From contig JAIVFI010000046.1 in the NCBI GenBank assembly GCA_025558095.1, positions 1 through 64,000 of the forward strand: a DNA stretch of 64,000 nt, in the 5' to 3' direction. This stretch comes from Hyaloraphidium curvatum. Its lineage: Eukaryota; Monoblepharomycota; Hyaloraphidiomycetes; Hyaloraphidiales; Hyaloraphidiaceae. A program made the translations under genes and the position numbers. Shown here one piece after another: positions 1 through 64,000 of this stretch. The number at the start of each line of letters is the position of its first letter. The first letter of the stretch is position 1. The notes under the pieces are model-generated. The model made no database searches and was not told the DNA's origin. It saw only the letters and a program-made list of their open reading frames with translations.

Positions 1-36
1 ACCGAACCCAAACGCGCCCGACACTCCGACCGCAGA

Positions 37-1323
37 ATGCTCGCCGAGAGACGGCCCGGCGGCGTTCCGGAGCGGGCGGCTTCAGCCATCTGGGGGCCGC
101 CGCAACCCCCGCGGCCCCAACCCCCGCGGCCCCCGCCGGCGCCGGCGCTGTCGCCCGCATCGCCACACTCTTCGCCCGCAACGCCGCACTCCTCCGCGGG
201 CTCCTCGGCGGGCTGCGCAGCGTGCAGCGCGAACCGCTCGAGTACATTCGACGAGGGACGCGCCCGCCGGAGGGACTTCAAGGTCCTGCGCGCGCTGGGA
301 GCCGGGACGTCGGGCTCCGTGCGCGCGGCGGTGTGTCGGAGCACCGGCGCGGGGGTGGCCGTCAAGTCGTACGCCAAAGCACCTCCGGAAGCGCGCTCCG
401 TCGGGCCCCCCGGCCCCTCGGGGTCTCGCGGCCGGGGCGGCGCCGGCTGCGACCCCGCGGCCCTCCGGCGCCGCGTGGCCGCCATCGCGGACCTCCGTCA
501 CCCGAACCTGCTCGAGGTGTACGAGTTTTTCGAGACCAGCCAGTCGTGCTACACCGTCATGGAGCTGGCACAGGGCGGGGACCTGGACTCCTACCAGTCG
601 TTGATGGGCAAGTTGCCCGAACGAGACATTGGCTCCATTCTGCACGGCATCCTCTCCGGTCTGGCCTACCTGCACTCCCGCGGAATCGCCCACAGGGACG
701 TCAAGCCGGGCAACGTGCTGCTGCGCACGAGGGATGACCCGTCCTCGGTGGTCCTGGCCGACTTTGACGGCTCCTTCGTCTCCGGACCCGGGGAGGACGC
801 TCCCGGCATGAGGATCCTCGTCGGCACGCCCTACTTCCTGGCCCCGGAGCTGGTTTCGGGGAAGGACTATGGCCCCGAGGTCGATGTCTACTCGGCCGGC
901 TGCATCGCCTTCCTCCTGACGTGCGGCCGCACCCCCTTCGAGGACTCTTCCTCCTTTGCCGAGCTCTATTCGCGGATCTCCCGCGGAGGCTGGACGTTCC
1001 CCAGCACCGCCCGCATCTCTCGGCCGCTCGAGGACCTCATCCGGAGCATGCTCAGGACGGACCCGGCCCGGCGCCCCTCGGCCTCGGCTGCCCTCGCGCA
1101 TACCTTCTTCGCCTTGGGATCGCGGCGGAGGTCAGCCAGCGGCGTTCGGGTGCGGTTCGACGAGCGGACGGGGGAGCTGTTCCCCGACGAAGGCGGGACG
1201 GCGCCGGGCGGTACGGGCTGGGCGGAGTCGGGGGCCGAGGCGGTGGAGCTGGCGTTGGGAAAGAGGGCCGCCGTGGTGAGGGCACGACAGGTGGTCCTCG
1301 GCAGGGAGGCTGCGTCCGTGTAG
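37..1323 (+). CDS. Ser/Thr protein kinase-like protein, array copy 1
   Basis: Intronless, 428 aa. A Pro/Ser-rich N-terminus (about residues 20-70) contains a CxxC motif (GCAAC, near 59-63) and is followed by a basic GRARRR segment. The kinase domain runs from about residue 82 to 355: glycine-rich loop LGAGTSGSV (87-95), VAVK Lys at 110, catalytic loop HRDVKPGN (219-226), APE at 269-271 and a C-lobe with DVYSAG. DFG is replaced by DFD (242-244), and by hand alignment the alphaC position expected to be Glu is Arg. The tail carries SGVRVRFDERTGEL, shared with every paralogue. The closest relatives are the next two genes downstream. Kinase fold is certain; substrate and catalytic competence are unknown. 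Confidence 0.9.
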   Translation: MLAERRPGGVPERAASAIWGPPQPPRPQPPRPPPAPALSPASPHSSPATPHSSAGSSAGCAACSANRSSTFDEGRARRRDFKVLRALGAGTSGSVRAAVCRSTGAGVAVKSYAKAPPEARSVGPPGPSGSRGRGGAGCDPAALRRRVAAIADLRHPNLLEVYEFFETSQSCYTVMELAQGGDLDSYQSLMGKLPERDIGSILHGILSGLAYLHSRGIAHRDVKPGNVLLRTRDDPSSVVLADFDGSFVSGPGEDAPGMRILVGTPYFLAPELVSGKDYGPEVDVYSAGCIAFLLTCGRTPFEDSSSFAELYSRISRGGWTFPSTARISRPLEDLIRSMLRTDPARRPSASAALAHTFFALGSRRRSASGVRVRFDERTGELFPDEGGTAPGGTGWAESGAEAVELALGKRAAVVRARQVVLGREAASV

Positions 1324-1977
1324 CAAGGGCAAAATGTGTTTGTGGTTTTGCGTGTCATTCGAAGTGCCCTGCACCTGCATCCGGCCGCCAGCCCTCTCCG
1401 CGACGCATACCCGCATCGGATTGGCTCTCTGTTTCTGCCGTTTGCGCCTGCCGGAGGAGTTCGGCGTGCGGCGCCCGCCAAGGGGCGACCCCGGCCGAAT
1501 CCCGCCCGTGTGGCGCTGGGAGCACAGCCATCGGAACCACCGCGATCCCTCGCACCGCCGGGGCCGAATGACGGGGCGGACAAGGCTACCCGTAAAACAC
1601 ATGCCATCGGGCCACCGGCAGAGCTTACCGGTCGGGTTTTCCATCGATTTTGGCTGCGGGCCGGCAAACGGACGCCGGCACCGCTTTGCCGCGGACCTCC
1701 TTCCCCTGCCGCCGTACTTCACTTCCGAGTGCATTCACCCGAGGCGAGCCCCTTCGCGTCGCGGTAAACACCGGCTTCCAATCACTTGCCGCGGGCGCCG
1801 GAGCCGGCCCATGCGGACCTGCGCGTCCGATCGCTTGGGACACTGGCCGCGCCCTTAGAGTTGGGGATCGGCCAGCCGAGTCTAGCCGCTTCCGCTGCGG
1901 TGCTGTGGTCCCCGCTCGGACCAGTTTCGAAATCCCGAGGGGCGAACCACCAACCCATCCCTCGCCTGCAGAAAGGA
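1324..1977. other. Intergenic region, kinase 1 to kinase 2
   Basis: About 650 bp between tandem kinase genes. I see no conserved coding segment or RNA gene. It presumably holds the kinase 1 terminator and the kinase 2 promoter. Confidence 0.4.
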
Positions 1978-3171
1978 ATGTCCTCGCAGACGCGAAACGC
2001 AGCCGCCGCCGCCATGCACGCCCTACCGGCCCCTCCGCGGGCCGCTCCGACGTCGCCGCCGCCGCCGATCCCCTCGCCACCGCTGTCCTCCCCCGGCGCC
2101 CCGCCGGGCTGCGAAGGCTGCAAGGCGTGCCGCTCGAGGGCATTCGCCGAGGGCCGCGCCCGCCGGAAGGACCTCGAGGTTCTGCGCACGCTCGGCGCGG
2201 GGACTTCGGGCATCGTGCAGTCCGCCGTCTGCAGGCGCACCGGGGCGGTGGTGGCCGTCAAGTCGTGCCGCAAGGCCGCGCGCGAGGCATACCTCCCCCC
2301 CGTTTTGCGGGCGCCATCGGGCCCCGGAGCCGACCCCGTCTCGCTGCGCCGCCGGGTGGACGCCATTGCGGGTCTTCGCCACCCCAACCTCCTCGAGGTG
2401 TACGAGTTCTTTGAGACCCGCGACTCCTGCTACGCCGTCATGGAGCTCGCGCAGGGCGGGGACCTGGACGCGTACCTCGCGTCCACGGGCAAGCTGCCGG
2501 AAAGGGACATCCGCTCCGTCCTGCACGGCATCCTCTCGGGCCTCGCCTACCTGCACTCCCGCGGAATCGCCCACAGGGACGTGAAACCGGCCAACGTGCT
2601 GCTGCGCACCGAAGACGACCCCGCGTCGGTGGTCCTCGCCGACTTCGACGGCTCCTTCGTCTCGGAGCCCGGGGAGAGCTCTGCGGGCATGAAGACCCTC
2701 GTCGGCACCCCCTACTTCCTGGCCCCGGAGCTCGTTTCGGGGAAGGACTATGGCCCCGAGATCGATGTCTACTCGGCTGGCTGCATCGCGTTCCTCCTCG
2801 CGTGCGGCCGCACCCCGTTCCAGGACTCTTCATCCTTTACCGAGCTGTACTCCCGTATATCCCGCGGGGGCTGGACGTTCCCCAGCGCCGCCCGCATCTC
2901 TCGGCCGCTGGAGGACCTCATCCGGACCATGCTCAGGACGGATCCGGCCCGGCGCCCTTCGGCATCGGAGGCCCTCGCGCATCCCTTCTTCGCCTCGGGA
3001 TCGGGGCAGAGGTCGGCCAGCGGGGTCCGGGTGCGGTTCGACGAGCGGACGGGGGAGCTGTACCCCGACGACGGCGGCGCTGCGCCCGGCCGGACGGGGT
3101 GGGCGGAATCGGGGGCCGAGGCGGTGGAACTGGCGTTGGGAATGCGGGCCGCCGCAGTGAGGGCGCCATAA
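1978..3171 (+). CDS. Ser/Thr protein kinase-like protein, array copy 2
   Basis: Intronless, 397 aa from the ATG at 1978. The frame is open further upstream to 1786, but that extension has no match in the paralogues, so the internal ATG is preferred; another ATG at 2014 is possible. The N-terminus is Pro/Ser-rich with a GCEGCKAC cysteine motif. The kinase domain has LGAGTSGIV, VAVK, HRDVKPAN, DFD in place of DFG, GTPYFLAPE and DVYSAG. The tail motif SGVRVRFDERTGEL is present. It is closest to copies 1 and 3, with long runs of identical nucleotides around the APE/DVYSAG region, which suggests recent duplication or conversion within the array. Confidence 0.9.
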   Translation: MSSQTRNAAAAAMHALPAPPRAAPTSPPPPIPSPPLSSPGAPPGCEGCKACRSRAFAEGRARRKDLEVLRTLGAGTSGIVQSAVCRRTGAVVAVKSCRKAAREAYLPPVLRAPSGPGADPVSLRRRVDAIAGLRHPNLLEVYEFFETRDSCYAVMELAQGGDLDAYLASTGKLPERDIRSVLHGILSGLAYLHSRGIAHRDVKPANVLLRTEDDPASVVLADFDGSFVSEPGESSAGMKTLVGTPYFLAPELVSGKDYGPEIDVYSAGCIAFLLACGRTPFQDSSSFTELYSRISRGGWTFPSAARISRPLEDLIRTMLRTDPARRPSASEALAHPFFASGSGQRSASGVRVRFDERTGELYPDDGGAAPGRTGWAESGAEAVELALGMRAAAVRAP

Positions 3172-3804
3172 GTGGTCTTTGGCGGGGTAACTAGCCGGCC
3201 TAGAGAGAGCACATGTTCGTGTGGTCGTGATTGGCATTCGAAGCAGTCTGCTGCGCTGTTTGCGAGATAGTGAGCCGGGTCCGGCTTTGGTTGCCCGCTG
3301 ATGGAGACCGTGATGGGTCCTCGGGACTCCGAGGGGGGCGGTCCTTGGGAGACGGCGAGGACGGCCCTGGTGGCGCATCCGCATGTCGGGGCTGGGGCAT
3401 GGCTACGGTGTCCGATCCCGCCCGAAACGCTCTGAACGCTCGCTGGCGCCCGGCTGCGCTCCGGAGCTCGTCCGGTGGTAGATTTAGAAATCCCCCTTCC
3501 TAGTCGAGGCCATTTCGTGGGATTTTCGGCGGGTTTTCAATTGGGTCCGCGGTCGCCCACCGCATTGCCGACGACCCCTGAATCCCTCGGACTTTCGGGC
3601 AAGTCGGCCCGCGTCTGCCGCACGTTCCAACTACGCTACCCAAATATACTGTTATGGCACGTTCTTCCGGAAGTGCGGCGCACCCTCCGGTGCGGCCGTA
3701 TGCACGCCAGCACGTCGCGATCGACGCTCGCCGTGTGAGGGAAGGTCGGGCCGACTGCCCGAGATCAACCGCCCACCGCAGCTCGCCGACGACCTCCTCC
3801 GGCA
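3172..3804. other. Intergenic region, kinase 2 to kinase 3
   Basis: About 630 bp with no conserved coding segment that I can support. Its AT content is slightly higher than in the genes. Confidence 0.4.
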
Positions 3805-5040
3805 ATGGCGCCCGCCCACGGCCCGTCGGAGGGTTTCGCTGACACACCCGCCCCGCAACCGCCGCCTCCGTCGCGCGCCGGCGCCGCGCGGTCCCCCGCG
3901 CCGCCGCGCCATTCCCCGCCCTCCTCCGCCGGCTCCGCGTCCGGCTGCGAGACGTGCGAGCCGCGTCGGCCGCGCGTGTTCGCAGAGGGCCGCGCCCGCC
4001 GCAGGGATCTCAAGATGCTGCGCGCGCTGGGCGCCGGCACGTCGGGCATCGTGCGGTCGGCGCTCTGCAGGACCACCGGAGACGTCGTCGCCGTCAAATC
4101 GTGCCGCAAGATCGAGGCGGGGTTTCGCGGACCGCCGGCGCCGCCCGGCAACCCCGCCCTCGGAGGCGCTGGCTTCGATTGCGAAGCGCTCCGCCGCCGG
4201 GTGGCCGCAATCGCAGACCTCCGTCACCCGAACCTGCTCGAGGTGTACGAGTTTTTCGAGACACGGGAGTCTTGCTACGTGATCATGGAGCTGGCTGAAG
4301 GAGGCGACCTGGACTCGTACCTCTCCTCCGTGGGCAAGCTGCCCGAAAGGGACATTCGAGCCGTCCTGCACGGCATCCTCTCCGGCCTGGCCTACCTGCA
4401 TTCTCGTGGAATCGCCCACAGAGACGTGAAGCCGGGCAACGTGCTGCTTCGTGCCAAGGACGACCCCTCGTCCGTCGTCCTCGCTGACTTCGATGGCTCG
4501 TTCGTCGCAGATCCGGACGACACCTCCCCGGTTATGAAAACGCTCGTTGGAACGCCATATTTCCTGGCCCCAGAGCTGGTTTCGGGGAAGGACTATGGCC
4601 CCGAGGTCGATGTCTACTCGGCCGGCTGCATTGCCTTCCTCCTGGCGTGCGGCCGCACCCCCTTCGAGGACTCTTCCTCCTTTGCCGAGCTCTACTCCCG
4701 GATATCCCGCGGGGGTTGGGCCTTCCCCAGCAGCGCGAAGATCTCCCGCCCCCTCGAGGACCTCATCCGGAGCATGCTCGAGACGGACCCCTCGCGCCGA
4801 CTGTCGGCATCGGCGGCCCTCGCCCACCCCTTTTTCGCCCTCGGGTCGAGGCGGAGGTCTTCGAGCGGGGTCAAGGTGCGGTTCGACGAACGGACGGGGG
4901 AACTGTTCCCCGAGGACGGCGGCGGCGCGCCTGAAGGGGTGGTCACCGGAGACGAGGCGGCCGAGCGGGCTCGCGCCATACAGGTTGCGGTGCTTAGGGC
5001 GCGGCATGGGGTGCACGGGCGGGAGCCGTCGTCGGAATAG
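3805..5040 (+). CDS. Ser/Thr protein kinase-like protein, array copy 3
   Basis: Intronless, 411 aa. It has the same layout as copies 1 and 2: Pro/Ser-rich N-terminus with a GCETC motif, a GRARRR basic segment, glycine loop LGAGTSGIV, VAVK lysine, HRDVKPGN catalytic loop, DFD instead of DFG, GTPYFLAPE and DVYSAG. The tail is SGVKVRFDERTGEL. The C-lobe DNA around 4560-4700 is almost identical to that of copy 1. It is intact, with no frame break. A regulatory or signalling role is inferred only from the fold. Confidence 0.9.
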   Translation: MAPAHGPSEGFADTPAPQPPPPSRAGAARSPAPPRHSPPSSAGSASGCETCEPRRPRVFAEGRARRRDLKMLRALGAGTSGIVRSALCRTTGDVVAVKSCRKIEAGFRGPPAPPGNPALGGAGFDCEALRRRVAAIADLRHPNLLEVYEFFETRESCYVIMELAEGGDLDSYLSSVGKLPERDIRAVLHGILSGLAYLHSRGIAHRDVKPGNVLLRAKDDPSSVVLADFDGSFVADPDDTSPVMKTLVGTPYFLAPELVSGKDYGPEVDVYSAGCIAFLLACGRTPFEDSSSFAELYSRISRGGWAFPSSAKISRPLEDLIRSMLETDPSRRLSASAALAHPFFALGSRRRSSSGVKVRFDERTGELFPEDGGGAPEGVVTGDEAAERARAIQVAVLRARHGVHGREPSSE

Positions 5041-5385
5041 TTGGTTCGGTAGCTTTCTTGATTGGATGCAGTTTTCGTGTCGATGTCCGGACTCGTGCTC
5101 CAGGCGCCATGCCAAGTTCTTCCGCCCGGTCTCCAATCGGGGATGACGCAACCCGGCGGCCCAGTAAGATCGCATTGGTCCCGCGAGCGCCGGCCGCACG
5201 GTGACCGGTCATCTCGCGATGCGTCAGGGCAACGCCAAGTCCGACTATTCCGAGGCACCCCTCGCTGCCGTACACTCCGGAGCGGCGGCGAAATCGGCGA
5301 TCCGATGCCGCGGGTGGTTCCTTGAGGGCCGCCTATCGCGTCGGGGCTTCGATTCTGGAGCGTCCCTACCCCTGCCCCAACCGGA
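5041..5385. other. Intergenic region, kinase 3 to kinase 4
   Basis: About 345 bp without a recognisable gene. Confidence 0.4.
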
Positions 5386-6766
5386 ATGCAAGCCGTGCGG
5401 CCTCCCTCGAGTCCCTCCTCCCTGGCCGGGCGTCCGGACCTCCGTCCGTGCAGCCGCGCCGGCGCCGACCCCGCCTCGCCGCCGCGGCGGTGCTTCCCGG
5501 GACCCAACGCCCGCACCCTGTCCTCCAGCAGCAGCTCAGGGTCCCCCGACCCCGCCGACGACGCCGGTGCGGACGGGGAGGACACCTACTCCCACGGCCG
5601 GGCGCGGCGGCGGGCGTACAAGATGCTCCGCTTCGTCGGCGCGGGCGCGTCGGGAACGGTCAGGGCCGCCGTGAGCCTGCAGACTGGCGAGGTCGTCGCG
5701 CTCACGGCCTCGCGGAAGCAGACGCCGGCGGACGACCCTGGGTCCGAGATCGCTTTCGGGCCCTGGGACGCGGAGATTCGCCGGCGCTACGCGGTGATGG
5801 CGGAACTGCGTCACCCCAACCTGGCGCGGATACACGAGTTCTTTGCCACTGCGAACAAGTTCTATGCGGCCATGGAGCTCGCCGAAGGAGGGGTGGGTCC
5901 ACGTGGCATCCCGCCCACCCCGACGCTCTCTGACCAGCGCTGCTGCAGAACCTCGAGAGCTACGTCGGCCGCGGGAAGATGCTCCCCGAAACCGACATCC
6001 GAGTGGTGCTCCAGGCCATTCTCGACGGACTTGCCTACCTCCACAGCCACCGCATCGCGCACCGCGACGTGAAGCCGGCCAACGTCCTCCTGCGCCGCCA
6101 ACAAGACCTCTCCTCGGTGGTCCCCGCCGACTTTGACGGCTCCTTCGTCTCCGACGGCAACGAAACCTCCCCCAACATGCGGACCCTCGTCGGCACGCCC
6201 TTCTTCCTCGCCCCCGAGATTGCCCTCGGCCGCCCGTATGGGATCCCCGTCGACGTCTATTCAGCGGGCTGCATCGCCTTCTACCTCGCCTGCGGCCGCA
6301 CCCCGTTCGAAAACGCCACCAGCTTTGACCGGCTCTACCATCGGATCTCGACCGGCGACTGGCGGTTCCCCAAGGGCGCGACGTGCCGGCCGCCCTTGAG
6401 GACCTCGTGCGGCGGATGCTCGCGACGGACCCCGCAGGAAGGATCGCAGCGTCGGGGGCACTGGACCACCCGTTCTTCGCAAAGGCGAGGCGGAGGCTGA
6501 GCGGCGTGGAGGTCTGGTACGATCTGAGCACGGGTGAGCTGGTGGCGTGCAGCGGAGCCGAGGCGTGCAGCGCGCTATGGACGGGGACCAATGTGCACTC
6601 TGCTATCCAATACCTGGACTTCCTGCGCTTCTATGCGCGACGTCTTGACGACGTGGACCTAGAGTGCTGTCTGTCGTCGGGATCGGGTAAGCTGGCGGCG
6701 CTCGGGGGTGCAAGTGGTTTAGGGACCACTCGCCGGAACGAAACCGCCCGCGTCCCTCGGCTATGA
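5386..6766 (+). pseudogene. Kinase-like gene copy 4, decaying
   Basis: Two exons, 5386-5892 and from 5949. The 56-nt intron (GTGGGT...CAG) sits right after the conserved MELAEGG, the same place as in copy 5. Two defects are visible. The VAVK lysine is replaced by Thr (VALT, codon ACG), although HRDVKPAN and DFD remain. Near 6380 the frame slips by one base: upstream reads FPKGA, then the next frame resumes the expected PAALEDLVRRML and the SGVEVWYD-TGEL tail, ending at 6766. A one-base deletion in DNA is the simplest reading; an assembly error cannot be excluded. If real, this is a pseudokinase on the way to a pseudogene. Confidence 0.75.
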
Positions 6767-6991
6767 ACCCGCGGCGCATGCGGTGCCTGAACCGATACTC
6801 GGGACTGTTCGCTCTGCATCCTGGGACCACCGGGCGGTGACCGGATCGGAGAAAGGCGCCGACTCGTGGTTTGCCAGGGGAGTTCGCAGGGGATCCCGGA
6901 ATCTGGGCCGGCCTCGACCGAGTGTCCCCTGCACCGCTTCCCGCTCGTTCCCCGATTCCAATCCCGCCGCCTCTTCCCCAGTTCCTTCCGT

Positions 6992-8217
6992 ATGGCGCAC
7001 CCTGCTCCTACGTGGACCACAGCGGCCGGAGACCTCCCAGATCTCCGCAGCTGGAGGCGGCCGGCCGTGCGGCCCCTCGCCGGCCCGGAGGAGGCGGCCG
7101 CGGTCGTCGACGCCCGCCGCCCGTCGGTGGTTTCGACGACGTCCTCCGACGGGGCGCCCGCCGAGTCGCCCGACGCCGTCGCCCGCGGCCGGGCGCGACG
7201 CAGGGCCTACCGTTCGTCGCGCACGCTGGGGAGCGGCGCGAGCGGGACCGTGCGGGCGGCGGTGAACCGGGAAACAGGGGCCGCGGTGGCGATAAAGGTA
7301 ACCCGCCGCGGGGGCCCCGTGGACGACTGGGGCCGGTCGGGAGGGACTTCCGGGACCGCAGAAGAGGCCGGGCGCCGGTTCGACGCGCTGGCTTCCCTGG
7401 AGCACCCGAACGTGCTTTCCGTCGTCGAGTTCTTCGAGACCCGGCGAGCCTTCTATCTGGTCATGGAGCTCGCCGACGGAGGGGTAAGCACTATCGCGGG
7501 GCGACAAGGCTGGGTTGGTTCTGACGAGCCCCCGCACAGGACCTGCAGGACTATGCGCGGCGCCGGGGGACGCTCGAAGAGGACGACATCCGCGGGGTAC
7601 TGCGGTGCATCCTCCGCGGCCTGGCCTACCTCCACGCCCACGGCATCGTCCATCGCGACGTCAAGCCTAGCAACGTGCTCCTCCGGCGGCGGGACGACCC
7701 GCGCTCGGCGGCCCTGGCCGACTTCGATGGCTCCTTCTTTTCCCGCGACGACGCCGGGGGAACACCGCCCAACATGCGCACCCTCGTCGGCACACCCTCG
7801 TACATGGCACCCGAGGTCGCCCTGGGCCGCCCGTACGGGGCCGAGGTCGACGTCTACTCGACGGGCTGCATAGCCTTCCACCTTGCCTGCGGGCGGACGC
7901 CGTTCCAGGATGCAGGCAGTTTCGAGGAGCTCTATCAGCGCATATCGGCCGGAGTCTGGCGGTTCCCGGAAGGCGCAAAAGTACCCGCCGCGCTCGGCGA
8001 CCTCGTCGGGCGGATGCTCGAAACCGATCCCGCGAAGCGCATCTCGGTGGCGGAGGCGCTCGACCATCCCTTTCTCGCCGAGTCCAGGCGCAAGCTGAGC
8101 GGGGTGGAGGTGATGTACGATGAGGGCACGGGGGAGCTGGTGGCCTACTGCAGGCGCGAGGAGCCTTCGGCGTGGTCCGAGCGCGGGGAAGCAGGGGTCG
8201 TGGAGAGCGCCGTATAA
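6992..8217 (+). CDS. Ser/Thr protein kinase-like protein, array copy 5
   Basis: Exons 6992-7483 and 7540-8217, 389 aa. The 56-nt intron (GTAAGC...CAG) lies after MELADGG in phase 0, exactly where copy 4 has its intron. The start ATG at 6992 gives MAHPAPTW and a short Ser/Ala-rich N-terminus without the CxxC found in copies 1-3. Domain landmarks: [24 protein letters not shown] for [12 protein letters not shown] and DVYSTG. The tail [14 protein letters not shown] is conserved. Intact. A catalytic Lys, HRD Asp and the first Asp of DFD are all present. Confidence 0.9.
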
Positions 8218-8385
8218 TGTGGAGCCCGCCTTTGTCATCCATCTGCGACCGGTCTGTCTTCAGGTGAGAACGGCTGTGTCGGAAACCGATCGGGAAGGGC
8301 GAGCGGCTCGGCATGGAGATCCCCAAAAGGTCCACGACCATGATCATTTGCAGCTGCTATGTAAGCAAGGCAAAAGCAGCAGCGC

Positions 8386-8714
8386 AAACTCTCGGAGCCC
8401 CTGGAGGACCTCAGCCGGCGGATGCTCGAGCTGGACCCGGCCGTGCGCATCACTGCATCCCAGGCGCTGCGGCATGACTTCATTCAGCGGGGTGGCAGGC
8501 GAGGGTCCAGCTCGGGCAGAGGGTCATGTACGATCCCCGGACCGGGGAACTGAAGCCCGAGGGGAACTCTTGGGCGACGACCGCGAAAACCGAGGCCTTG
8601 GAGAGGGCGCTGACCCTGCGGACAGGGGGGCAGAGGGTGGAATCGAAGGCGGAGGAGCAGTCGGTCAACGACGTTCGCCGGCCGCTCCAGGACGGGCCTG
8701 CCGGTAGGAAATGA
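8386..8714 (+). pseudogene. Kinase C-terminal remnant
   Basis: Translation from about 8386 reads KLSEPLEDLSRRMLELDP, which is the end of the kinase C-lobe of this family. After one further frame slip near 8510 the shared tail RVMYDPRTGEL follows, and the frame ends at 8714. No glycine loop, HRD or DFD region precedes it, so only the last quarter of a copy survives. It marks a seventh family member lost next to the array. Confidence 0.7.
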
Positions 8715-8797
8715 CCTCGATCCGTAATCCGTTCTCTTCTTTCTGCCGCGTACAAGACTCGAGAAGCGTAGCGTGCAGCATTCCCGCCCCCCATCCG

Positions 8798-11700
8798 TCA
8801 CCCCGGCCCGCGCTCCCGCAGCCGCCGGCGGTACTCTTCCAGCACGTTCACGAGCGGGCCGGCCTTCGGCGTGTCCGACGAGGCGGTGGCGGTTTCGTCA
8901 TCCGCGGGTCCGTCATCAGGCATGTTGGCGGCGGGGGAAGCGGAAACGGGTCCGTTCGGATCCGTCTGGTCCGTGGCCGAGTCTGCGTCCGTTGACGCCG
9001 GGGCCGCGGCGCCGGCTTCGACCGCCATGGAATCCGCGAGATCGGGCTCCGGAGAGTCTGGCCAATCCTCGTCCATGCCACCGTGCTCCAAGCCCATCTT
9101 GGTGTCGTCCAGGATGTCGGAATCGGGCGGTCCTGCCTCGAGACCAGACGCCTCGCCTTCGACGGTCGTCTCCAGTGCCGCACCTGCCCCCTCCTCCCGC
9201 ACCTTGTCGCCAACCCGCCCACTGTCCGCCTCGACGGTGATGCCGAGTTCGGCCAAACGGCTCCTGGCGGCCCTGACCTCGTTGGCTGTCCCCAAGGAAC
9301 GAGTACACCACTTGTACACGCACCTGTTCACATAGTCGAGGGACGACAGCCCGCCTAGCAATGTTCTGGCATGCGCCAGTAGTGGTTATGGCAAACACCA
9401 TTCCGTCAACCACAACGACAGACATGGTCCGCTCGTCGCCTGTCGAATGAATGTACCGCAGCTCGGTCCGGGTCCACCCGGCCGCGGTCGCCATTGCCTC
9501 GAAGCGGACCCTGAGCGCGGCTTCCAACATTTTGAGCTCCGCTGCGAGCTCCGGATCCCTCGGATCCCCCAGCTCCAGTGCGGTGGAACCTGCACCGTGT
9601 GCGACGCTCCAAAGGCGGTCGCGCGCGCAGTAAACGGCCTTCCTTCCAGAAAGCGCTCAGAGATGAGAAGGGCGACATCCCGGCCCCGAGGACCCGGCCT
9701 CCCGAGAGAACTTCGACCAACGGGCAGCCGTTCCGCTCCGAGACTCGATACTCCAGGGATCCGTGCCCTTGCTCCGCGCCAGCAGCCTCCAGCTGCGACT
9801 TCTGCGAGGCAAGCTGCCGTAGATCGCTGTGCATCTTGAGCATGCCGAGAAGCATGGCCCGTTTCGGGGTTTGCTTAGTAAAGGTTATCCGGTTGGGGAA
9901 GTTGTCGAGCAGACAGTCGAAGACATTGCGCAGCCCGCTGACGTCTCCATCGACAGGGGTAACCACGCAGCGCACGTCGCCGAAACCCATCTCCGCAGCC
10001 GCCTGGCGGAGCTTCTCTCCAGCGAGGGTGAGGTCGGGCTCCGGATCGGCGTGCGCTCGGGTAGCGGCGGGCAACTGGAGTCTCCCGGAGCCGTCAACGC
10101 GAAGCGCGCTGTTGGCCGCGCGCTCGCGGGCCCACAGTTCCATTGACGACCTCGCGCGCGCAAGCACCCGATCGCCCAACAGAACCTCCGCGACGTAGAC
10201 TTTGCTGGTCGGCTTTGAGACTCGGAACTCTGGAGCACCGAGCCCTGCGTACGATGCCGCTTCGTTTAGCCACCTGATGAGATCGACAAGGCGGCCCAGC
10301 TGCAATGTCGCTTCGCGGACGCCGTTGAACCTGACGTGCCCGACCGACTCGAGGCTGGCGGAAGCCCGCCCAAGGGCGTCGCCGAGCCACAAGCAAAACC
10401 GCTATTGCGATGAGCCCGTGCTCGTCACCTCCGGGGTGACAGTCCACCGCACATTCTCGAACCCCAAGCTCCGCCGCCAGCTGGCGCATTTGCGGCTCCT
10501 CCTTGGCCGCAAGGGCGGCGAACCTCTCGTCCCTGTCGGCCAGCTGCTCTTCGCTCAAGGGTTGGCGATGAAGCGGCAGTTTCGGCTTGTCAGCATGGTC
10601 CAGCGAGGGCGCGGCGTCGGGCTCAGCCGCGCTCGGATCAGCAGTACGGCGCGCAGCCGTTGCATTGGCCGCAAAGTTCCCCCGTTCCACCACCGCCAGC
10701 GCTGCCGTGATCGCCTCGCGCCTGGCCTTTAGTTCCAGCCGCCGCCGCATCAGAGGGTTCGAACCGCTGATCCGATACTGTTTGTCGTGAAGCAGCGTCC
10801 GGCCCGCGGTGACGTGTGCGCGCACGACCGAGAGCTTCGCGCTCTTCCAGAAGCTGATTTTGACCTCTCCGAGACCCGCTTCCCGGGCCGCTGAGTCGAG
10901 CTTCTCCTGGAGCGCTTCCCCGAGCAGGGCACCCGAGATCTCCCTCGCGGCGCGCTCGAGGTACGGACCAAACACCCGCTCGACGACCCGCCTCGCGAGC
11001 TCGATCCCGCCGCTGACGTACACGGCGCCGACGAGGGCCTCCACGGCGTCCCCGAGGCGGTCCTTATTGGAAACGGAGCAGGCGACGAACCGGACGAGCT
11101 CGAGGTCCGTGGCGACCTTGGCGAGCATGTGGGCTCTGACCACACGCGACCGGAGCTCGGTGAGGATCCCCGGGGGCTCCTCGGGAAACCGGTGGTACAC
11201 CACGTCGGCGACGACGAAGCCGAGCACCGCGTCGCCGAGGAACTCGAGGCGCTCGTTGTCGTGGGGTGAGGCCTGACCGCGGGGGGTGAGGGCCAGCCGG
11301 AGCTGGTCGAGGTCCATGGCGACGCCGAGACGGGAGAGGAGGGGTGCGAGGCGCTGGCTGTCGCCCTGGTACGAGGGGACGGCCCGGGGAAGCTCCGCGC
11401 GGGCCCGCGGTGTCGGGGCCTGCTTCTTCTTCTTCAGAGGCTCCGGCCTCTCCTTTGTCTTGGCCGGTTCGGGAGGCGAGTCGATTGGAAAGAGCTCGTT
11501 CAGCACCAACAAAGGGTCGCGTCCCGGGACCGCAGCGGGTTGCGGCTCCATGGGAGCTGCCGGCACCAAAGTTACGTCCGGGGACGTCGAGTCTTCTGGA
11601 GGAATGGGTGGTCCTCCTGAACCGTCATCGTCGCCCGCCACGTCCACCAATGTCGGTTCCGGGGTATTCAGGGCTTCGACCGGGTCAGTCTCGCCGACGT

Positions 11701-12139
11701 CCAATGCCTCTCCCATGTCCGTTGCCGCTGCCAGCTTCGCCTTCTCGGCCGGGCCCGACCCCAGAGCAATCGCCTCCATGACGCTCCCCGACACCACTTC
11801 CCCCTCAGCCCTCCCCGGAGCCCCCTTTTGCGCCTCCCACACCTTCTTCTTCCGCCGTGTGCGAGCCCGCCCCACGGCCGGCCGCTCGGCGTCGCTCTGC
11901 GTGTCCTTGAGCAGCGAGAGCAGTGTCTGGGCCGCAAATTTCGGCTTCTGTCCCCGATCCCACGGGTAGGGAGAGGCGGAGAAGGTCCGACAGGCGGCGG
12001 GGACGAAGTGGAACGCGTCCATGACCGCTAAGTTGGAGGCCCTACGGCAAGTGTTCCGGGAACGTTGGGGCTGCCACGTCGCCGACAGCCCGCGCCTCCA
12101 TGCCACCCGGAAGAGCCGGATGGGGGCGAGAGGGGCCAT
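8798..12139 (-). CDS. Long RNase III-like protein with repeated dsRBD-like modules, copy 1 (frame-broken)
   Basis: Starts at the ATG at 12137-12139 (MAPLAPIRLFRV, a basic N-terminus that could be a mitochondrial presequence); copy 2 aligns from the same point. A low-complexity acidic linker leads to a class III RNase domain with NERLEFLGDAVLG and GDAVEALVGAVY, so the acidic catalytic residues are present. A canonical-looking dsRBD follows, then about five degenerate dsRBD-like modules, an acidic Pro/Ser/Asp region and the terminal VLEEYRRRLRERG. The homology changes frame three times, near 10392, 9655 and 9361, each time by one extra base (or two missing). None looks like an intron. The gene is either a young pseudogene or carries assembly indels. 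Substrate unknown. Confidence 0.75.
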
Positions 12140-12374
12140 CGACCCCCAACAACGGTCGGGCCGGGGTCGCGGTTTGTTTACGGTTGACGAGACGCGCGTC
12201 GATCGGCCAAGTGTCCCCGCACTACGAGGCCTTCGCCGCACCCTGCGGCGATCCAGCTTACTCCTTATGATGAATGGAAGTAAGCAGTGCAGGACCATAA
12301 GCGAGGGAAAGTGCGGCCGCGGAAGAGTGGAAGTGACATCTATCCACCAACGCCCCTGACAAGACCCGTCACCG

Positions 12375-14717
12375 TCAAGCTTCCCCCTTCTCTTTGACCT
12401 TGAACCCCGCCGGCGGCGGCTCGTACCGCTTCCTCAGCTGCCTGAAGAAGCTCCGCACGCTCCACGAGTCCTCCCCGTCCTGCATCCCGAAAAAGTGCCA
12501 CTCTGCGAACGGCTTGTTCCGCTTCTTCTCCCCGCTGACGTTGTGGTCCGGGTTGAACCGCGTGAACTGCTTCAGGTACCCCGCGTAGGACGCCTCGTCC
12601 CCCCAATCGGCCTCAGCCCCCGCGCCCTGGTAGCGCTCCTCCCTCCCCTGCCCCTCCCCCACGCTCCCGCCGAGCCCCTCGACGTTGTCCGCGGCGCGCA
12701 GCTCCCTGTTTCCCCCGCTGCGCTCCCAGTACAGCGGGCTCCAGCACATCTCCCTCAGCCTGCTGCTCGCCCTCTTGAACGCAAACAGCTCGTCCTCGGC
12801 CGTGAAGATGGTCATCCTGTCGATCCGCCGGCGGTCCACGAGCTCGTCCTCCCGCGCCGACGACGAGAAGGGCGAGCGCCGGCGGTACGCGAGGTCGCGC
12901 GCGGTGATGGCCATGGCGGCGCCGACCGTCTCGCGGAGCATGATGTCCATGTCGTCGCCCTCCTCGGCCGCTTCCTCCGCTTCGGCTGGCTGCCGGGCCC
13001 GCGGGTCCGGGGGGCCGCCAGATTCGGCCTCGTCCGAAACCGCGGCGCGGTGCCCCCTCGTCGCCCTGAACCCGCCCCTCGGCGCCTCCCGATCCCCCAG
13101 ATCCCATTCCCCCGCCCCGTCCCCGCCGAACGGCTTGGCGCGGACCACCGGGGCCCCCTTCTCCGCCTGCTTCACGCGGAACAGCCGCTCGGGCTCGCGG
13201 TCCGCGAGCACGTACACCGCGCAGCCGCCCTCGTACGCGGCGTCGAGCAGGGTGATCAGCCTCCGCGCCGCCTCGCGCTCGCGGAGGCCCATGAGGGGGA
13301 GGTCTGGGAGAACGAGGGTGTCGTACCTCCGGCAGAGGTGCAGCACGTCCAGCGGCCCGAGGGGGGTGAGGAGGTACGAGAAGGGGAGGAGGCACGCGCG
13401 GTGGTCCGGGGGGAGGGATTGCGGGACGGTGAGCGCACGGGAGAGGATGGGGAGGGAGAAGGGTGTTAGCGCGGGGCGGGAGGCGGCGGGGCCGAGGGCG
13501 CGGTCCAGGGTGGCGGCCCAGCCTTCCTCCCAGCCCTCCTCGCCGCGCACCCAGAAGCGCTTCTCCTTCTGCCGTGCTGCGGCTTCGGCGGCCTCCTCGG
13601 ACCCGGCTTGGGCGCCTTCCCCGCCCATCCCGGCGAGAACCCCCCTCCAGTCGCGCCCCCCGACCTCGACCCCGTCCATCCGCCCCTGCACCACCCTCCC
13701 AAGCCCCTTGCCGAGAGTGCCAAGCTCGCCGGGCTGCTTGTTGGATGTCGCGAGCAGCACCCCGCCGAGGGAGAAGAAGTGCTCAAGGAGCACCGAGAGG
13801 ATCGAGGTCGTCGCGGGGTCGGGGGCCTGGAACTCATCGAGCATGAGGACGGGGTGGGCGCGGACCATGCCGAGGGCGATGGTCAGGAGCACGTGCGGTT
13901 CGCTGGGTACCGGCTGCGCGTCTTCCGAACCCGCCACAGGGGAGTGATCGGGGTGCCTTGCAGCACGGGTCCGCACGCGGTGCATCTGCCCGTAGAGGTC
14001 CTGCATGAAGGCGTGGAAGTGCACTCTGCGCTTGCGGTGCGTGGGCAGCGAGTCGTGGAACAGGTTGAGGAGCAGCGACTTGCCCGTGCCGACGGGGCCG
14101 TGGAGGAAGATGCCCTTGGGCGTGAGCGGGCCGTCGTCCTCTGATCCCGCGGCCGACGAGGCGTCGGGCGTCTTGACCACCGACGAAGTGGCGTCATCGG
14201 GTGCTACGGTCGACCAGGTGTCGCCGTCCTCGTGCAGCCGCGCGCCCGGGCCCGGCCGCGCCTCTCTGGCCCTCCTCTCGGCCCGCGGCGCGTAGTCGGC
14301 GACCTCGTCGAACAAAGACTGCAGCTTCCGAACGGCGAGGAACTGACCCTCGTCGTAGCGGATCACGCCGCGCGAGACGAGCGAGCGGTAGAGTTCCATC
14401 GGGCCCGTCGGCAGCAGCGCCGATTCCGGGGCAGCGGGCACCTCGATCGGGGCCTCGGCGGCAACCGGCCCGCCCACAGTCGCAAATCCGCGGAAAGGCA
14501 ACAAAATGGCATGTCCCGCGGTTGAGACCGACCCCAATTTGGAGTTCAAGGCTGCCTTCCGGCCCGACAGGCGGCTCCGAAGTGCCGGTGAGGAAGGTCC
14601 TGCCCTGCTCGACAGGCCGCCTCCAATCGCGCCCGAAGCCCGGCCAGAGACAACGATAGAGCCATAGCCGTGGGCAGCGGGACTGTTGAGCCCGCGAACG
14701 GGCCTGGTAGCCCGCAT
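12375..14717 (-). CDS. AFG1: AFG1/LACE1-type mitochondrial AAA ATPase
   Basis: Single exon, 780 aa. The N-terminus is basic and Ser/Ala-rich, as expected for mitochondrial import. Walker A GPVGTGKS follows KGIFLHG, and the Walker B VLMLDEFQ is typical of the Afg1/ZapE family. The region containing LLATSNKQPGEL corresponds to sensor 1. The C-terminal half has the family's DLPLMGLREREAARRLITLLD-like segment and ends with a long extension containing YLKQFTRFNPDHN and SVRSFFRQLRKRYEPPP. Family members act at the mitochondrial inner membrane in protein quality control; that role is inferred from homology. It is longer than yeast Afg1 because of low-complexity inserts. It lies between the two inverted RNase III genes. 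Confidence 0.88.
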   Translation of the reverse strand: MRATRPVRGLNSPAAHGYGSIVVSGRASGAIGGGLSSRAGPSSPALRSRLSGRKAALNSKLGSVSTAGHAILLPFRGFATVGGPVAAEAPIEVPAAPESALLPTGPMELYRSLVSRGVIRYDEGQFLAVRKLQSLFDEVADYAPRAERRAREARPGPGARLHEDGDTWSTVAPDDATSSVVKTPDASSAAGSEDDGPLTPKGIFLHGPVGTGKSLLLNLFHDSLPTHRKRRVHFHAFMQDLYGQMHRVRTRAARHPDHSPVAGSEDAQPVPSEPHVLLTIALGMVRAHPVLMLDEFQAPDPATTSILSVLLEHFFSLGGVLLATSNKQPGELGTLGKGLGRVVQGRMDGVEVGGRDWRGVLAGMGGEGAQAGSEEAAEAAARQKEKRFWVRGEEGWEEGWAATLDRALGPAASRPALTPFSLPILSRALTVPQSLPPDHRACLLPFSYLLTPLGPLDVLHLCRRYDTLVLPDLPLMGLREREAARRLITLLDAAYEGGCAVYVLADREPERLFRVKQAEKGAPVVRAKPFGGDGAGEWDLGDREAPRGGFRATRGHRAAVSDEAESGGPPDPRARQPAEAEEAAEEGDDMDIMLRETVGAAMAITARDLAYRRRSPFSSSAREDELVDRRRIDRMTIFTAEDELFAFKRASSRLREMCWSPLYWERSGGNRELRAADNVEGLGGSVGEGQGREERYQGAGAEADWGDEASYAGYLKQFTRFNPDHNVSGEKKRNKPFAEWHFFGMQDGEDSWSVRSFFRQLRKRYEPPPAGFKVKEKGEA

Positions 14718-14865
14718 CGGTGTTGGGACGGCGGGGCACGGAAATCGGATCGGGCGGCCGGCCGGCGGCCGGCGAAGTCAAAGCTGGCAGGAACGAGATC
14801 GACTGACTGCGCGAAAGAGCCAGATCAAAGCTCACAATGGCATTGCGACAGAATTCAGATCACAC

Positions 14866-16137
14866 TCAATCATCCAGCTCGACGTCCGAGTCCTCGGGCT
14901 CCTCCTCGCGCCCACCCCACGCCCACCTCGAGACGCCCGCCTCGGAGGCGGTCCACACCTCCCCTCCGAAGATCCTCACCACGCCCGCCGGGCACTCCAT
15001 CCTCGCCACCCTCGTCCCCGAGAACAGCCCGTGCGCCGACATCCCGAACTCCCCGAGCGCGTAGACCACCCTCGCCCGATCGTCGACGGCCAGCGACACG
15101 GGGGACAGCGGGTCCGCGTGCGCAGGGAGGGGGTATTCCACCGCCGCCTTGCCCATCCGCCTTAGGTCCACCAGCACCGCCGACCCGCCCGCCCCCGCCG
15201 ACGCGAGGAACCTGTCCCCGGGCACCACGGTGACCGCGGTGGTGCTCCCGGGGTGCCGGCACGCCAGCTTGGGCTGCCCCCGCTCGCGCAGGTCCCAGAG
15301 GAGCACCCTCCCGTCACGCATGCCCGCGGCAGCGAGGGGCGGAGCCAGGTGCGCCGAGAACGGGTCCGACGGGCTCCTCAGCACGCGGGGAGCGCCGGGG
15401 ACGGAAGGGAAGTACGCGAGGCCCCTGGTGAACCCCGCCAGCGCCGAGCCGGAAGCGAGGGAGGAGCAGAAGAGGGAGCCTCTGTGCGGGGACCAGCTGG
15501 AGAGCACGGCGGGGCCGTCGGTGCCGAGGGAGAGGAAGCGCACGAGGCCGGGAGCGTCGGCGGCACCGAGGTTGGTGGCTGCGAACAGCTGCGGCGCTCC
15601 GGGGCCGGTGTCCGGGTCCAGAGAGATGGAGGTGATCCGGCCTGCTGGTCTGGGTGCGGGTCCAGAGGCCGGTAGGCGGGGCCGAAGCAGCGACGAGGAA
15701 ACCGGCCCCGGCTGCCCCCGGCGGACGGCCCCGAGCTCGCCCGACTCGGTGCCGACGACCACCGCTTCCGCGTGCGGCCCGACAACGGCAAAGTCCGACA
15801 CCGCGCCCCTGAAAAAGGGCAGGTCCTCGGCCGGCCGCAGGCGCGACGCCGCCAGCCTCGCCAGCGCCCCCTCCAAGCACCTCATCCCCTTCAACGACGC
15901 CGTCCCCCGACTCTGCCACATCAGCTCGGGCAGCCCGACCCGTCTCACATCCCCTTTCCCCTCTCCCTGGGCCCGCGCCTCATCCAGGATGCGCTCCGCC
16001 TCGGCCTCGCGCTTGCGCTTCCGCACGGCGTCCTGGGTCACGAAACCCTCGGCCGGCGCCTTCCACGAGGGAAGGACCTTGAAGTACTTTCGGGTCGAGG
16101 GGTCGAAGTAGTACCCCGGGATCGCGGGTGCCTCCAT
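14866..16137 (-). CDS. DCAF4 (WDR21)-like WD40 protein
   Basis: Single exon, 423 aa. The N-terminus MEAPAIPGYYFDPSTRKYFK matches the PG-(F/Y)-Y-(F/Y)-DP...YFK(L/V)LP signature of DCAF4/WDR21 proteins, substrate receptors for CUL4-DDB1 ubiquitin ligases. WD-like blades are visible, for example GRVLLWDLRERGQPK and ASAGAGGSAVLVDLRR, and the C-terminus is acidic (EEEPEDSDVELDD). The role in CUL4 ligase is family knowledge, not shown here. It is 148 bp from the AFG1 gene in the same orientation and divergent from RNase III copy 2. Confidence 0.75.
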   Translation of the reverse strand: MEAPAIPGYYFDPSTRKYFKVLPSWKAPAEGFVTQDAVRKRKREAEAERILDEARAQGEGKGDVRRVGLPELMWQSRGTASLKGMRCLEGALARLAASRLRPAEDLPFFRGAVSDFAVVGPHAEAVVVGTESGELGAVRRGQPGPVSSSLLRPRLPASGPAPRPAGRITSISLDPDTGPGAPQLFAATNLGAADAPGLVRFLSLGTDGPAVLSSWSPHRGSLFCSSLASGSALAGFTRGLAYFPSVPGAPRVLRSPSDPFSAHLAPPLAAAGMRDGRVLLWDLRERGQPKLACRHPGSTTAVTVVPGDRFLASAGAGGSAVLVDLRRMGKAAVEYPLPAHADPLSPVSLAVDDRARVVYALGEFGMSAHGLFSGTRVARMECPAGVVRIFGGEVWTASEAGVSRWAWGGREEEPEDSDVELDD

Positions 16138-16381
16138 TGGGAAGGGAGGTGACCGGGCGGCCGTCGAGGGGAGGCGGAGGCCTGGGCCGCCTTCCGCCCT
16201 CCTCGGATGGCTCCCAAGGCTTCACGATCTCCGATAAAGACCGGAAATTACAAGAAGCTGGCGCATTTCGGGGCCGGGACCGCCTGTTTGACACTGTCGT
16301 TGTCGGGGGCAAAGGATTCCCCCGCGATCCCGCTCTCGTTAAACAAATGGGACGCCGCCAGGCCCGGCGTCCTGGGAGGCA

Positions 16382-19300
16382 ATGGGGCCTCTCGTCCCGG
16401 TGCGGGGACTTCTTTGGGCGCGGGCACGGGCGCTGCGGGAGGCTTCGTCGTTCCGAGTACCCCGGAACCCCTCCCGCCGGGCCTCGATCCTGCTGGTATC
16501 GGACTTCCTTCCCCGCCCGGCCTCCTCCTCCCGGACATTCAACACGTCTCCCTCCGGACACGATCGGGCCCAGAAGCCGATAATCGCGGCCGAGGCGCTT
16601 CTTTCGCTGCTCAAGGACGCGCAGCGGGATGCCGAGCGGCCGGCTGTGGGGAGGGCGTCGAGCAGGAGGAGAAAGAGGTCCCGGCAGCCGAAATCGGAGG
16701 TTCCTGGGAGAGGGTCTGGGGAGGGGATGTCGCTGAGCGTCATGGAGGCGTTCGCTGCTACATCGGGCACATCTGAGGACGCCGAGCTGGCGCGGACGGC
16801 GGACACGGCAGAGGCGCCCGCCAGGGGCGAAACGGACCCGGCCCAGGGCGGGAATGCCCCTGTCCCGATATTTTCGGACGCGGCTCACGATGGGAGTGGG
16901 GCCGAAAGACCACCCACTCCATCACCGGCTTCGGCATCCCCGGACGAACAACGCTGCCTCCTGCCGCCGGCGACGAGCAACCCGCGGCGGTGCCGGGGCG
17001 CGACCCCCCGCTAGTGCTGAGCGAGATGCTTCCCATCGTGGCGCCAAGCGAACCAGAAAAGCCCAAGGCGAGTCCGCGGCCGCCGAAGATTAGAAGGTCA
17101 CTGCGGCAACACCGGCCCGTCCCAAACCTCCCGACGCCGTTGCCTCGGACGAGGCGGACATCCAGCGCTTCGCCCCCCTCCTCTCCCGCATCGGCGTCGC
17201 CATGGACCTCAGCCAGCTCCGGCTCGCCCTGACCCCGCGCGGCCAGGCCTCGCCCCGGGACAACGAGCGCCTCGAGTTCCTCGGCGACGCCGTGCTCGGC
17301 TTCGTCGTCGCCGACGTGCTCGACCACCACTTCCCGGATTACCCTCCCGGCACGCTCACCGAGCTTCGGTCGCGCGTGGTCAGCGCCACCATCCTGGCCA
17401 AGGTGGCCGACGACCTGGAGCTGAAGCGGTACATCGCCGGGGAGCCGAGCCCCCGGACCCTCGGCGACGCGGTGGAGGCGCTCATCGCCGCACTGCACAT
17501 CAGCGGCGGGTTCCGGCTGGCGTCGCAGTTCGCGGAGCGGACTTTTGGGCCGTACCTCGAGCGCGCCGCCGACATGTCGCTGTCCCGGCGGACTCCGCCG
17601 CGCTGCTGGAAGCGCTGCTGCAGGGCGGCGGCCCAGGAGGCCGGGCTGGGCGGGGTCAAGATCACGGTGAAGAACCACAGGACGTTGCCCGCCATCCGGG
17701 CTGAGGTCACGGCCGGCACAACGGTGCTGGGAGCGAGGGAGCTCATGGTCAAGGGCCGGAAACGCATGCGGCGGAACCTGGAGCTCATTGCCGGGCGGCT
17801 TGCCATGCAAAGAGCCCAGAAGAGGCTCAAGCGCAGGTCGCCAGTGCCTGAGGCCGGCGGGGACTCCGCCGAAAGCATGGGGGACTCGGCCGTCGAGTTC
17901 ATGCCTGCCGTGGAGCTTGCGGAGTCTGAACCGAAATTGGACCTCCCGCAGGACATCAGGCGCTTGTCAAAGGATGCCTTCGCCCGGCGGAGGCAAAGGG
18001 TCGACGCGCTGGCGACGGAGGCCGAGGTGCAGCTGCTTTCACTTGCCGACAAGCTGGGTTTCGGCGGCGCAGTTTGCTCGGTCATCGAGGAGAAAAGCAG
18101 CAACGGGGTGATGCGGTGGAGATTCCGGTTGCTTCGCCACGAGACCGTCTTGAGCATAGGCGGGAGCCCGGAGTCGCCCGAGCACGCGCGCTATATCGGC
18201 ATCAACGACGCCCTCGCCGTTGTTCGGGATCTCGACAACGCCACCACGCGGCTTGAAACGGCCGCAGTGACTGCTGGGCTCGGGGTCCCGGAGCTCCAAG
18301 TCTCGCAGCGGCCCAACGGAAGCTCCTTCGTGGAGGTTCATCTCGGCGGCCAGGTGATCGCGAGCGGCGCTGCAATGTTTGAGCCCGTCGCGCGCAACAC
18401 TGCCGTCTACAACGCGCTTTATTTCCTCGGCGTCGGAGCTCCGCGCCCCGGCTATCTCGGTCAGCTGTCGGCGGGTGCCGGCCAGCAGGCCGCCGCACTT
18501 CCCACCGAACCCGAGCCCGAGCCGGTCGAGCTCGCCGAGGCGGAGCCCGACGCCGGCGCGACAGCACCGGAGACGGGATCGAGGCTGGTTGCGGCGCATC
18601 CGGGGGACCCCGGGGCGCGCGCCGATTCGGTTGCTGTTGCTGCTGAAAAGCTCCGCCGGGCCGCGGCAGATCACGGTTTCGCCAACGTGCAGTGCTCGGT
18701 TGCTCCAGGGGGATCCGAAGGTTGACAGCGTTTCGTCTTCAGATGTACGCTGGACAGCTTGCCCGCGACGCTAGATCCGCTGGGACTGGGCTCAACCGAC
18801 GACCAAGCCCTGGTCGACATGTCCAAGCCGGCGGAGGAAGCCATCTTGCTCCATGGCACGCGCAATGTCGTGATCAGGCTGGGCAACCTCTCCCGAGTGA
18901 AGCCGCAGCTCGAGAACATTGCCACCCGAGCCGGAGTGAGGGACCTCCAGTACCGGGATGCGGAGCGGAACGGCCTCGTCCTGTCGCAGGTTTTCTCGGG
19001 GGCCGAACTCATCGCCGGCGGCCTCGGCAGGGACGTCATCTCCGCGCGCATCCGGGCCTATTGCCTCGCGATCCACCACTGCATCCCCCGCGCGGGCCTG
19101 CGGACGGCCGAGGCGCGGGTGATGCGGGCCAACGAGTACTCTGCCGAGATCGACGCCCTGAACGCGGCCCTCCGGAAGAGCGTGGAGGAATCGGCTGTTG
19201 CCGCGGGTTGGGGCCGCGTTACCTGGGTCGTCTTGAACAACGGAGGCTCCGCCGTCCTTGTGGATGGGGCGCTGCTCGCCAGGAAGAGGGACAGCCCGTT

Positions 19301-19949
19301 CGCCAGCCGCACCGCGGTCACAATCAATCAATCAATCGCCCTCTGCGGGGCCCTCGTCGAGCTCGGCGCTGCGGATCAGGCCGTCTACAAGGCTGCTGCA
19401 GGAAAATTGCAGACGACGCAGGACGTCAGGCGCTTTCGGAGCGCGCTGGCGAGGCTGGGCATCGTTAACCCGGCCGGTTTCGCAGGGGACGAGCCGCAGA
19501 GGCACCCTGAGGACCTCGCGGAGGCTGCTGGCGGGTCAGCCGCAACGGCTACGGACGGCGTGGTCTCGGGCCTCTTGCCTTCCCCCGATTCCGCTACCCT
19601 GGACGACGACGATGCGGAGATGGTTTCGGAGAATGCCGACATGGGCCTGGATTGGGTTTCGCAGCCGCCCCCGGAGGACGGCTTTGCGGCGTCCGATGCT
19701 ACGCCGGACGCTGAGCCCGGCGTGGTCGTCGGTGCCGAAGCCGGCGTCGAGACCCCATCGATCCACACCGTCGCGGACCGGGCGGACTCGGGCCCAATCG
19801 CGACCTCCTCCTCCGGTTCCGACTCGCCGGAACCTGCATCCGAGGGTGGCGACCCCGCCAACGCCTCGTTGGGCAGGCGCAAGGCCGGCAAGCTGGAGGA
19901 CGTGCTGGAGGAGTACCGCCGGCGGCTGCGGGAGCGGGGCTTGGGGTGA
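16382..19949 (+). pseudogene. Long RNase III-like protein with repeated dsRBD-like modules, copy 2 (broken)
   Basis: Parallels copy 1 along its length, starting at the ATG at 16382 (MGPLVPVRGLLW) and ending with LEDVLEEYRRRLRERG. The RNase III motif NERLEFLGDAVLG and GDAVEALIAALH are intact. Hand alignment with copy 1 shows one-base losses near 16947 and 17094, a compensated frame excursion between about 17584 and 17630, and an in-frame TGA at 18723-18725; beyond it the same frame continues with homologous sequence. The module chain after the catalytic domain matches copy 1 module for module. With this many lesions it is best read as a pseudogene unless the assembly is faulty. The inverted arrangement around AFG1 and DCAF4 points to a duplicative inversion. 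Confidence 0.7.
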
Positions 19950-20154
19950 CGGCCGGGACGGCGGGAGTTCGGGAGGGCGGCAGCCCGGGCTCGTATGCAT
20001 CTTGTACGCGGCGGAAGAGATCGGATCGGGATCGGTGGATAACGACTGGCGCCTCCCGGACGTACCTTGCGATCGACATGGCGCTCGAGGACCCTGCCGA
20101 TCGCCGACGCGACTTCGAAATCACCCAATCCTCCACATCCCCGCCGGCCCGACG

Positions 20155-21322
20155 ATGGCGATGTGCGATGCCCCCGTCAACGAGCGGCAGCTCCTCTCGC
20201 TCTCCTCCGGCTTCCTCTCGGACGTCAACTCGGCCCCGCCCTCGGGAGACGATCCGGACTGGGCGTGGCACGCGGTCTACGAAGAGGGGGAGTTCGCGTT
20301 AGTTTCCATGCAGGGTGCGTCCGTCTTGCGCGGGAGGTGGGAGGGGGATTGATTCCGGGAACGCGGCAGGGGCGCTCGTCGGGCGCGCGGAGGCGGATCC
20401 CGCGTTCCGCGCGCTCGCGGCGCGCAGAACGCGGCTGAAGGAGGTGGAGAAGAGGGTGCTCCGGAACATCGGCCCGGGACTGCACCTCGTCGACGTCGCG
20501 GTGGAGTCGTTGGACGAAGGGGAGCAGGGGGCGGTCGGGGGGAGGTGGTTGCTCACCTACGAGGACGGGGGCAAACTGACGCGGGTGGGCACCTCGTTGC
20601 GACCGCCGAGACGCGCGTGGGCTGACGGGTTGCCGGGGTGGCAGGTGGAATGGGTCCCGGACGAGCCGTTCTACGCGCAGCTCTCGGAGGCGGCGCTGAG
20701 CGCGGCGCGCGAGGTCGAGGGGGCGGAGACGGCGGCGGCGGCGCTGCGATCTTTCATGTCGTGCCTAGGGAAGGGGCCGGAGAAGATGCTGGAGCTGTTT
20801 GCCGAGGACGGTGGGGAACGTTCGCGGAGAGGGGGATACAGGCGGTTGACGTCTGTCGGCAGGGCAACTATTGGAGTCGAACGGGCTCTTTGCCGCCGGC
20901 AAAGGTCCTTCCCCATCTCCCACGTGCCCGCCATCGGGTCCCTGACCCCCCTCCGCCCCGCAGACCGGATACGTTCCGCCGTCGCCGAGACCCACGCCGC
21001 CTACGGGCTCACCGGCGCCTCGCTGGCATCCGAGCCCGCCTCGTACCTGCCCTACACGGCGACGGCGTTGGTGGGATTGGAGTGGCGCGAGCTGCCCGAG
21101 GACGCGCCGAAGCGGGAAGGTGGGCTGTTACCACAGGGAGCAGGGCCTTCGTTTGACGCCCGCGATCCAACAGGAAGCTCGCAGGTGCGGTTGTGGATCA
21201 AGGCGGATCCGTCGGGCAAGATTTCTCGGGCTTGCATGTCGCCCGTGGACCGCGAGGGACGGGAGTGGGAGCAGAAGATGAACAAGAGGGCACTGCGGAA
21301 AGCAGCAGGCAAGCATCATTGA
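20155..21322 (+). CDS. Hypothetical protein
   Basis: Exons 20155-20314 and 20370-21322, 370 aa. The 55-nt intron is GTGCGT...CAG in phase 1. The N-terminus MAMCDAPVNERQLLSLSSGF is followed by acidic and tryptophan-containing sequence (DDPDWAWHAVYEEGEF), a charged helical stretch (FRALAARRTRLKEVEKRVL) and a C-terminus rich in basic residues (EQKMNKRALRKAAGKHH). No signal peptide or membrane segment is visible. A further short intron near 20800-20900, where the translation becomes Arg-rich, cannot be excluded. I do not recognise the family. Confidence 0.6.
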
Positions 21323-21341
21323 CATCCCGGCGCGGGATACA

Positions 21342-21890
21342 TCAGAGGGTGGCGCTCCTCTCCTTCTCCTTCTCCTTCTCCGGCTCCTCGTCGCGCCTGC
21401 CAAAGAAGAGCGGCAGCACCGACGATGGCACCAGCTCCCTCCGATTGTCCTGCCACCGCACCACGCGGGCATAGCCCTGCTCCGACGCGGGCTCGATGTC
21501 CACCGCGTCGCCCGCGCGGAACACGGGCACCCCGCCGGCGTCGCAGTAGTCCGCCTTTGCGACGAACGCGCCGTCGCGCGGGGGTGCGCCGCCGGGGTAG
21601 GGCGGGAGGGTGTCCAGCGCCTCGATGCGGGCGTCGAAATCGTCCACGACGGGTTCGCTGCTGGCGAGCCCGGGGAGGGCGACCTGCCGCGCGACCTCGG
21701 CGGTGTATCCGAGCGCCTCGGCGTCGATGCCGACGCGGCGCGAGCGCAGCCGCATGTAGAATGCGGCGCCGACGAAGAGTAGCAGGGCAGCCGTGGCGCC
21801 GATGGCGACGGCGATGACGGTGCCGACGGGCGGCGGGTTGGGCGCGGAGAAGGCCGGGAAGCGGGTCGGGGCGGGCGCGGCAGGGTCCAT
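21342..21890 (-). CDS. Single-pass membrane protein with SH3-like domain
   Basis: 182 aa from the ATG at 21888-21890. A Pro-rich N-terminus precedes one transmembrane helix (about residues 22-46, TVIAVAIGATAALLLFVGAA) and a basic stop-transfer MRLRSRR. The C-terminal part contains PVFRAGDAVDIEPASEQGYA followed by RVVRW and LVPSSVL, which fits the core of an SH3 domain (RGD-like turn, W, LVPS-(N/S)-(Y/V)L). It ends with a Lys/Glu-rich tail. This type-III membrane SH3 layout is common in fungi; the binding partner is unknown. It is divergently transcribed from the NmrA-like gene across 390 bp. Confidence 0.7.
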   Translation of the reverse strand: MDPAAPAPTRFPAFSAPNPPPVGTVIAVAIGATAALLLFVGAAFYMRLRSRRVGIDAEALGYTAEVARQVALPGLASSEPVVDDFDARIEALDTLPPYPGGAPPRDGAFVAKADYCDAGGVPVFRAGDAVDIEPASEQGYARVVRWQDNRRELVPSSVLPLFFGRRDEEPEKEKEKERSATL

Positions 21891-22280
21891 TTCGTGTGCT
21901 TCGACGGCAGAGGCGGGTGGGCCGTGGTTGTCAGGGCGGTCGAGGGCGGGCAGAATGGGCAGCCGTGCGTCTCGGCGCCCATCCTTTAAAGTCGGGCACG
22001 CGCAGCCTCCGTTCTGGGGCGAGGTTTCTCGGCGGAAGGTTCGGCGCGTGGCGGAGTTGCACAGCTTACGGGTTTTGGCGGCGATAACCGCGCAACTAGC
22101 GAAATCCGCTAAGCGCATCCGGCAGTTCGCGAAATCTCCGGGGGCCCTCGTCGAAGCTCCGGCGCACGCAAGCGGCTGAATCCTGGGCGCGGGGCGCGGA
22201 CACATATAGGACGACCCTGTCTCCCGCCCGGCGCCCCCCGTACTCCGCCCGACACGCGACCACCGCCCCCCGCGGCCGCG
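21891..22280. promoter_or_regulatory. Bidirectional promoter region
   Basis: 390 bp between two divergent starts (21890 on minus, 22281 on plus). A TATA-like ACACATATAGG lies near 22201, about 80 bp before the plus-strand ATG. No other element was recognised. Confidence 0.4.
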
Positions 22281-23411
22281 ATGCAGACCGTCATCGGCTC
22301 CACGGGCGTCATCGGCACCGCCGTCGCCCGCGCGCTGCCCAACTACACCTCCAAGATCCGCATCATCGGCACCGCCGTCGCCCGCGCGCTGCCCAACTAC
22401 ACCTCCAAGATCCGCCTCGTCTCGCGCAACCCGAAGAAGGTCAACCCCGGCGACGAGACCGTCTCGGCGGACGTGCTCGACGCGGCTTCGGTCGCCCGGG
22501 CGGTGGCCGGCAGCGAGATCGTCTTCCTGTGCGTGGGGCTGGAGTATCGGACCGCGGTGTGGGAGCGCGACTGGCCCAAGGTCATGAGGAACGTGCTGGA
22601 CGCGTGCGGTGGGCTCCTTCGGCACCGTGCGGCCCGGCGGCGGTCTGATTCCTCTCTCGCGGCTGGAACAGCGCAGCACAAGACCAAACTGGTCTGGTTC
22701 GACAACATATACCCGTTGGACCCGACCAAGGTGTCGCACATGACGGAGGAGACCCCCATGAACCCCTCCAGGTGGGCCTCGCCCACCCCCCCCCCCCCGG
22801 CGCGCGCCGGGTTCCCCGCCGGACTATCGCTGATCCCGCCCCGCCTGTCAAGCCGGAAGGGCAAAGTCCGCGCCAAGATCGACCAGATGCTCCTGGACGA
22901 CGTCAAGGCCGGCAAACTCCAGGCCCTCGTCGCGCGCGCCGCGGACTTCACCGCCACCGCCAACTCGGCCATCTCCATCGCCGTCCTCTCCAACTTCCTC
23001 AAGGGAAAACCCGCGCAGTGGATCGGCGACCCCTCCAAAAAGCACAACTTCACCTACCACGCCGACGCCGGCCGCGCCGTCGCGGAGCTGGGCAACACCG
23101 CCGACGCCTACGACCAGATATGGAACCTGCCCAGCACGCCGCCCATGACGGGGAAGCAGTGGATCGAGCTCGCGGCGAAGGAGTGCGGGATGGACCCCGG
23201 GAAGTTCTCGGCACTGCCGCGGTGGAGCCTGCTCCCCCTGTCGGCGTTCGTTCCGTACCTGGGCGAGGTCAGGGAGCTCGCGTACCAGTTCTACGGGGAC
23301 TACCACCTCGATTCGACCAAGTTCGAGAGGCGGTTCGGGTGGAAAGCAACGCCGCCGGAGGAGCAGATCAGGGGGCTGGTTGAGGAGATGCGGGCCGCGG
23401 GCAAGGCGTGA
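22281..23411 (+). CDS. NmrA/epimerase-type NAD(P)-binding protein
   Basis: Exons 22281-22608, 22672-22771 and 22853-23411, 328 aa. Both introns (63 and 81 nt, GTGGGC...AG) restore sequence expected for the family: NVLDAC joined to KTKLVWFDNIY, and MNPSS joined to KGKVRAKIDQMLL. The N-terminal Rossmann motif is VIGSTGVIGTAVARAL. The protein is an atypical extended SDR/NmrA-like reductase; the substrate cannot be told. Odd feature: the codons for IGTAVARALPNYTSKIR plus one residue are present twice in tandem, inserting 18 residues right after the nucleotide-binding turn. Intron 2 contains a run of 13 C. Confidence 0.82.
   Translation: MQTVIGSTGVIGTAVARALPNYTSKIRIIGTAVARALPNYTSKIRLVSRNPKKVNPGDETVSADVLDAASVARAVAGSEIVFLCVGLEYRTAVWERDWPKVMRNVLDACGGLLRHRAARRRSDSSLAAGTAQHKTKLVWFDNIYPLDPTKVSHMTEETPMNPSRWASPTPPPPARAGFPAGLSLIPPRLSSRKGKVRAKIDQMLLDDVKAGKLQALVARAADFTATANSAISIAVLSNFLKGKPAQWIGDPSKKHNFTYHADAGRAVAELGNTADAYDQIWNLPSTPPMTGKQWIELAAKECGMDPGKFSALPRWSLLPLSAFVPYLGEVRELAYQFYGDYHLDSTKFERRFGWKATPPEEQIRGLVEEMRAAGKA
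22311..22418 (+). repeat. 54-bp tandem duplication inside the Rossmann fold coding sequence
   Basis: Two adjacent 54-bp units (22311-22364 and 22365-22418) are identical over the first 51 bases and differ in the last codon (ATC versus CTC). The duplication keeps the frame and adds 18 residues. Confidence 0.95.
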
Positions 23412-23838
23412 TGAGATGGGAGGGCCGAGGGGTTTTGTGGAGGACGGGGGAGCGGGCTAGGCGCTGGGAAGGCCGTCCAAGAGGGAAGCATCGGGATGTT
23501 TCTGTATGTATTTGGGTCCAGTATTGGTTTTGTAGCTACAACTACGTCGATGCCTCGTGGGGACGCGGTGTACTTGGGTCGGGGAATCGATCGATGGGAG
23601 GCGAACGGCGGCATGCAGTCGGCATCCGAGCCCGCAATGAATTAATGGGGAACTATTGCAAACCATCTAAGAGCAGCGCGCCGATGCTGCGGTGGTCGCC
23701 AAACCCTTTGTCCCTTTGGTGTGTGGCGGTTCTCTCGGGGAGGACCCTTGGGGTCCTCCGCGCTCCAAAGCTCCCCCGCCGACGCAAAGGCAGCAAACCA
23801 ATTCCTCGGACCCGGCGCAACACCACCCGATCCCCGCC
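23412..23838. other. Intergenic region
   Basis: About 427 bp between tandem genes with a lower-GC stretch near 23500-23690. No gene is recognised in it. Confidence 0.4.
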
Positions 23839-25527
23839 ATGCAGCGCCTCGCCCGGTGCGCGTCCGTCGCGGCGCTGCTGCTCGCCGCGCTCGCGGGCGC
23901 CGCCGCGCAGCCGTCGGGCTATGCCGGCCCCGCGACGGCCAACCCCTCGCGCACCTCGCCCGCCGCCAATGCCGCCCCCGCCACGACCCGCACGACGACG
24001 ACGGTGAACCCGCTCTTCCTGCCGCGCGCCTGGTCGCCGTTCAAGGACTACAAGGAGGGCGAGGTGGCCGTGGGCGCCGACGGGAGGAACTACGCGGCAA
24101 AGTACTGGAACCGCAACACCACCGTCACGCCGACCCCGGGCGCGTCGCAGGACGACATCGACGGCTGGGCGTGGAAGCCGGCGACCGAGGCCGACGTGCA
24201 GAAGCACATCCAGTGGTGGTCCTCGTGGTACAGCTCCATCACCGCGACGCCCTTCACCAAGACCGAGGCGGACGTGTCGACGCCCATGATCGAGACACCG
24301 CAGCCGACACCGCTCAAGAACCGGAACAAGGGGTACGGCATGGTCCCGGCGGCGGGCACGCGCGTGAACAAGGGGTGGATGTGCATGGAGTGGATCGACG
24401 ACATGGGTGGGCGGCGGCTCCCCGGCGGGCTCGGGCGTCCTCATCTCACCTCCGGCGCCACGCAGGCTACACCTTCCCGGTCCGCATCATCGGCGCCGAG
24501 CCCGGATCCGACTCGGGCGGCAACCCCGCCTGCCTGGCCACCAACTACAACAAGACCTCGTGCAACTACGTCTCGACGTGGTTCGGCGCCCTCGGCTCGA
24601 CGCCGTGGTCGGTGCAGTTCGGCAACTTCGAGCGCTGCCAGCAGCTCGTGGATTCGCTCAACGAGACGTCGCCCTACATCATGTGCGGGTCCGAGCACAA
24701 CAAGACGTTCGGCTGGCCCGGGTACGACGAGACGGACCCCAACTCGTGGTGCTCCGCCGCGGCGCTGGCGCTCGACATCCGGCCGGACCTGGAGCGCACG
24801 CACACCAACTCGGGGCCCATGAACACGACCTTCGAGAACGCCGCGGGACGGGTGGGTTGCCGATCGCCTGCCGCATCATCCGTCCCCTCATTTCCGTCGC
24901 GTCCAGCCCCCGAACTACCCCACCAAGGAGGACCGCCCCAACCCCCGCCCCGAGGACGAGCTCATGGCCGAGTGCATCACCTGGGGCTTCGGCTGCCTGT
25001 CGTGCGACGAGATCCGCTACGCGTGCACGGACGGCCACAGGAAGTCGTGCGAGTACCTGCACCTCATCCCGCCCAACTGCCCCGGCGACGGCGTCAGGGA
25101 CCCGGCGATGGAGTGGTACTGGCAGCGCGTCGGGGGCGAGTTCCCGCACAGGAGGTACACGCAGACCACCGGGCGGACGGCCACGCCGGTGCCCGATCCC
25201 GAGACGGAGAAGCCGGTGTTCAAGACGGACGCGAACGGGGACCACATCACCGAGGCGTGGGGCGGGCCGGGGGCGACGATCACGGGCGAGTGGCAGACGG
25301 TCTCGGGGATTCCGACCACGACGACGACGCGGTCGCGGGTGCCCGTGAGGACCACGGCGTCGGCCGCTGCCAGCTCGGCGGCGGGGACCTCGTCGTCGGT
25401 TGCTGCGGCTTCGGCAACCGGCACCCTGGTCACCGTCACCCCGACCAGGCCTTCCTCCGCTGGTCGGGCCGCCGCCGCAGGCGTTCTCGGTGTGGCTGCG
25501 GCGCTGGCCGCCGCTGCCGCCATGTGA
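23839..25527 (+). CDS. Secreted, probably GPI-anchored protein
   Basis: Exons 23839-24406, 24466-24851 and 24907-25527, 524 aa. The start ATG begins a clear signal peptide (MQRLARCASVAALLLAALAG, cleavage near AAAQ). The body has repeated Cys residues (for example CMEW, ACLATNYNKTSCNY, CWxx-type pairs and CLSCDEIRYACTDGHRKSC) and several N-glycosylation sites. A Thr/Ser-rich stalk follows, and a hydrophobic C-terminal tail (GVLGVAAALAAAAAM) ends the protein, which is the pattern of a GPI attachment signal. The cell surface or wall is therefore the likely location. No enzyme motif was recognised. Introns are 59 and 55 nt, starting GTGGGC and GTGGGT. Confidence 0.75.
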
Positions 25528-25637
25528 GAGGATGTTCTTTGGGCTACTTCGGTTCTTCGTCGAGGCGGGTATTACGTGCGGTGATGTAGTTTATTCGCCA
25601 TTGAATAGCGATGCGAATCAGTTCGTGACAATTCTTG

Positions 25638-26710
25638 CTACGCGGAAGCGGAGATCGACATGCGGCACGCGATCTGGCAGAGCGCGGCCCGTCCCACCGA
25701 GGCGCACAGGGCCTGCCTTCCGGCCTTGCTGAGTGCGGGTGATCCCACTGAGGCGCAGAGCGCCTGCCCCGTCGCTTCGGCAGGCGGCTTGAGGCAGAGC
25801 GCGGCCCCGCGTCCGATCTTCGCCTGCTGCTGCTTGCCCCCCGCCAGGCTTTCGATGATGCCCCAGCATAGCGCTGCCTGGCCCGTGTCCTGCACGGCGG
25901 GCTTCGGGGCGCAGAGGCCGCCCCTGGCGCAGAAGGCCTTGCCGGCCGACTTGGCGGGAGGCTTGAGGCACGGAGCAGCGCCGGAAAGGTCTCCCGTTAC
26001 GCAGAAAGCCCCCTTGCCGGCCCTCGTCGAGGGATCCCAGTACATGCAAAGCGCGAGCCCGGTGTCTGCCTGGTTGGCTGCGGGGGGCTTCAGGCACAGG
26101 GCGTGCTTGGCGCCCGCCAGGTCGGCCTCCTTGAAAAGGACCGCGCAGAAGCCTTCCTTGGAAGCTCCCCCGCAGTCGTCGTCCTTGAACAGGGCGGCGC
26201 AGTCCGCGTCCGCGTCCGGGGACATCTCGTTTCCCCACATGGCCGGCGGGTCCTCGCCAAAGGCGGCGCGGTAGGCCCGCAGCCCCTCGGCGTAAGCCTC
26301 CGACATGGCGCCGCGCTGCTCGGCGGGGGTGTCCTCGGGGTCGGCGGGCACGTGGTGCATGAACCCGCCGGGCCCGAGGAGGGCCCGGGAGAAGGCGGCG
26401 TAGTCGATGGTGTGGAGGATGTGCGCGTGCCTGTTATCCAAGGCGACCCGCGTCAGATGTTGGCACCATGGTCGGATCGCAGGAAGGAGACCCACCAGAT
26501 CTCGTCGACGTCCAGGCAAGGCGGCATGCTCACGCCCCTCGCCGCCAGCGTGGCGAACCGGCGGTACTCTTCGACGGCGGCATCGGCGCGGGCCTCGGTC
26601 CACGACGGGTGCTCGCGGAGCACGCGGCGGCGGACCTTGGTGAGGTCGACGGCGGCGGCGGCTGGGTGGAGGAGGTTGAAGGTGATGGTGGGGGTGGGGG
26701 TGGACGACAT
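25638..26710 (-). CDS. GRDP-like protein with cysteine-repeat tail, arm A
   Basis: Exons 26710-26496 and 26430-25638, 335 aa. The 65-nt intron (GTGGGT...CAG) splits a Trp codon so that DEIW joins HAHILHTIDYAAF. With the later FMHHVP this matches the glycine-rich-domain-containing-like (GRDP-like, PF07173-type) signature of acidic-D-x-x-WH and HH-P. From about residue 170 the protein consists of cysteine repeats of the form G-x-ALC-x-KPPA and QALCASVG. No signal peptide is seen. The gene is divergent from the SDR of the same arm, and an inverted, partly identical copy lies at 34237-35300. Function unknown. Confidence 0.7.
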
Positions 26711-27189
26711 GGTATTTTGCGCGGGTTGTTGGTTGGGCTGCTTTGAGGGGAGGTTGCGTGGTTGCGCTAGGTCGCTTTGCTTTCGGTGCTTGGTATGGTG
26801 GAGGACCGCTGCAAGTGCGGGATGATATAGCTCTCGGAAGGCTACGCCGCTTGCCGGTCTTCCGTTCCGCAATGACTCCGCTCCGCGGGGCTGTCCGGTT
26901 CCCGGTTCTAGAAGGTGGCGGAGGGATGTGGGGCGGAGCAGCACAGCCTCGACGTCACGCCCGGCCCGTCGTCTCCCACGGCTTCAAACCTCAAGTGGTG
27001 GGCGTCGTGCAAGCCTGAGAAGGGCGTTGGACACGAGCAGCGCCATCATTGCTGCCTTGCAGCGCCCTCGATCGAAGTATCCTCACTGTTCCTCGGAACA
27101 TTCCGTATTCAGCCCTGTCTCCCCAAGGACACGGCAAACATCGAATCCGCCCTTTGGCCCCTTGAGTCGCTCACCAACAGCCTCCCGAA
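26711..27189. promoter_or_regulatory. Shared divergent promoter, arm A
   Basis: 479 bp between the GRDP-like and SDR starts. I count only about five differences from the inverted copy at 33758-34236, so it is roughly 99% identical. The element CTCTCGGAAG and a TATA-like GATGATATAG (about 26819-26828) are preserved in both. Confidence 0.6.
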
Positions 27190-28232
27190 ATGACCTTCGA
27201 CGTCCGCGGGCGAGCCGCCCTCGTTTCGGGCGGCACCGAGGGCATCGGCCGCGCCGTATCGGAGCGGCTGCTCTCCGCCGGCTGCCGCGTCGTCGTCGCC
27301 TCCCGCGACGCCACGGCCGCCGCCATCGCCGTCGCCGAAATGCGCGCCAAATGCGGCGTCCCGGAATCGCACCTCGTCCCCGTCAAAATGGACATCTGCG
27401 ACCGCGGCAGCGTGCGGGCGGCGTGGGACTTTGGCGTCGCGCTGCACGGCCGCGTCGACGTCGTGGTCGCCAACGCCGGCTTCGCGGGGGAGAACTACCT
27501 GCGGGACTGCCTACTGCCGGGCGACGACGGGCCGTGGATCCGCGGGATCGAGGGCAACCTCGTCGGCACGCTCCTCCTGTGCCGGCTCGCGGCGTCGGCG
27601 TGGCTCGAGGACGGGATGCCCGCCGCGTGCGTTATCACGTCGTCGACCAGCGGGCTGCACGGGCTCTTTGGCGCGTCGTACGCGGCCCCGAACCTTTCCT
27701 GTGGGTCTCTTCCGACCGCAGCCGCAGCACGCTCCTCATCCCCTGCTCCGCCGCGTAGACCTCGTCGCCAAGAGCGGCCAGGTGCAATTTGCCTTTGCGC
27801 TGCAGGGTACGCTCGAATCCCTCGCCCGGGAACGCGGCCAGCCCCGCTCCCCGATCCGGGTGAACGTCGTGATGCCCGGCCCCGTGTGGACCAGGATGCT
27901 GCAGAAGGACGGGTCGGAGATCCTTGTAGGCCCCCTCGCGCCGTGCTGCCCTCCCTCAGCCTGATCATCGTTCGCTGCAGGGAAGGGAGATTGCGTCCCC
28001 CGAGGACATGGACCGCGCGCTGCCCGGCTTCTCCTCGGGCAGCGGGGGATGGACGCCGATGGACGGGCTTGTCGACGTGTTCTGGAGCGCCATCACGGAC
28101 GAAAAATGGCGCGGGCGGGCGTACGTCGTTTCGGGCGACGGTGGGGAACCAAAGAGGTACCCGAAGGGGTTCGTGTTCGAGGACTACCTCTCGAGGAAGC
28201 GGGGGCCGCGAGGGCCGGCGGTAAAGATGTGA
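27190..28232 (+). CDS. Short-chain dehydrogenase/reductase, arm A
   Basis: Exons 27190-27700, 27759-27925 and 27981-28232, 309 aa. The nucleotide-binding motif is GGTEGIG (TGxxxGxG-type), followed by VVVANAG and the Ser of VITSS. The catalytic Tyr codon is split by the first intron (T|AC), giving YLVAKSGQ, a proper YxxxK. VNVVMPGPVWTRM is the usual PG element after the active site. The C-terminus DEKWRGRAYVVSGDGG is conserved with arm B. The cofactor is NAD(P); substrate unknown. Exon 1 is almost identical to arm B for about 450 bp, then diverges abruptly. Confidence 0.88.
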
Positions 28233-28292
28233 ACCGCGCCGTCCGACCGGCGATAGAGCCCCGTCCATCCCCGGCGACGGACCCGACGGGGA

Positions 28293-29261
28293 TCACTCCC
28301 ACCGCACCATCCGCGCCAGCCCGCTCACGGGCTTGCCCCCCGCCCCCGCGGCCCGCGCCGCCTCCTTCTCCACGCACGTCAGCTTGGCCCGCGCGCCCAC
28401 GGTGCCGGCCTGCCGGGCCACCAGGCCCAGCACCAGCGGGTCCTCCGTATCGTACCCCTCGATGCTGATGCGGAAGCCGGGGGAGGGTTGCGAGGGGATG
28501 CGGAGGGGGGTGGGGAGGGAAAAGTCCATGCGGGAGGGCGCGAGGGTGGGCCGGAACTGGTGCACCGCGTCGAGGAGGAGAAGGAGCAGGAGGTCGGGGT
28601 CCAGGAGGGTAGAACCGTCGTCTAAACGGGGGCGGAAGCGTGAGCGGTTCCCTAATGGGAGCATACGGTGGTGCCCACCGGAGAGGGAGGGGTCCCAGAA
28701 CCGCCGGTCCGCGTTGTACGTCAGCGCCGCGAACCTAAACCCCAGCAACCCCGGCGGCACAAACGCCCTCTCAAACACCTTGACCCCGTTGGTCGCCTCC
28801 TCTGCCGCCTCAACCTCCTCCCCCTCCCCGTTCCCCGACCTCCACTCCCGCACGGACCACCCCTCCCTCCCCCCGACCTCGCGCTCCTCGCCGTCGTCCC
28901 CGATCCGGCGGACGAAGCACCGCGCGTCGGCGCCGAACTTCAGGGGCAGAACGGGGTTCCAGAACGTGCGGCCGCGGAGGAATTCCCGCAGGGCTCCGCC
29001 GTGTCCGTGTTCGGGGTCGAGGGCGTGGCGGTGGAACCATAGCGGCTCCCAGCCGGGCGGCACCGCGTCCCCGTTCCGCAAGGCGTGCGCGCGCGGGTGC
29101 GGCGGCGGGAAGTCGGGCGGGGACGAGTCGGCGGGGCCGGCGAGCGCGCGGGTGAGGTGCAAAGCCGGCGCCGGGACAACGTGCGCGGAGAGCACGGTGG
29201 GCTGCGTGGAGTGCCGGCGGAGGGCGCCGGGCTGCGCGGGGCGGAGGCGGGGAAGTCGCAT
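28293..29261 (-). CDS. Htd2-like hydroxyacyl-thioester dehydratase (tentative)
   Basis: 322 aa from the ATG at 29259-29261 (MRLPRLRPAQPGALRRHSTQ, a likely mitochondrial presequence); an in-frame ATG 19 codons upstream exists but lacks targeting character. VPPGWEPLWFHR in the first third and GFRFAALTYNADRRFWD in the middle match the two signatures of fungal mitochondrial type-2 hydroxyacyl-thioester dehydratases (PPG.h..YF and FRYSALTFNxHRIHYD). The following LLVHGPL-type segment is replaced by LLDPDLLLLLLLDAVHQF. The expected catalytic HYD reads FWD, so activity is doubtful. Single exon, convergent with SDR A. Confidence 0.5.
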   Translation of the reverse strand: MRLPRLRPAQPGALRRHSTQPTVLSAHVVPAPALHLTRALAGPADSSPPDFPPPHPRAHALRNGDAVPPGWEPLWFHRHALDPEHGHGGALREFLRGRTFWNPVLPLKFGADARCFVRRIGDDGEEREVGGREGWSVREWRSGNGEGEEVEAAEEATNGVKVFERAFVPPGLLGFRFAALTYNADRRFWDPSLSGGHHRMLPLGNRSRFRPRLDDGSTLLDPDLLLLLLLDAVHQFRPTLAPSRMDFSLPTPLRIPSQPSPGFRISIEGYDTEDPLVLGLVARQAGTVGARAKLTCVEKEAARAAGAGGKPVSGLARMVRWE

Positions 29262-29367
29262 CGCGACGCGGTTGTTTGGGGTTTGTTTACCCCGATCGCC
29301 ATGCAGCTTAAATCGCATGCAAGAAGGATCCGCGTTGCCTCCGCAAATAAGCCGCCGATGCCCTGAA

Positions 29368-30963
29368 TCAGGATACCACCCGACCGCCGGCCCCCACGGC
29401 CCCCTCCAGCCCGTCCTTGCCGTACCACGCCGCCCACTTTTCCACCCACTCCCCGCACACGTCCCTCGGCACCTCGTGCCCCTCCGCCAGCACCTTCTGC
29501 ACGTGGTCCCCCTCCCCAGGCGCCCACCCGTCCCCGCCCAGGTGGCGGTGCTTGCACGACGGGTAGTGCGCCAGCAGGTCCCCCCTGCGCCATTCCCTCC
29601 CTTCCGCGGGGAGGCCGGGCAGCGGGTGCCGCGAGAAGGGGGGGCAGGCGGCGTGCAGGCCCGCCGGGTAGGCGTTCACGGCGTGCTGCGGGAGGAACAG
29701 CGCGCGGTCGAGGTACGCGGAGGGGAGCAGCGTCGCGAGGGCGTGCCGGAGGGAGGCCTGCTCGTGGTACTGCGGGCCCGCGGCGGCGAGCGGGGGGAGC
29801 GGGGGGACGGAGGGGTCGCGGGGCGCATCGGGGGCCTCGGTGGAGGAGAGCAGGGAGTGGAAGGATCGCAGGCAGGGGAGGGTGAGGTTCGCGAGGAGCC
29901 GCTGGATGCCCCCGCCTTCGGGAGCGGTCGGGCGGCAGCCCTCGTCGAGGAGGTGCAGGTACCCCGCGAGCGCCGAGCTCCCCGCATAGACATCCATCCC
30001 GACACCGTCCTCCGCCCCTTGTTTCCGCCCCTCCCTCACAACGAGCCCCGGTACACCGGCCCCGTAGGCTCCCCAAGCCGCCCGGAGCACCAGCAGCGCC
30101 GCCGGCGACGCCCTCCAGAGCACCGAGCCCGAGTTGGGGCCGTTGCAGTCCGCCGTCATGACGAGGTCGACCCTCCCGCCGCGCGCGAGGGAGCCGGTAA
30201 GGGGGTCCACCCCGTGCGCGCGGAGGAGGTCCGCGATCCGGAGGGAGTGGTTGGTGACCACCGCGTCGGCGTCCACGGCCCAGATCCACTTCCCCGCCGC
30301 CGGCATCCCCGCATCCGCGTCCGAGGGGGCTTCGAGCAGCGCTTCCATCAGGAGGATGGCCGCCCGCACCTTGGTCCAATGCGGCGTCCTCGCCCCGCAC
30401 AGCGACCTTTTCACGAGGTGGCACGCGGCCCCGTTTGCGAGGCAGTAGTCCAATTTGTTTCCCCACGACGTTGCGATGTACCGCTCCGGGGAAACGTAAG
30501 GGGGCGGGCCGGGGAAGGGGAAGGTGCCGGTGATGCGGGGGAACGAGAGGGTGGAGGGGAAGTCGAAGGCGATGGGGGCCTGGGTGGGGGGGCTGGGGTC
30601 GGTGATGGAGACGACGAGGAGGTGCAGGTCGATTTCGGGGCCTCCGCGGTCGGCACGGGGTGGGGGGGAGGCGAGGCGCCATCCCGTGCGGAGTTGCGGT
30701 GGGGCGCCTGGGTTGAGCACGAGCTCCGACAGTTCGGGATTGCCGGTGGCCGACTCCGATGCGGCGAACCGATGTACGGCCACGCGGCTTCCGAACGTGC
30801 CGCGGACGGTGGTCCACGCGGCGCCGTCGGGGTCCGCCGCGGGTTCCTGGGAAGGCCGCGGGGCGAGGAGGGAGAGGGAGAGCAGCGAGAACGCGAGCGC
30901 TAGAGCGCGGCGCAGAGCGAGCGGGATGCGGCCGGCCGTGGCGGAAGCCAGGAGGAGTCCCAT
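29368..30963 (-). CDS. GT34-type glycosyltransferase, copy A
   Basis: Single exon, 531 aa from the ATG at 30961-30963. An N-terminal signal anchor (about residues 15-38, ALRRALALAFSLLSLSLLAP) indicates a type II Golgi membrane protein. KWIWAVDADAVVTNHSLRI contains the DxD metal-binding motif and DLVMTADCNGPNSGSVLWR corresponds to the NxGS segment of the GMA12/MNN10 (GT34) family, which transfers galactose or mannose onto glycans. YHEQASLRHAL and LLAHYPSCKHR are also family-like. The donor and acceptor cannot be deduced. Paralogue at 35459-37066 on the same strand. Confidence 0.8.
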   Translation of the reverse strand: MGLLLASATAGRIPLALRRALALAFSLLSLSLLAPRPSQEPAADPDGAAWTTVRGTFGSRVAVHRFAASESATGNPELSELVLNPGAPPQLRTGWRLASPPPRADRGGPEIDLHLLVVSITDPSPPTQAPIAFDFPSTLSFPRITGTFPFPGPPPYVSPERYIATSWGNKLDYCLANGAACHLVKRSLCGARTPHWTKVRAAILLMEALLEAPSDADAGMPAAGKWIWAVDADAVVTNHSLRIADLLRAHGVDPLTGSLARGGRVDLVMTADCNGPNSGSVLWRASPAALLVLRAAWGAYGAGVPGLVVREGRKQGAEDGVGMDVYAGSSALAGYLHLLDEGCRPTAPEGGGIQRLLANLTLPCLRSFHSLLSSTEAPDAPRDPSVPPLPPLAAAGPQYHEQASLRHALATLLPSAYLDRALFLPQHAVNAYPAGLHAACPPFSRHPLPGLPAEGREWRRGDLLAHYPSCKHRHLGGDGWAPGEGDHVQKVLAEGHEVPRDVCGEWVEKWAAWYGKDGLEGAVGAGGRVVS

Positions 30964-31406
30964 GGTGGTCACTCGCGACGGAGGCGGGGCCGGGGACCTG
31001 GGGCTCCCTCGGGACGCTGAGGCCGAGGGGCGCCGCTGGCGTCCGCCGACGCGTACAAACGCGACGGCAACGAGCGAGCTGCGGAGTTCACGCGGCCCGT
31101 CTGTCGGTTTAGGCTCGACACCCTCAGCGGCAAGGCTTCCCCGCTCGGGCGTCGGCGGAGGCTGACGCTTCCCTGCGCCGGCCGGCCCGATGGGGGGGTG
31201 ACGCATCACCCTGCGCGAGGCCATGCAATCATCCGCGTCGGAAAGCGCCACCAGCCCCGCGAAGCTTCGCCGCGTGCATCCTCCGTGCGGCGGGACGGTG
31301 CGCAGAGTGGGCGGATGCGGCATCGGGTGATCGGTTGACACGCTCCCGTGGCCGGCACCGTCTCCCCCGACGCGAATCGCGGCAGCAGGAGCCGCCCTCC
31401 CCGGCG

Positions 31407-32660
31407 ATGGCGACGACGATGGAGGACCGGCTGCAGGCGCGGGAGCCCGGGACGGGGCGGCGGAGGGCGATCCTGGTCACCGGTGGGCGGGGGCCTCCTC
31501 CTCCTCGGCCATGTACGGCTCCCCGGGGCTGAACGAGGCGTCCAGGCGCGGCGTCGGGAATGGGCTTGGAAGCCTCCAGGCTGTTCCACAGCAAGGGTGG
31601 GTGGCGTAGCTGCCCGTTCCTGGAACGGGGACGTGGACCTCACCCCGGCCGCCCAGGCTGGTTCGTCGTCGGCGTGGACGTCAACCTCGAGGACCAGCCC
31701 GAGAACCCCGCCACGGGCTACCCCCGACGCGGCCTGAGATCGCTCGAGGCCGAGCTCGGCGGCCCCTCGGAGTGCTTCGTGCGCAGGCTGGACGTGTCGG
31801 ACAAGGCGGCGTTCGACGCGCTCGTGGACGACCTAGAGAAGGCACTGCCGGGGCTGACGGGGGCCGGGGAGGCCAAATTGGACGTGGTGTTTGCCAACGC
31901 CGGGAGTGGGCTCCCCGTCGCCGTCTGCCCGTCGGGCACGCCGCTGATCCCGTCCGGCTGCACCCCGCACCCCTCCGCCCCGCGCCGCAGTCGGCCGCGG
32001 CGGCTTCTGGGCCGCCCAACCCTTCCAGGACCACCTCGACGTCGTCCAGGTCAACTTCGTCGGCGTCATGGTGACCATCTACTCCTCCCTCCGCCTCATG
32101 AGGAACAACCCCGGCGGCCTCGTTTTCTCCACCTCCTCCTCCTCGGCCATGTACGGCGCTCCCGGGCTGGCCACGTACGCCGCCGCCAAGCACGGTACGC
32201 CCGCGCAACCCCCCTTCCACCTTCCCGGTCCTGATCGATCCCCCCCTTCCCCCCGCAAGCCGTCAAGGGCCTCACCGAAGCCCTCTCCGTCGAGCTCGAA
32301 GGCTGGGGCCTCCGCGCCGCCGACACCCTCCCCGGCGCCATCGCCACGCCCATCCTCCCCCGCGCGTGGCAGGAATCCGCCCCCGCCGCGGGCGCGTGGC
32401 GGCTGGTCCAGCCGGCCGCGGTCGCGGACGCCCTGTGGAAAAGCTGGGTCGACGATCCACAGGGAGAGGACGCGCTGGGGTGGACGAGGGGGAGGGTGCA
32501 CTGGTACGTGCCCGAGGAGCTCGTGGGGGAGGTGGAGGCCAAGCTCGGCGCGCCGGGGGGGGCGGAGGTGGTCAAGGGGGAGTTCAGGAAGAGCTTCTGG
32601 GCGGGGACGGGGGCGAGGCTCGCAGCGGCGGGGGTGGTCAAGGCGCCGGCGGATGTGTAG
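31407..32660 (+). CDS. Short-chain dehydrogenase/reductase, copy C
   Basis: Five exons: 31407-31482, 31546-31596, 31657-31905, 31991-32194 and 32260-32660, 326 aa. All four introns (63, 60, 85, 65 nt) are phase-consistent. The joined protein has LVTGGAASGMG, VDVNLEDQP, the NAG of FANAGIG, a Ser-rich strand FSTSSSSAMYG and YAAAK at the active site. The C-terminus LGWTRGRVHWYVPEELVGEV resembles copy D at 40 kb. Both are classical SDRs of the kind that reduce small ketones or alcohols. Intron 1 carries a 26-bp exact copy of exon 4 sequence. Confidence 0.85.
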
Positions 32661-32725
32661 CGGGAGGCGCCGATGGGGTGGATGGGCCGGCTTTCGAGGC
32701 ATGGCGGGAATGGAGAACGATGGCA

Positions 32726-33757
32726 TCACATCCTGGCACCCGGCATGCTTGCGCCCCGCTTCCTCGACACGTAATCGTCGACCTCGAACTGCCGCGGGTA
32801 CCTCCTGGCCTCCCCCCCCTCGCCCGAAACCGCGTACGCCCGCCCGCGCCATTCCTCGTCCGTGACGGCGGACCAGAACGCGTCCACCACGCTCTCCATC
32901 GGCGTCCAACCTCCCGCCGCATCCATGGAGCCCGGCAACGCCCGCTCCACGTTCTCGGGGGTGGCGACTTCCCTGCGCTGCGTCGGGAGTCAGGGTCGAG
33001 CGGAGGTGGCCCGTGGGCGGGAACGCACCAGGACAGCCGACAGGTCCTTCCGCATCATCCTGGTCCACACGGGGCCGGGCATGACGACGTTGAACCTGAT
33101 CGGGGAGCGCGCGAGGCCACGCTTCCTGGCTTGCGCTTCCGCCAGCCCCTGCATGTTGAGCGCGAACTCGATCTGCCCGCTCTTGGCGATGCAGTCTGCA
33201 TGCCGGGTCAGCGCCGCCGACGGATCGGGGCCCGCAGGGAACCCACACGACATGGCATTGTTCGGGAGCCCGGCGCCGTGGAGCCCGTGTATCCCGGCCA
33301 TCGACGAGGTGATCACGCACGCGGCGGGCATCCCGTCCGCGAGCCACGCCGACGCCGCGAGCCGGCACAGGAGCAGGGTGCCGACGAGGTTGCCCTCGAT
33401 CCCGCGGATCCACGGCCCGTCGTCGCCCGGCAGTAGGCAGTCCCGCAGGTAGTTCTCCCCCGCGAAGCCGGCGTTGGCGACCACGACGTCGACACGGCCG
33501 TGCAGCGCGACGCCAAAGTCCCACGCCACCCGCACGCTGCCGCGGTCGCAGATGTCCATTTTGACGTGGACGAGGTGCGATTCCGGGACGCCGCATTTGG
33601 CGCGCATTTCGGCGACGGCGATGGCGGCGGCCGTGGCGTCGCGGGAGGCGACGACGACGCGGCAGCCGGCGGAGAGCAGCCGCTCCGACACGGCGCGGCC
33701 GATGCCCTCGGTGCCGCCCGAAACGAGGGCGGCTCGCCCGCGGACGTCGAAGGTCAT
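32726..33757 (-). CDS. Short-chain dehydrogenase/reductase, arm B
   Basis: Exons 33757-33247, 33195-33029 and 32977-32726, 309 aa, with exon lengths identical to arm A (511, 167, 252 nt). GGTEGIG and VVVANAG are shared, and the Tyr codon is split by the first intron (T|AC) to give YCIAKSGQ. In the first roughly 150 residues I see only three differences from arm A; beyond residue about 152 the two differ at nearly half of positions. Introns are 51 nt each. Divergent from GRDP-like gene B. Confidence 0.88.
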
Positions 33758-34236
33758 TCCGGGAGGCTGTTGGTGAGCGACTCAAGGGGCCAAAGGGCGG
33801 ATTCGATGTTTGCCGTGTCCTTGGGGAGACAGGGCTGAATACGGAATGTTCCGAGGAACAGTGAGGATACTTCGATCGAGGGCGCTGCAAGGCAGCAATT
33901 ATGGCGCTGCTCGTGTCCAACGCCCTTCTCAGGCTTGCACGACGCCCACCACTTGAGGTCTGAAGCCGTGGGAGACGACGGGCCGGGCGTGACGTCGAGG
34001 CTGTGCTGCTCCGCCCCACATCCCTCCGCCACCTTCTAGAACCGGGAACCGGACAGCCCCGCGGAGCGGAGTCATTGCGGAACGGAAGACCGGCAAGCGG
34101 CGTAGCCTTCCGAGAGCTATATCATCCCGCACTTGCAGCGGTCCTCCACCATACCAAGCACCGAAAGCAAAGCGACCTAGCGCAACCACGCAACCTCCCC
34201 TCAAAGCAGCCCAACCAACAACCCGCACAAACTACC
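33758..34236. promoter_or_regulatory. Shared divergent promoter, arm B
   Basis: 479 bp between the SDR B and GRDP-like B starts, about 99% identical to the arm A promoter in inverse orientation. Confidence 0.6.
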
Positions 34237-35300
34237 ATGTCGTCCACCCCCACCCCCACCATCACCTTCAACCTCCTCCACCCAGCCGTCGCCGCCGTCG
34301 ACCTCACCAAGGTCCGCCGCCGCGTGCTCCGCGAGCACCCGTCGTGGACCGAGGCCCGCGCCGATGCCGCCGTCGAAGAGTACCGCCGGTTCGCCACGCT
34401 GGCGGCGAGGGGTGTGAGCATGCCTCCTTGCCTGGACGTCGACGAGATCTGGTGGGTCTCCTTCCTGTGATCCGACCATGGTGCCAACATCTGACGCGGG
34501 TCGCCTTGGATGACAGGCACGCGCACATCCTGCACACCATCGACTACGCCGCCTTCTCCCGGGCCCTCCTCGGGCCCGGCGGCTTCATGCACCACGTGCC
34601 CGCCGACCCCGAGGACACCCCCGCCGCGCAGCGCGGCGCGATGTCGGAGGCTTACGCCGAGGGGCTGCGGGCCTACCGCGCCGCCTTTGGCGAGGACCCG
34701 CCGGCCATGTGGGGAAACGAGATGTCCCCGGACGCGGACGCGGACTGCGCCGCCCTGTTCAAGGACGACGACTGCGGGGGAGCTTCCAAGGAAGGCTTCT
34801 GCGCGGTCCTTTTCAAGGAGGCCGACCTGGCGGGCGCCAAGCACGCCCTGTGCCTGAAGCCCCCCGCAGCCAACCAGGCAGACACCGGGCTCGCGCTTTG
34901 CATGCACTGGGATCCCTCGACGAGGGCCGGCGAGGGGGCCTTCTGCGTGACGGGGGACAATGTCGGCGCTGCTCCGTGCCTCAAGCATCCCGCCAAGACG
35001 GCAGGCCAGGCCTTCTGCGCCAGGGGCGGCCTCTGCGAACCGCAGCCCGCCGTGCAGGACATGGGCCAGGCGGCGCTCTGCTGGGGCATCGTCGAAAGCC
35101 TTGCGCAGCAGGCGGAGATGGGACGCGGGGCCGCGCTCTGCTTCAAGCCCCCCGCCAACGCTGCGGGACAGCAGGCACTCTGCGCCTCAGTGGGATCCCC
35201 CGCACTCGGCAAGGCCGGAAGGCAAGCCCTGTGCGCCTCGGTCGGGAGGGTCGCTCTCTCCCAGATCGCGTGCGCGGCGGTGCTGTCTGTTTCCGCGTAG
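34237..35300 (+). CDS. GRDP-like protein with cysteine-repeat tail, arm B
   Basis: Exons 34237-34451 and 34517-35300, 332 aa. Same intron position and length (65 nt, GTGGGT) as arm A. The joined DEIWHAHILHTIDYAAF and FMHHVP define the GRDP-like domain. The tail repeats contain units such as GAALCFKPPA, QQALCASVGSPALGKAG and RQALCASVG. It is nearly identical to arm A up to about residue 210 and then diverges (for instance three fewer residues after SLA). One cysteine late in the tail of arm A (AALCQIAC) is Ser here (VALSQIAC). Confidence 0.7.
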
Positions 35301-35458
35301 GCAAAGGCCCAATGCTCAGGTCTACATGTATGGAGCCCATCAGTCAATATCGAGTCATTATCGCAGTCTCGTTGAACGTCGTTCCTCCGTCGTTTGGCGA
35401 CCGATCGCATCCCCGAACCTCCTCCCGCGAGCGACCACGCGTCACCACATGATTCATA

Positions 35459-37066
35459 CTATCGCTCCCGCCCGCCGTCGGCGTCCATATCCAGCCCATC
35501 GCCCCCGTACCGCGCCGCCCAAGTGACCACCCACTCCCTGCACGCATCCCCCATCGCCTCCTTCGCACCCGTCACCCCCTTCAGCACATCCCGCACGCCG
35601 TCCCAACCCCCCTGCGGCAACCCGTCCTCCATCCGACGGTACTTGCACGACGGGTAGTGCGCCAACAGGTCCCCCCTCTGCCAGCCCCGCCCGGGCTCCG
35701 GGCGGCCGGGGATGGGCGGCCCGCGGTGGGGCGGGCACGCGGCGTGCAGGGACGGCGGGTAGGCGTTGATCGCGTGCTGTGGCAGGAACAGGGCGCGATC
35801 CGAGTAGGCGGCGGGGAGGAGGGCCGAGAGGGCGTGGCGGAGGGATGCCTGCTCGTGGTAGAGCGGCACGTGCAGGGAGAGGGCGGGGAGGGGGGGAACG
35901 CCCGGGTCGCGGGATGCGGCGGGGCCTTCGGTGGCGGAGAGGTGGAAGTGGAAGGATTGGAGGCAGGGGAGGGTGAGGTTGGCTAGCAGGCGCTGGATGC
36001 TCACGCCGTTGGTGACGTTGGGACGACATCCCTCGTCGAGGAGATGAAGGCGGCCAAGAAGCGCCGACCTCCCCGCGTATATGTCCATCGCATCGTCGTC
36101 GTCCGCCCCCTTCTTCGCTTCCGGAATCACCAGGCCCGGCACCCCCGCCCCATACGCCCCCCACGCAGCCCTGAGAAGGAGCAGCGCCGCCGGCGACGCC
36201 CGCCACAGCACCGACCCCGAGTTGGGGCCGTTGCAGTCCGCGGTCATGACGAGGTCCACCTTCCCGCCTCGGGTGCCACGGGTGCGGGCGCCCGTGCGGG
36301 GGTCCACCCCGTGCTCGCGGAGGAGCTCCGCGATGCGGATGGAGTGGTTCGTGACCACCGCATCCGCATCCACAGCCCATATCCACCTCCCCGTTGGGTT
36401 CTTTTCGGCATCCCCTTCCCCGTCCGCCGCATCCTCGAGCAACGCCTCCATCAGGAGGATGGTCGCCCGCACCTTGCTAAAGTGCGGCGTCCGGCTCTTG
36501 CACAGCGAGCCCCGCACGAGGTGGCATGCAGCCCCACTGGCGAGGCAATATTTCACCTTGTTCGCCCACGAGACGGCGAGGTACGCCACGGGGCTGGCGT
36601 ACGCGGGGGGCTCCGCGGCGGAAAGGATGGTAATGATGCGCCGGCGGGACTCCAGGTCGGGCGGGGGCTCGAGGGCGGCGTAGGTCCTCGGGGCAGGAGA
36701 GGGAGGAGGATCGTCGATGGCCACTGTGAGGACGTGCAGGTCTATGCCGGGGTCCGCAGCGGCGGCGGCGGCGTGCGGGGCAGCCAGGTGCCATCCCTCG
36801 CGAGGTCCCGGGGGCGCCCCTTGGCCGACCAGGAGCTCGGACAGCTCGTGGGCTCCGGTGCCGGAGTTCCATGCGGCGAAGCGGTGCACCGCGGCCCTCT
36901 CCCCGGCGGTGCCGCGAACGGTGGTCCACGCCGAGCCTGCCGGGTAGGGTTCCTCCAGGGTCCCCGGGGCAAAGAGCGAGAGCGAGAGCAAGGAAGCCGC
37001 CAGGGCAACGGCGCGGAGCAGCGGGACGGGGATGCGCATGGCCGTCGCGGAAAGCAGGATGGCCAT
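35459..37066 (-). CDS. GT34-type glycosyltransferase, copy B
   Basis: Single exon, 535 aa from the ATG at 37064-37066. Signal anchor PVPLLRAVALAASLLSLSLF near residues 13-32. WIWAVDADAVVTNHSIRI with DxD and DLVMTADCNGPNSGSVLWR are as in copy A, and much of the catalytic domain is shared (KVRATILLMEALLEDA, YHEQASLRHALSALLP, LLAHYPSCKYR). The stem region differs from copy A. The two copies lie in the same orientation and so are not part of the inverted repeat itself. Confidence 0.8.
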   Translation of the reverse strand: MAILLSATAMRIPVPLLRAVALAASLLSLSLFAPGTLEEPYPAGSAWTTVRGTAGERAAVHRFAAWNSGTGAHELSELLVGQGAPPGPREGWHLAAPHAAAAAADPGIDLHVLTVAIDDPPPSPAPRTYAALEPPPDLESRRRIITILSAAEPPAYASPVAYLAVSWANKVKYCLASGAACHLVRGSLCKSRTPHFSKVRATILLMEALLEDAADGEGDAEKNPTGRWIWAVDADAVVTNHSIRIAELLREHGVDPRTGARTRGTRGGKVDLVMTADCNGPNSGSVLWRASPAALLLLRAAWGAYGAGVPGLVIPEAKKGADDDDAMDIYAGRSALLGRLHLLDEGCRPNVTNGVSIQRLLANLTLPCLQSFHFHLSATEGPAASRDPGVPPLPALSLHVPLYHEQASLRHALSALLPAAYSDRALFLPQHAINAYPPSLHAACPPHRGPPIPGRPEPGRGWQRGDLLAHYPSCKYRRMEDGLPQGGWDGVRDVLKGVTGAKEAMGDACREWVVTWAARYGGDGLDMDADGGRER

Positions 37067-37923
37067 GCGGACCGGCGCGGTCGCCCGCGCGAGCAGGCCC
37101 GATGCGCCGCGGTCCGCGGTGCCTCCGACCTTGCAATGGGAAGCGGCTCCGGAATGCAGTTCACGCGACGCCACTCGGTGCCCATCCCTGTGTTTTCGGG
37201 TGTTTTGGCGACGGACGGGTTTTGGCGCCCTCAGCGGCGAGGCTTTCTTTCCCCGCCCCCGAACCCTCGGCATGCATCGCATGGTCGTGGTCCGGGGGCA
37301 AGCAACAGAGGACGGAAGAATTGCAGCTCGCCGCACCCGCACGGCGGGGATACGGCCGGTGCATCGGGGCCAGTGACAGCGGGTGATGCCTCCGTCCGAT
37401 TCACACGGCCGACGTGCGCAAAGTTCTCTCACGCTTCCCCCGGCCCAGCCCGCCATAACCCGCCCCTTGGGCAGGTCCGCGGAGTCAAAAAGGATCTGGA
37501 TCGGGCGCCCACGTCCACGTCGACGCCGTTCGGGTATTGAACCCATGCGGCCGGTCGGGCGGTGGTTCGATCGGGAGGTTTAGGAGGTACGCCAAGCGGC
37601 AGCCCAATGCCAGAGTCGTTCATCATGAACGGAAAAAGCGGTTTTTATCTTTTTTGGCCCCCAATGTCACGCAGTTGTCTGCGGCTCACGATACCGGGAC
37701 ACGGGGAGTCTAGAAAGGAATCCTCAAAAGACTCCATTCGCGATCCCCTCCACTGCTACAGCAACGACAAAAGACCCGGTTTCCTCCGGTCCATCAAGAT
37801 CGAGTCCACCACAACCGACGGGGATCGCTGGTTCCAAGACAGGCCGCGATCGGCTGCCGCGGAGGCTTCTCAGCAAGCGCGCCATCATGTCACCGGGGCG
37901 AAAACTCACCCTTCTTGCGCCGC
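37067..37923. other. Intergenic region with duplicated 3' segment
   Basis: About 860 bp. The part from about 37731 to 37820 matches, inverted, the stretch 43985-44080 at roughly 80% by eye; it begins with ATTCGCGATCCC and includes ACGACAAAAGACCCGGTT. The rest holds no recognisable gene. Confidence 0.5.
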
Positions 37924-38280
37924 TTAGGTGCACAGCTGCGAAATGCACTGCACGGAACCCGGTCAGCACGGCCGCCAGCCGCTGCCAGGCGCGATGGAGA
38001 CCGACCTGCCCGAGCGGGATGCCCCTGACCGCGCTCACGATCCTGCAGACGTCGTGGCACCCCACGATCCCGCCCTCGGCGCACACGCGCGAGATGCACC
38101 GCCCGAAAATCCTGGCCGGTGCCGTAGACGATGCGGCAGAAGTCCTGGCACGAGATGATGGGGAGGCCGGGGGAGCCGCTGCCGGAGCCGGGCCGCCGCC
38201 GGCGCCGTGGCCGGCTTCGGCGGCGGAGGCGAGGGCGAGGGCGGCTGGATGAGGATCCGAGAGGGTTCGCCCCTCCATGC
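37924..38280 (-). CDS. Small cysteine-rich protein candidate
   Basis: Start and exon structure are uncertain. On the minus strand a C-x3-C motif pair is repeated: SCQDFCRI and CISRVCAEGG, then GCHDVCRI. A GTGAGC...CAG intron of about 91 nt would join CRI directly to CISQLCT and a TAA stop at 37924-37926. The first pair lies in a different frame from the second unless a short intron (about 31 nt) or an indel lies between. Upstream is an Ala/Leu-rich stretch (PAALALASAAEA) that could be a secretion signal. A degraded copy of the last module lies at 43.78-43.94 kb. The coding call rests on this repeated Cys pattern only. Confidence 0.35.
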
Positions 38281-38767
38281 ATCCCGTCGCAAGGAGTGCC
38301 CACAAGGGGTATCTTCCCTCCCGCTGGGCCCGGAGCGTCGAAGGAACTTGACCCCGCGGCTGGAGCCATGCCATGGCGCGGGGTCAATCAGCACGTCCCA
38401 CCGCACATCACCATGTCGGAACGCACGATCCGCAGTCATCCCGACGATATCTTTGTGCCCGATGCACCTCTGACCGCTGCTTTCCAGCTTCGACGCGCCA
38501 TCGGGCCGAGCGGGGTGGCGCGGTGCGGGGATCCGGCCGCCGCGCATCCGCGGGCGATTGCACGCACAGCGCGGCCCGCGCTGGCGTCGATAAGAGTTCG
38601 GATGCGTGCGCGATCTGCCTGCGCTTTGCCATGTGTCTCGCATGCGTTTTGTGCGTGCGCGGGGCCCGCGATCGGGATGGCTCGACGGCTGGCCGGCCGC
38701 ATCGGCCGACCCTCGCTATCCCTGTGCCGCGGCCGCGTCCGACGCGTGCCTCCCAACGCGCTGCGCG
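38281..38767. other. Intergenic region upstream of kinase 6
   Basis: About 490 bp with no conserved coding segment recognised; presumed promoter of kinase 6. Confidence 0.35.
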
Positions 38768-39934
38768 ATGACGTCCCCGCCGGCCGAGGAGCTGCCGGAC
38801 CTCCGCACGTGGCAGCAGGCGGGCTGGGCCGCCGGGGCGCGGCGGCGCGGGTCCCGCGCGGCGGGGAGCGGGCCGTCCCCGAGCCCCGACGCGGAGCCGC
38901 GGGTGAAGAACGACAAGGACGACGGGCGGTTCGCGCGGGGCAAAGAGCGGAGGAAGCGGTTCCGTGTGCTGCGCAACCTCGGCGCCGGCACCGGCGGCTC
39001 CGTCCGCGCCGCGATCGACCTCGACACCGGCAAGGAGGTCGCGCTCAAGACGGTGGTCAAACAACCCGCCTCTGGCGAGGTGCAACGCTCGCCCAGCGCC
39101 GGCCCCGCGGCTCCGGACCCGGCCGATCTGCGCCGCCGCTTCGACGCCATCGCGGGCGTGCGCCACCCGAACCTGCTCGCGGTCTACGAGTTCTTCGAGA
39201 CGCGCGACTCGTGCTACGTGGCCATGGAGCTCGCCCGGGGCGGGGACCTGGGAGCCTACTGCAAAGCGCGGGGGCCCCTCCCCGTGGACGAGATCCGCGA
39301 GGTGCTGCGGGGCATCCTCCGCGGGCTGGCCCACTTGCACTCCCACGGGATGGCGCACCGCGACGTCAAACCACAAAACGTCCTCCTCCTCCGCGAGAAC
39401 GACCCTTCCTCCGCCGTCCTGGCGGACTTCGACGGCTCCTTCGTGCCCTCCCCCGACCGCACCCGCGCCATGCGCAGCCTCGTCGGCACGCCCTACTTCC
39501 TAGCACCCGAGCTGGTCTCCGGGCACGACTACGGCCCCGGGGTGGACGTTCACTCGGCGGGGTGCATCGCCTTCCTCCTCGCGTGCGGGCGGACGCCGTT
39601 CGAGGGCGCGGGGGGCTTCTCCGAACTGTACTCCCGCATCCTCTCCGGGGCATGGGAGTTCCCGGACACCCCGGGCATCCCGGACGACCTGGCGGACCTG
39701 ATCAGGCAGATGCTGGCGACGGACCCCGCGGCGCGGCCGACGGCCGCGGACGCGCTCGTGCACCCGTTTTTCCGCCCCGGGAGGGACCGCTCCCGGAGCG
39801 GGGTGCGGGTGTCGTACGACGAGGACACGGGGGAGCTGCTGGTGCTTGATCGCAGCGGGGGAAGTGGGCGGCCGAGGGTGTGGGACGGGGCGATGGAGGG
39901 CAGCGGAGTGTCTCGGGACCTGGGGGCAGGGTGA
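38768..39934 (+). CDS. Ser/Thr protein kinase-like protein, dispersed copy 6
   Basis: Intronless, 388 aa from the ATG at 38768 (MTSPPAEELPDLRTWQQAG; copy 5 has the related [10 protein letters not shown]). Domain: LGAGTGGSV, VALK, HRDVKPQN, DFD for DFG, GTPYFLAPE, and DVHSAG in place of DVYSAG. The alphaC region reads RRRFDAIAGVRHPN with Arg where Glu is usual. Tail SGVRVSYDEDTGEL. It lacks the intron found in copies 4 and 5. It sits 30 kb away from the tandem array, between the Cys-rich candidate and SDR D. Confidence 0.9.
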   Translation: MTSPPAEELPDLRTWQQAGWAAGARRRGSRAAGSGPSPSPDAEPRVKNDKDDGRFARGKERRKRFRVLRNLGAGTGGSVRAAIDLDTGKEVALKTVVKQPASGEVQRSPSAGPAAPDPADLRRRFDAIAGVRHPNLLAVYEFFETRDSCYVAMELARGGDLGAYCKARGPLPVDEIREVLRGILRGLAHLHSHGMAHRDVKPQNVLLLRENDPSSAVLADFDGSFVPSPDRTRAMRSLVGTPYFLAPELVSGHDYGPGVDVHSAGCIAFLLACGRTPFEGAGGFSELYSRILSGAWEFPDTPGIPDDLADLIRQMLATDPAARPTAADALVHPFFRPGRDRSRSGVRVSYDEDTGELLVLDRSGGSGRPRVWDGAMEGSGVSRDLGAG

Positions 39935-39973
39935 CCGCCACCGTCCGATCCTATGCTGCACATGACCGCCAAA

Positions 39974-41131
39974 TCACAGCTTCCCCATCGCCCGGTCCGC
40001 CGCCTCCCGCATCGCCTTGGTGGGGTGCCACATCTCCACCTTGTACCTCTCCCGCATCCGCTCCGCGCCGCCGCCGGGGGCGTGCACGACGGCGTCGACC
40101 TCGGTCTGCCACCGGGATTCAACCGATGTGCTCCTCCCCGCAACGGCGGCACACTCACGTGCAGGGTCAGCGGGACGTACCAGTGCAGCCTGTCCTTTGT
40201 AGAGTGCCCGTCCGAGTCGACGCCGTCGGGGTCGTTGGCCCACGCTGCCCAGACGGCCTCGGCGATGGCGCCCGGCGGGAGCAGGCGGTTCGGGTGCGAG
40301 GCGGGGAGGTTGGAGTACCGCGGGGCGGCGCGCTCCGAGACCACTGCGGGGGTCAAATGGGGTTAGGGGTGGGGATCTCTGTGGCATCCGGGTCGACCCA
40401 CGCGAGGTCTCGATGACGCCGGGCAGCACGTCCGCCGCGCGGAGTCCGTAGGCCCAGGGAAGCTCCACCGACAGGCTTTCGGTGAGCCCCTTGACGCCGT
40501 GCTTGGTCGCCGAGTACGTGCCCGCGCCGGGCCAGCCGAAGGTCGCCGTCGCCGACGCCGTCGAGATGACCAGTCCCCCAGGCTCGCGCTTCATCAGCGC
40601 CAGCGAGCAGTAGATGGTCACCAGCACGCCAATCAGGTTCACGCGGACGACGTCCATGTGAGTTTCGAAGGGGGTCTCGGGCCAGAGCCCGCTCCGGGCG
40701 ATGCCGGCGTTGGCAAACACCACGTCGAGCACCGCGCCGGGCGAGTTGCACCTCGCGGGCAGCTCCCTCTCCAGCCTCCCGACGAGCGCCTCGAAGCCGG
40801 GCTTGTCCGCCACGTCCAGCTTCGCCGTCAGCACGTTGTCCTCGCCCAGCTCCCGCCGCAGCGCCGCCAACCCCGGCCTCACCCTGCCCGTTGCGGCGTC
40901 GGTCTCGCCCTCCTCGACCACGTCGACGGCGACCACCAAAAACCCCTTGGCCGCGAACAGCCGCGCGGTGGCGAGGCCCATGCCGGCGCTGGCGCCTGGA
41001 GGCACCGGGTCGGCGGACGGCAGCGGGTTGCAGCGGATCGGCCCACCGGTGATCAGGATCGCGCGGCGGCGGCCGTTCGGGGCGCGCGGAGACAGGCGCG
41101 AGCGGTACGCAGCACGTTCTTGTTCGGCCAT
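39974..41131 (-). CDS. Short-chain dehydrogenase/reductase, copy D
   Basis: Exons 41131-41047, 40995-40402, 40343-40159 and 40105-39974, 331 aa. Introns of 51, 58 and 53 nt (GTGGGC, GTGGGT, GTGAGT) all keep the frame. The first intron sits in the TGxxxGxG motif exactly as in copy C: LITG then GASAGMG. FANAGIARSG, STASATATFG and YSATK give the NAG, Ser and YxxxK elements. The C-terminus DRLHWYVP then RMRERYKVEMWHP is similar in style to copy C. Substrate unknown. Confidence 0.87.
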   Translation of the reverse strand: MAEQERAAYRSRLSPRAPNGRRRAILITGGPIRCNPLPSADPVPPGASAGMGLATARLFAAKGFLVVAVDVVEEGETDAATGRVRPGLAALRRELGEDNVLTAKLDVADKPGFEALVGRLERELPARCNSPGAVLDVVFANAGIARSGLWPETPFETHMDVVRVNLIGVLVTIYCSLALMKREPGGLVISTASATATFGWPGAGTYSATKHGVKGLTESLSVELPWAYGLRAADVLPGVIETSRGSTRMPQRSPPLTPFDPRSGLGARRPAVLQPPRLAPEPPAPAGRHRRGRLGSVGQRPRRRRLGRALYKGQAALVRPADPARECAAVAGRSTSVESRWQTEVDAVVHAPGGGAERMRERYKVEMWHPTKAMREAADRAMGKL

Positions 41132-41254
41132 GGCCGAGTTGCGGGAGACGGTGCGGGTCGTGGCAAGCGGTGGCAAGTGCTTCCCCCTTGCAGGTCTTGG
41201 CCGCTGCCGGTTTCCTACTGCGCCGTGTCAAGCACCAGCTACGGTTCCCCAGGG

Positions 41255-42199
41255 TTATGCCCCCCGGCTCTGCCTCGGCCCGAACATCCCCAGCCCCAGC
41301 TCCCCCGCCAGGAACCCCGCCGCCGCCCACCCGCGCACGCTGTTCCCCTCGCCATCCAGCGGCGGCGAGTACAAGCCGATCCCACCCCATCCGGGTGCCG
41401 CGGCGATCACCGCCCCCGACACGCCGGACTTGCCCGGCACCCCGACGTCCGCGAGCCACCTCCCCGAAGCGGTGTACAGCCCCGCGGTGGCCATCGCCGC
41501 CATCGCAGCCGTGCACGCATCCGCATCCGACGCGCGGTCCCCCGTCGACGGGTTCGAGCCGCCCAGCGCCAGCGTCCCCGCCATCCGCGCCAACTCCCCG
41601 GCGTCGGCGGACAGGCAGCACGCGCGCGTGTACAGGTCCGCGGCCTCGAGCGGGTCGCCCTCCAGCCTGCCCATCGAAGACAGCAGCAGCGCCAGGCCGC
41701 GGTTGCGGTCCCCGTGGGCCGAGGCGTACGAGTAGGTTTCCGCGTCCAGCTGGAGATCCCGCCCTGCGAAGCGGGAGATGCCCTCCCTCAGAAAGTCCCA
41801 CCGCGCGTCCGGGGTGGCGCCGGGGATCAGCGAGGCGGCGGCGAGCGCGCCGGGGTTGACCATCGGGTTTGTCCGGCCCCCGTCGCGCTCGAGCGCCGCC
41901 ACGGAGTCGAAGGGGAGGCCGGTCGCGCCGGCGCCCACAAACTGGGAAGCGCGGCGGGTTCCCACCGCAGAGCACGCCAGCGCGAATGTGAAGGGCTTGG
42001 AAACGCTCATGATCGGGAACCGCCTGTCCGCGTCGCCGGCGGAATGCACGGAGCCGCCTCGTGCGGCGGCGGCGAGCGCGAACCAGCCGCTGTCGGCGCT
42101 GGCCAGGGAGGGATGGTTCGCGGGGAGCGAGCCCGATGCGAGGGGGAGGAAGCGGGCGTGCGCGGCGGAGAGGAGGGCGGCGATGCGGGGGCCGGCCAT
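41255..42199 (-). CDS. Glutaminase (GlsA-type, serine-dependent beta-lactamase fold)
   Basis: 314 aa from the ATG at 42197-42199. FPIMSVSKPFTFALA carries the catalytic S-x-x-K; NPMVNPGALA, NRGLALLLSSMG and the glycine-rich GVPGKSGVSGAVIAA segment are the other diagnostic blocks of glutaminase A, which hydrolyses glutamine to glutamate and ammonia. The frame extends upstream to 42394, but the ATG at 42199 gives the usual length for the family. Single exon. Divergent from the epoxide hydrolase across 316 bp. Confidence 0.88.
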   Translation of the reverse strand: MAGPRIAALLSAAHARFLPLASGSLPANHPSLASADSGWFALAAAARGGSVHSAGDADRRFPIMSVSKPFTFALACSAVGTRRASQFVGAGATGLPFDSVAALERDGGRTNPMVNPGALAAASLIPGATPDARWDFLREGISRFAGRDLQLDAETYSYASAHGDRNRGLALLLSSMGRLEGDPLEAADLYTRACCLSADAGELARMAGTLALGGSNPSTGDRASDADACTAAMAAMATAGLYTASGRWLADVGVPGKSGVSGAVIAAAPGWGGIGLYSPPLDGEGNSVRGWAAAGFLAGELGLGMFGPRQSRGA

Positions 42200-42515
42200 C
42201 GCGGGACGCGGGGGGTTCGAAGGCGTTATCTCTCCGGGCGGGCGGGGCGGGGAGCGGAACGCGTTTCGGCGGCGCAATCCGGGCATTCGGGATCCGATCG
42301 ACAATATCCAGTCCAAAAGACGCGTTCCTACGATCTGCAGCTCCCAGGCAGTCTGTCTTGTGGTGCGTGTTCGGAAGCGGGACTTCGGGATCACCCGCCA
42401 ACCATCCCGTGTCTCCCGACAACGTACACGTCGACCCGCGCGAATCGCGCCTCGGACGAAGCTCCGGCTCCAGCGTTTCCGTCTCTCATCCAGCCGCAGC
42501 GTGTTGTCCCCCGCG
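42200..42515. promoter_or_regulatory. Divergent promoter region, glutaminase/epoxide hydrolase
   Basis: 316 bp between the two starts. No specific element recognised. Confidence 0.35.
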
Positions 42516-43647
42516 ATGCGCTACCCGGCCCTCCCCGGCGTCGCGCAGCACCGCGCGGCGGTCAACGGCATCGAGCTCGACTACCTCGAGGCCGGCCCCG
42601 CCGACGGCCCTCTCGTGGTGCTCCTGCACGGCTTCCCCGAGTCCAGCTGGAGCTGGAGGCACCAGCTCCCCGCGCTGGCCGCCGCCGGCTTCCGCGCCGT
42701 CGCCCCCGACCAGCGCGGCTACGCCGGCTCGACCCGCCCCTCCGAAGTATCCGCCTACGGCACAACCCACCTCGAAGCCGACGCGCTCGCGCTGGTCGAC
42801 CGCCTCCTCCACCCGGGCGCCAAGGCCATCTTCGTCGGCCACGACTGGGGCGCCCTCCTCGTCTGGGACCTGGTCCGGGACCACCCCTCCCGCGTCAGGG
42901 CCGCGGTGGCCGTCAGCGTGCCCTACACCCCGTGGCCCGCCAAGCCCACCGACGTGCTGAAGGCCATGAGGGGCGACAAATTCCATTATATCCTGTACTT
43001 CCAGAGTGTCGGACCCCCGGAGGCGGAAATGGACCCCCAAAGGCGCGAGGTGCTCCGCCGCACCGTCTGGGCGGTCGCGGGGAGCAAGCCGGGGAGCAAC
43101 ATGTCGTACGCGGCCCCGGACGTGCCGGCCGAGGGCGGCAAAATCATGGACACGATGGCGGACACGCCCGAGGGGCTGCCCCCGTTCCTGACCGAGGCCG
43201 AGTTCGACGCGTGGGCGGCGGCGTACGACGAGTCGGGATTCTTCGGGCCCATTTCGTGGTGCGTGATCGGACGGGGGCGCCGTTCGACGTTTGAGCCTGA
43301 CGCCCGCCCCGGACCGCCCAGGTACCGCAACCTCGACACCAACTACGAGCGCACCAAGTCCATCCCCCCCTCGGTCGTTTCCATGCCCGTCTTCTTCATC
43401 GGCTCGGAGCGCGACCCCGTGCTCGCGGGGCAGCTGGACAAACTGGACGCCGTGCACGCGGCGCTGCCGGGGTACAGGGGGCACAGGGTGCTTTCCAGGG
43501 CCGGGCACTGTGGGTTGTCCACCTATCGGGGCCGTGCGGAAGCGCTGATCACGGTGCGGATTCTCAGGGACGCAGCAGGAGGAGCCGGAGGCGTTCAACG
43601 AGGCGCTGCTGGGGTTCCTCTCGTCGCTGCCGCCCGCGGACGCTTAG
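42516..43647 (+). CDS. Epoxide hydrolase-type alpha/beta hydrolase
   Basis: Exons 42516-43258, 43322-43509 and 43568-43647, 336 aa. HGFPES provides the oxyanion turn, SWSWRHQ and DQRGYAGSTRP are typical of epoxide hydrolases, and GHDWGA carries the nucleophile Asp. The first intron (63 nt) joins GPISW to YRNLDTNYERT, the cap-domain WYRN element. The second (58 nt, GTGGGT...CAG) splits the Trp codon after RAGH, restoring the GHW catalytic histidine context before TQQEEPEAFN. FIGSERDPV holds the acidic residue. The enzyme hydrates epoxides to diols; substrate unknown. Confidence 0.9.
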
Positions 43648-43739
43648 ATCGCCCCGGGCGGGGTCGCCGGACGCCGTCCGCTTCTTTGACACGCCGCTCC
43701 AATAGATTGGTGATTGCATCTCGGAGGAAGTGTACGTGG

Positions 43740-44090
43740 GCCGACAGTCCCGGCAGCAACCGTCCGCAACGTCCTCCGGCGCGAATCCCCACGACCTGTG
43801 CAGGATCATCGCGGCCCGTGCAGGGGATCCCGCTCGGGCAGGTGGGCCGCCGCCGGTCCCGGCGTTAATCGCAGGGGACTTGGCTGACGTTGCGGTTGGG
43901 ACCGCCCTGCTTCGCAGTGCATCTCGCAGCTGTGCACCTGGGCGGGCAAGGTCGTCCGGCTCTGGGACGAGCGATCCACGTCGGTTTCGGTGGGGCTGGT
44001 CTTGATGGGACGGAGGGAACCGGGTCTTTTGTCGTTGGTGTAGCCGTGGACGGGATCGCGAATGGAGTCCGTTTTCTCCACTCCGTTCCG
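43740..44090 (+). repeat. Degraded inverted copy of the Cys-rich gene end and its 3' flank
   Basis: Plus-strand sequence matches the minus strand of 37731-38070. PHDLCRI corresponds to CHDVCRI (first Cys lost) and, after an intron-like gap ending in CAG, CISQLCT is preserved at 43919-43939 but the stop codon has become TGG. The conserved 3' flank follows to about 44080. Confidence 0.55.
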
Positions 44091-44909
44091 CGCAATCCGT
44101 GTCCCGTCGAGAATGTTGGGGATCAGACGCCCTCGCCCACGCGGGCTCTCGTTTTGGGATCGTCGGGGCTAGTGTGGAGGAAGTGCGCAGTCGTTTGCTG
44201 CGCAGTCGCAGTCGGCTACGCAGTCGCGACGGAGTCGTAACAGCGTCGCAACGGCGTCGCAACGGCGCACAGCCACATCCCACACATATGTAAAGCGCGC
44301 AGCTGCGCACGTAGAATCTTTGCCGAAGTCACTCATCTCTGAGCATGCCGCGCGAAAGGCCGCAGCCGTCACTCCGAACCCTGAGCTACACGTCGCCAAG
44401 CGCGGTCCCGCGCTGTCAGAGAACCCAGGTCCGACGACGTTGTTTGAACCGGGACTAAACATCCGCGTGGCAAGCCGGCTTGTGCACATCATCCGCGGCC
44501 TGCCTCCGACCGTCACTCGGCGCTCGCGGAGGAGCCGGATCGGGCACCGCTCCGGGGTCTCCTGCTGCTCATCGGCCACGCCGCGCCGGGCCGGCTACCT
44601 CTCGACAAGGACAGGCCTGTTCGCGCCGACGCAGCGACCATATGGACGCCAAGGACCGCCGATCCGCAACGCACGGTGGGCCTCGCTCCCCCGCACGGCG
44701 GTTCCTCCCCAATCACCTCCCTATTCTTGGTTGCCGGCAGCGGAGCGGAGCCCCCATACAGGACGAGGTCCGCGACCATCCGCCTCCGAGCCCGGTGTCG
44801 ACGAATGTATGATGCATCGTGCGGACGGCGGATGGGGAGGACGCGGAACGGACGGTCCGCCGGGAGAGTCGGATGCGATCCCGGACGGCACGCATACGTC
44901 CTCTGGGGG
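44091..44909. other. Intergenic region with short direct repeats
   Basis: About 800 bp without a gene I can support. From 44187 to 44266 the heptamer GCAGTCG occurs four times and the unit GCGTCGCAACG twice in a row. Confidence 0.5.
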
Positions 44910-45905
44910 TCAGCCCCCGCCGGCATACGCGTCCCCGTCGCCCGCCCCCGCCCCCACCTCCGCATCATCTCCCCGCACGACGACCTCGACCCCCGCCCCC
45001 GCGCCCCCGAAAAACTCCCGCTCCCTCCGCCGGCGATCGAACCCCCCGCACGCGGCCATCGCCGCGCACACCGTCCGCCCCGCCGGCCAGGCGGCCTCCG
45101 ACACCGCGGCGCGGATTTCGTTGGCGGAATGGCGCGCGGAGAAATGGAGGAGCACGACGGTGCCGCGCTTTCCGGCATCGGGGGCGTTTGTGTCGTGCGC
45201 GGAGAGGGCGAAGACGAGGTCCGGGAGCGAGAGGTGCGCGTGCTTGCGCGCCGCGTGCGGGTCGGAGAGGTACGTGCATTCGAGGAGGACCAGCTCCGTC
45301 GCGGAGAAGAGGCGCGGGCAGGGGGGCGCCGCGGTGTCGCCCGAGTAGGACACCTCGGCTTCGCGCACGGGGGAGTACAGGTCCTGCCCCGCGGCGGCGG
45401 CGGCGCGCTTCTGCTCGGGGGAGGCGTGTAGGAAGTGCTCCTTCAGCTGGCGGCGCGTCCGGTGGATCAGGTAGCCGACGGCGGGGACGCGATGCGCGGC
45501 GGGGAGCGCCTCGGCTTCCAGGCCGCCTCCCAGGTCCTCCACGTCGCCGGGAGCGACGCCGACGATCCGCATCGGCAGCTGCTCGCCGCCCAGGGCCGCC
45601 ATCTCCGCCCTCGCGCGCTCCAGTCCGTCGGCGGCCTCCCGCGGGACGAGGTACGCCGCGGGCTTCAGCCCCGATATCTCGCGCCACCGCGCGTGCGCAA
45701 ACACGCCCGCAAGATGGTCCGCGTGGCCGTGCGTGATCAGCACCGCGTCGGCCTTGCCAGCCGCGCGGGGGTCGAGCCCGGCGGGGCCGCAGTCCAGCAG
45801 CACCGTGCGGCGCGGGGCCTGGGCGCCGGGGGAGGGCGAGTACGAGAGGAGGACGGAGGTCGAGTGCCCGGCGAGGGAGTAGGCGGAGAGGATGGACCAG
45901 GGCAT
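44910..45905 (-). CDS. tRNase Z-like metallo-beta-lactamase protein (short form)
   Basis: Single exon, 331 aa. VLLDCGPAG precedes the metal-binding THGHADHLAG (HxHxDH with Ala in place of the usual Gly). AAHRVPAVGYLI matches the HSVPAxGYxI motif of ribonuclease Z. YSGDT, ECTYL and LLHFSARHS follow in the order expected for the family. tRNase Z removes the 3' trailer from precursor tRNAs. The last 40 residues are Gly/Ala/Asp-rich and not part of the fold. Divergent from the coiled-coil gene with only 134 bp between starts. Confidence 0.82.
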   Translation of the reverse strand: MPWSILSAYSLAGHSTSVLLSYSPSPGAQAPRRTVLLDCGPAGLDPRAAGKADAVLITHGHADHLAGVFAHARWREISGLKPAAYLVPREAADGLERARAEMAALGGEQLPMRIVGVAPGDVEDLGGGLEAEALPAAHRVPAVGYLIHRTRRQLKEHFLHASPEQKRAAAAAGQDLYSPVREAEVSYSGDTAAPPCPRLFSATELVLLECTYLSDPHAARKHAHLSLPDLVFALSAHDTNAPDAGKRGTVVLLHFSARHSANEIRAAVSEAAWPAGRTVCAAMAACGGFDRRRREREFFGGAGAGVEVVVRGDDAEVGAGAGDGDAYAGGG

Positions 45906-46039
45906 CCTCAGGTGGAGAGGTGGACTCGCGGCGGTTAGACGTCTAAGCTAGCCCGGACCGCAGATACCTTTTCCGCTCCTCCTAAGTCTCCTCCACCTCC
46001 CTCGAATTCGCCCTCCCTCCTCCTCCTCCCCCCTCCATT

Positions 46040-47229
46040 ATGCTCTCCCGCACGCCGCGCTCCCCGCGCCCCGCGCCCGCCGCGCCCGCCGCCCCGCTCG
46101 CGCGCCTCGAGTCGCTGCTCTCCCGGCTCGAGCACCTGCCGCTCACCGCTCCCGCGGACCGCGCGGACGCCCGGGACAGGGCGCGGGAGGAGGAGGCCGA
46201 CGCGCGGTGGCGGAGGAAGGACGCCGTGGCGGCGCTGCTGCGGGACGAGGTGGCCGCGCTGCGCGGTGGGTTCCCCGCTCGGGCGGCGCGGGACGGGGCT
46301 GACCCGGGGAGCAGAGCAGGACGCACGGAACCAGGCGCGGATCCGGCACTTGCTCTGTCTCTTATCGGAGGACGGCGGTGCGGGAGATTGGGAACGGGAG
46401 GGGGACGCCGGGGACGCGTGGAGGGTCGTGGACAGGATGGTCGGTCCTCCCCCGCCCGGCCCGGTCTGCGGGGGCTGACACCCGGTCGGACGCAGAGGCA
46501 GCGCACGGACTCGCTGCTCGCAGCCTCGGACGCCGCGCGGCTGGCGGCCTCCGAGCAGCACGCGAGGGAGGTGGAGGAGCTGCAGGGGAAGCTCGCGCGC
46601 GCGAGGGAGCTCGTGAGGGACGCGGTGAAAGAGGCGGCGGAGACGCGGAGGGAGGTGGGGGAGGTGCTGAAGAGGGCGGCGGAGGAGGAGGAGGGGAGGA
46701 GGAGGAGCGAGGAACGGGAGAGGGAGAGGGAGAGGGAGGCGAGGGAGAGGGAGGCGAAGGAGCGGGAACGGGAGGACGACGCGGGACCGGACACGCAGCT
46801 GCTCGCCGAGCTCGACGCCTCCCGCGACGCCCTCCGCAGGCTGGAAGCCCGCAACGCCGAGCTCGCCCTCCTCCTCGCGGAATCCCGGAAGGAGTGGGTC
46901 CGCCGCCGCCCCCTTCCCCCCCGTCTCGGGGAGCTGACGATCCCGCGCCCCGCCGCAGGACCGCCGAACTGCGCCGTCTCCGCGCATCGGATCTGGACTC
47001 GTTCTCCGGCGACCTCGCGGTGGCGAGGGCGCAGCTCAAGTCCCTGCGCTCCTCCCTCGCCGCGCTGACCCGCCCCCCCGTCGAGGACCGCGACCGGGTG
47101 TTCTCGGCCAAGGACGAGGGCCGGGCGCGCCGGCTGGCGGATGCGGAGCGCACGGCCGGGCGGGCGGGCAACTTTCTGTCGGGGATGGGCGCCGCGGTGC
47201 GGTCGATGCGCGGGGAGGCGCCGTCGTAG
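46040..47229 (+). CDS. Coiled-coil protein
   Basis: Exons 46040-46265, 46315-46439, 46496-46893 and 46959-47229, 339 aa. Introns are 49, 56 and 65 nt (GTGGGT, GTCGGT, GTGGGT) and all keep the frame. After an Ala/Pro-rich start there are heptad-like charged segments: residues from about 120 on are strongly Glu/Arg/Lys-rich, including a run of alternating Arg-Glu. The C-terminus (NFLSGMGAAVRSMRGEAPS) is less charged. No catalytic motif. Probably a structural or scaffold protein; family not recognised. Confidence 0.72.
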
Positions 47230-47528
47230 CGCGGGGGCCTCGGTCGGCGACCGACGATCCGCCCGGGCCGGGGAACGCGACGACGACGCAGGCACGGCCA
47301 ACGCATGGGAACACGGCGGGGAACTACCTGGCCGGGAATCCGTCCGGCAATGTCGGAGTGATTGGGGCGGTCTGTGCGGAGTCTTGGAGCTACATCGGCG
47401 GGCGCACTCCCGCCCATGCGCCCATCCTTGTCCCCGACGCAGCACGCGTTGGCACATGGTCCGATCCGGGCGTCCCGCGTGCCCCCCTGGTCCGTCCGGG
47501 GCGGTTCCCCGCCCGCCCGCCGATCCGC

Positions 47529-48652
47529 TCACGCGGCCGGCGCCGCGCAGTACGTCCCCAGCTGCAGCCGCAGCCCGAACGCGCGGAACAGCGTCGCGCA
47601 GACCCTCGCCACGGCGACGCCGAGGTTGGCCAGCGAGGCGGCGGTCACCCCGAACCCTAGGAACGTGGCGCGCGGGAGGCCCGTCGAGATGCGGTCCATG
47701 GCGTCGCGGTGGGAGGCGAGGAAGGCGGCGAGCGCCGGTGCGCGCGGGGACGGGCCCGCGGGGGGAGGCGAGTTGAGGTCCGCGAGGAGCGAGGCGAGGG
47801 CGTCGGCGGACGCGCGGTACGTGCGCGCGACGGCGTCCGCGGAGGCGTTGACGAGCGCCAGGGTCGCGAGCACGAGGCCGGCGAGGTTCAGGTTGAACAG
47901 GGGGAAGGCCAGGCCCCAGGCGGGGAAGCAGGAGCCCCCCGCGGGGAGGGAGCACAGGAGCGCGCCCAAGACGCAGGCGGCGGAGCCGGCGAGGGGAACG
48001 TGGATGTAGGCCGGTCCCACGTTGTCGTGGACAAAGACCTGCACGTCCGATGCCACCCGCGCGTAGAGCGCTGGGAGCGGGTAGGCACCGGGCGGCGCCG
48101 AACCGGCCGGGCCGTCGCCCCCGTCGGGATGGATCTCCTCCCGGACGAGATCCGCGCAGGCGCCGACGAAATCGGCGCACGCAGTCCGCGCCGCGCGCAG
48201 CTGCACGGCGGCGACGAGGCGGGTGTTGACCCATCTGAGGACGCCGGATCCCCTCGACGGCGCGGCGACGAGGCCGGCGCAGACGGCGGCGAGGTACACG
48301 GCGAAGCAGGCCGCGGCCCAGCCCTGGGTCCGCAAAGGGCTCGCCGATCCGGCAGCCCAGACGTCCCAAGAGCACAGCGTCACGATGGCGGCCATGATCC
48401 CTCCGGAGAGACCGAAATGGAACAGCACAAAGCGCAGGACCACGGGGAGGCCGCCCAGGCACTCCGGGCAGGGGCAGGTGTCGGAGCGCCGGAAACCGGA
48501 CCTGGCGGCTTCGGCACCCGCGTCCGGAGCGGCCGACTCCGGATCAGCGCCGCCTGCAGGCCTGTACAGCGATTCCAGCGCCTCAAAATCGCTGCCCGGT
48601 GGGCGGTGCTGGTAGAACGAATCCTTGTCCGGGCGCTCCCCCGCGGTGCGTA
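47529..48652 (-). CDS. Multi-pass membrane protein, start uncertain
   Basis: The frame from 48652 down to 47529 is open. It begins just after an in-frame TAA that ends the ABC transporter reading. The first ATG in frame is at 48395, but sequence upstream (YRPAGGADPESAAPDAG, then CPCPECLGGLP) already looks coding. Hydrophobic segments: VVLRFVLFHFGLSGGIMAA, AAACFAVYLAAVCAGLVAA, VPLAGSAACVLGALLCSL, LFNLNLAGLVLATLALV and FLGFGVTAASLANLGVAVA. Five membrane helices are likely. No family recognised. It could instead be the 3' part of the broken transporter gene. Confidence 0.45.
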
Positions 48653-48656
48653 TCCA

Positions 48657-50700
48657 TTACCACGCCAGATTCTGCACGACGTCGGCGACGAGGTCCGGGT
48701 CTGCCGGGGAGCTGAAGTTGGGGGCGGCCAGCCCCAGCCCGCTCCCCACCACGCTCTCCAGCCCCACGACCAGCAGGAACAGGAAGAACTTCCCCGCGTC
48801 TGCTCGCAGCCCGACCATCCAGTAGACCGCCGATGCGAAGGCAAGCACGCTGCCCGTGATCAGAGGGAGGTACGCGAGCCCCTGGGCGAGGAAGACGGAG
48901 GAGGTGCGGTAGGTGCCCGACTGGCGCTCGCGGACGATGATGCGCCGCTGGGAGGGGAAGCGGTTGACGAGGGGCGTCATGCTGAGGAACGTGGCCTGGA
49001 TGAGATGTAGAAGAGCACGCCGTATTGGGACTGTGGGTTCCACAGACACATCCCGCGCAACGTTCGCATCAGTCAACGTCGAGCGAGCCCGTGGACCACC
49101 CCACCTGTAGCGCCTGCTGCGTCTCCGACGCCCCCACCCTCAGGAACGTCAGCCCGATCAGCACCACCAAGATCCCCGCCTGCCCCATCACCGCCAGCGT
49201 CACCCCCTTGGTCCTGTACGTGTTCCGCGCCGCCCGCTGCCAGAGGAGGAAGAACTCGCGCGGCCAGGGGAGCTGGCGCCGGGCTTTGGCGAGCTCCGGG
49301 GCGGGAGGGGGGAGGTTCGGGTCGGCGAGATGCGGGTCCGGGGGAGGGTGGGAGGAGGAGATCAGCAGGTCGATGCGGGCGGTGGAGGCGGCGAGGCCGT
49401 CGGGGGTGCCCGAGTCGGGGGTGACCATGTCGAGCTACCTGAGGGCGAGCCGAAGAAATGGTCAGAGGAGCGCTCGCCCGACGGTCACACCCGGTCCACG
49501 CCCACCAGTCCGCCGGGTTCGTCCCCCGCGGGGCTTCCGTCCCGAGCACGCGCTCAAAGGGCGCCGTGGCCTCTCTCGCCGGTCCGAAGAAGACGGTGCG
49601 ACCGTTGGCGACTAGTAGCACCTTAACGAAGAGCTGTTGGTAAAAGCGGCCATCGCAGCGGTGAGACGGTCTCGCCAGGCCGCATTGAGTCCTCCACCAA
49701 CGTCCAGTATCGTCTCCGGCGGCTGGTGCAGGACGGCCACCACGATCCTGTTGGACACGTCGCACATCCTGCGCAGGGTCGACACGAGCTCGAACGAGGT
49801 GTTGGCGTCCAGCCCCGAGGTGGGTTCGTCGAGGAAGACGATCGATGGGGAGGTGACGATCTCGACGCCGATCGAGACCCGCTTGCGCTGTGGGTCCGCG
49901 CGTACGTAAATCAACCGGCAATGGTTCATTTACGTCCTCGGTACCCACCTCGCCCCCCGAAAGGTGCTTCACCCCCACCTCCGCACGCGATCCAGCCTCA
50001 GGCTCGAGATGATCAGGTCCGTCCGCGCCTTGGGGTCCAGCCCGGTCGATTTCGGGAGCCGCAGCAGGGCTGCGAAGGAGATGGTTTCCTCGACGGTGAG
50101 CTCCTCGAAGAGCAGGTCGGCCTGTGGGTCAACGTCGATCAGCCGCTGAGCAGCTCATCTCATCTGAACCGCACCGAGCCACCTGCATCACGTACGCTGC
50201 CGCCCCCTTCCACTCCCTTTCGTCCCTCCGCCGCCCGTTCCAGAGCACCGTCCCGCCGAGCTCGCCCCCCTTGGGCAGCCTTCCCGCCAGCGCGTTCATC
50301 ACCGTGCTCTTGCGGCCCCCGATCCGCCGAGGATCCCGACGAGCTCGCCGGAGCGCACGGAGCCGGAGATGCCGGAGACGATGGCACGGCGGGACTTGCG
50401 GGCGCGGCGAAAGGTGGAGAAGAAGCCTCCTCCGCTGGAGGAGCCATCGCTGCCGGCCGCGGTGTCGTCCGAGGGCGCGTGAACGGCTTCCAGACCGACG
50501 GAACTGAGCGAGATGGCCGTCGGCTTGCGCTCGCCGATGCCCTGCCGCCTCGGACGGCCTTCGTCGACCGCCACGTCGGCACCCTTTCCCTTGCGCTCCT
50601 CCACCTCGTAGCGAAGGTCCCTCCAGACGAGCAGCGAATCTGGCAGGCGGACGGTTGGGACATTGCCAATGTCCGGCGCCCCGATCTGCAACGACAAATG
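48657..50700 (-). pseudogene. ABCG-type transporter, broken
   Basis: Minus-strand exons give a recognisable ABCG half-transporter: Walker A region GILGGSGA then KSTVMNALAGR, HLSGGE signature, and SPSIVFLDEPTSGLDANTSF (Walker B and D-loop), a membrane region with FFLLWQRAARNTYRTKG and a later VRERQSGTYRTSSVFLAQGLA. The frame breaks inside Walker A (near 50330; one base missing between GA and KST) and again near 48995, where QYGVLFYI and IQATFLSMTPLVNRFP are in different frames. Introns such as GTGGCT...CAG near 50100-50160 are plausible. I find no good start codon in frame upstream of about 50697. The substrate is unknown. Confidence 0.7.
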
Positions 50701-50841
50701 GCATCGCTCTGATCGAGAACCGTGGCATCTGTTTTCGGGAGCGTCTGGACTCCTAGGGGAAGCGTCCCTCGAAGGGACCCACCCACGTCGGCCGCCGGTC
50801 CCTAGCAGCCACCGAACTCCCGAACCCAACGCAACGCCACG

Positions 50842-53837
50842 ATGGCGCGCCGCGCTGGCCTCTTGGCGGCACTGATCGCGCTCTCCGGGGCCCTGCGAGC
50901 CTCGGCGGCCGGGATGTGGCCCGCGGACGCGAGCATCGAGCTGAACGGCGGGCCGCTCCCGAAGGGCGCGAGCGACTGGCGGCAGTGCGCCCGGCTCGTG
51001 GCGGTCAACAGCGGTCAGCACGCGGCGGAACTCTTTGAAGGAGAACTTGAAATTGTCGGAGGCATCGTGGACTGGGTGGCGGCCGCGTCGCCGGCGACGC
51101 TGCGGCCCTCGGATGAGGCGACCGATGTCTACACGCTCGCGCCGGCGCCGGCGTTCGTCGGTCCGATCGCCGCCGGGGAGTCGATCACGCTGGCCAACTT
51201 CTGCGTTGTCTACCGCACGTCGTGGAGGGCCGGGCCCGCCGTGCGGTTGGCCTCCGCGGAGAGCTACGTCGCCCTCGCCGTACGCGACCCATACACCGCA
51301 CGCGACTCGTACGCCCGGCTTTCGCCGCGCCAGGCCGGCCTCTTCTACCCCAACTGGGATACCGGCCAGTGCCGCTGCAAGCTGGCTGGCCGGGCCGTCG
51401 AAGACCCGGCACCCCCAACAACCACCCGCAGGACGACAACTCTGGCGGCCCCTACCACCAAGGCCCCTCCGCCGCCCCCGCCGCCGGCGACGTCGACCCT
51501 GACGACCACGTCCCTGACCCTGGTAAGTCTGCCGGGCGGGCTGCGCTCTCCTCTGACCCCGCTCTCGTGGCTTCAGACCCCATCCACGACTCCGACACTC
51601 ACGATCACGCAGACCACTTCGACCTCGCTCACGACGACCTCCGTGACCACGAGTACCTCGACGTCGCTCACGCGGACCACCTCCCAGTCGACCACCACCA
51701 CCTACACCTCCTCGACTACCATCACCCCCATCTGCGTGCCCGTAACCCCCCCTGTGGTCCCCATCGGCCAATCCGGCCAGGAAAACTCGGGCTACCTCCA
51801 GCTCGTCAAGCCCATTACCCCTCCGGGCGTCAACTTCACCGCCAACTCAGGCGGCGACGGCTGGGACCTCGGCTTCCACGAAGACGGTTTGCGCGTGTTC
51901 AACATCTACCACCACAAGAACCCCTGGGGCATGGACTGTCACGTCAAGTCCGACGGGTCACGGTGCGCTGGATACCCGTGGAACACGTCCGCCTCGGGGT
52001 ACACCATCGGCTCGCCGCTGCAGTCGGCGGTGCAGTTCCACCCCACCAAGCCCAACGTCATGGTCAGCTGGGTCATGATGATGATCGGAAGCCAGTCGGC
52101 GACGGCGGTCATGATGGTCGACATCGGGGCGAGCGCCGAGGACGTGCCAAAATTCGTCGGGGTGTGGAACGTGACGAGGCCGGGGTACGGGAGCAACCCC
52201 TACAGCGTGGGGTCCAACTACGGACCGTCGCCGGGTCCCATCGTCGACACGAAGTTCTACGGCTTCAACGGTGGGCCAGCCGCCCCCTTTCGGAGCGACC
52301 TGCCGTCTCACGCCCGGTCGCAGGTGCGATCAACTACGGCTCCAACGCCGAGCGCAACGCCATCCTGTGCTTCGACGTCGCCACGAACAAGGTATGCCCC
52401 GGATGCTCCCGCATAGCAGTCCGTCCCGCTCACCCGTACGGTCCAGACCTGCTCGGGCACCCCCCTCTCGCCACCCTTCTGGAGCGGCTGGATGAACGCC
52501 GGCGCCGTGAGCCGCCCCCGACTTGCCCCCCCCCGGATCCCGCTCACCTTGTCCGCCGGGCAGTACACCAACTGGATCACGCTGATCAACAACTACTTCT
52601 ACGTCTACGCCCCGGGCAAGGTCACCGGCGACGCGACGTTCAAGAACGTCATCACGTGCATCGGCATCACCGGGAGCCCATGTACGTCCAATTTCGCTGC
52701 CACGCATCTGCCCCCCGCTCACGCGTCGCGCAGGCCCCGGAACGTGGCCCGTCAACGTCACCACGGCCCCGCTGGCGGACGGCAAGGACGCCGCGGACCT
52801 TTTCCCGTACTACAACAACACGGACGTGATCGCTAAGGGCGTCTGCCTCGGCGGCAGCGGTGCGATGGTCAACAACGTGCCGGCGCACTGCTGGGACTTC
52901 ACCGGGCGGTTCATCGGATGTGGGTTTCTCACCCGCACCGGCCTCACCGCCTCTTCTGACCCTTTTGGATCCAGCGCTCAACACCCGCAACACGGGGCTG
53001 CGGTACTACGTCACCCGCGGCGCCATGTTCTCCGGCACCAAGCTTCTGCTCCCTTCGGGCGGCGGCGTGGGGTGCATCGACATCGCAACCAACGGCACGT
53101 GCGGGAGCATGTATCCCACGGGGAACTTTGCCCCTGCGTCGGACCTGAACAGCGGGTGGTACAGGAGCTATACCATCACGAAGGAGACAGCGTCGTGCTA
53201 CTGGTGCGTGCACCCCGCGCGCGCGCGGATCCGCCGCGGCTGACTTGCGCCCTTCGGCGTGCAGGGTGAACGGCGACGCGGGCAACATCTGGAACTTTGA
53301 CGCGGTGACGGGGACCATGGGGTGCGGCAACGTGCCGGGAGGCGGGGACTACTTCTCTCCCATCAGCCTGATCGACTCGGTCAAATGGTACGGCGCGCTT
53401 CCTGTGCCTTTGCACCTCGCATGCTCAACGTCGCGCCCTCCACCAGCTCCCAGAACGTCACTGGCTTCACCGCGTGGCAGCTCACCTCTGTCAACGGGCT
53501 GTGGTCCAACGCCACGGTCAACTTCTTCGACTCGGTCGGCCGCCCCGTGCCCAACTGGACCGGGGTCAAGCTGCAGGGGGCCGCGGGCACGCCGCAGAAC
53601 GTCACGCTGGGGCCCAACTTCCCCGTGGGCAACGCGTTCAACTTCGAGATCTTCTTCTCGGGGCTGTACTGCTCAAACTGCTCCTACACGTGAGTCGTCG
53701 ACGGCTTCGGGGTCCTCGCGCAGTGCTGACGCAACATCGTCCTCCGCAGGTACAAGGTGTTCTACGCCGCGACGCAGCAGCACTGCTGCAACTTCGTGAT
53801 CGGGGACGAGCCGTACCAGAGCGCCATCAACTGGTAG
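50842..53837 (+). CDS. Secreted Thr-rich modular protein
   Basis: Nine phase-consistent exons: 50842-51522, 51577-52270, 52324-52391, 52564-52681, 52734-52919, 52975-53203, 53265-53387, 53447-53689 and 53750-53837, 809 aa. Signal peptide at residues 1-22 (RRAGLLAALIALSGALRASA). The N-terminal domain ends in CRCKLAGR. A Pro/Thr-rich linker (about residues 195-290) follows, then a Cys/Trp/Tyr-rich extracellular domain beginning GGDGWDLGFHEDGLRVFNIY with GMDCHVKSDGSRCAGYPWN, and many N-glycosylation sites. The stop follows EPYQSAINW. The exon 3-4 junction (172-nt intron) is the least certain. No family recognised; it could bind or modify the cell wall. Confidence 0.68.
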
Positions 53838-54328
53838 GCTGGACGGAGCATTTGTCGGGGACTAGAGGGCGCGGGGTGTGAGAGTTGTCGAGTTGTTTGT
53901 CTTGTTCAGGGTTGGAATACAAGTGTGAAAATACTGCGAAGGAGGGTCAGAGTGGCTGGGCATCTCGTCCCACGGTCGGGGAAGCACAGCCCGGATGCCT
54001 GCCATCCCGCGCTGGTGAACAGGATCGGACTCAATTGCGTCTCGGAGTAACGGGCGAAATGTTGCAGCGATTTCTACAGTGCGGATCGGCAGAGCTGCTG
54101 GCGAGCAGACATCTCGGGCCTCGATAGTTCGAAGCGCAGAACCGAGGCCGGCTTCTCCGGCGCGTGCGCACCTGGGAGCGAGGCATCCAGAGGCGGACAT
54201 CCTGATGACATTAGATGGCCGGACTTTCATATGGTGTGTGTGTCCGATCTGTTTGGCCGTCAGCAAGGAAACCGCGCCTCATCTGACCGCCCGCTTTGCC
54301 GCCGGGCCGCCGCCCTCCCCCGCCGGAA
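53838..54328. other. Intergenic region
   Basis: About 490 bp between two secreted-protein genes in tandem. No gene recognised. Confidence 0.4.
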
Positions 54329-57096
54329 ATGGCGCCGAGCGCCGCCCGCATCGCGGTTGCGGCGGCTTTTGCGGGTCTCCTCCTTGTCACTTTCGCGGGA
54401 CCGGCGGCGGGGCAGGAGCGCAACGTGACGCTGGACCCCCTCTCGCGGGGGTCCCCGCTCTGTGCGCCCTCCCTAGGGCGAATCGACAGCTGGCTGGTGT
54501 GGTCGCTCCCGTGCACTTCGGCGTCGTCGAACGGGGCGCCGCTGCAGATCTGGTGCTGGCGGGGAGGTTATAGGATGTGCCTGGCGCCGCGGAACGCGAA
54601 CGACCAGTGCGTGTGGCGGGACGCCTTCAGCGGGCCGGCAAGGAGGAAGGCGGCAAGGGGGTTGCCCTTGGCGGATGACGGCGGGCTGGAATTTCTGCCC
54701 GCCGAGGATGGGGAGGGCTGGGAGGCGTCGCCGGACGCCCCTCCGGCCCGCCTGCTGGAACGGCAGGCGCCGCTCACCTGGCCCGAGTTGAGAGGCACCT
54801 CCTGCCCACCCGGTGCCGCCCGTGCCTCGGACCGCCTGCTCGCCACGATCGACTGGACGAAGCGGGTCGCGGGGCTGAACGGCACCTGCGGGGCGTCGTG
54901 GGGCGCCGCGCTGTTCCCCAACGTGTACAGCCCCTGCGACACCAGGTGGGACATCTTCTGCAGCCGGGCCGGCAAGCTGTCGGTGCGCGCCCTGAGGCGG
55001 CCGGCATCGCAGTGCCGCAGCACCACCGCTAGGCGGCGGACGACTACGCGGCGGGGCACCTCCGTCGCCCCGGCCACGGCCACGACGGCGGCCCCGGCCA
55101 CCACCGGGCTCCCCGCCGAACCCACCGTCGGCCCCGGAGGCACCTGCACGCCGGCCAAGTCCCTTGTGGATAACAAGCTGCAGTACGCCCTGGGCCAGTC
55201 GTGCGACCCGGCCGACCCGTACCGCTGGACCAATGAGTCCTTCTGCCTCTCCACCACCCGCCGTATCCTCTGCAACCCATCGACGGGCAACAAGATCCAG
55301 GCGCTGCCCTGCCCCGCCGCGACGCCGTTCTGCCGCTGGGGCCCTCCGGACCGCGACAACCGCAACATGCCCATCTTCTCCACGGACTGTGTCGCCGACG
55401 CTTCCCTCGCCTGCTCCAGCTACTCCAAACCGCCACCGGGCACCTGCTCCCCCGACCAATCTTCCAAGCTGCTGCAGGACTGCGAGCTCCGCACGGCCCC
55501 CGAGTACTGCATCTCGCCGCGCTCCATCCTGCTCTGCGACTGGGACGGCAAGTACCGCTTCTCCTCGTGTGGGGACACATTTTCCGACGAGGTCACGAGC
55601 GTGTGCTACAACTTCCAATTCGACGGGAACGAGACCTTCACCCGGGACATCTGCACCTTTGTCGGCAAGACCTACACCGCGTGCTCCATGAACAGGGACT
55701 GGTCGACCTGCCCGCTGTCGGGCGCGGGCAGGGTCTCCCGCCGGGGCGCGGGCGGCGGCACCGCAGAGACGATCCCGGCCGGCCTCGCGGGGATGGACTC
55801 CGCCGCCGCGGAGAGTTTCATGGCCTCGGAATTCCCGCCCGCCTTCCGCGCCTCCCTGGGCCCGCAGAGCGACTTCCCCCCCGCCGGCCTCCCCGCGCGC
55901 GCCCTGCTGCCTCGGCAGGAGACCAAAAGGATCGACGTGTCGGGAAGGTGGCGGAGCACCGTCCCGGGCTTCGTGCACGTGCTGACGCAATCGGCGACGG
56001 GGTACGTCACGTCGCGGCTGAAGGACCCGTGGAGCTGCACGGTGGACGGGTGGAAGAGGGGGGCGGTTGCTGGCGGCATTCTGGCTGAGGTCATATGGTG
56101 GGTAGCGTTCCGGAGCGCCGCTTCGTTGATCTCATATCCGACGTTCGGCGCAGGTTTGGACAGATGGACGCCGTCCCGCTCGCCAGTGGCGACCTCCCCA
56201 TCCGCGGCACGCACAACTGGTGCCTGGTCATCACCGACGACCATACCGGCAAGAAGGAGAAGCGCCTGATCCCCGCGGCCTTCGTCGCCGTGCTCGACGG
56301 CGCCACCAGGCGCTTCATCGACGGCCTCTCGCAGAACCCCGAGACGAAGCAGTGGTTCCCCACCGTCAAGATCGGGAGGTGGTGCGCGCCGGGGACGAGG
56401 CTGTCAGGGATGGCGTGGGCGCAGGAATTTCCGGCGAGCAGGAACACGGCCGACCTGGAGGAGCCTTTCAAAGGCGGTGCGGAGAGGTTCATCGGGGCCA
56501 TGGGGAGGGCAGGGGTCACCGTGCGGGTGATCAACACGTACCGGCCGCCGCAGAAGAGCTATTTGATGCGGTTCTCGTGGATGATCGCAAACGGTGTGTG
56601 CCCGGGCGTGCTGCCGAGCACAGGCCGCGCTGACGTCCGCGCAGGACATATGCAGGTCGAGGACGTGCCCGAGTACGTGCTCCCCCCCACCGTCAAGGAC
56701 ACCCCCCAGAACAACCTCCCCGTGGAAATCTGCTGGGTCCACACCAACGGCCCCTCCCCCGACGGCTCCTCCGGAGTCGACCGCGCCACTTCCGTCCGGG
56801 CGGCCACCGAGCTCCTTCAGGCCATGGGCGTCGACCCCGGCCTGCGGGACGCCCCCGGGCTCCCCTCGATCCACAACCGGGGCCACGCGATCGACATGAC
56901 CACGACGTGGACGTCGGCCGACATCGCGATCGACCTCGCGGCGCCGGACGCGAGGGGGAGGAGGAACAGGACGATCGCGAGCGCGCCGAAGAACGGGATG
57001 AACGCGGACTTGTGGGCCGTGGGGGCGGGGTACGGGGTGCAGCACTACTTCGGCGGGCTGAGGGACAAGAACCACTGGTCCATCAACGGGCGATGA
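54329..57096 (+). CDS. Secreted Cys-rich protein fused to M15-type peptidase domain
   Basis: Exons 54329-56097, 56154-56593 and 56645-57096, 886 aa. Signal peptide (RIAVAAAFAGLLLVTFAG). Exon 1 encodes Cys-rich extracellular modules separated by a Thr-rich linker (near residues 235-275), with pairs such as QSCDPADPYRWTNESFC and RILCNPSTG. The first intron (56 nt, GTGGGT...CAG) splits a Trp codon and leads to a C-terminal domain with RVINTYRPPQKSYLM, IHNRGHAIDM (the H-x6-D zinc-ligand pattern of VanX/M15 peptidases) and YGVQHYFGGLRDKNHW, where the final His would complete the site. M15 enzymes cleave D-Ala or peptidoglycan peptides. Bacterial wall digestion is an inference. Confidence 0.75.
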
Positions 57097-57477
57097 TGGA
57101 CCGCCGCGCGTGTTGGCCGCGCGTCGTGCACGGGGTCTTGCGGGAGCGGTGCGATGGCCGCCGTGGACATGGGGGGCGATTTCTCGGTCTCGATTGGCGC
57201 TTTCGATGGTCTGCGGCGGCGCTGCTATAGGACGTGAATCCGAGCCCAATCTGAACGCGGCGGCGGAACCCTCTCCGTAAGGCGGTTTTGGACCAGAAAA
57301 GAGCATGATGTGCGGTGTCGTTTGCGCTGCGCGCGATGCATTCGGGCGACTGGCCCACAAGATGGTCCCCGCGAAGTACAAGAAAGCGAGTACCTGCTCG
57401 CTGCCATGACAACTGTGCCGATGAGATGAGTGCCCAAAGAGTCACAGCCGAGCCACTGCGGTCGGCCGGAAGTCGAG
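57097..57477. other. Intergenic region (convergent genes)
   Basis: About 380 bp between convergent gene ends. Nothing recognised. Confidence 0.4.
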
Positions 57478-58182
57478 TCACGCCACGACGCCCACGGGGG
57501 GCAGCCCCCTCCCGTCCATCGCCTCCCCCCCGCGCCTCCCCTTGCCCCTGAGCTGCGCCCTGTCCGCCGCCCCGCCGACCACCGTCCATCCGCCCAGCCA
57601 GCGCGCGAACCCGCCCGGCCACACGGCCTCGAGCACGACGACGTCCTCTGCGACCTGGCGCAGCCGCAGCTCCGCGCCCTTGGGCGGGACCACCGCGAAT
57701 GCCGAGCCGTCGGGGCCGACCAGCTCCACGGCACCGGCTGGGAGCGGGCCCCCTTGCGGGCCGCGGGGCAGCACGGTCCCCGCGCCCGAGTCCCGCGTGC
57801 CGAGGTCGGCCACCTCGTCCGAAGACTTCCACGCCAGCGGCTCGCCGAGCAGCCGCCAGCGGACTGCGTGCAGCGCCTTGAGCTCCTCGAAGAAGGCGTC
57901 GGCGGCGGCGGGCGCTGCGGGGTTGCCGACCGCCGCCAGGGCCGCCTGCGCCGCGCGCGCCTGCTGGTTCCGCGCCAGCCGCTTGGGAGCGTCGTTGTCC
58001 GGCAGCCCGAGCACGCCGTGCGCGAATTTGACCCGCGCAAGGGCCGCCTCGGCCGCGTCGCCGGCCGCCCTCAGCTCGCCGACGGTGTACTCCGCGAAGA
58101 AGCCGGGGACGCCGGCCGGCTCGCCCCCCAGCCAAACACGAGCCGCATCGCTCGCAGGGAGAGGGCGCGGGGCGTCGTGCAT
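57478..58182 (-). CDS. Hypothetical protein
   Basis: 234 aa from the ATG at 58180-58182 (MHDAPRPLPASDAARVWLGG). The frame is open further upstream, but that part is Arg/Ser-rich and not protein-like. The protein is Ala-rich with an alpha-helical middle (AAGDAAEAALARVKFAHGVL, LARNQQARAAQAALAAVG) and a beta-rich end (VELVGPDGSAFAVVPPKGAEL, LGGWTVVGG). No signal, membrane segment or catalytic motif. Family not recognised. Confidence 0.55.
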   Translation of the reverse strand: MHDAPRPLPASDAARVWLGGEPAGVPGFFAEYTVGELRAAGDAAEAALARVKFAHGVLGLPDNDAPKRLARNQQARAAQAALAAVGNPAAPAAADAFFEELKALHAVRWRLLGEPLAWKSSDEVADLGTRDSGAGTVLPRGPQGGPLPAGAVELVGPDGSAFAVVPPKGAELRLRQVAEDVVVLEAVWPGGFARWLGGWTVVGGAADRAQLRGKGRRGGEAMDGRGLPPVGVVA

Positions 58183-59078
58183 GTCGATTTGCTGCGTTCT
58201 GCGTTCCGCAAGGAGAGTGAGAGTGTTGGAAGTTCTGCTTTGCGCCGCGTGAGTCAACTGCCGCAACCCGCGATCCGGTGCCGATCGGAGCACCGCCCGC
58301 TGAATCACACCGGGTCCGCACCTTTTGTCGCCAGGGCGCCGAATCCGCGATGCAACGCGCCCATCCACACTCGGCCCCTGTTTTTGGACCGTCGATGCGT
58401 CCGCCCTGCGGTTCCTGGCCGCGATTCGTCCCGCAGCGTTTGAGGATTCACCTCCTCGGTCGGTGCTTGGGGCCCAGATGCCGACCGACCAGTTCGGCCT
58501 CGGCCGACCGCCCTCCACGCGGATGCATCCCCCCGCCATTGTTAGCAAATGCTTCCGCGGTGCTTCGGGGCAGCAATGGCACTGTGGCGGCGGGGATGGA
58601 AGGGGAAGCTGCTTGGGACTGGTGGCAAAGAGAACTGGCCGGTGATTCATAAAGCGCGCAGCGCCGCACCGGCGCGGCGCAGCAGCTAGAGCCGTGCCTC
58701 GTCCGTTCCAGACCGCCGCGTACGACCCCACGTCCATCGTACCGTCCTCATCCCGGTCCCTTCGGCCCAGTTTCGGCCCAGTGGCTCATCCGCACCGGGC
58801 GCCGCCCGTAATTCCCCCTCGCCCTCCTTCCCCCATCATGAACCACGCGCGCATCACGTGACCGGGGCCGTGTCCGAAGGCGGTTCGGTTATCTACCAGA
58901 TTGAACCCCGATCGCCGCTCACTTGACACGGTTCTTTTGGAGGGGACGCCGTCCGAGGCCTGAAGCTGAGGACCGGACCCCATGCGTCCATGCAAGGGCA
59001 AGAAATTTCGATTCCGCCGTCCGTCGCACCCCTGCGTCTTGTCTCTTGCCTCCGCCTGGTACTGTCGGGTCCGAAGCC
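58183..59078. other. Intergenic region
   Basis: About 900 bp. No coding segment with convincing composition was found, and no RNA gene was recognised by eye. Confidence 0.4.
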
Positions 59079-60027
59079 TCACGTTCCCTCCTTGGGCATG
59101 CAAGCCCCCTTGTGCCTCGCCCAATCCTTCCGCTGGCACTCGGCCGAGCAGTACCTCGCGGATCTGCACCTCCCGCACCGCTGCATGCCCTTGGTTCTTT
59201 CTGTCGAGGTCGACGGGCACGCGGTGCAGAAGCTACCCTCCGCGACGCCGTCGGGGTCGCCGCCGGCGCGCGTCCCGGCCTCGGAGGCGGCATTCTTGCG
59301 GCACGCGGAACCATCGCAGTGCGGGAAAGATGTCGGCGCGCCAGTTGACCGCCGGGAAGCCGGACGCCTCCGGGCCCGCCGCATCGAAGCCCACGAAGAA
59401 GGCGCTGCTGACCGCCCCGCAGCGCGCGCAGAGCCATTTCCGTCGCTCTCCCGAGAGCGTGGTGCGGAGGAGGAAGGCCCGGGCGACGATCGCGGCCTTG
59501 ACAGCCGCCGTTTCCGACACCTCCGCCCAGCCCCCCCGGCCGATCTCGTGCCGCTCATCGTCCACGACGCCAGGGGGAGACCACAGCGAGAGCCCGACAC
59601 ACTCGCTCATGGCCGTTCTGAGCTTGGCCTGCATCGCCTCCGCGGTCGACGGCAGCCCCATGAAAGCCTTGAGCTTCGAGACCGCGTCGGCATACTCCCC
59701 GCGCCGGCAGACGGGCAGGCAAGTGAGCACCGCCGCGGGCGGCCAGCTCCCGGGCAGGGCGGCGCTCCCGGCGACGGAATCAACCGTGGCGGCCCGCCCG
59801 CCGCAGTAGGCGCACTTCCAGGCCCGCGAGTCGACGGCCGCGGCCTTCCATCCCGCCACGGCCGGGAAGTCGCTCAGGAAGGTGCCGGCCCGCACGGCGC
59901 GAGACATGGCGTCGGGGGAGAACGCGAAGCCGCGCTTGAACCTCGTCGGGTCGCACCCTGCCTGCTGGACGATCATTGTTATGAGGTAGTCGGGCGCGGT
60001 CGGCGACGTGTCGCCCGGCGCTTCCAT
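59079..60027 (-). CDS. MYND-type zinc finger protein
   Basis: Two exons: 60027-59350 and 59294-59079, 297 aa if a 55-nt intron (GTCAAC...AAG) is removed. Without it the two halves are in different frames. The N-terminal half has several Cys pairs (KCAYCGG, CARCGA). The C-terminus is a MYND finger: FCTACPS...MQRCGRCRSARYCSAEC then QRKDWARHKGAC, with all seven Cys and the His in place. MYND fingers bind proline-rich peptides in partner proteins. The 5' splice site is weak for this genome, so a one-base indel is the alternative. Confidence 0.75.
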
Positions 60028-60353
60028 GGTCCCCGCCGGCTCGGACGTTCAGAGGCGGGTGAGCGATGCGGTCATCTTCGAGGCCCAGCCTCCGCGAGTT
60101 GACCAGGGGTTTGGGGGTCGGCGCTCGCCGGGCATGTCAGGCCGCGTCTGAGAGGTCGATCTGGCCGCCGCCGCGTGCACGCCATGGCCGCCGCCGCGAA
60201 GCAGGCTGGGATCACACCCGCTTCCTGGCTACTTGGGGACGGGGCTCGGCGAGCAGGACGGACGGAAGCCGGGGGCCTTGGCGGCACGCGGAAACACCGC
60301 ATCATACCCACTTCGTGGCTATTGTCGGTCCCATCGCCCTTCCTGGGCACCGC
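60028..60353. other. Intergenic region
   Basis: About 325 bp between tandem minus-strand genes. Nothing recognised. Confidence 0.4.
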
Positions 60354-61445
60354 CTAGACGACCCCGCCGTCAGCGATTCCCACGCCCCACCGGCACAGCC
60401 TCTTCCACATCGCAACCTCGGCCGCGTCCTCGTCCCTCCCCGACAGCCGCAGATCCGACACGCGGATCTCGCTGGACTTGCGCCTCAGCATGGCTTCGAA
60501 GCCCGCGAGCCGGTCCGTCGCCAACGATGCCCGGAAGGAGTACAGGGCAAGTACCCCGCAGGGCGGGAGGTCGCATTCGGCGAGGGAGGCCGTGGTCCAG
60601 TCCGAAAGCTCGAACCTGCCGAGGCCCTGCAGGCAGGACAGGGAGCCAGGAACGCTGACCGGTCCATCGGGGACAGGGAAGTCGATCCCGATGGTCTCGG
60701 GGCGGAAGCACGGGAGGCGAAACAGCCGCTCTGCGTGCGTGAGCTCGTCCGCGGGGAGTTCGAAGTGCTTGAGCGCCGACCAGACGTGACTCAGGGGCAG
60801 CAGGGGCTCAAAAGATTCCTTTGAAGTGCCCCATGTATCGAATTCGAAAGTTTCGAGGCGTTTGAGAGGTTCGAGAGCCGCCGCGAAAGCAGCGGGATCG
60901 GCGGGGAACCGAGCGAAGAAGAGGCTGACGTGCTTGATTCCCGCGGGCAGGTCAATGCGAGGGCTGCGGTTGGCAGATTTGGAACCATAATGGACGTGGA
61001 GGTATTCCAGGTTCTTGAGCCCCGGAATCAGCTCGAACAGCAGGTCGTCCGGATCCGCTCCCCCGGCCACCTCCAGCTCCAGGCTGCGCAGGTTCCCAAA
61101 GAAGGCAAGGCACGTCACAATCCGAGAAACATTATCGACTCCTCCGTAGAGGTAAAGCTCCCTGACGAAGCCGGCGTTGGTGCGGGCCCCCGCGAAGAAA
61201 GACGGGACCGTGACCTCCTCGTTGTAGAGCCGCGTGTAGACGACGGCCAGAGCAAGGTCCCGCATCGTCCGCGAAACCAAAGCACAGTTGACGAGGGTCC
61301 TGTTCCGCCCCCACAAGAAACGGAAGATCTTGCCCCAAAGCTCGGGCGGCAATGTGGGCCCGGCGTCCGCTGCCCCGTTCGCGGCCCGCCCAGCAGCCAG
61401 GGACGCGTCCACGGGTCTCGATGACGCGTCTTCGTCGCGGCTCAT
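60354..61445 (-). CDS. F-box protein
   Basis: 363 aa from the ATG at 61443-61445 (MSRDEDASSRPVDASLAAG). The F-box is at about residues 32-70: LPPELWGKIFRFL, then NRTLVNCALVSRTMRDLALA. The rest contains irregular leucine-rich segments (NLRSLELEV, GLKNLEYLHVHYG, LKRLETFEFD, LSCLQGLGRFELSD), as in SCF substrate adaptors. Single exon. The target protein is unknown. Confidence 0.85.
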   Translation of the reverse strand: MSRDEDASSRPVDASLAAGRAANGAADAGPTLPPELWGKIFRFLWGRNRTLVNCALVSRTMRDLALAVVYTRLYNEEVTVPSFFAGARTNAGFVRELYLYGGVDNVSRIVTCLAFFGNLRSLELEVAGGADPDDLLFELIPGLKNLEYLHVHYGSKSANRSPRIDLPAGIKHVSLFFARFPADPAAFAAALEPLKRLETFEFDTWGTSKESFEPLLPLSHVWSALKHFELPADELTHAERLFRLPCFRPETIGIDFPVPDGPVSVPGSLSCLQGLGRFELSDWTTASLAECDLPPCGVLALYSFRASLATDRLAGFEAMLRRKSSEIRVSDLRLSGRDEDAAEVAMWKRLCRWGVGIADGGVV

Positions 61446-61774
61446 TGCGTTCACGGCGACGATGAGGCAGGGAGAGGGCGTTCGGCGCCGATTTCGGGCT
61501 CGTTGCTTTCGAAGTCGCGTCGATGTGCGGACCAACTTGGTTGCCTTCGTTGCCTTTCTATCAAGCTCGATCTCGTGCAGGATTTCAGTGTGGAACAATA
61601 CCTCACTTCCGGGTCGTCGCCCTCGCGGCCTCCCTCCACGTTTTTCCGGGCAGCTCGTGACCGTTGTCCGTCGTGACCTCCAGCCCAACGGCTGCCAGCA
61701 GGACTGCGAAGTCGTTCACTGTCCAAAGTCGTCCCCGACCGACTCGATTCACGCACGGACGCTACATTGCGTGT
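61446..61774. other. Intergenic region
   Basis: About 330 bp between the 2OG oxygenase end and the F-box start, both on the minus strand. Nothing recognised. Confidence 0.4.
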
Positions 61775-62874
61775 CTACAAGCTCGCCTTGGAATCGTCCT
61801 TGTGACGGTCCGGAGGGCCGTACGTGGCCTCGAGCCGCGCCTTGACGTAGTCTCCGGCCAGGATAGGGCTGTACTTGGCCGGTCGGTCCTTCGATACGCA
61901 CGTGGGGAGCACATCCAGCATCACCTGCGGGGAAACGATGAGCAACGCGGCTCCAGCGGGCTTTGCCGGGGTCCACCCACGTCGTAGTCGACGCCGACGA
62001 AGCAGGGGATGGAAAAGCGCCTCGCCCCGGAGCGGTTGATCGCGCGGTGCACCGTCGAGAGGAACAGATCGTTGCTCCACCTTGCCAACGAGTCGCCGAT
62101 GTTCAGTACGAAGCAGCCGGGCGTGGGAGGGGCGTCGACCCATTTCCCGTCCTGGTTCAGCACCTGCAGGGCCGGCACTTCGTCCTGGCGGAGGATCGTG
62201 AAGCATTCGTAGTCCGTGTGCGCGCCGATCCCGATGACGCGGTCGTCGATGACGCCGGTCTGGGGCGGGTAGTGCAGCAGCCTCGCAATGCTGCCGACCT
62301 TGGTCGTCTTGTCATCGAAGAAATCCTCGTTCAAGTCGAGCGCGAGCGCGAAAAGCCTGAAGAGGACCTTGCCGAGCTTCATCATCTCGGAAAAGTACTC
62401 GTTCACGGCCTCCCGGAACCCGGGCAGCGCGTCCCGAGGGGGCCAGTTGTTCCCCGCAGCGAGGCCCGGGCCGCCGCCGGCGCCGGCGACTGCCTCCGCG
62501 CCGAAATCAAACGCCTCGTGGAGGTCCCCGCGGTTCTCGGGGTTGGTGTTCTCGCCCAGCAAGGGGGTGTACCCCTTGAAGTTGGCGCTCTTGTTGATGT
62601 CGAGCAACATCTTGAAGTCCTCGGGCATGTCGAAGAAGCGGTGGGCCTGGTCAAAGGCCGCCTGTACCACGCACTCCGGGACGCCCGTGTTGCTGATCTG
62701 CAGGAATCCCACGTTCATGGCCACGTCCCGCAGCCGCCGGGCCAGGGCCTTGCGGTCCTCGATGTTGGGAGACCGCGCCGGCCCGAGGTCCAGCACGGGG
62801 ATCTCGGTGAAGGCCGCGGCATGGAGCGACGAGTCGGCGAATCGCAGTCCGTTTCCCGTGACGACGGCGGCCAT
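61775..62874 (-). CDS. 2-oxoglutarate/Fe(II) oxygenase (isopenicillin N synthase-like)
   Basis: Exons 62874-61981 and 61924-61775, 347 aa. The 56-nt intron (GTGGGT...CAG) joins CFVGVDYD to VMLDVLPTC. The N-terminus IPVLDLG and NVGFLQISNTGVP are typical. The iron ligands are GAHTDYE (H-x-D) and the distal His of STVHRAIN; ARRFSIPCF gives the R-x-S that binds 2-oxoglutarate. LNIGDSLARWSND is the conserved strand between them. Members hydroxylate or desaturate small molecules; the substrate is unknown. Divergent from the cytosine deaminase with 130 bp between starts. Confidence 0.9.
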
Positions 62875-63004
62875 TGCCTCGGCCGACGGGATTGAAACGC
62901 GGAATGAAAACGGTTATCTCGCGGCGCCACCGCCCGCGTGAATCTTCTGATCGGTCGATCCCCCGAACCACCAACAACCACGAACACACCGGCACTTCTC
63001 CGAC

Positions 63005-63520
63005 ATGGCGACCTCCGAGGACCTGGAGTTCATGAAGGCCGCCGTCGCGGCGGCGCGGGAGGGCGAATCGCAGGGCGGCGTGCCGATTGGAGCCTGTCTG
63101 GTGGTCGACGGCAAAGTCCTCGGAACGGGCTACAACAAGCGCGTGCAGCAGAACTCTGCGATGTGGGAACCCCTCCTTCTCCCCGACATTCGAGTCAACT
63201 GACTCTCGATTGCCAGCCGCCACGGGGAGACCGACTGCCTGGAGAACATCGGCCGTCTTCCGGCCGCGACTTACAAGAAGGCGACCATGTACACCACGCT
63301 CTCGCCCTGCGACATGTGCACCGGCGCCATCCTTCTCTACGGCATCCCGCGCGTCGTCATGGGGGAGAACGCGACGTTCTACGGCGGCGAGGACCTGCTG
63401 CGGGCGCGCGGGGTCGAGGTGATCAACCTCGACCTTGCCGAGTGCAGAGACATGATGAAAAAGTTCCTCACGGAGAAGCCGGGGGTCTGGAGAGAGGACA
63501 TTGGCGTAGAGGACAAGTGA
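63005..63520 (+). CDS. FCY1: Cytosine deaminase (Fcy1-type)
   Basis: Exons 63005-63162 and 63217-63520, 153 aa, close to the usual length for fungal cytosine deaminase. The 54-nt intron (GTGGGA...CAG) lies just before the active site; joined sequence reads NSAIRHGETDCLENIGRL. H-G-E provides the zinc His and the proton-shuttle Glu, and LSPCDMCTGAI the two zinc Cys. YGIPRVVMGENATFYGGE continues the family pattern. The enzyme converts cytosine to uracil in pyrimidine salvage and is a fungal/bacterial-type gene absent from animals. Confidence 0.93.
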
Positions 63521-63820
63521 AGGGGTAGTGTACTTTGGTGGAAGCGTCCCGCGCAAGGGCATCGAAGAGTTCTGGAGGTGGCGCGCCACCCGCCGGCTAT
63601 CGCGGATCCAAACCCGCCGATCAGCATCCACGGTGAAATAGTCAAATTAGTCCGCGTGTTGCGGGTGTGAGATAGCGGTCGGATTCGGTGGGATCAACGA
63701 GGGTAGGGGGAGGGCCCGCAAGGTTTTTGCGGTGGCGGGGCAGCAGCGGCGGCGGCGGCGGCGGCGCCGGCGGCGGCAACTCAACGACAGATAACGAACC
63801 AACTCGCCCGGCCCCCCGCA
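63521..63820. other. Intergenic region and 5' leader with GGC repeat
   Basis: 300 bp. A GGC/CGG microsatellite (about 63743-63777) lies 45-80 bp upstream of the next ATG, so it would be in that gene's 5' leader. Confidence 0.6.
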
Positions 63821-64000
63821 ATGGACAGCGCCGACGCCAAGGAGAACGCCCTCGGGCCCGAAACGCACTCCAAGGAGGACGCGCCCTCTGCGATGGAGTC
63901 ACAGGTACGCCTCGCCGAGGCCCGAAACCCGCTATCGCGCTCACTGATCCCCCGGGCCCGCGCACCAGGTTCCCCTCAACGACGGTGCCGAGAAGCTCCC
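63821..64000 (+). CDS. Hypothetical protein, 5' part only
   Basis: Exon 1 (63821-63904) encodes MDSADAKENALGPETHSKED and ends at a CAG|GTACGC splice site. A 64-nt intron ending CACCAG would continue as VPLNDGAEKL from 63969. The gene runs off the window. Too little is visible to name a family. Confidence 0.5.
   Translation, partial: MDSADAKENALGPETHSKEDAPSAMESQVRLAEARNPLSRSLIPRARAPGSPQRRCREAP

Follow-up and report, generated by a model that had tools for sequence, protein, structure and literature searches.

Class 1 ribonuclease III proteins, such as bacterial RNase III and Rnt1 of yeast, contain one catalytic domain followed by a dsRBD-type module. Proteins of this class normally have one dsRBD; R3B2 of the early-diverging fungus Mucor and RTL2 of Arabidopsis are unusual in having two, and R3B2 is devoid of the canonical catalytic signature (PMC4395119). 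Among the best papers of a literature search, none described an RNase III with more than two dsRBDs. Chains of dsRBDs are present in Staufen (PMC6477676), TRBP, Loqs and R2D2, in which some of the domains bind protein instead of RNA (PMC5716075). The mitoribosomal protein mL44 (MRPL44/Mrpl3) combines an RNase III fold with a dsRBD. It is not known to be catalytic, and its dsRBD is single.

Two genes of RNase III proteins, designated copies A and B, were found in the window, i.e., the whole stretch of 64,000 nucleotides analysed, which lies at the beginning of contig C46 of a GC-rich genome of 31.9 Mb; chitin synthases encoded in this genome point to a fungus. The copies are divergently oriented (Table 1), and frame-aware alignment showed them to be diverged, homologous and colinear over the full length, in agreement with the sequence-only reading, which had described two copies of one architecture. 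The range 8798–19949 given by that reading holds both copies, but it also includes two unrelated genes, encoding an AFG1-type ATPase and a WD40-like protein; the latter was named from its sequence, and no match to it was found in the Pfam scan.

Similar to class 1 RNase III, copies A and B encode one catalytic domain followed by a putative dsRBD-type module, but they differ from this class in having about six modules (M1–M6) in place of one dsRBD, a large linker and tail, and a deletion of the loop before the second acidic pair. As in R3B2 and RTL2, RNase III is combined with more than one dsRBD; those proteins have two dsRBDs only, whereas more than two dsRBD-fold modules are present in A and B. 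The canonical signature, absent from R3B2, is retained in both copies, and they do not belong to the R3B2 type, characterized by exactly two dsRBDs and a non-canonical signature. In contrast to Staufen, TRBP, Loqs and R2D2, which have no nuclease domain, the chain of A and B stands behind one. The chain behind the RNase III domain is a real and unusual layout; as far as the literature found shows it is new, the RNase III itself being of a known kind and the six-module chain being known from two copies in one genome.

Table 1. Features of copies A and B and of the genes between them (positions in the window).
Feature	Position	Strand	Evidence or remark
Copy A, entire	12139-8798	minus	
Copy A presequence-like N-terminus, MAPLAPIRLFRVAWRRGLSATW...CRTFSAS	11950..12139	minus	residue composition; RTFxxS motif common to B
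Copy A linker, basic then acidic	11401..11949	minus	sequence; aligned to B
Copy A RNase III domain, catalytic acidic residues retained	10949..11400	minus	PF00636, PF14622 E ~1e-18
Copy A M1, basic, dsRBD-like	10676..10939	minus	dsRBD profile 2% alone, 40% with C7 dsRBD
Copy A M2	10282..10531	minus	holds +1 shift near 10468 and TAG 10404-10402
Copy A M3, dsRBD	10084..10281	minus	93.7% alone, 95.4% with B
Copy A M4	9817..10032	minus	94.6% to M2
Copy A M5, dsRBD; +1 shift near 9657	9603..9816	minus	86.6% alone; 94.2% to M3
Copy A M6; +1 shift near 9380	9305..9539	minus	50% with B
Copy A acidic tail, end VLEEYRRRLRERGPG, stop 8798-8800	8798..9304	minus	sequence
AFG1-type ATPase gene	12378-14777	minus	between copies A and B; 800 codons
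WD40-like gene	14869-16221	minus	between copies A and B; 451 codons; name from sequence
Copy B, entire	16382-19949	plus	
Copy B presequence-like N-terminus and linker	16382..17120	plus	out of frame with RNase III domain via shifts near 16946, 17101
Copy B RNase III domain, catalytic acidic residues retained	17121..17570	plus	PF00636 E 6.9e-19
Copy B M1, first helix altered by compensated shifts near 17590/17630	17583..17840	plus	frame-aware alignment
Copy B M2	17991..18236	plus	AlphaFold2 alpha-beta-beta-beta-alpha
Copy B M3, dsRBD	18237..18440	plus	dsRBD profile, AlphaFold2, structural matches
Copy B M4, in-frame TGA 18723-18725	18630..18878	plus	alignment; M2~M4 similarity
Copy B M5	18885..19088	plus	M3~M5 similarity
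Copy B M6	19146..19379	plus	dsRBD profile
Copy B acidic tail, end VLEEYRRRLRERGLG and stop	19480..19949	plus	sequence

Other repeated sequences were also observed in the window. About five related genes of Ser/Thr protein kinases form a tandem array at 1–8217, and a sixth is found 30 kb from it, at 38594–39931; a 2.6-kb inverted repeat with 90% identity is located at 25638–28204 and 32754–35300 and contains a short-chain dehydrogenase domain in the right arm; two Glyco_transf_34 (GMA12/MNN10) genes in direct orientation, 66% identical and with unbroken frames, are located at 29405–30953 and 35490–37059.

The first 65 residues of copy A contain 11 R/K and 2 D/E, and the RTFxxS motif is shared with copy B; such presequence-like N-termini suggest that the products of both copies would be targeted to mitochondria. 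A single RNase III domain was found by the Pfam scan in each copy, with 68–69 bits for PF00636 (cut-off 27) and 63–69 bits for PF14622 (cut-off 35), and its catalytic acidic residues, namely E and D of NERLEFLGD and D and E of GDAVEAL, are retained in the alignments of both, as the sequence-only reading had proposed; alignments with bacterial rows, in which fragments of copy A were misplaced, were not used. Scores for the bacterial RNase III equivalog TIGR02191 (103 and 96 bits) are below the curated cut-off of 166.25, and the copies are thus related to this equivalog and are not its members. The best PDB sequence match is M. tuberculosis RNase III.

The genome search revealed three further genes of the RNase III type: a paralogue located on contig C7, a gene of the Dicer type on C6, which encodes two RNase III domains, and a candidate for mL44 on C14. 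The RNase III domain of the C7 paralogue is 40% identical to that of copy A. The segment preceding the second acidic pair in bacteria is deleted in A, B and the C7 paralogue, an indication that the three belong together as a single group. The module chain is absent from the C7 paralogue and from every other RNase III gene found in the host genome, and searches of this genome with the M4–M6/tail protein and with DNA of the 3' end revealed no third copy of it. The C7 paralogue, located at about 115.4–116.9 kb (L022 about 2867–4441), contains an RNase III–dsRBD unit followed by a second unit, in which the RNase III-like part is catalytically dead and the other part resembles a dsRBD (DSRM_2 E 2e-4, below the cut-off).

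The modules were compared with a profile of bacterial dsRBDs, for which 80 RNase III proteins were used. Pairs of A and B sequences reached 95% for M3, 80% for M5, 50% for M6, 6% for M4, 2% for M1 and 1.5% for M2; M3 and M5 joined gave 97%, end to end over 64 columns, and M1, at 2% alone, reached 40% over most of its length together with the dsRBD of the C7 paralogue. Column shuffles attained the observed score in none of 60 trials each for M3–M6, in 3 of 60 for M1 and in 4 of 60 for M2. Among comparisons of module with module (hhalign), M2 with M4 (94.6%) and M3 with M5 (94.2%) stand out, the remaining pairs being far lower; accordingly, a two-module unit was probably duplicated, M2–M3 giving M4–M5. 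The repeated module pattern reported earlier is thereby upheld, but the dsRBD directly after the RNase III domain, which had been called canonical-like, proved to be among the weaker modules. Judged by sequence, support for a dsRBD is clear for M3 and M5, intermediate for M6 and weak for M1, M2 and M4.

The sequence-only reading had named a structure prediction devoid of alpha-beta-beta-beta-alpha folds as its refutation; this outcome did not arise for M2–M3 of copy B, for which two such units were predicted (AlphaFold2, pLDDT 87, from an input alignment of four rows, all from this window), with the final helix of M2 continuing into the first helix of M3. Nearly all Foldseek matches of M2–M3 are dsRBDs, either single or in tandem (TRBP, R2D2, Loqs, DRB4, mL44, RNase III); structural Z values, referring mainly to M3, are 10.8 to the dsRBD of mammalian mL44 and 10.5 to that of T. 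maritima RNase III. A full-length model of copy B with the TGA read through is uninformative (pLDDT 40, the RNase III domain likewise), and in this low-confidence model the secondary structure shows the repeated pattern for M2, M3, M5 and M6. The predicted dsRBD fold is considered correct in the case of M2 and M3. M4 and M5 very likely have it too, whereas for M1 and M6 it is likely, though unproved. The earlier claim of tandem degenerate dsRBD folds therefore stands for the joined M3 and M5 profile and for the dsRBD-shaped M2–M3, but M1, M4 and M6 have no confident structure. It is scarcely credible that the modules are another repeat and not dsRBDs: the chain gave no dsRBD match in scans of Pfam (E 10) or NCBIfam (E 1), which is what the Pfam result would be for such a repeat, but profile matches, AlphaFold2 and structural matches contradict this for M2, M3 and M5.

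The structural match of M3 also bears on whether A and B encode an mL44-type mitoribosomal protein with added domains and no nuclease activity. The presequence-like N-termini, the top structural match of M3 and a match of copy B to PF22935 (mL44; E 1.9e-5) agree with such a protein, which is nevertheless very improbable, since the scores for PF22935 (15.7 and 25.2 bits in the copies) are below the cut-off of 27 while RNase III models reach E ~1e-18, catalytic residues are retained in both copies, a separate mL44 candidate is present on C14, and ordinary dsRBDs reach Z values level with that of the mL44 dsRBD.

Inspection of the sequences revealed neither the GPxH loop nor the KKxAK helix start in any of the modules M1–M6, and the loss of the KKxAK basic patch stated in the sequence-only reading is thus confirmed for M2–M6, which lack both motifs and are not canonical type-A dsRBDs. 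Of the type-A RNA contacts, M1 has kept only the basic second helix. Net charge, a weak guide to RNA binding given that bacterial dsRBDs average +0.3, is +7 and +20 for M1 and from −2 to +3 for M2–M6. Type-B dsRBDs without RNA-binding residues bind proteins instead (PMC5716075), and by analogy M2–M6, without RNA-contact motifs, may have served as a protein scaffold.

Only two stretches of the copies align as DNA, namely, 10947–12000 with 16521–17569, in the 5' third (72%), and 8782–8907 with 19840–19966, comprising the last ~127 bp (80%). Synonymous divergence is 0.4–0.7 in the 5' half and mostly near saturation in M1–M6. This patchy divergence, with similarity at both ends, suggests gene conversion. 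The sequence VLEEYRRRLRERG at the C-terminus is common to A and B, as noted before. The dN/dS ratio is ~0.5 throughout; for the RNase III domain, an enzyme domain, this value is relaxed.

Neither copy is one continuous open frame. The intact protein of ~1,100 residues in the sequence-only reading was obtained by joining frames silently; frame-aware alignment revealed several breaks in each copy (Table 1) that the intron consensus does not explain, and none of them is common to A and B. The compensated pair in copy B was judged by eye against copy A; at 17583–17640 these shifts, ~40 bases apart, turn the first helix of M1 Arg- and Cys-rich. Reassigned stop codons or programmed frameshifting are implausible, because several independent breaks occur in each copy and the genes alongside are clean.

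The intron model was built from 20 putative introns of the window. These are 50–66 nt in length and have a strong consensus, with donors resembling GTRNGT, branch sites resembling CTSAC, and CAG; introns of the mL44 and Dicer genes of the host genome agree with this length. Introns as a general cause of the frame breaks were rejected, every spanning GT-AG pair scoring 12.5 or less (7.7–12.5, versus 15.9–26.1 for the 20 reference introns in a leave-one-out test). That the breaks are spliced out nonetheless, some through non-consensus introns, so that both proteins are made but the affected modules lose at least one beta strand, is improbable. A 51-nt GT-AG pair around the TGA of copy B preserves the frame and contains TTGAC, similar to a branch site, and a 61-nt pair in copy A excises the TAG and joins the frames; against splicing stand these low scores, the homology of the excised pieces to exonic sequence in the other copy, and the lack of a phase-correct pair at breaks 16946 and 17101 of copy B.

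Errors of assembly were considered as well, with both genes intact and expressed as proteins of ~1,100 residues. One break of copy A coincides with a run of G (GGGG, about 10465), 407 codons are open after the TGA of copy B, and GC3 periodicity persists around the breaks; together with the conserved C-terminus, the long open stretches and periodicity imply either that decay is recent or that the breaks are errors. However, breaks are concentrated in copies A and B, while the two intervening genes have clean frames, and among duplicates of the window the frame-aware test found no breaks in the glycosyltransferase pair or within the coding part of the two most closely related kinase pairs (one repeat pair without a clear coding frame was left out). 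More distant kinase pairs do show frame changes, of which one coincides with a putative intron. The compensated pair of copy B appears evolved, and the relaxed dN/dS extends to the RNase III domain. Intact genes with assembly errors are accordingly unlikely, though they retain appreciable weight. Taken with splicing, the wider possibility, a functional class 1 RNase III of ~1,100 residues in mitochondria, with five degenerate dsRBDs serving as its own protein scaffold, an adaptor chain of the Staufen or TRBP kind fused to the nuclease, is tentative and leans towards unlikely. The failure of the intron model and the clean frames of closely related duplicate pairs indicate that most likely the breaks are real and the copies are decaying; the chain is probably decaying in both copies, or has been cut to RNase III plus a few modules.

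The explanation we favour, with a probability of about 0.55, is that an ancestral mitochondrial class 1 RNase III with six modules underwent inverted duplication and that both copies are now frame-broken. The ancestral fungal gene would have encoded a mitochondrion-targeted RNase III of the bacterial type with six dsRBD-fold modules, its chain having grown by duplication of the two-module unit. The basic M1 would still grip dsRNA and position it for the catalytic dimer, while M2–M6, having lost the RNA-contact motifs, would act as a protein-binding scaffold similar to type-B dsRBDs, tethering the nuclease to a partner, for instance the mitoribosome or an RNA-processing complex. An inverted duplication would then have placed one copy on either side of the AFG1 and WD40 genes, and both copies would have acquired independent frame-breaking changes. 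Present products would most likely be truncated or none: presequence, RNase III and M1 from copy A, and RNase III to M3 or M4 from copy B.

The likely decay of both copies tempers the significance of this locus, since the layout may have been tried and may now be being lost, with the tail partly a relic. To our knowledge, the known RNase III folds in fungal mitochondria are ribosomal proteins; if the copies are targeted as their sequence looks, a catalytic RNase III would be present in fungal mitochondria. The six-module chain would illustrate how a dsRBD was multiplied behind a nuclease by unit duplication and then released from RNA binding, which may make it a natural test case for the origin of type-B, protein-binding dsRBDs.
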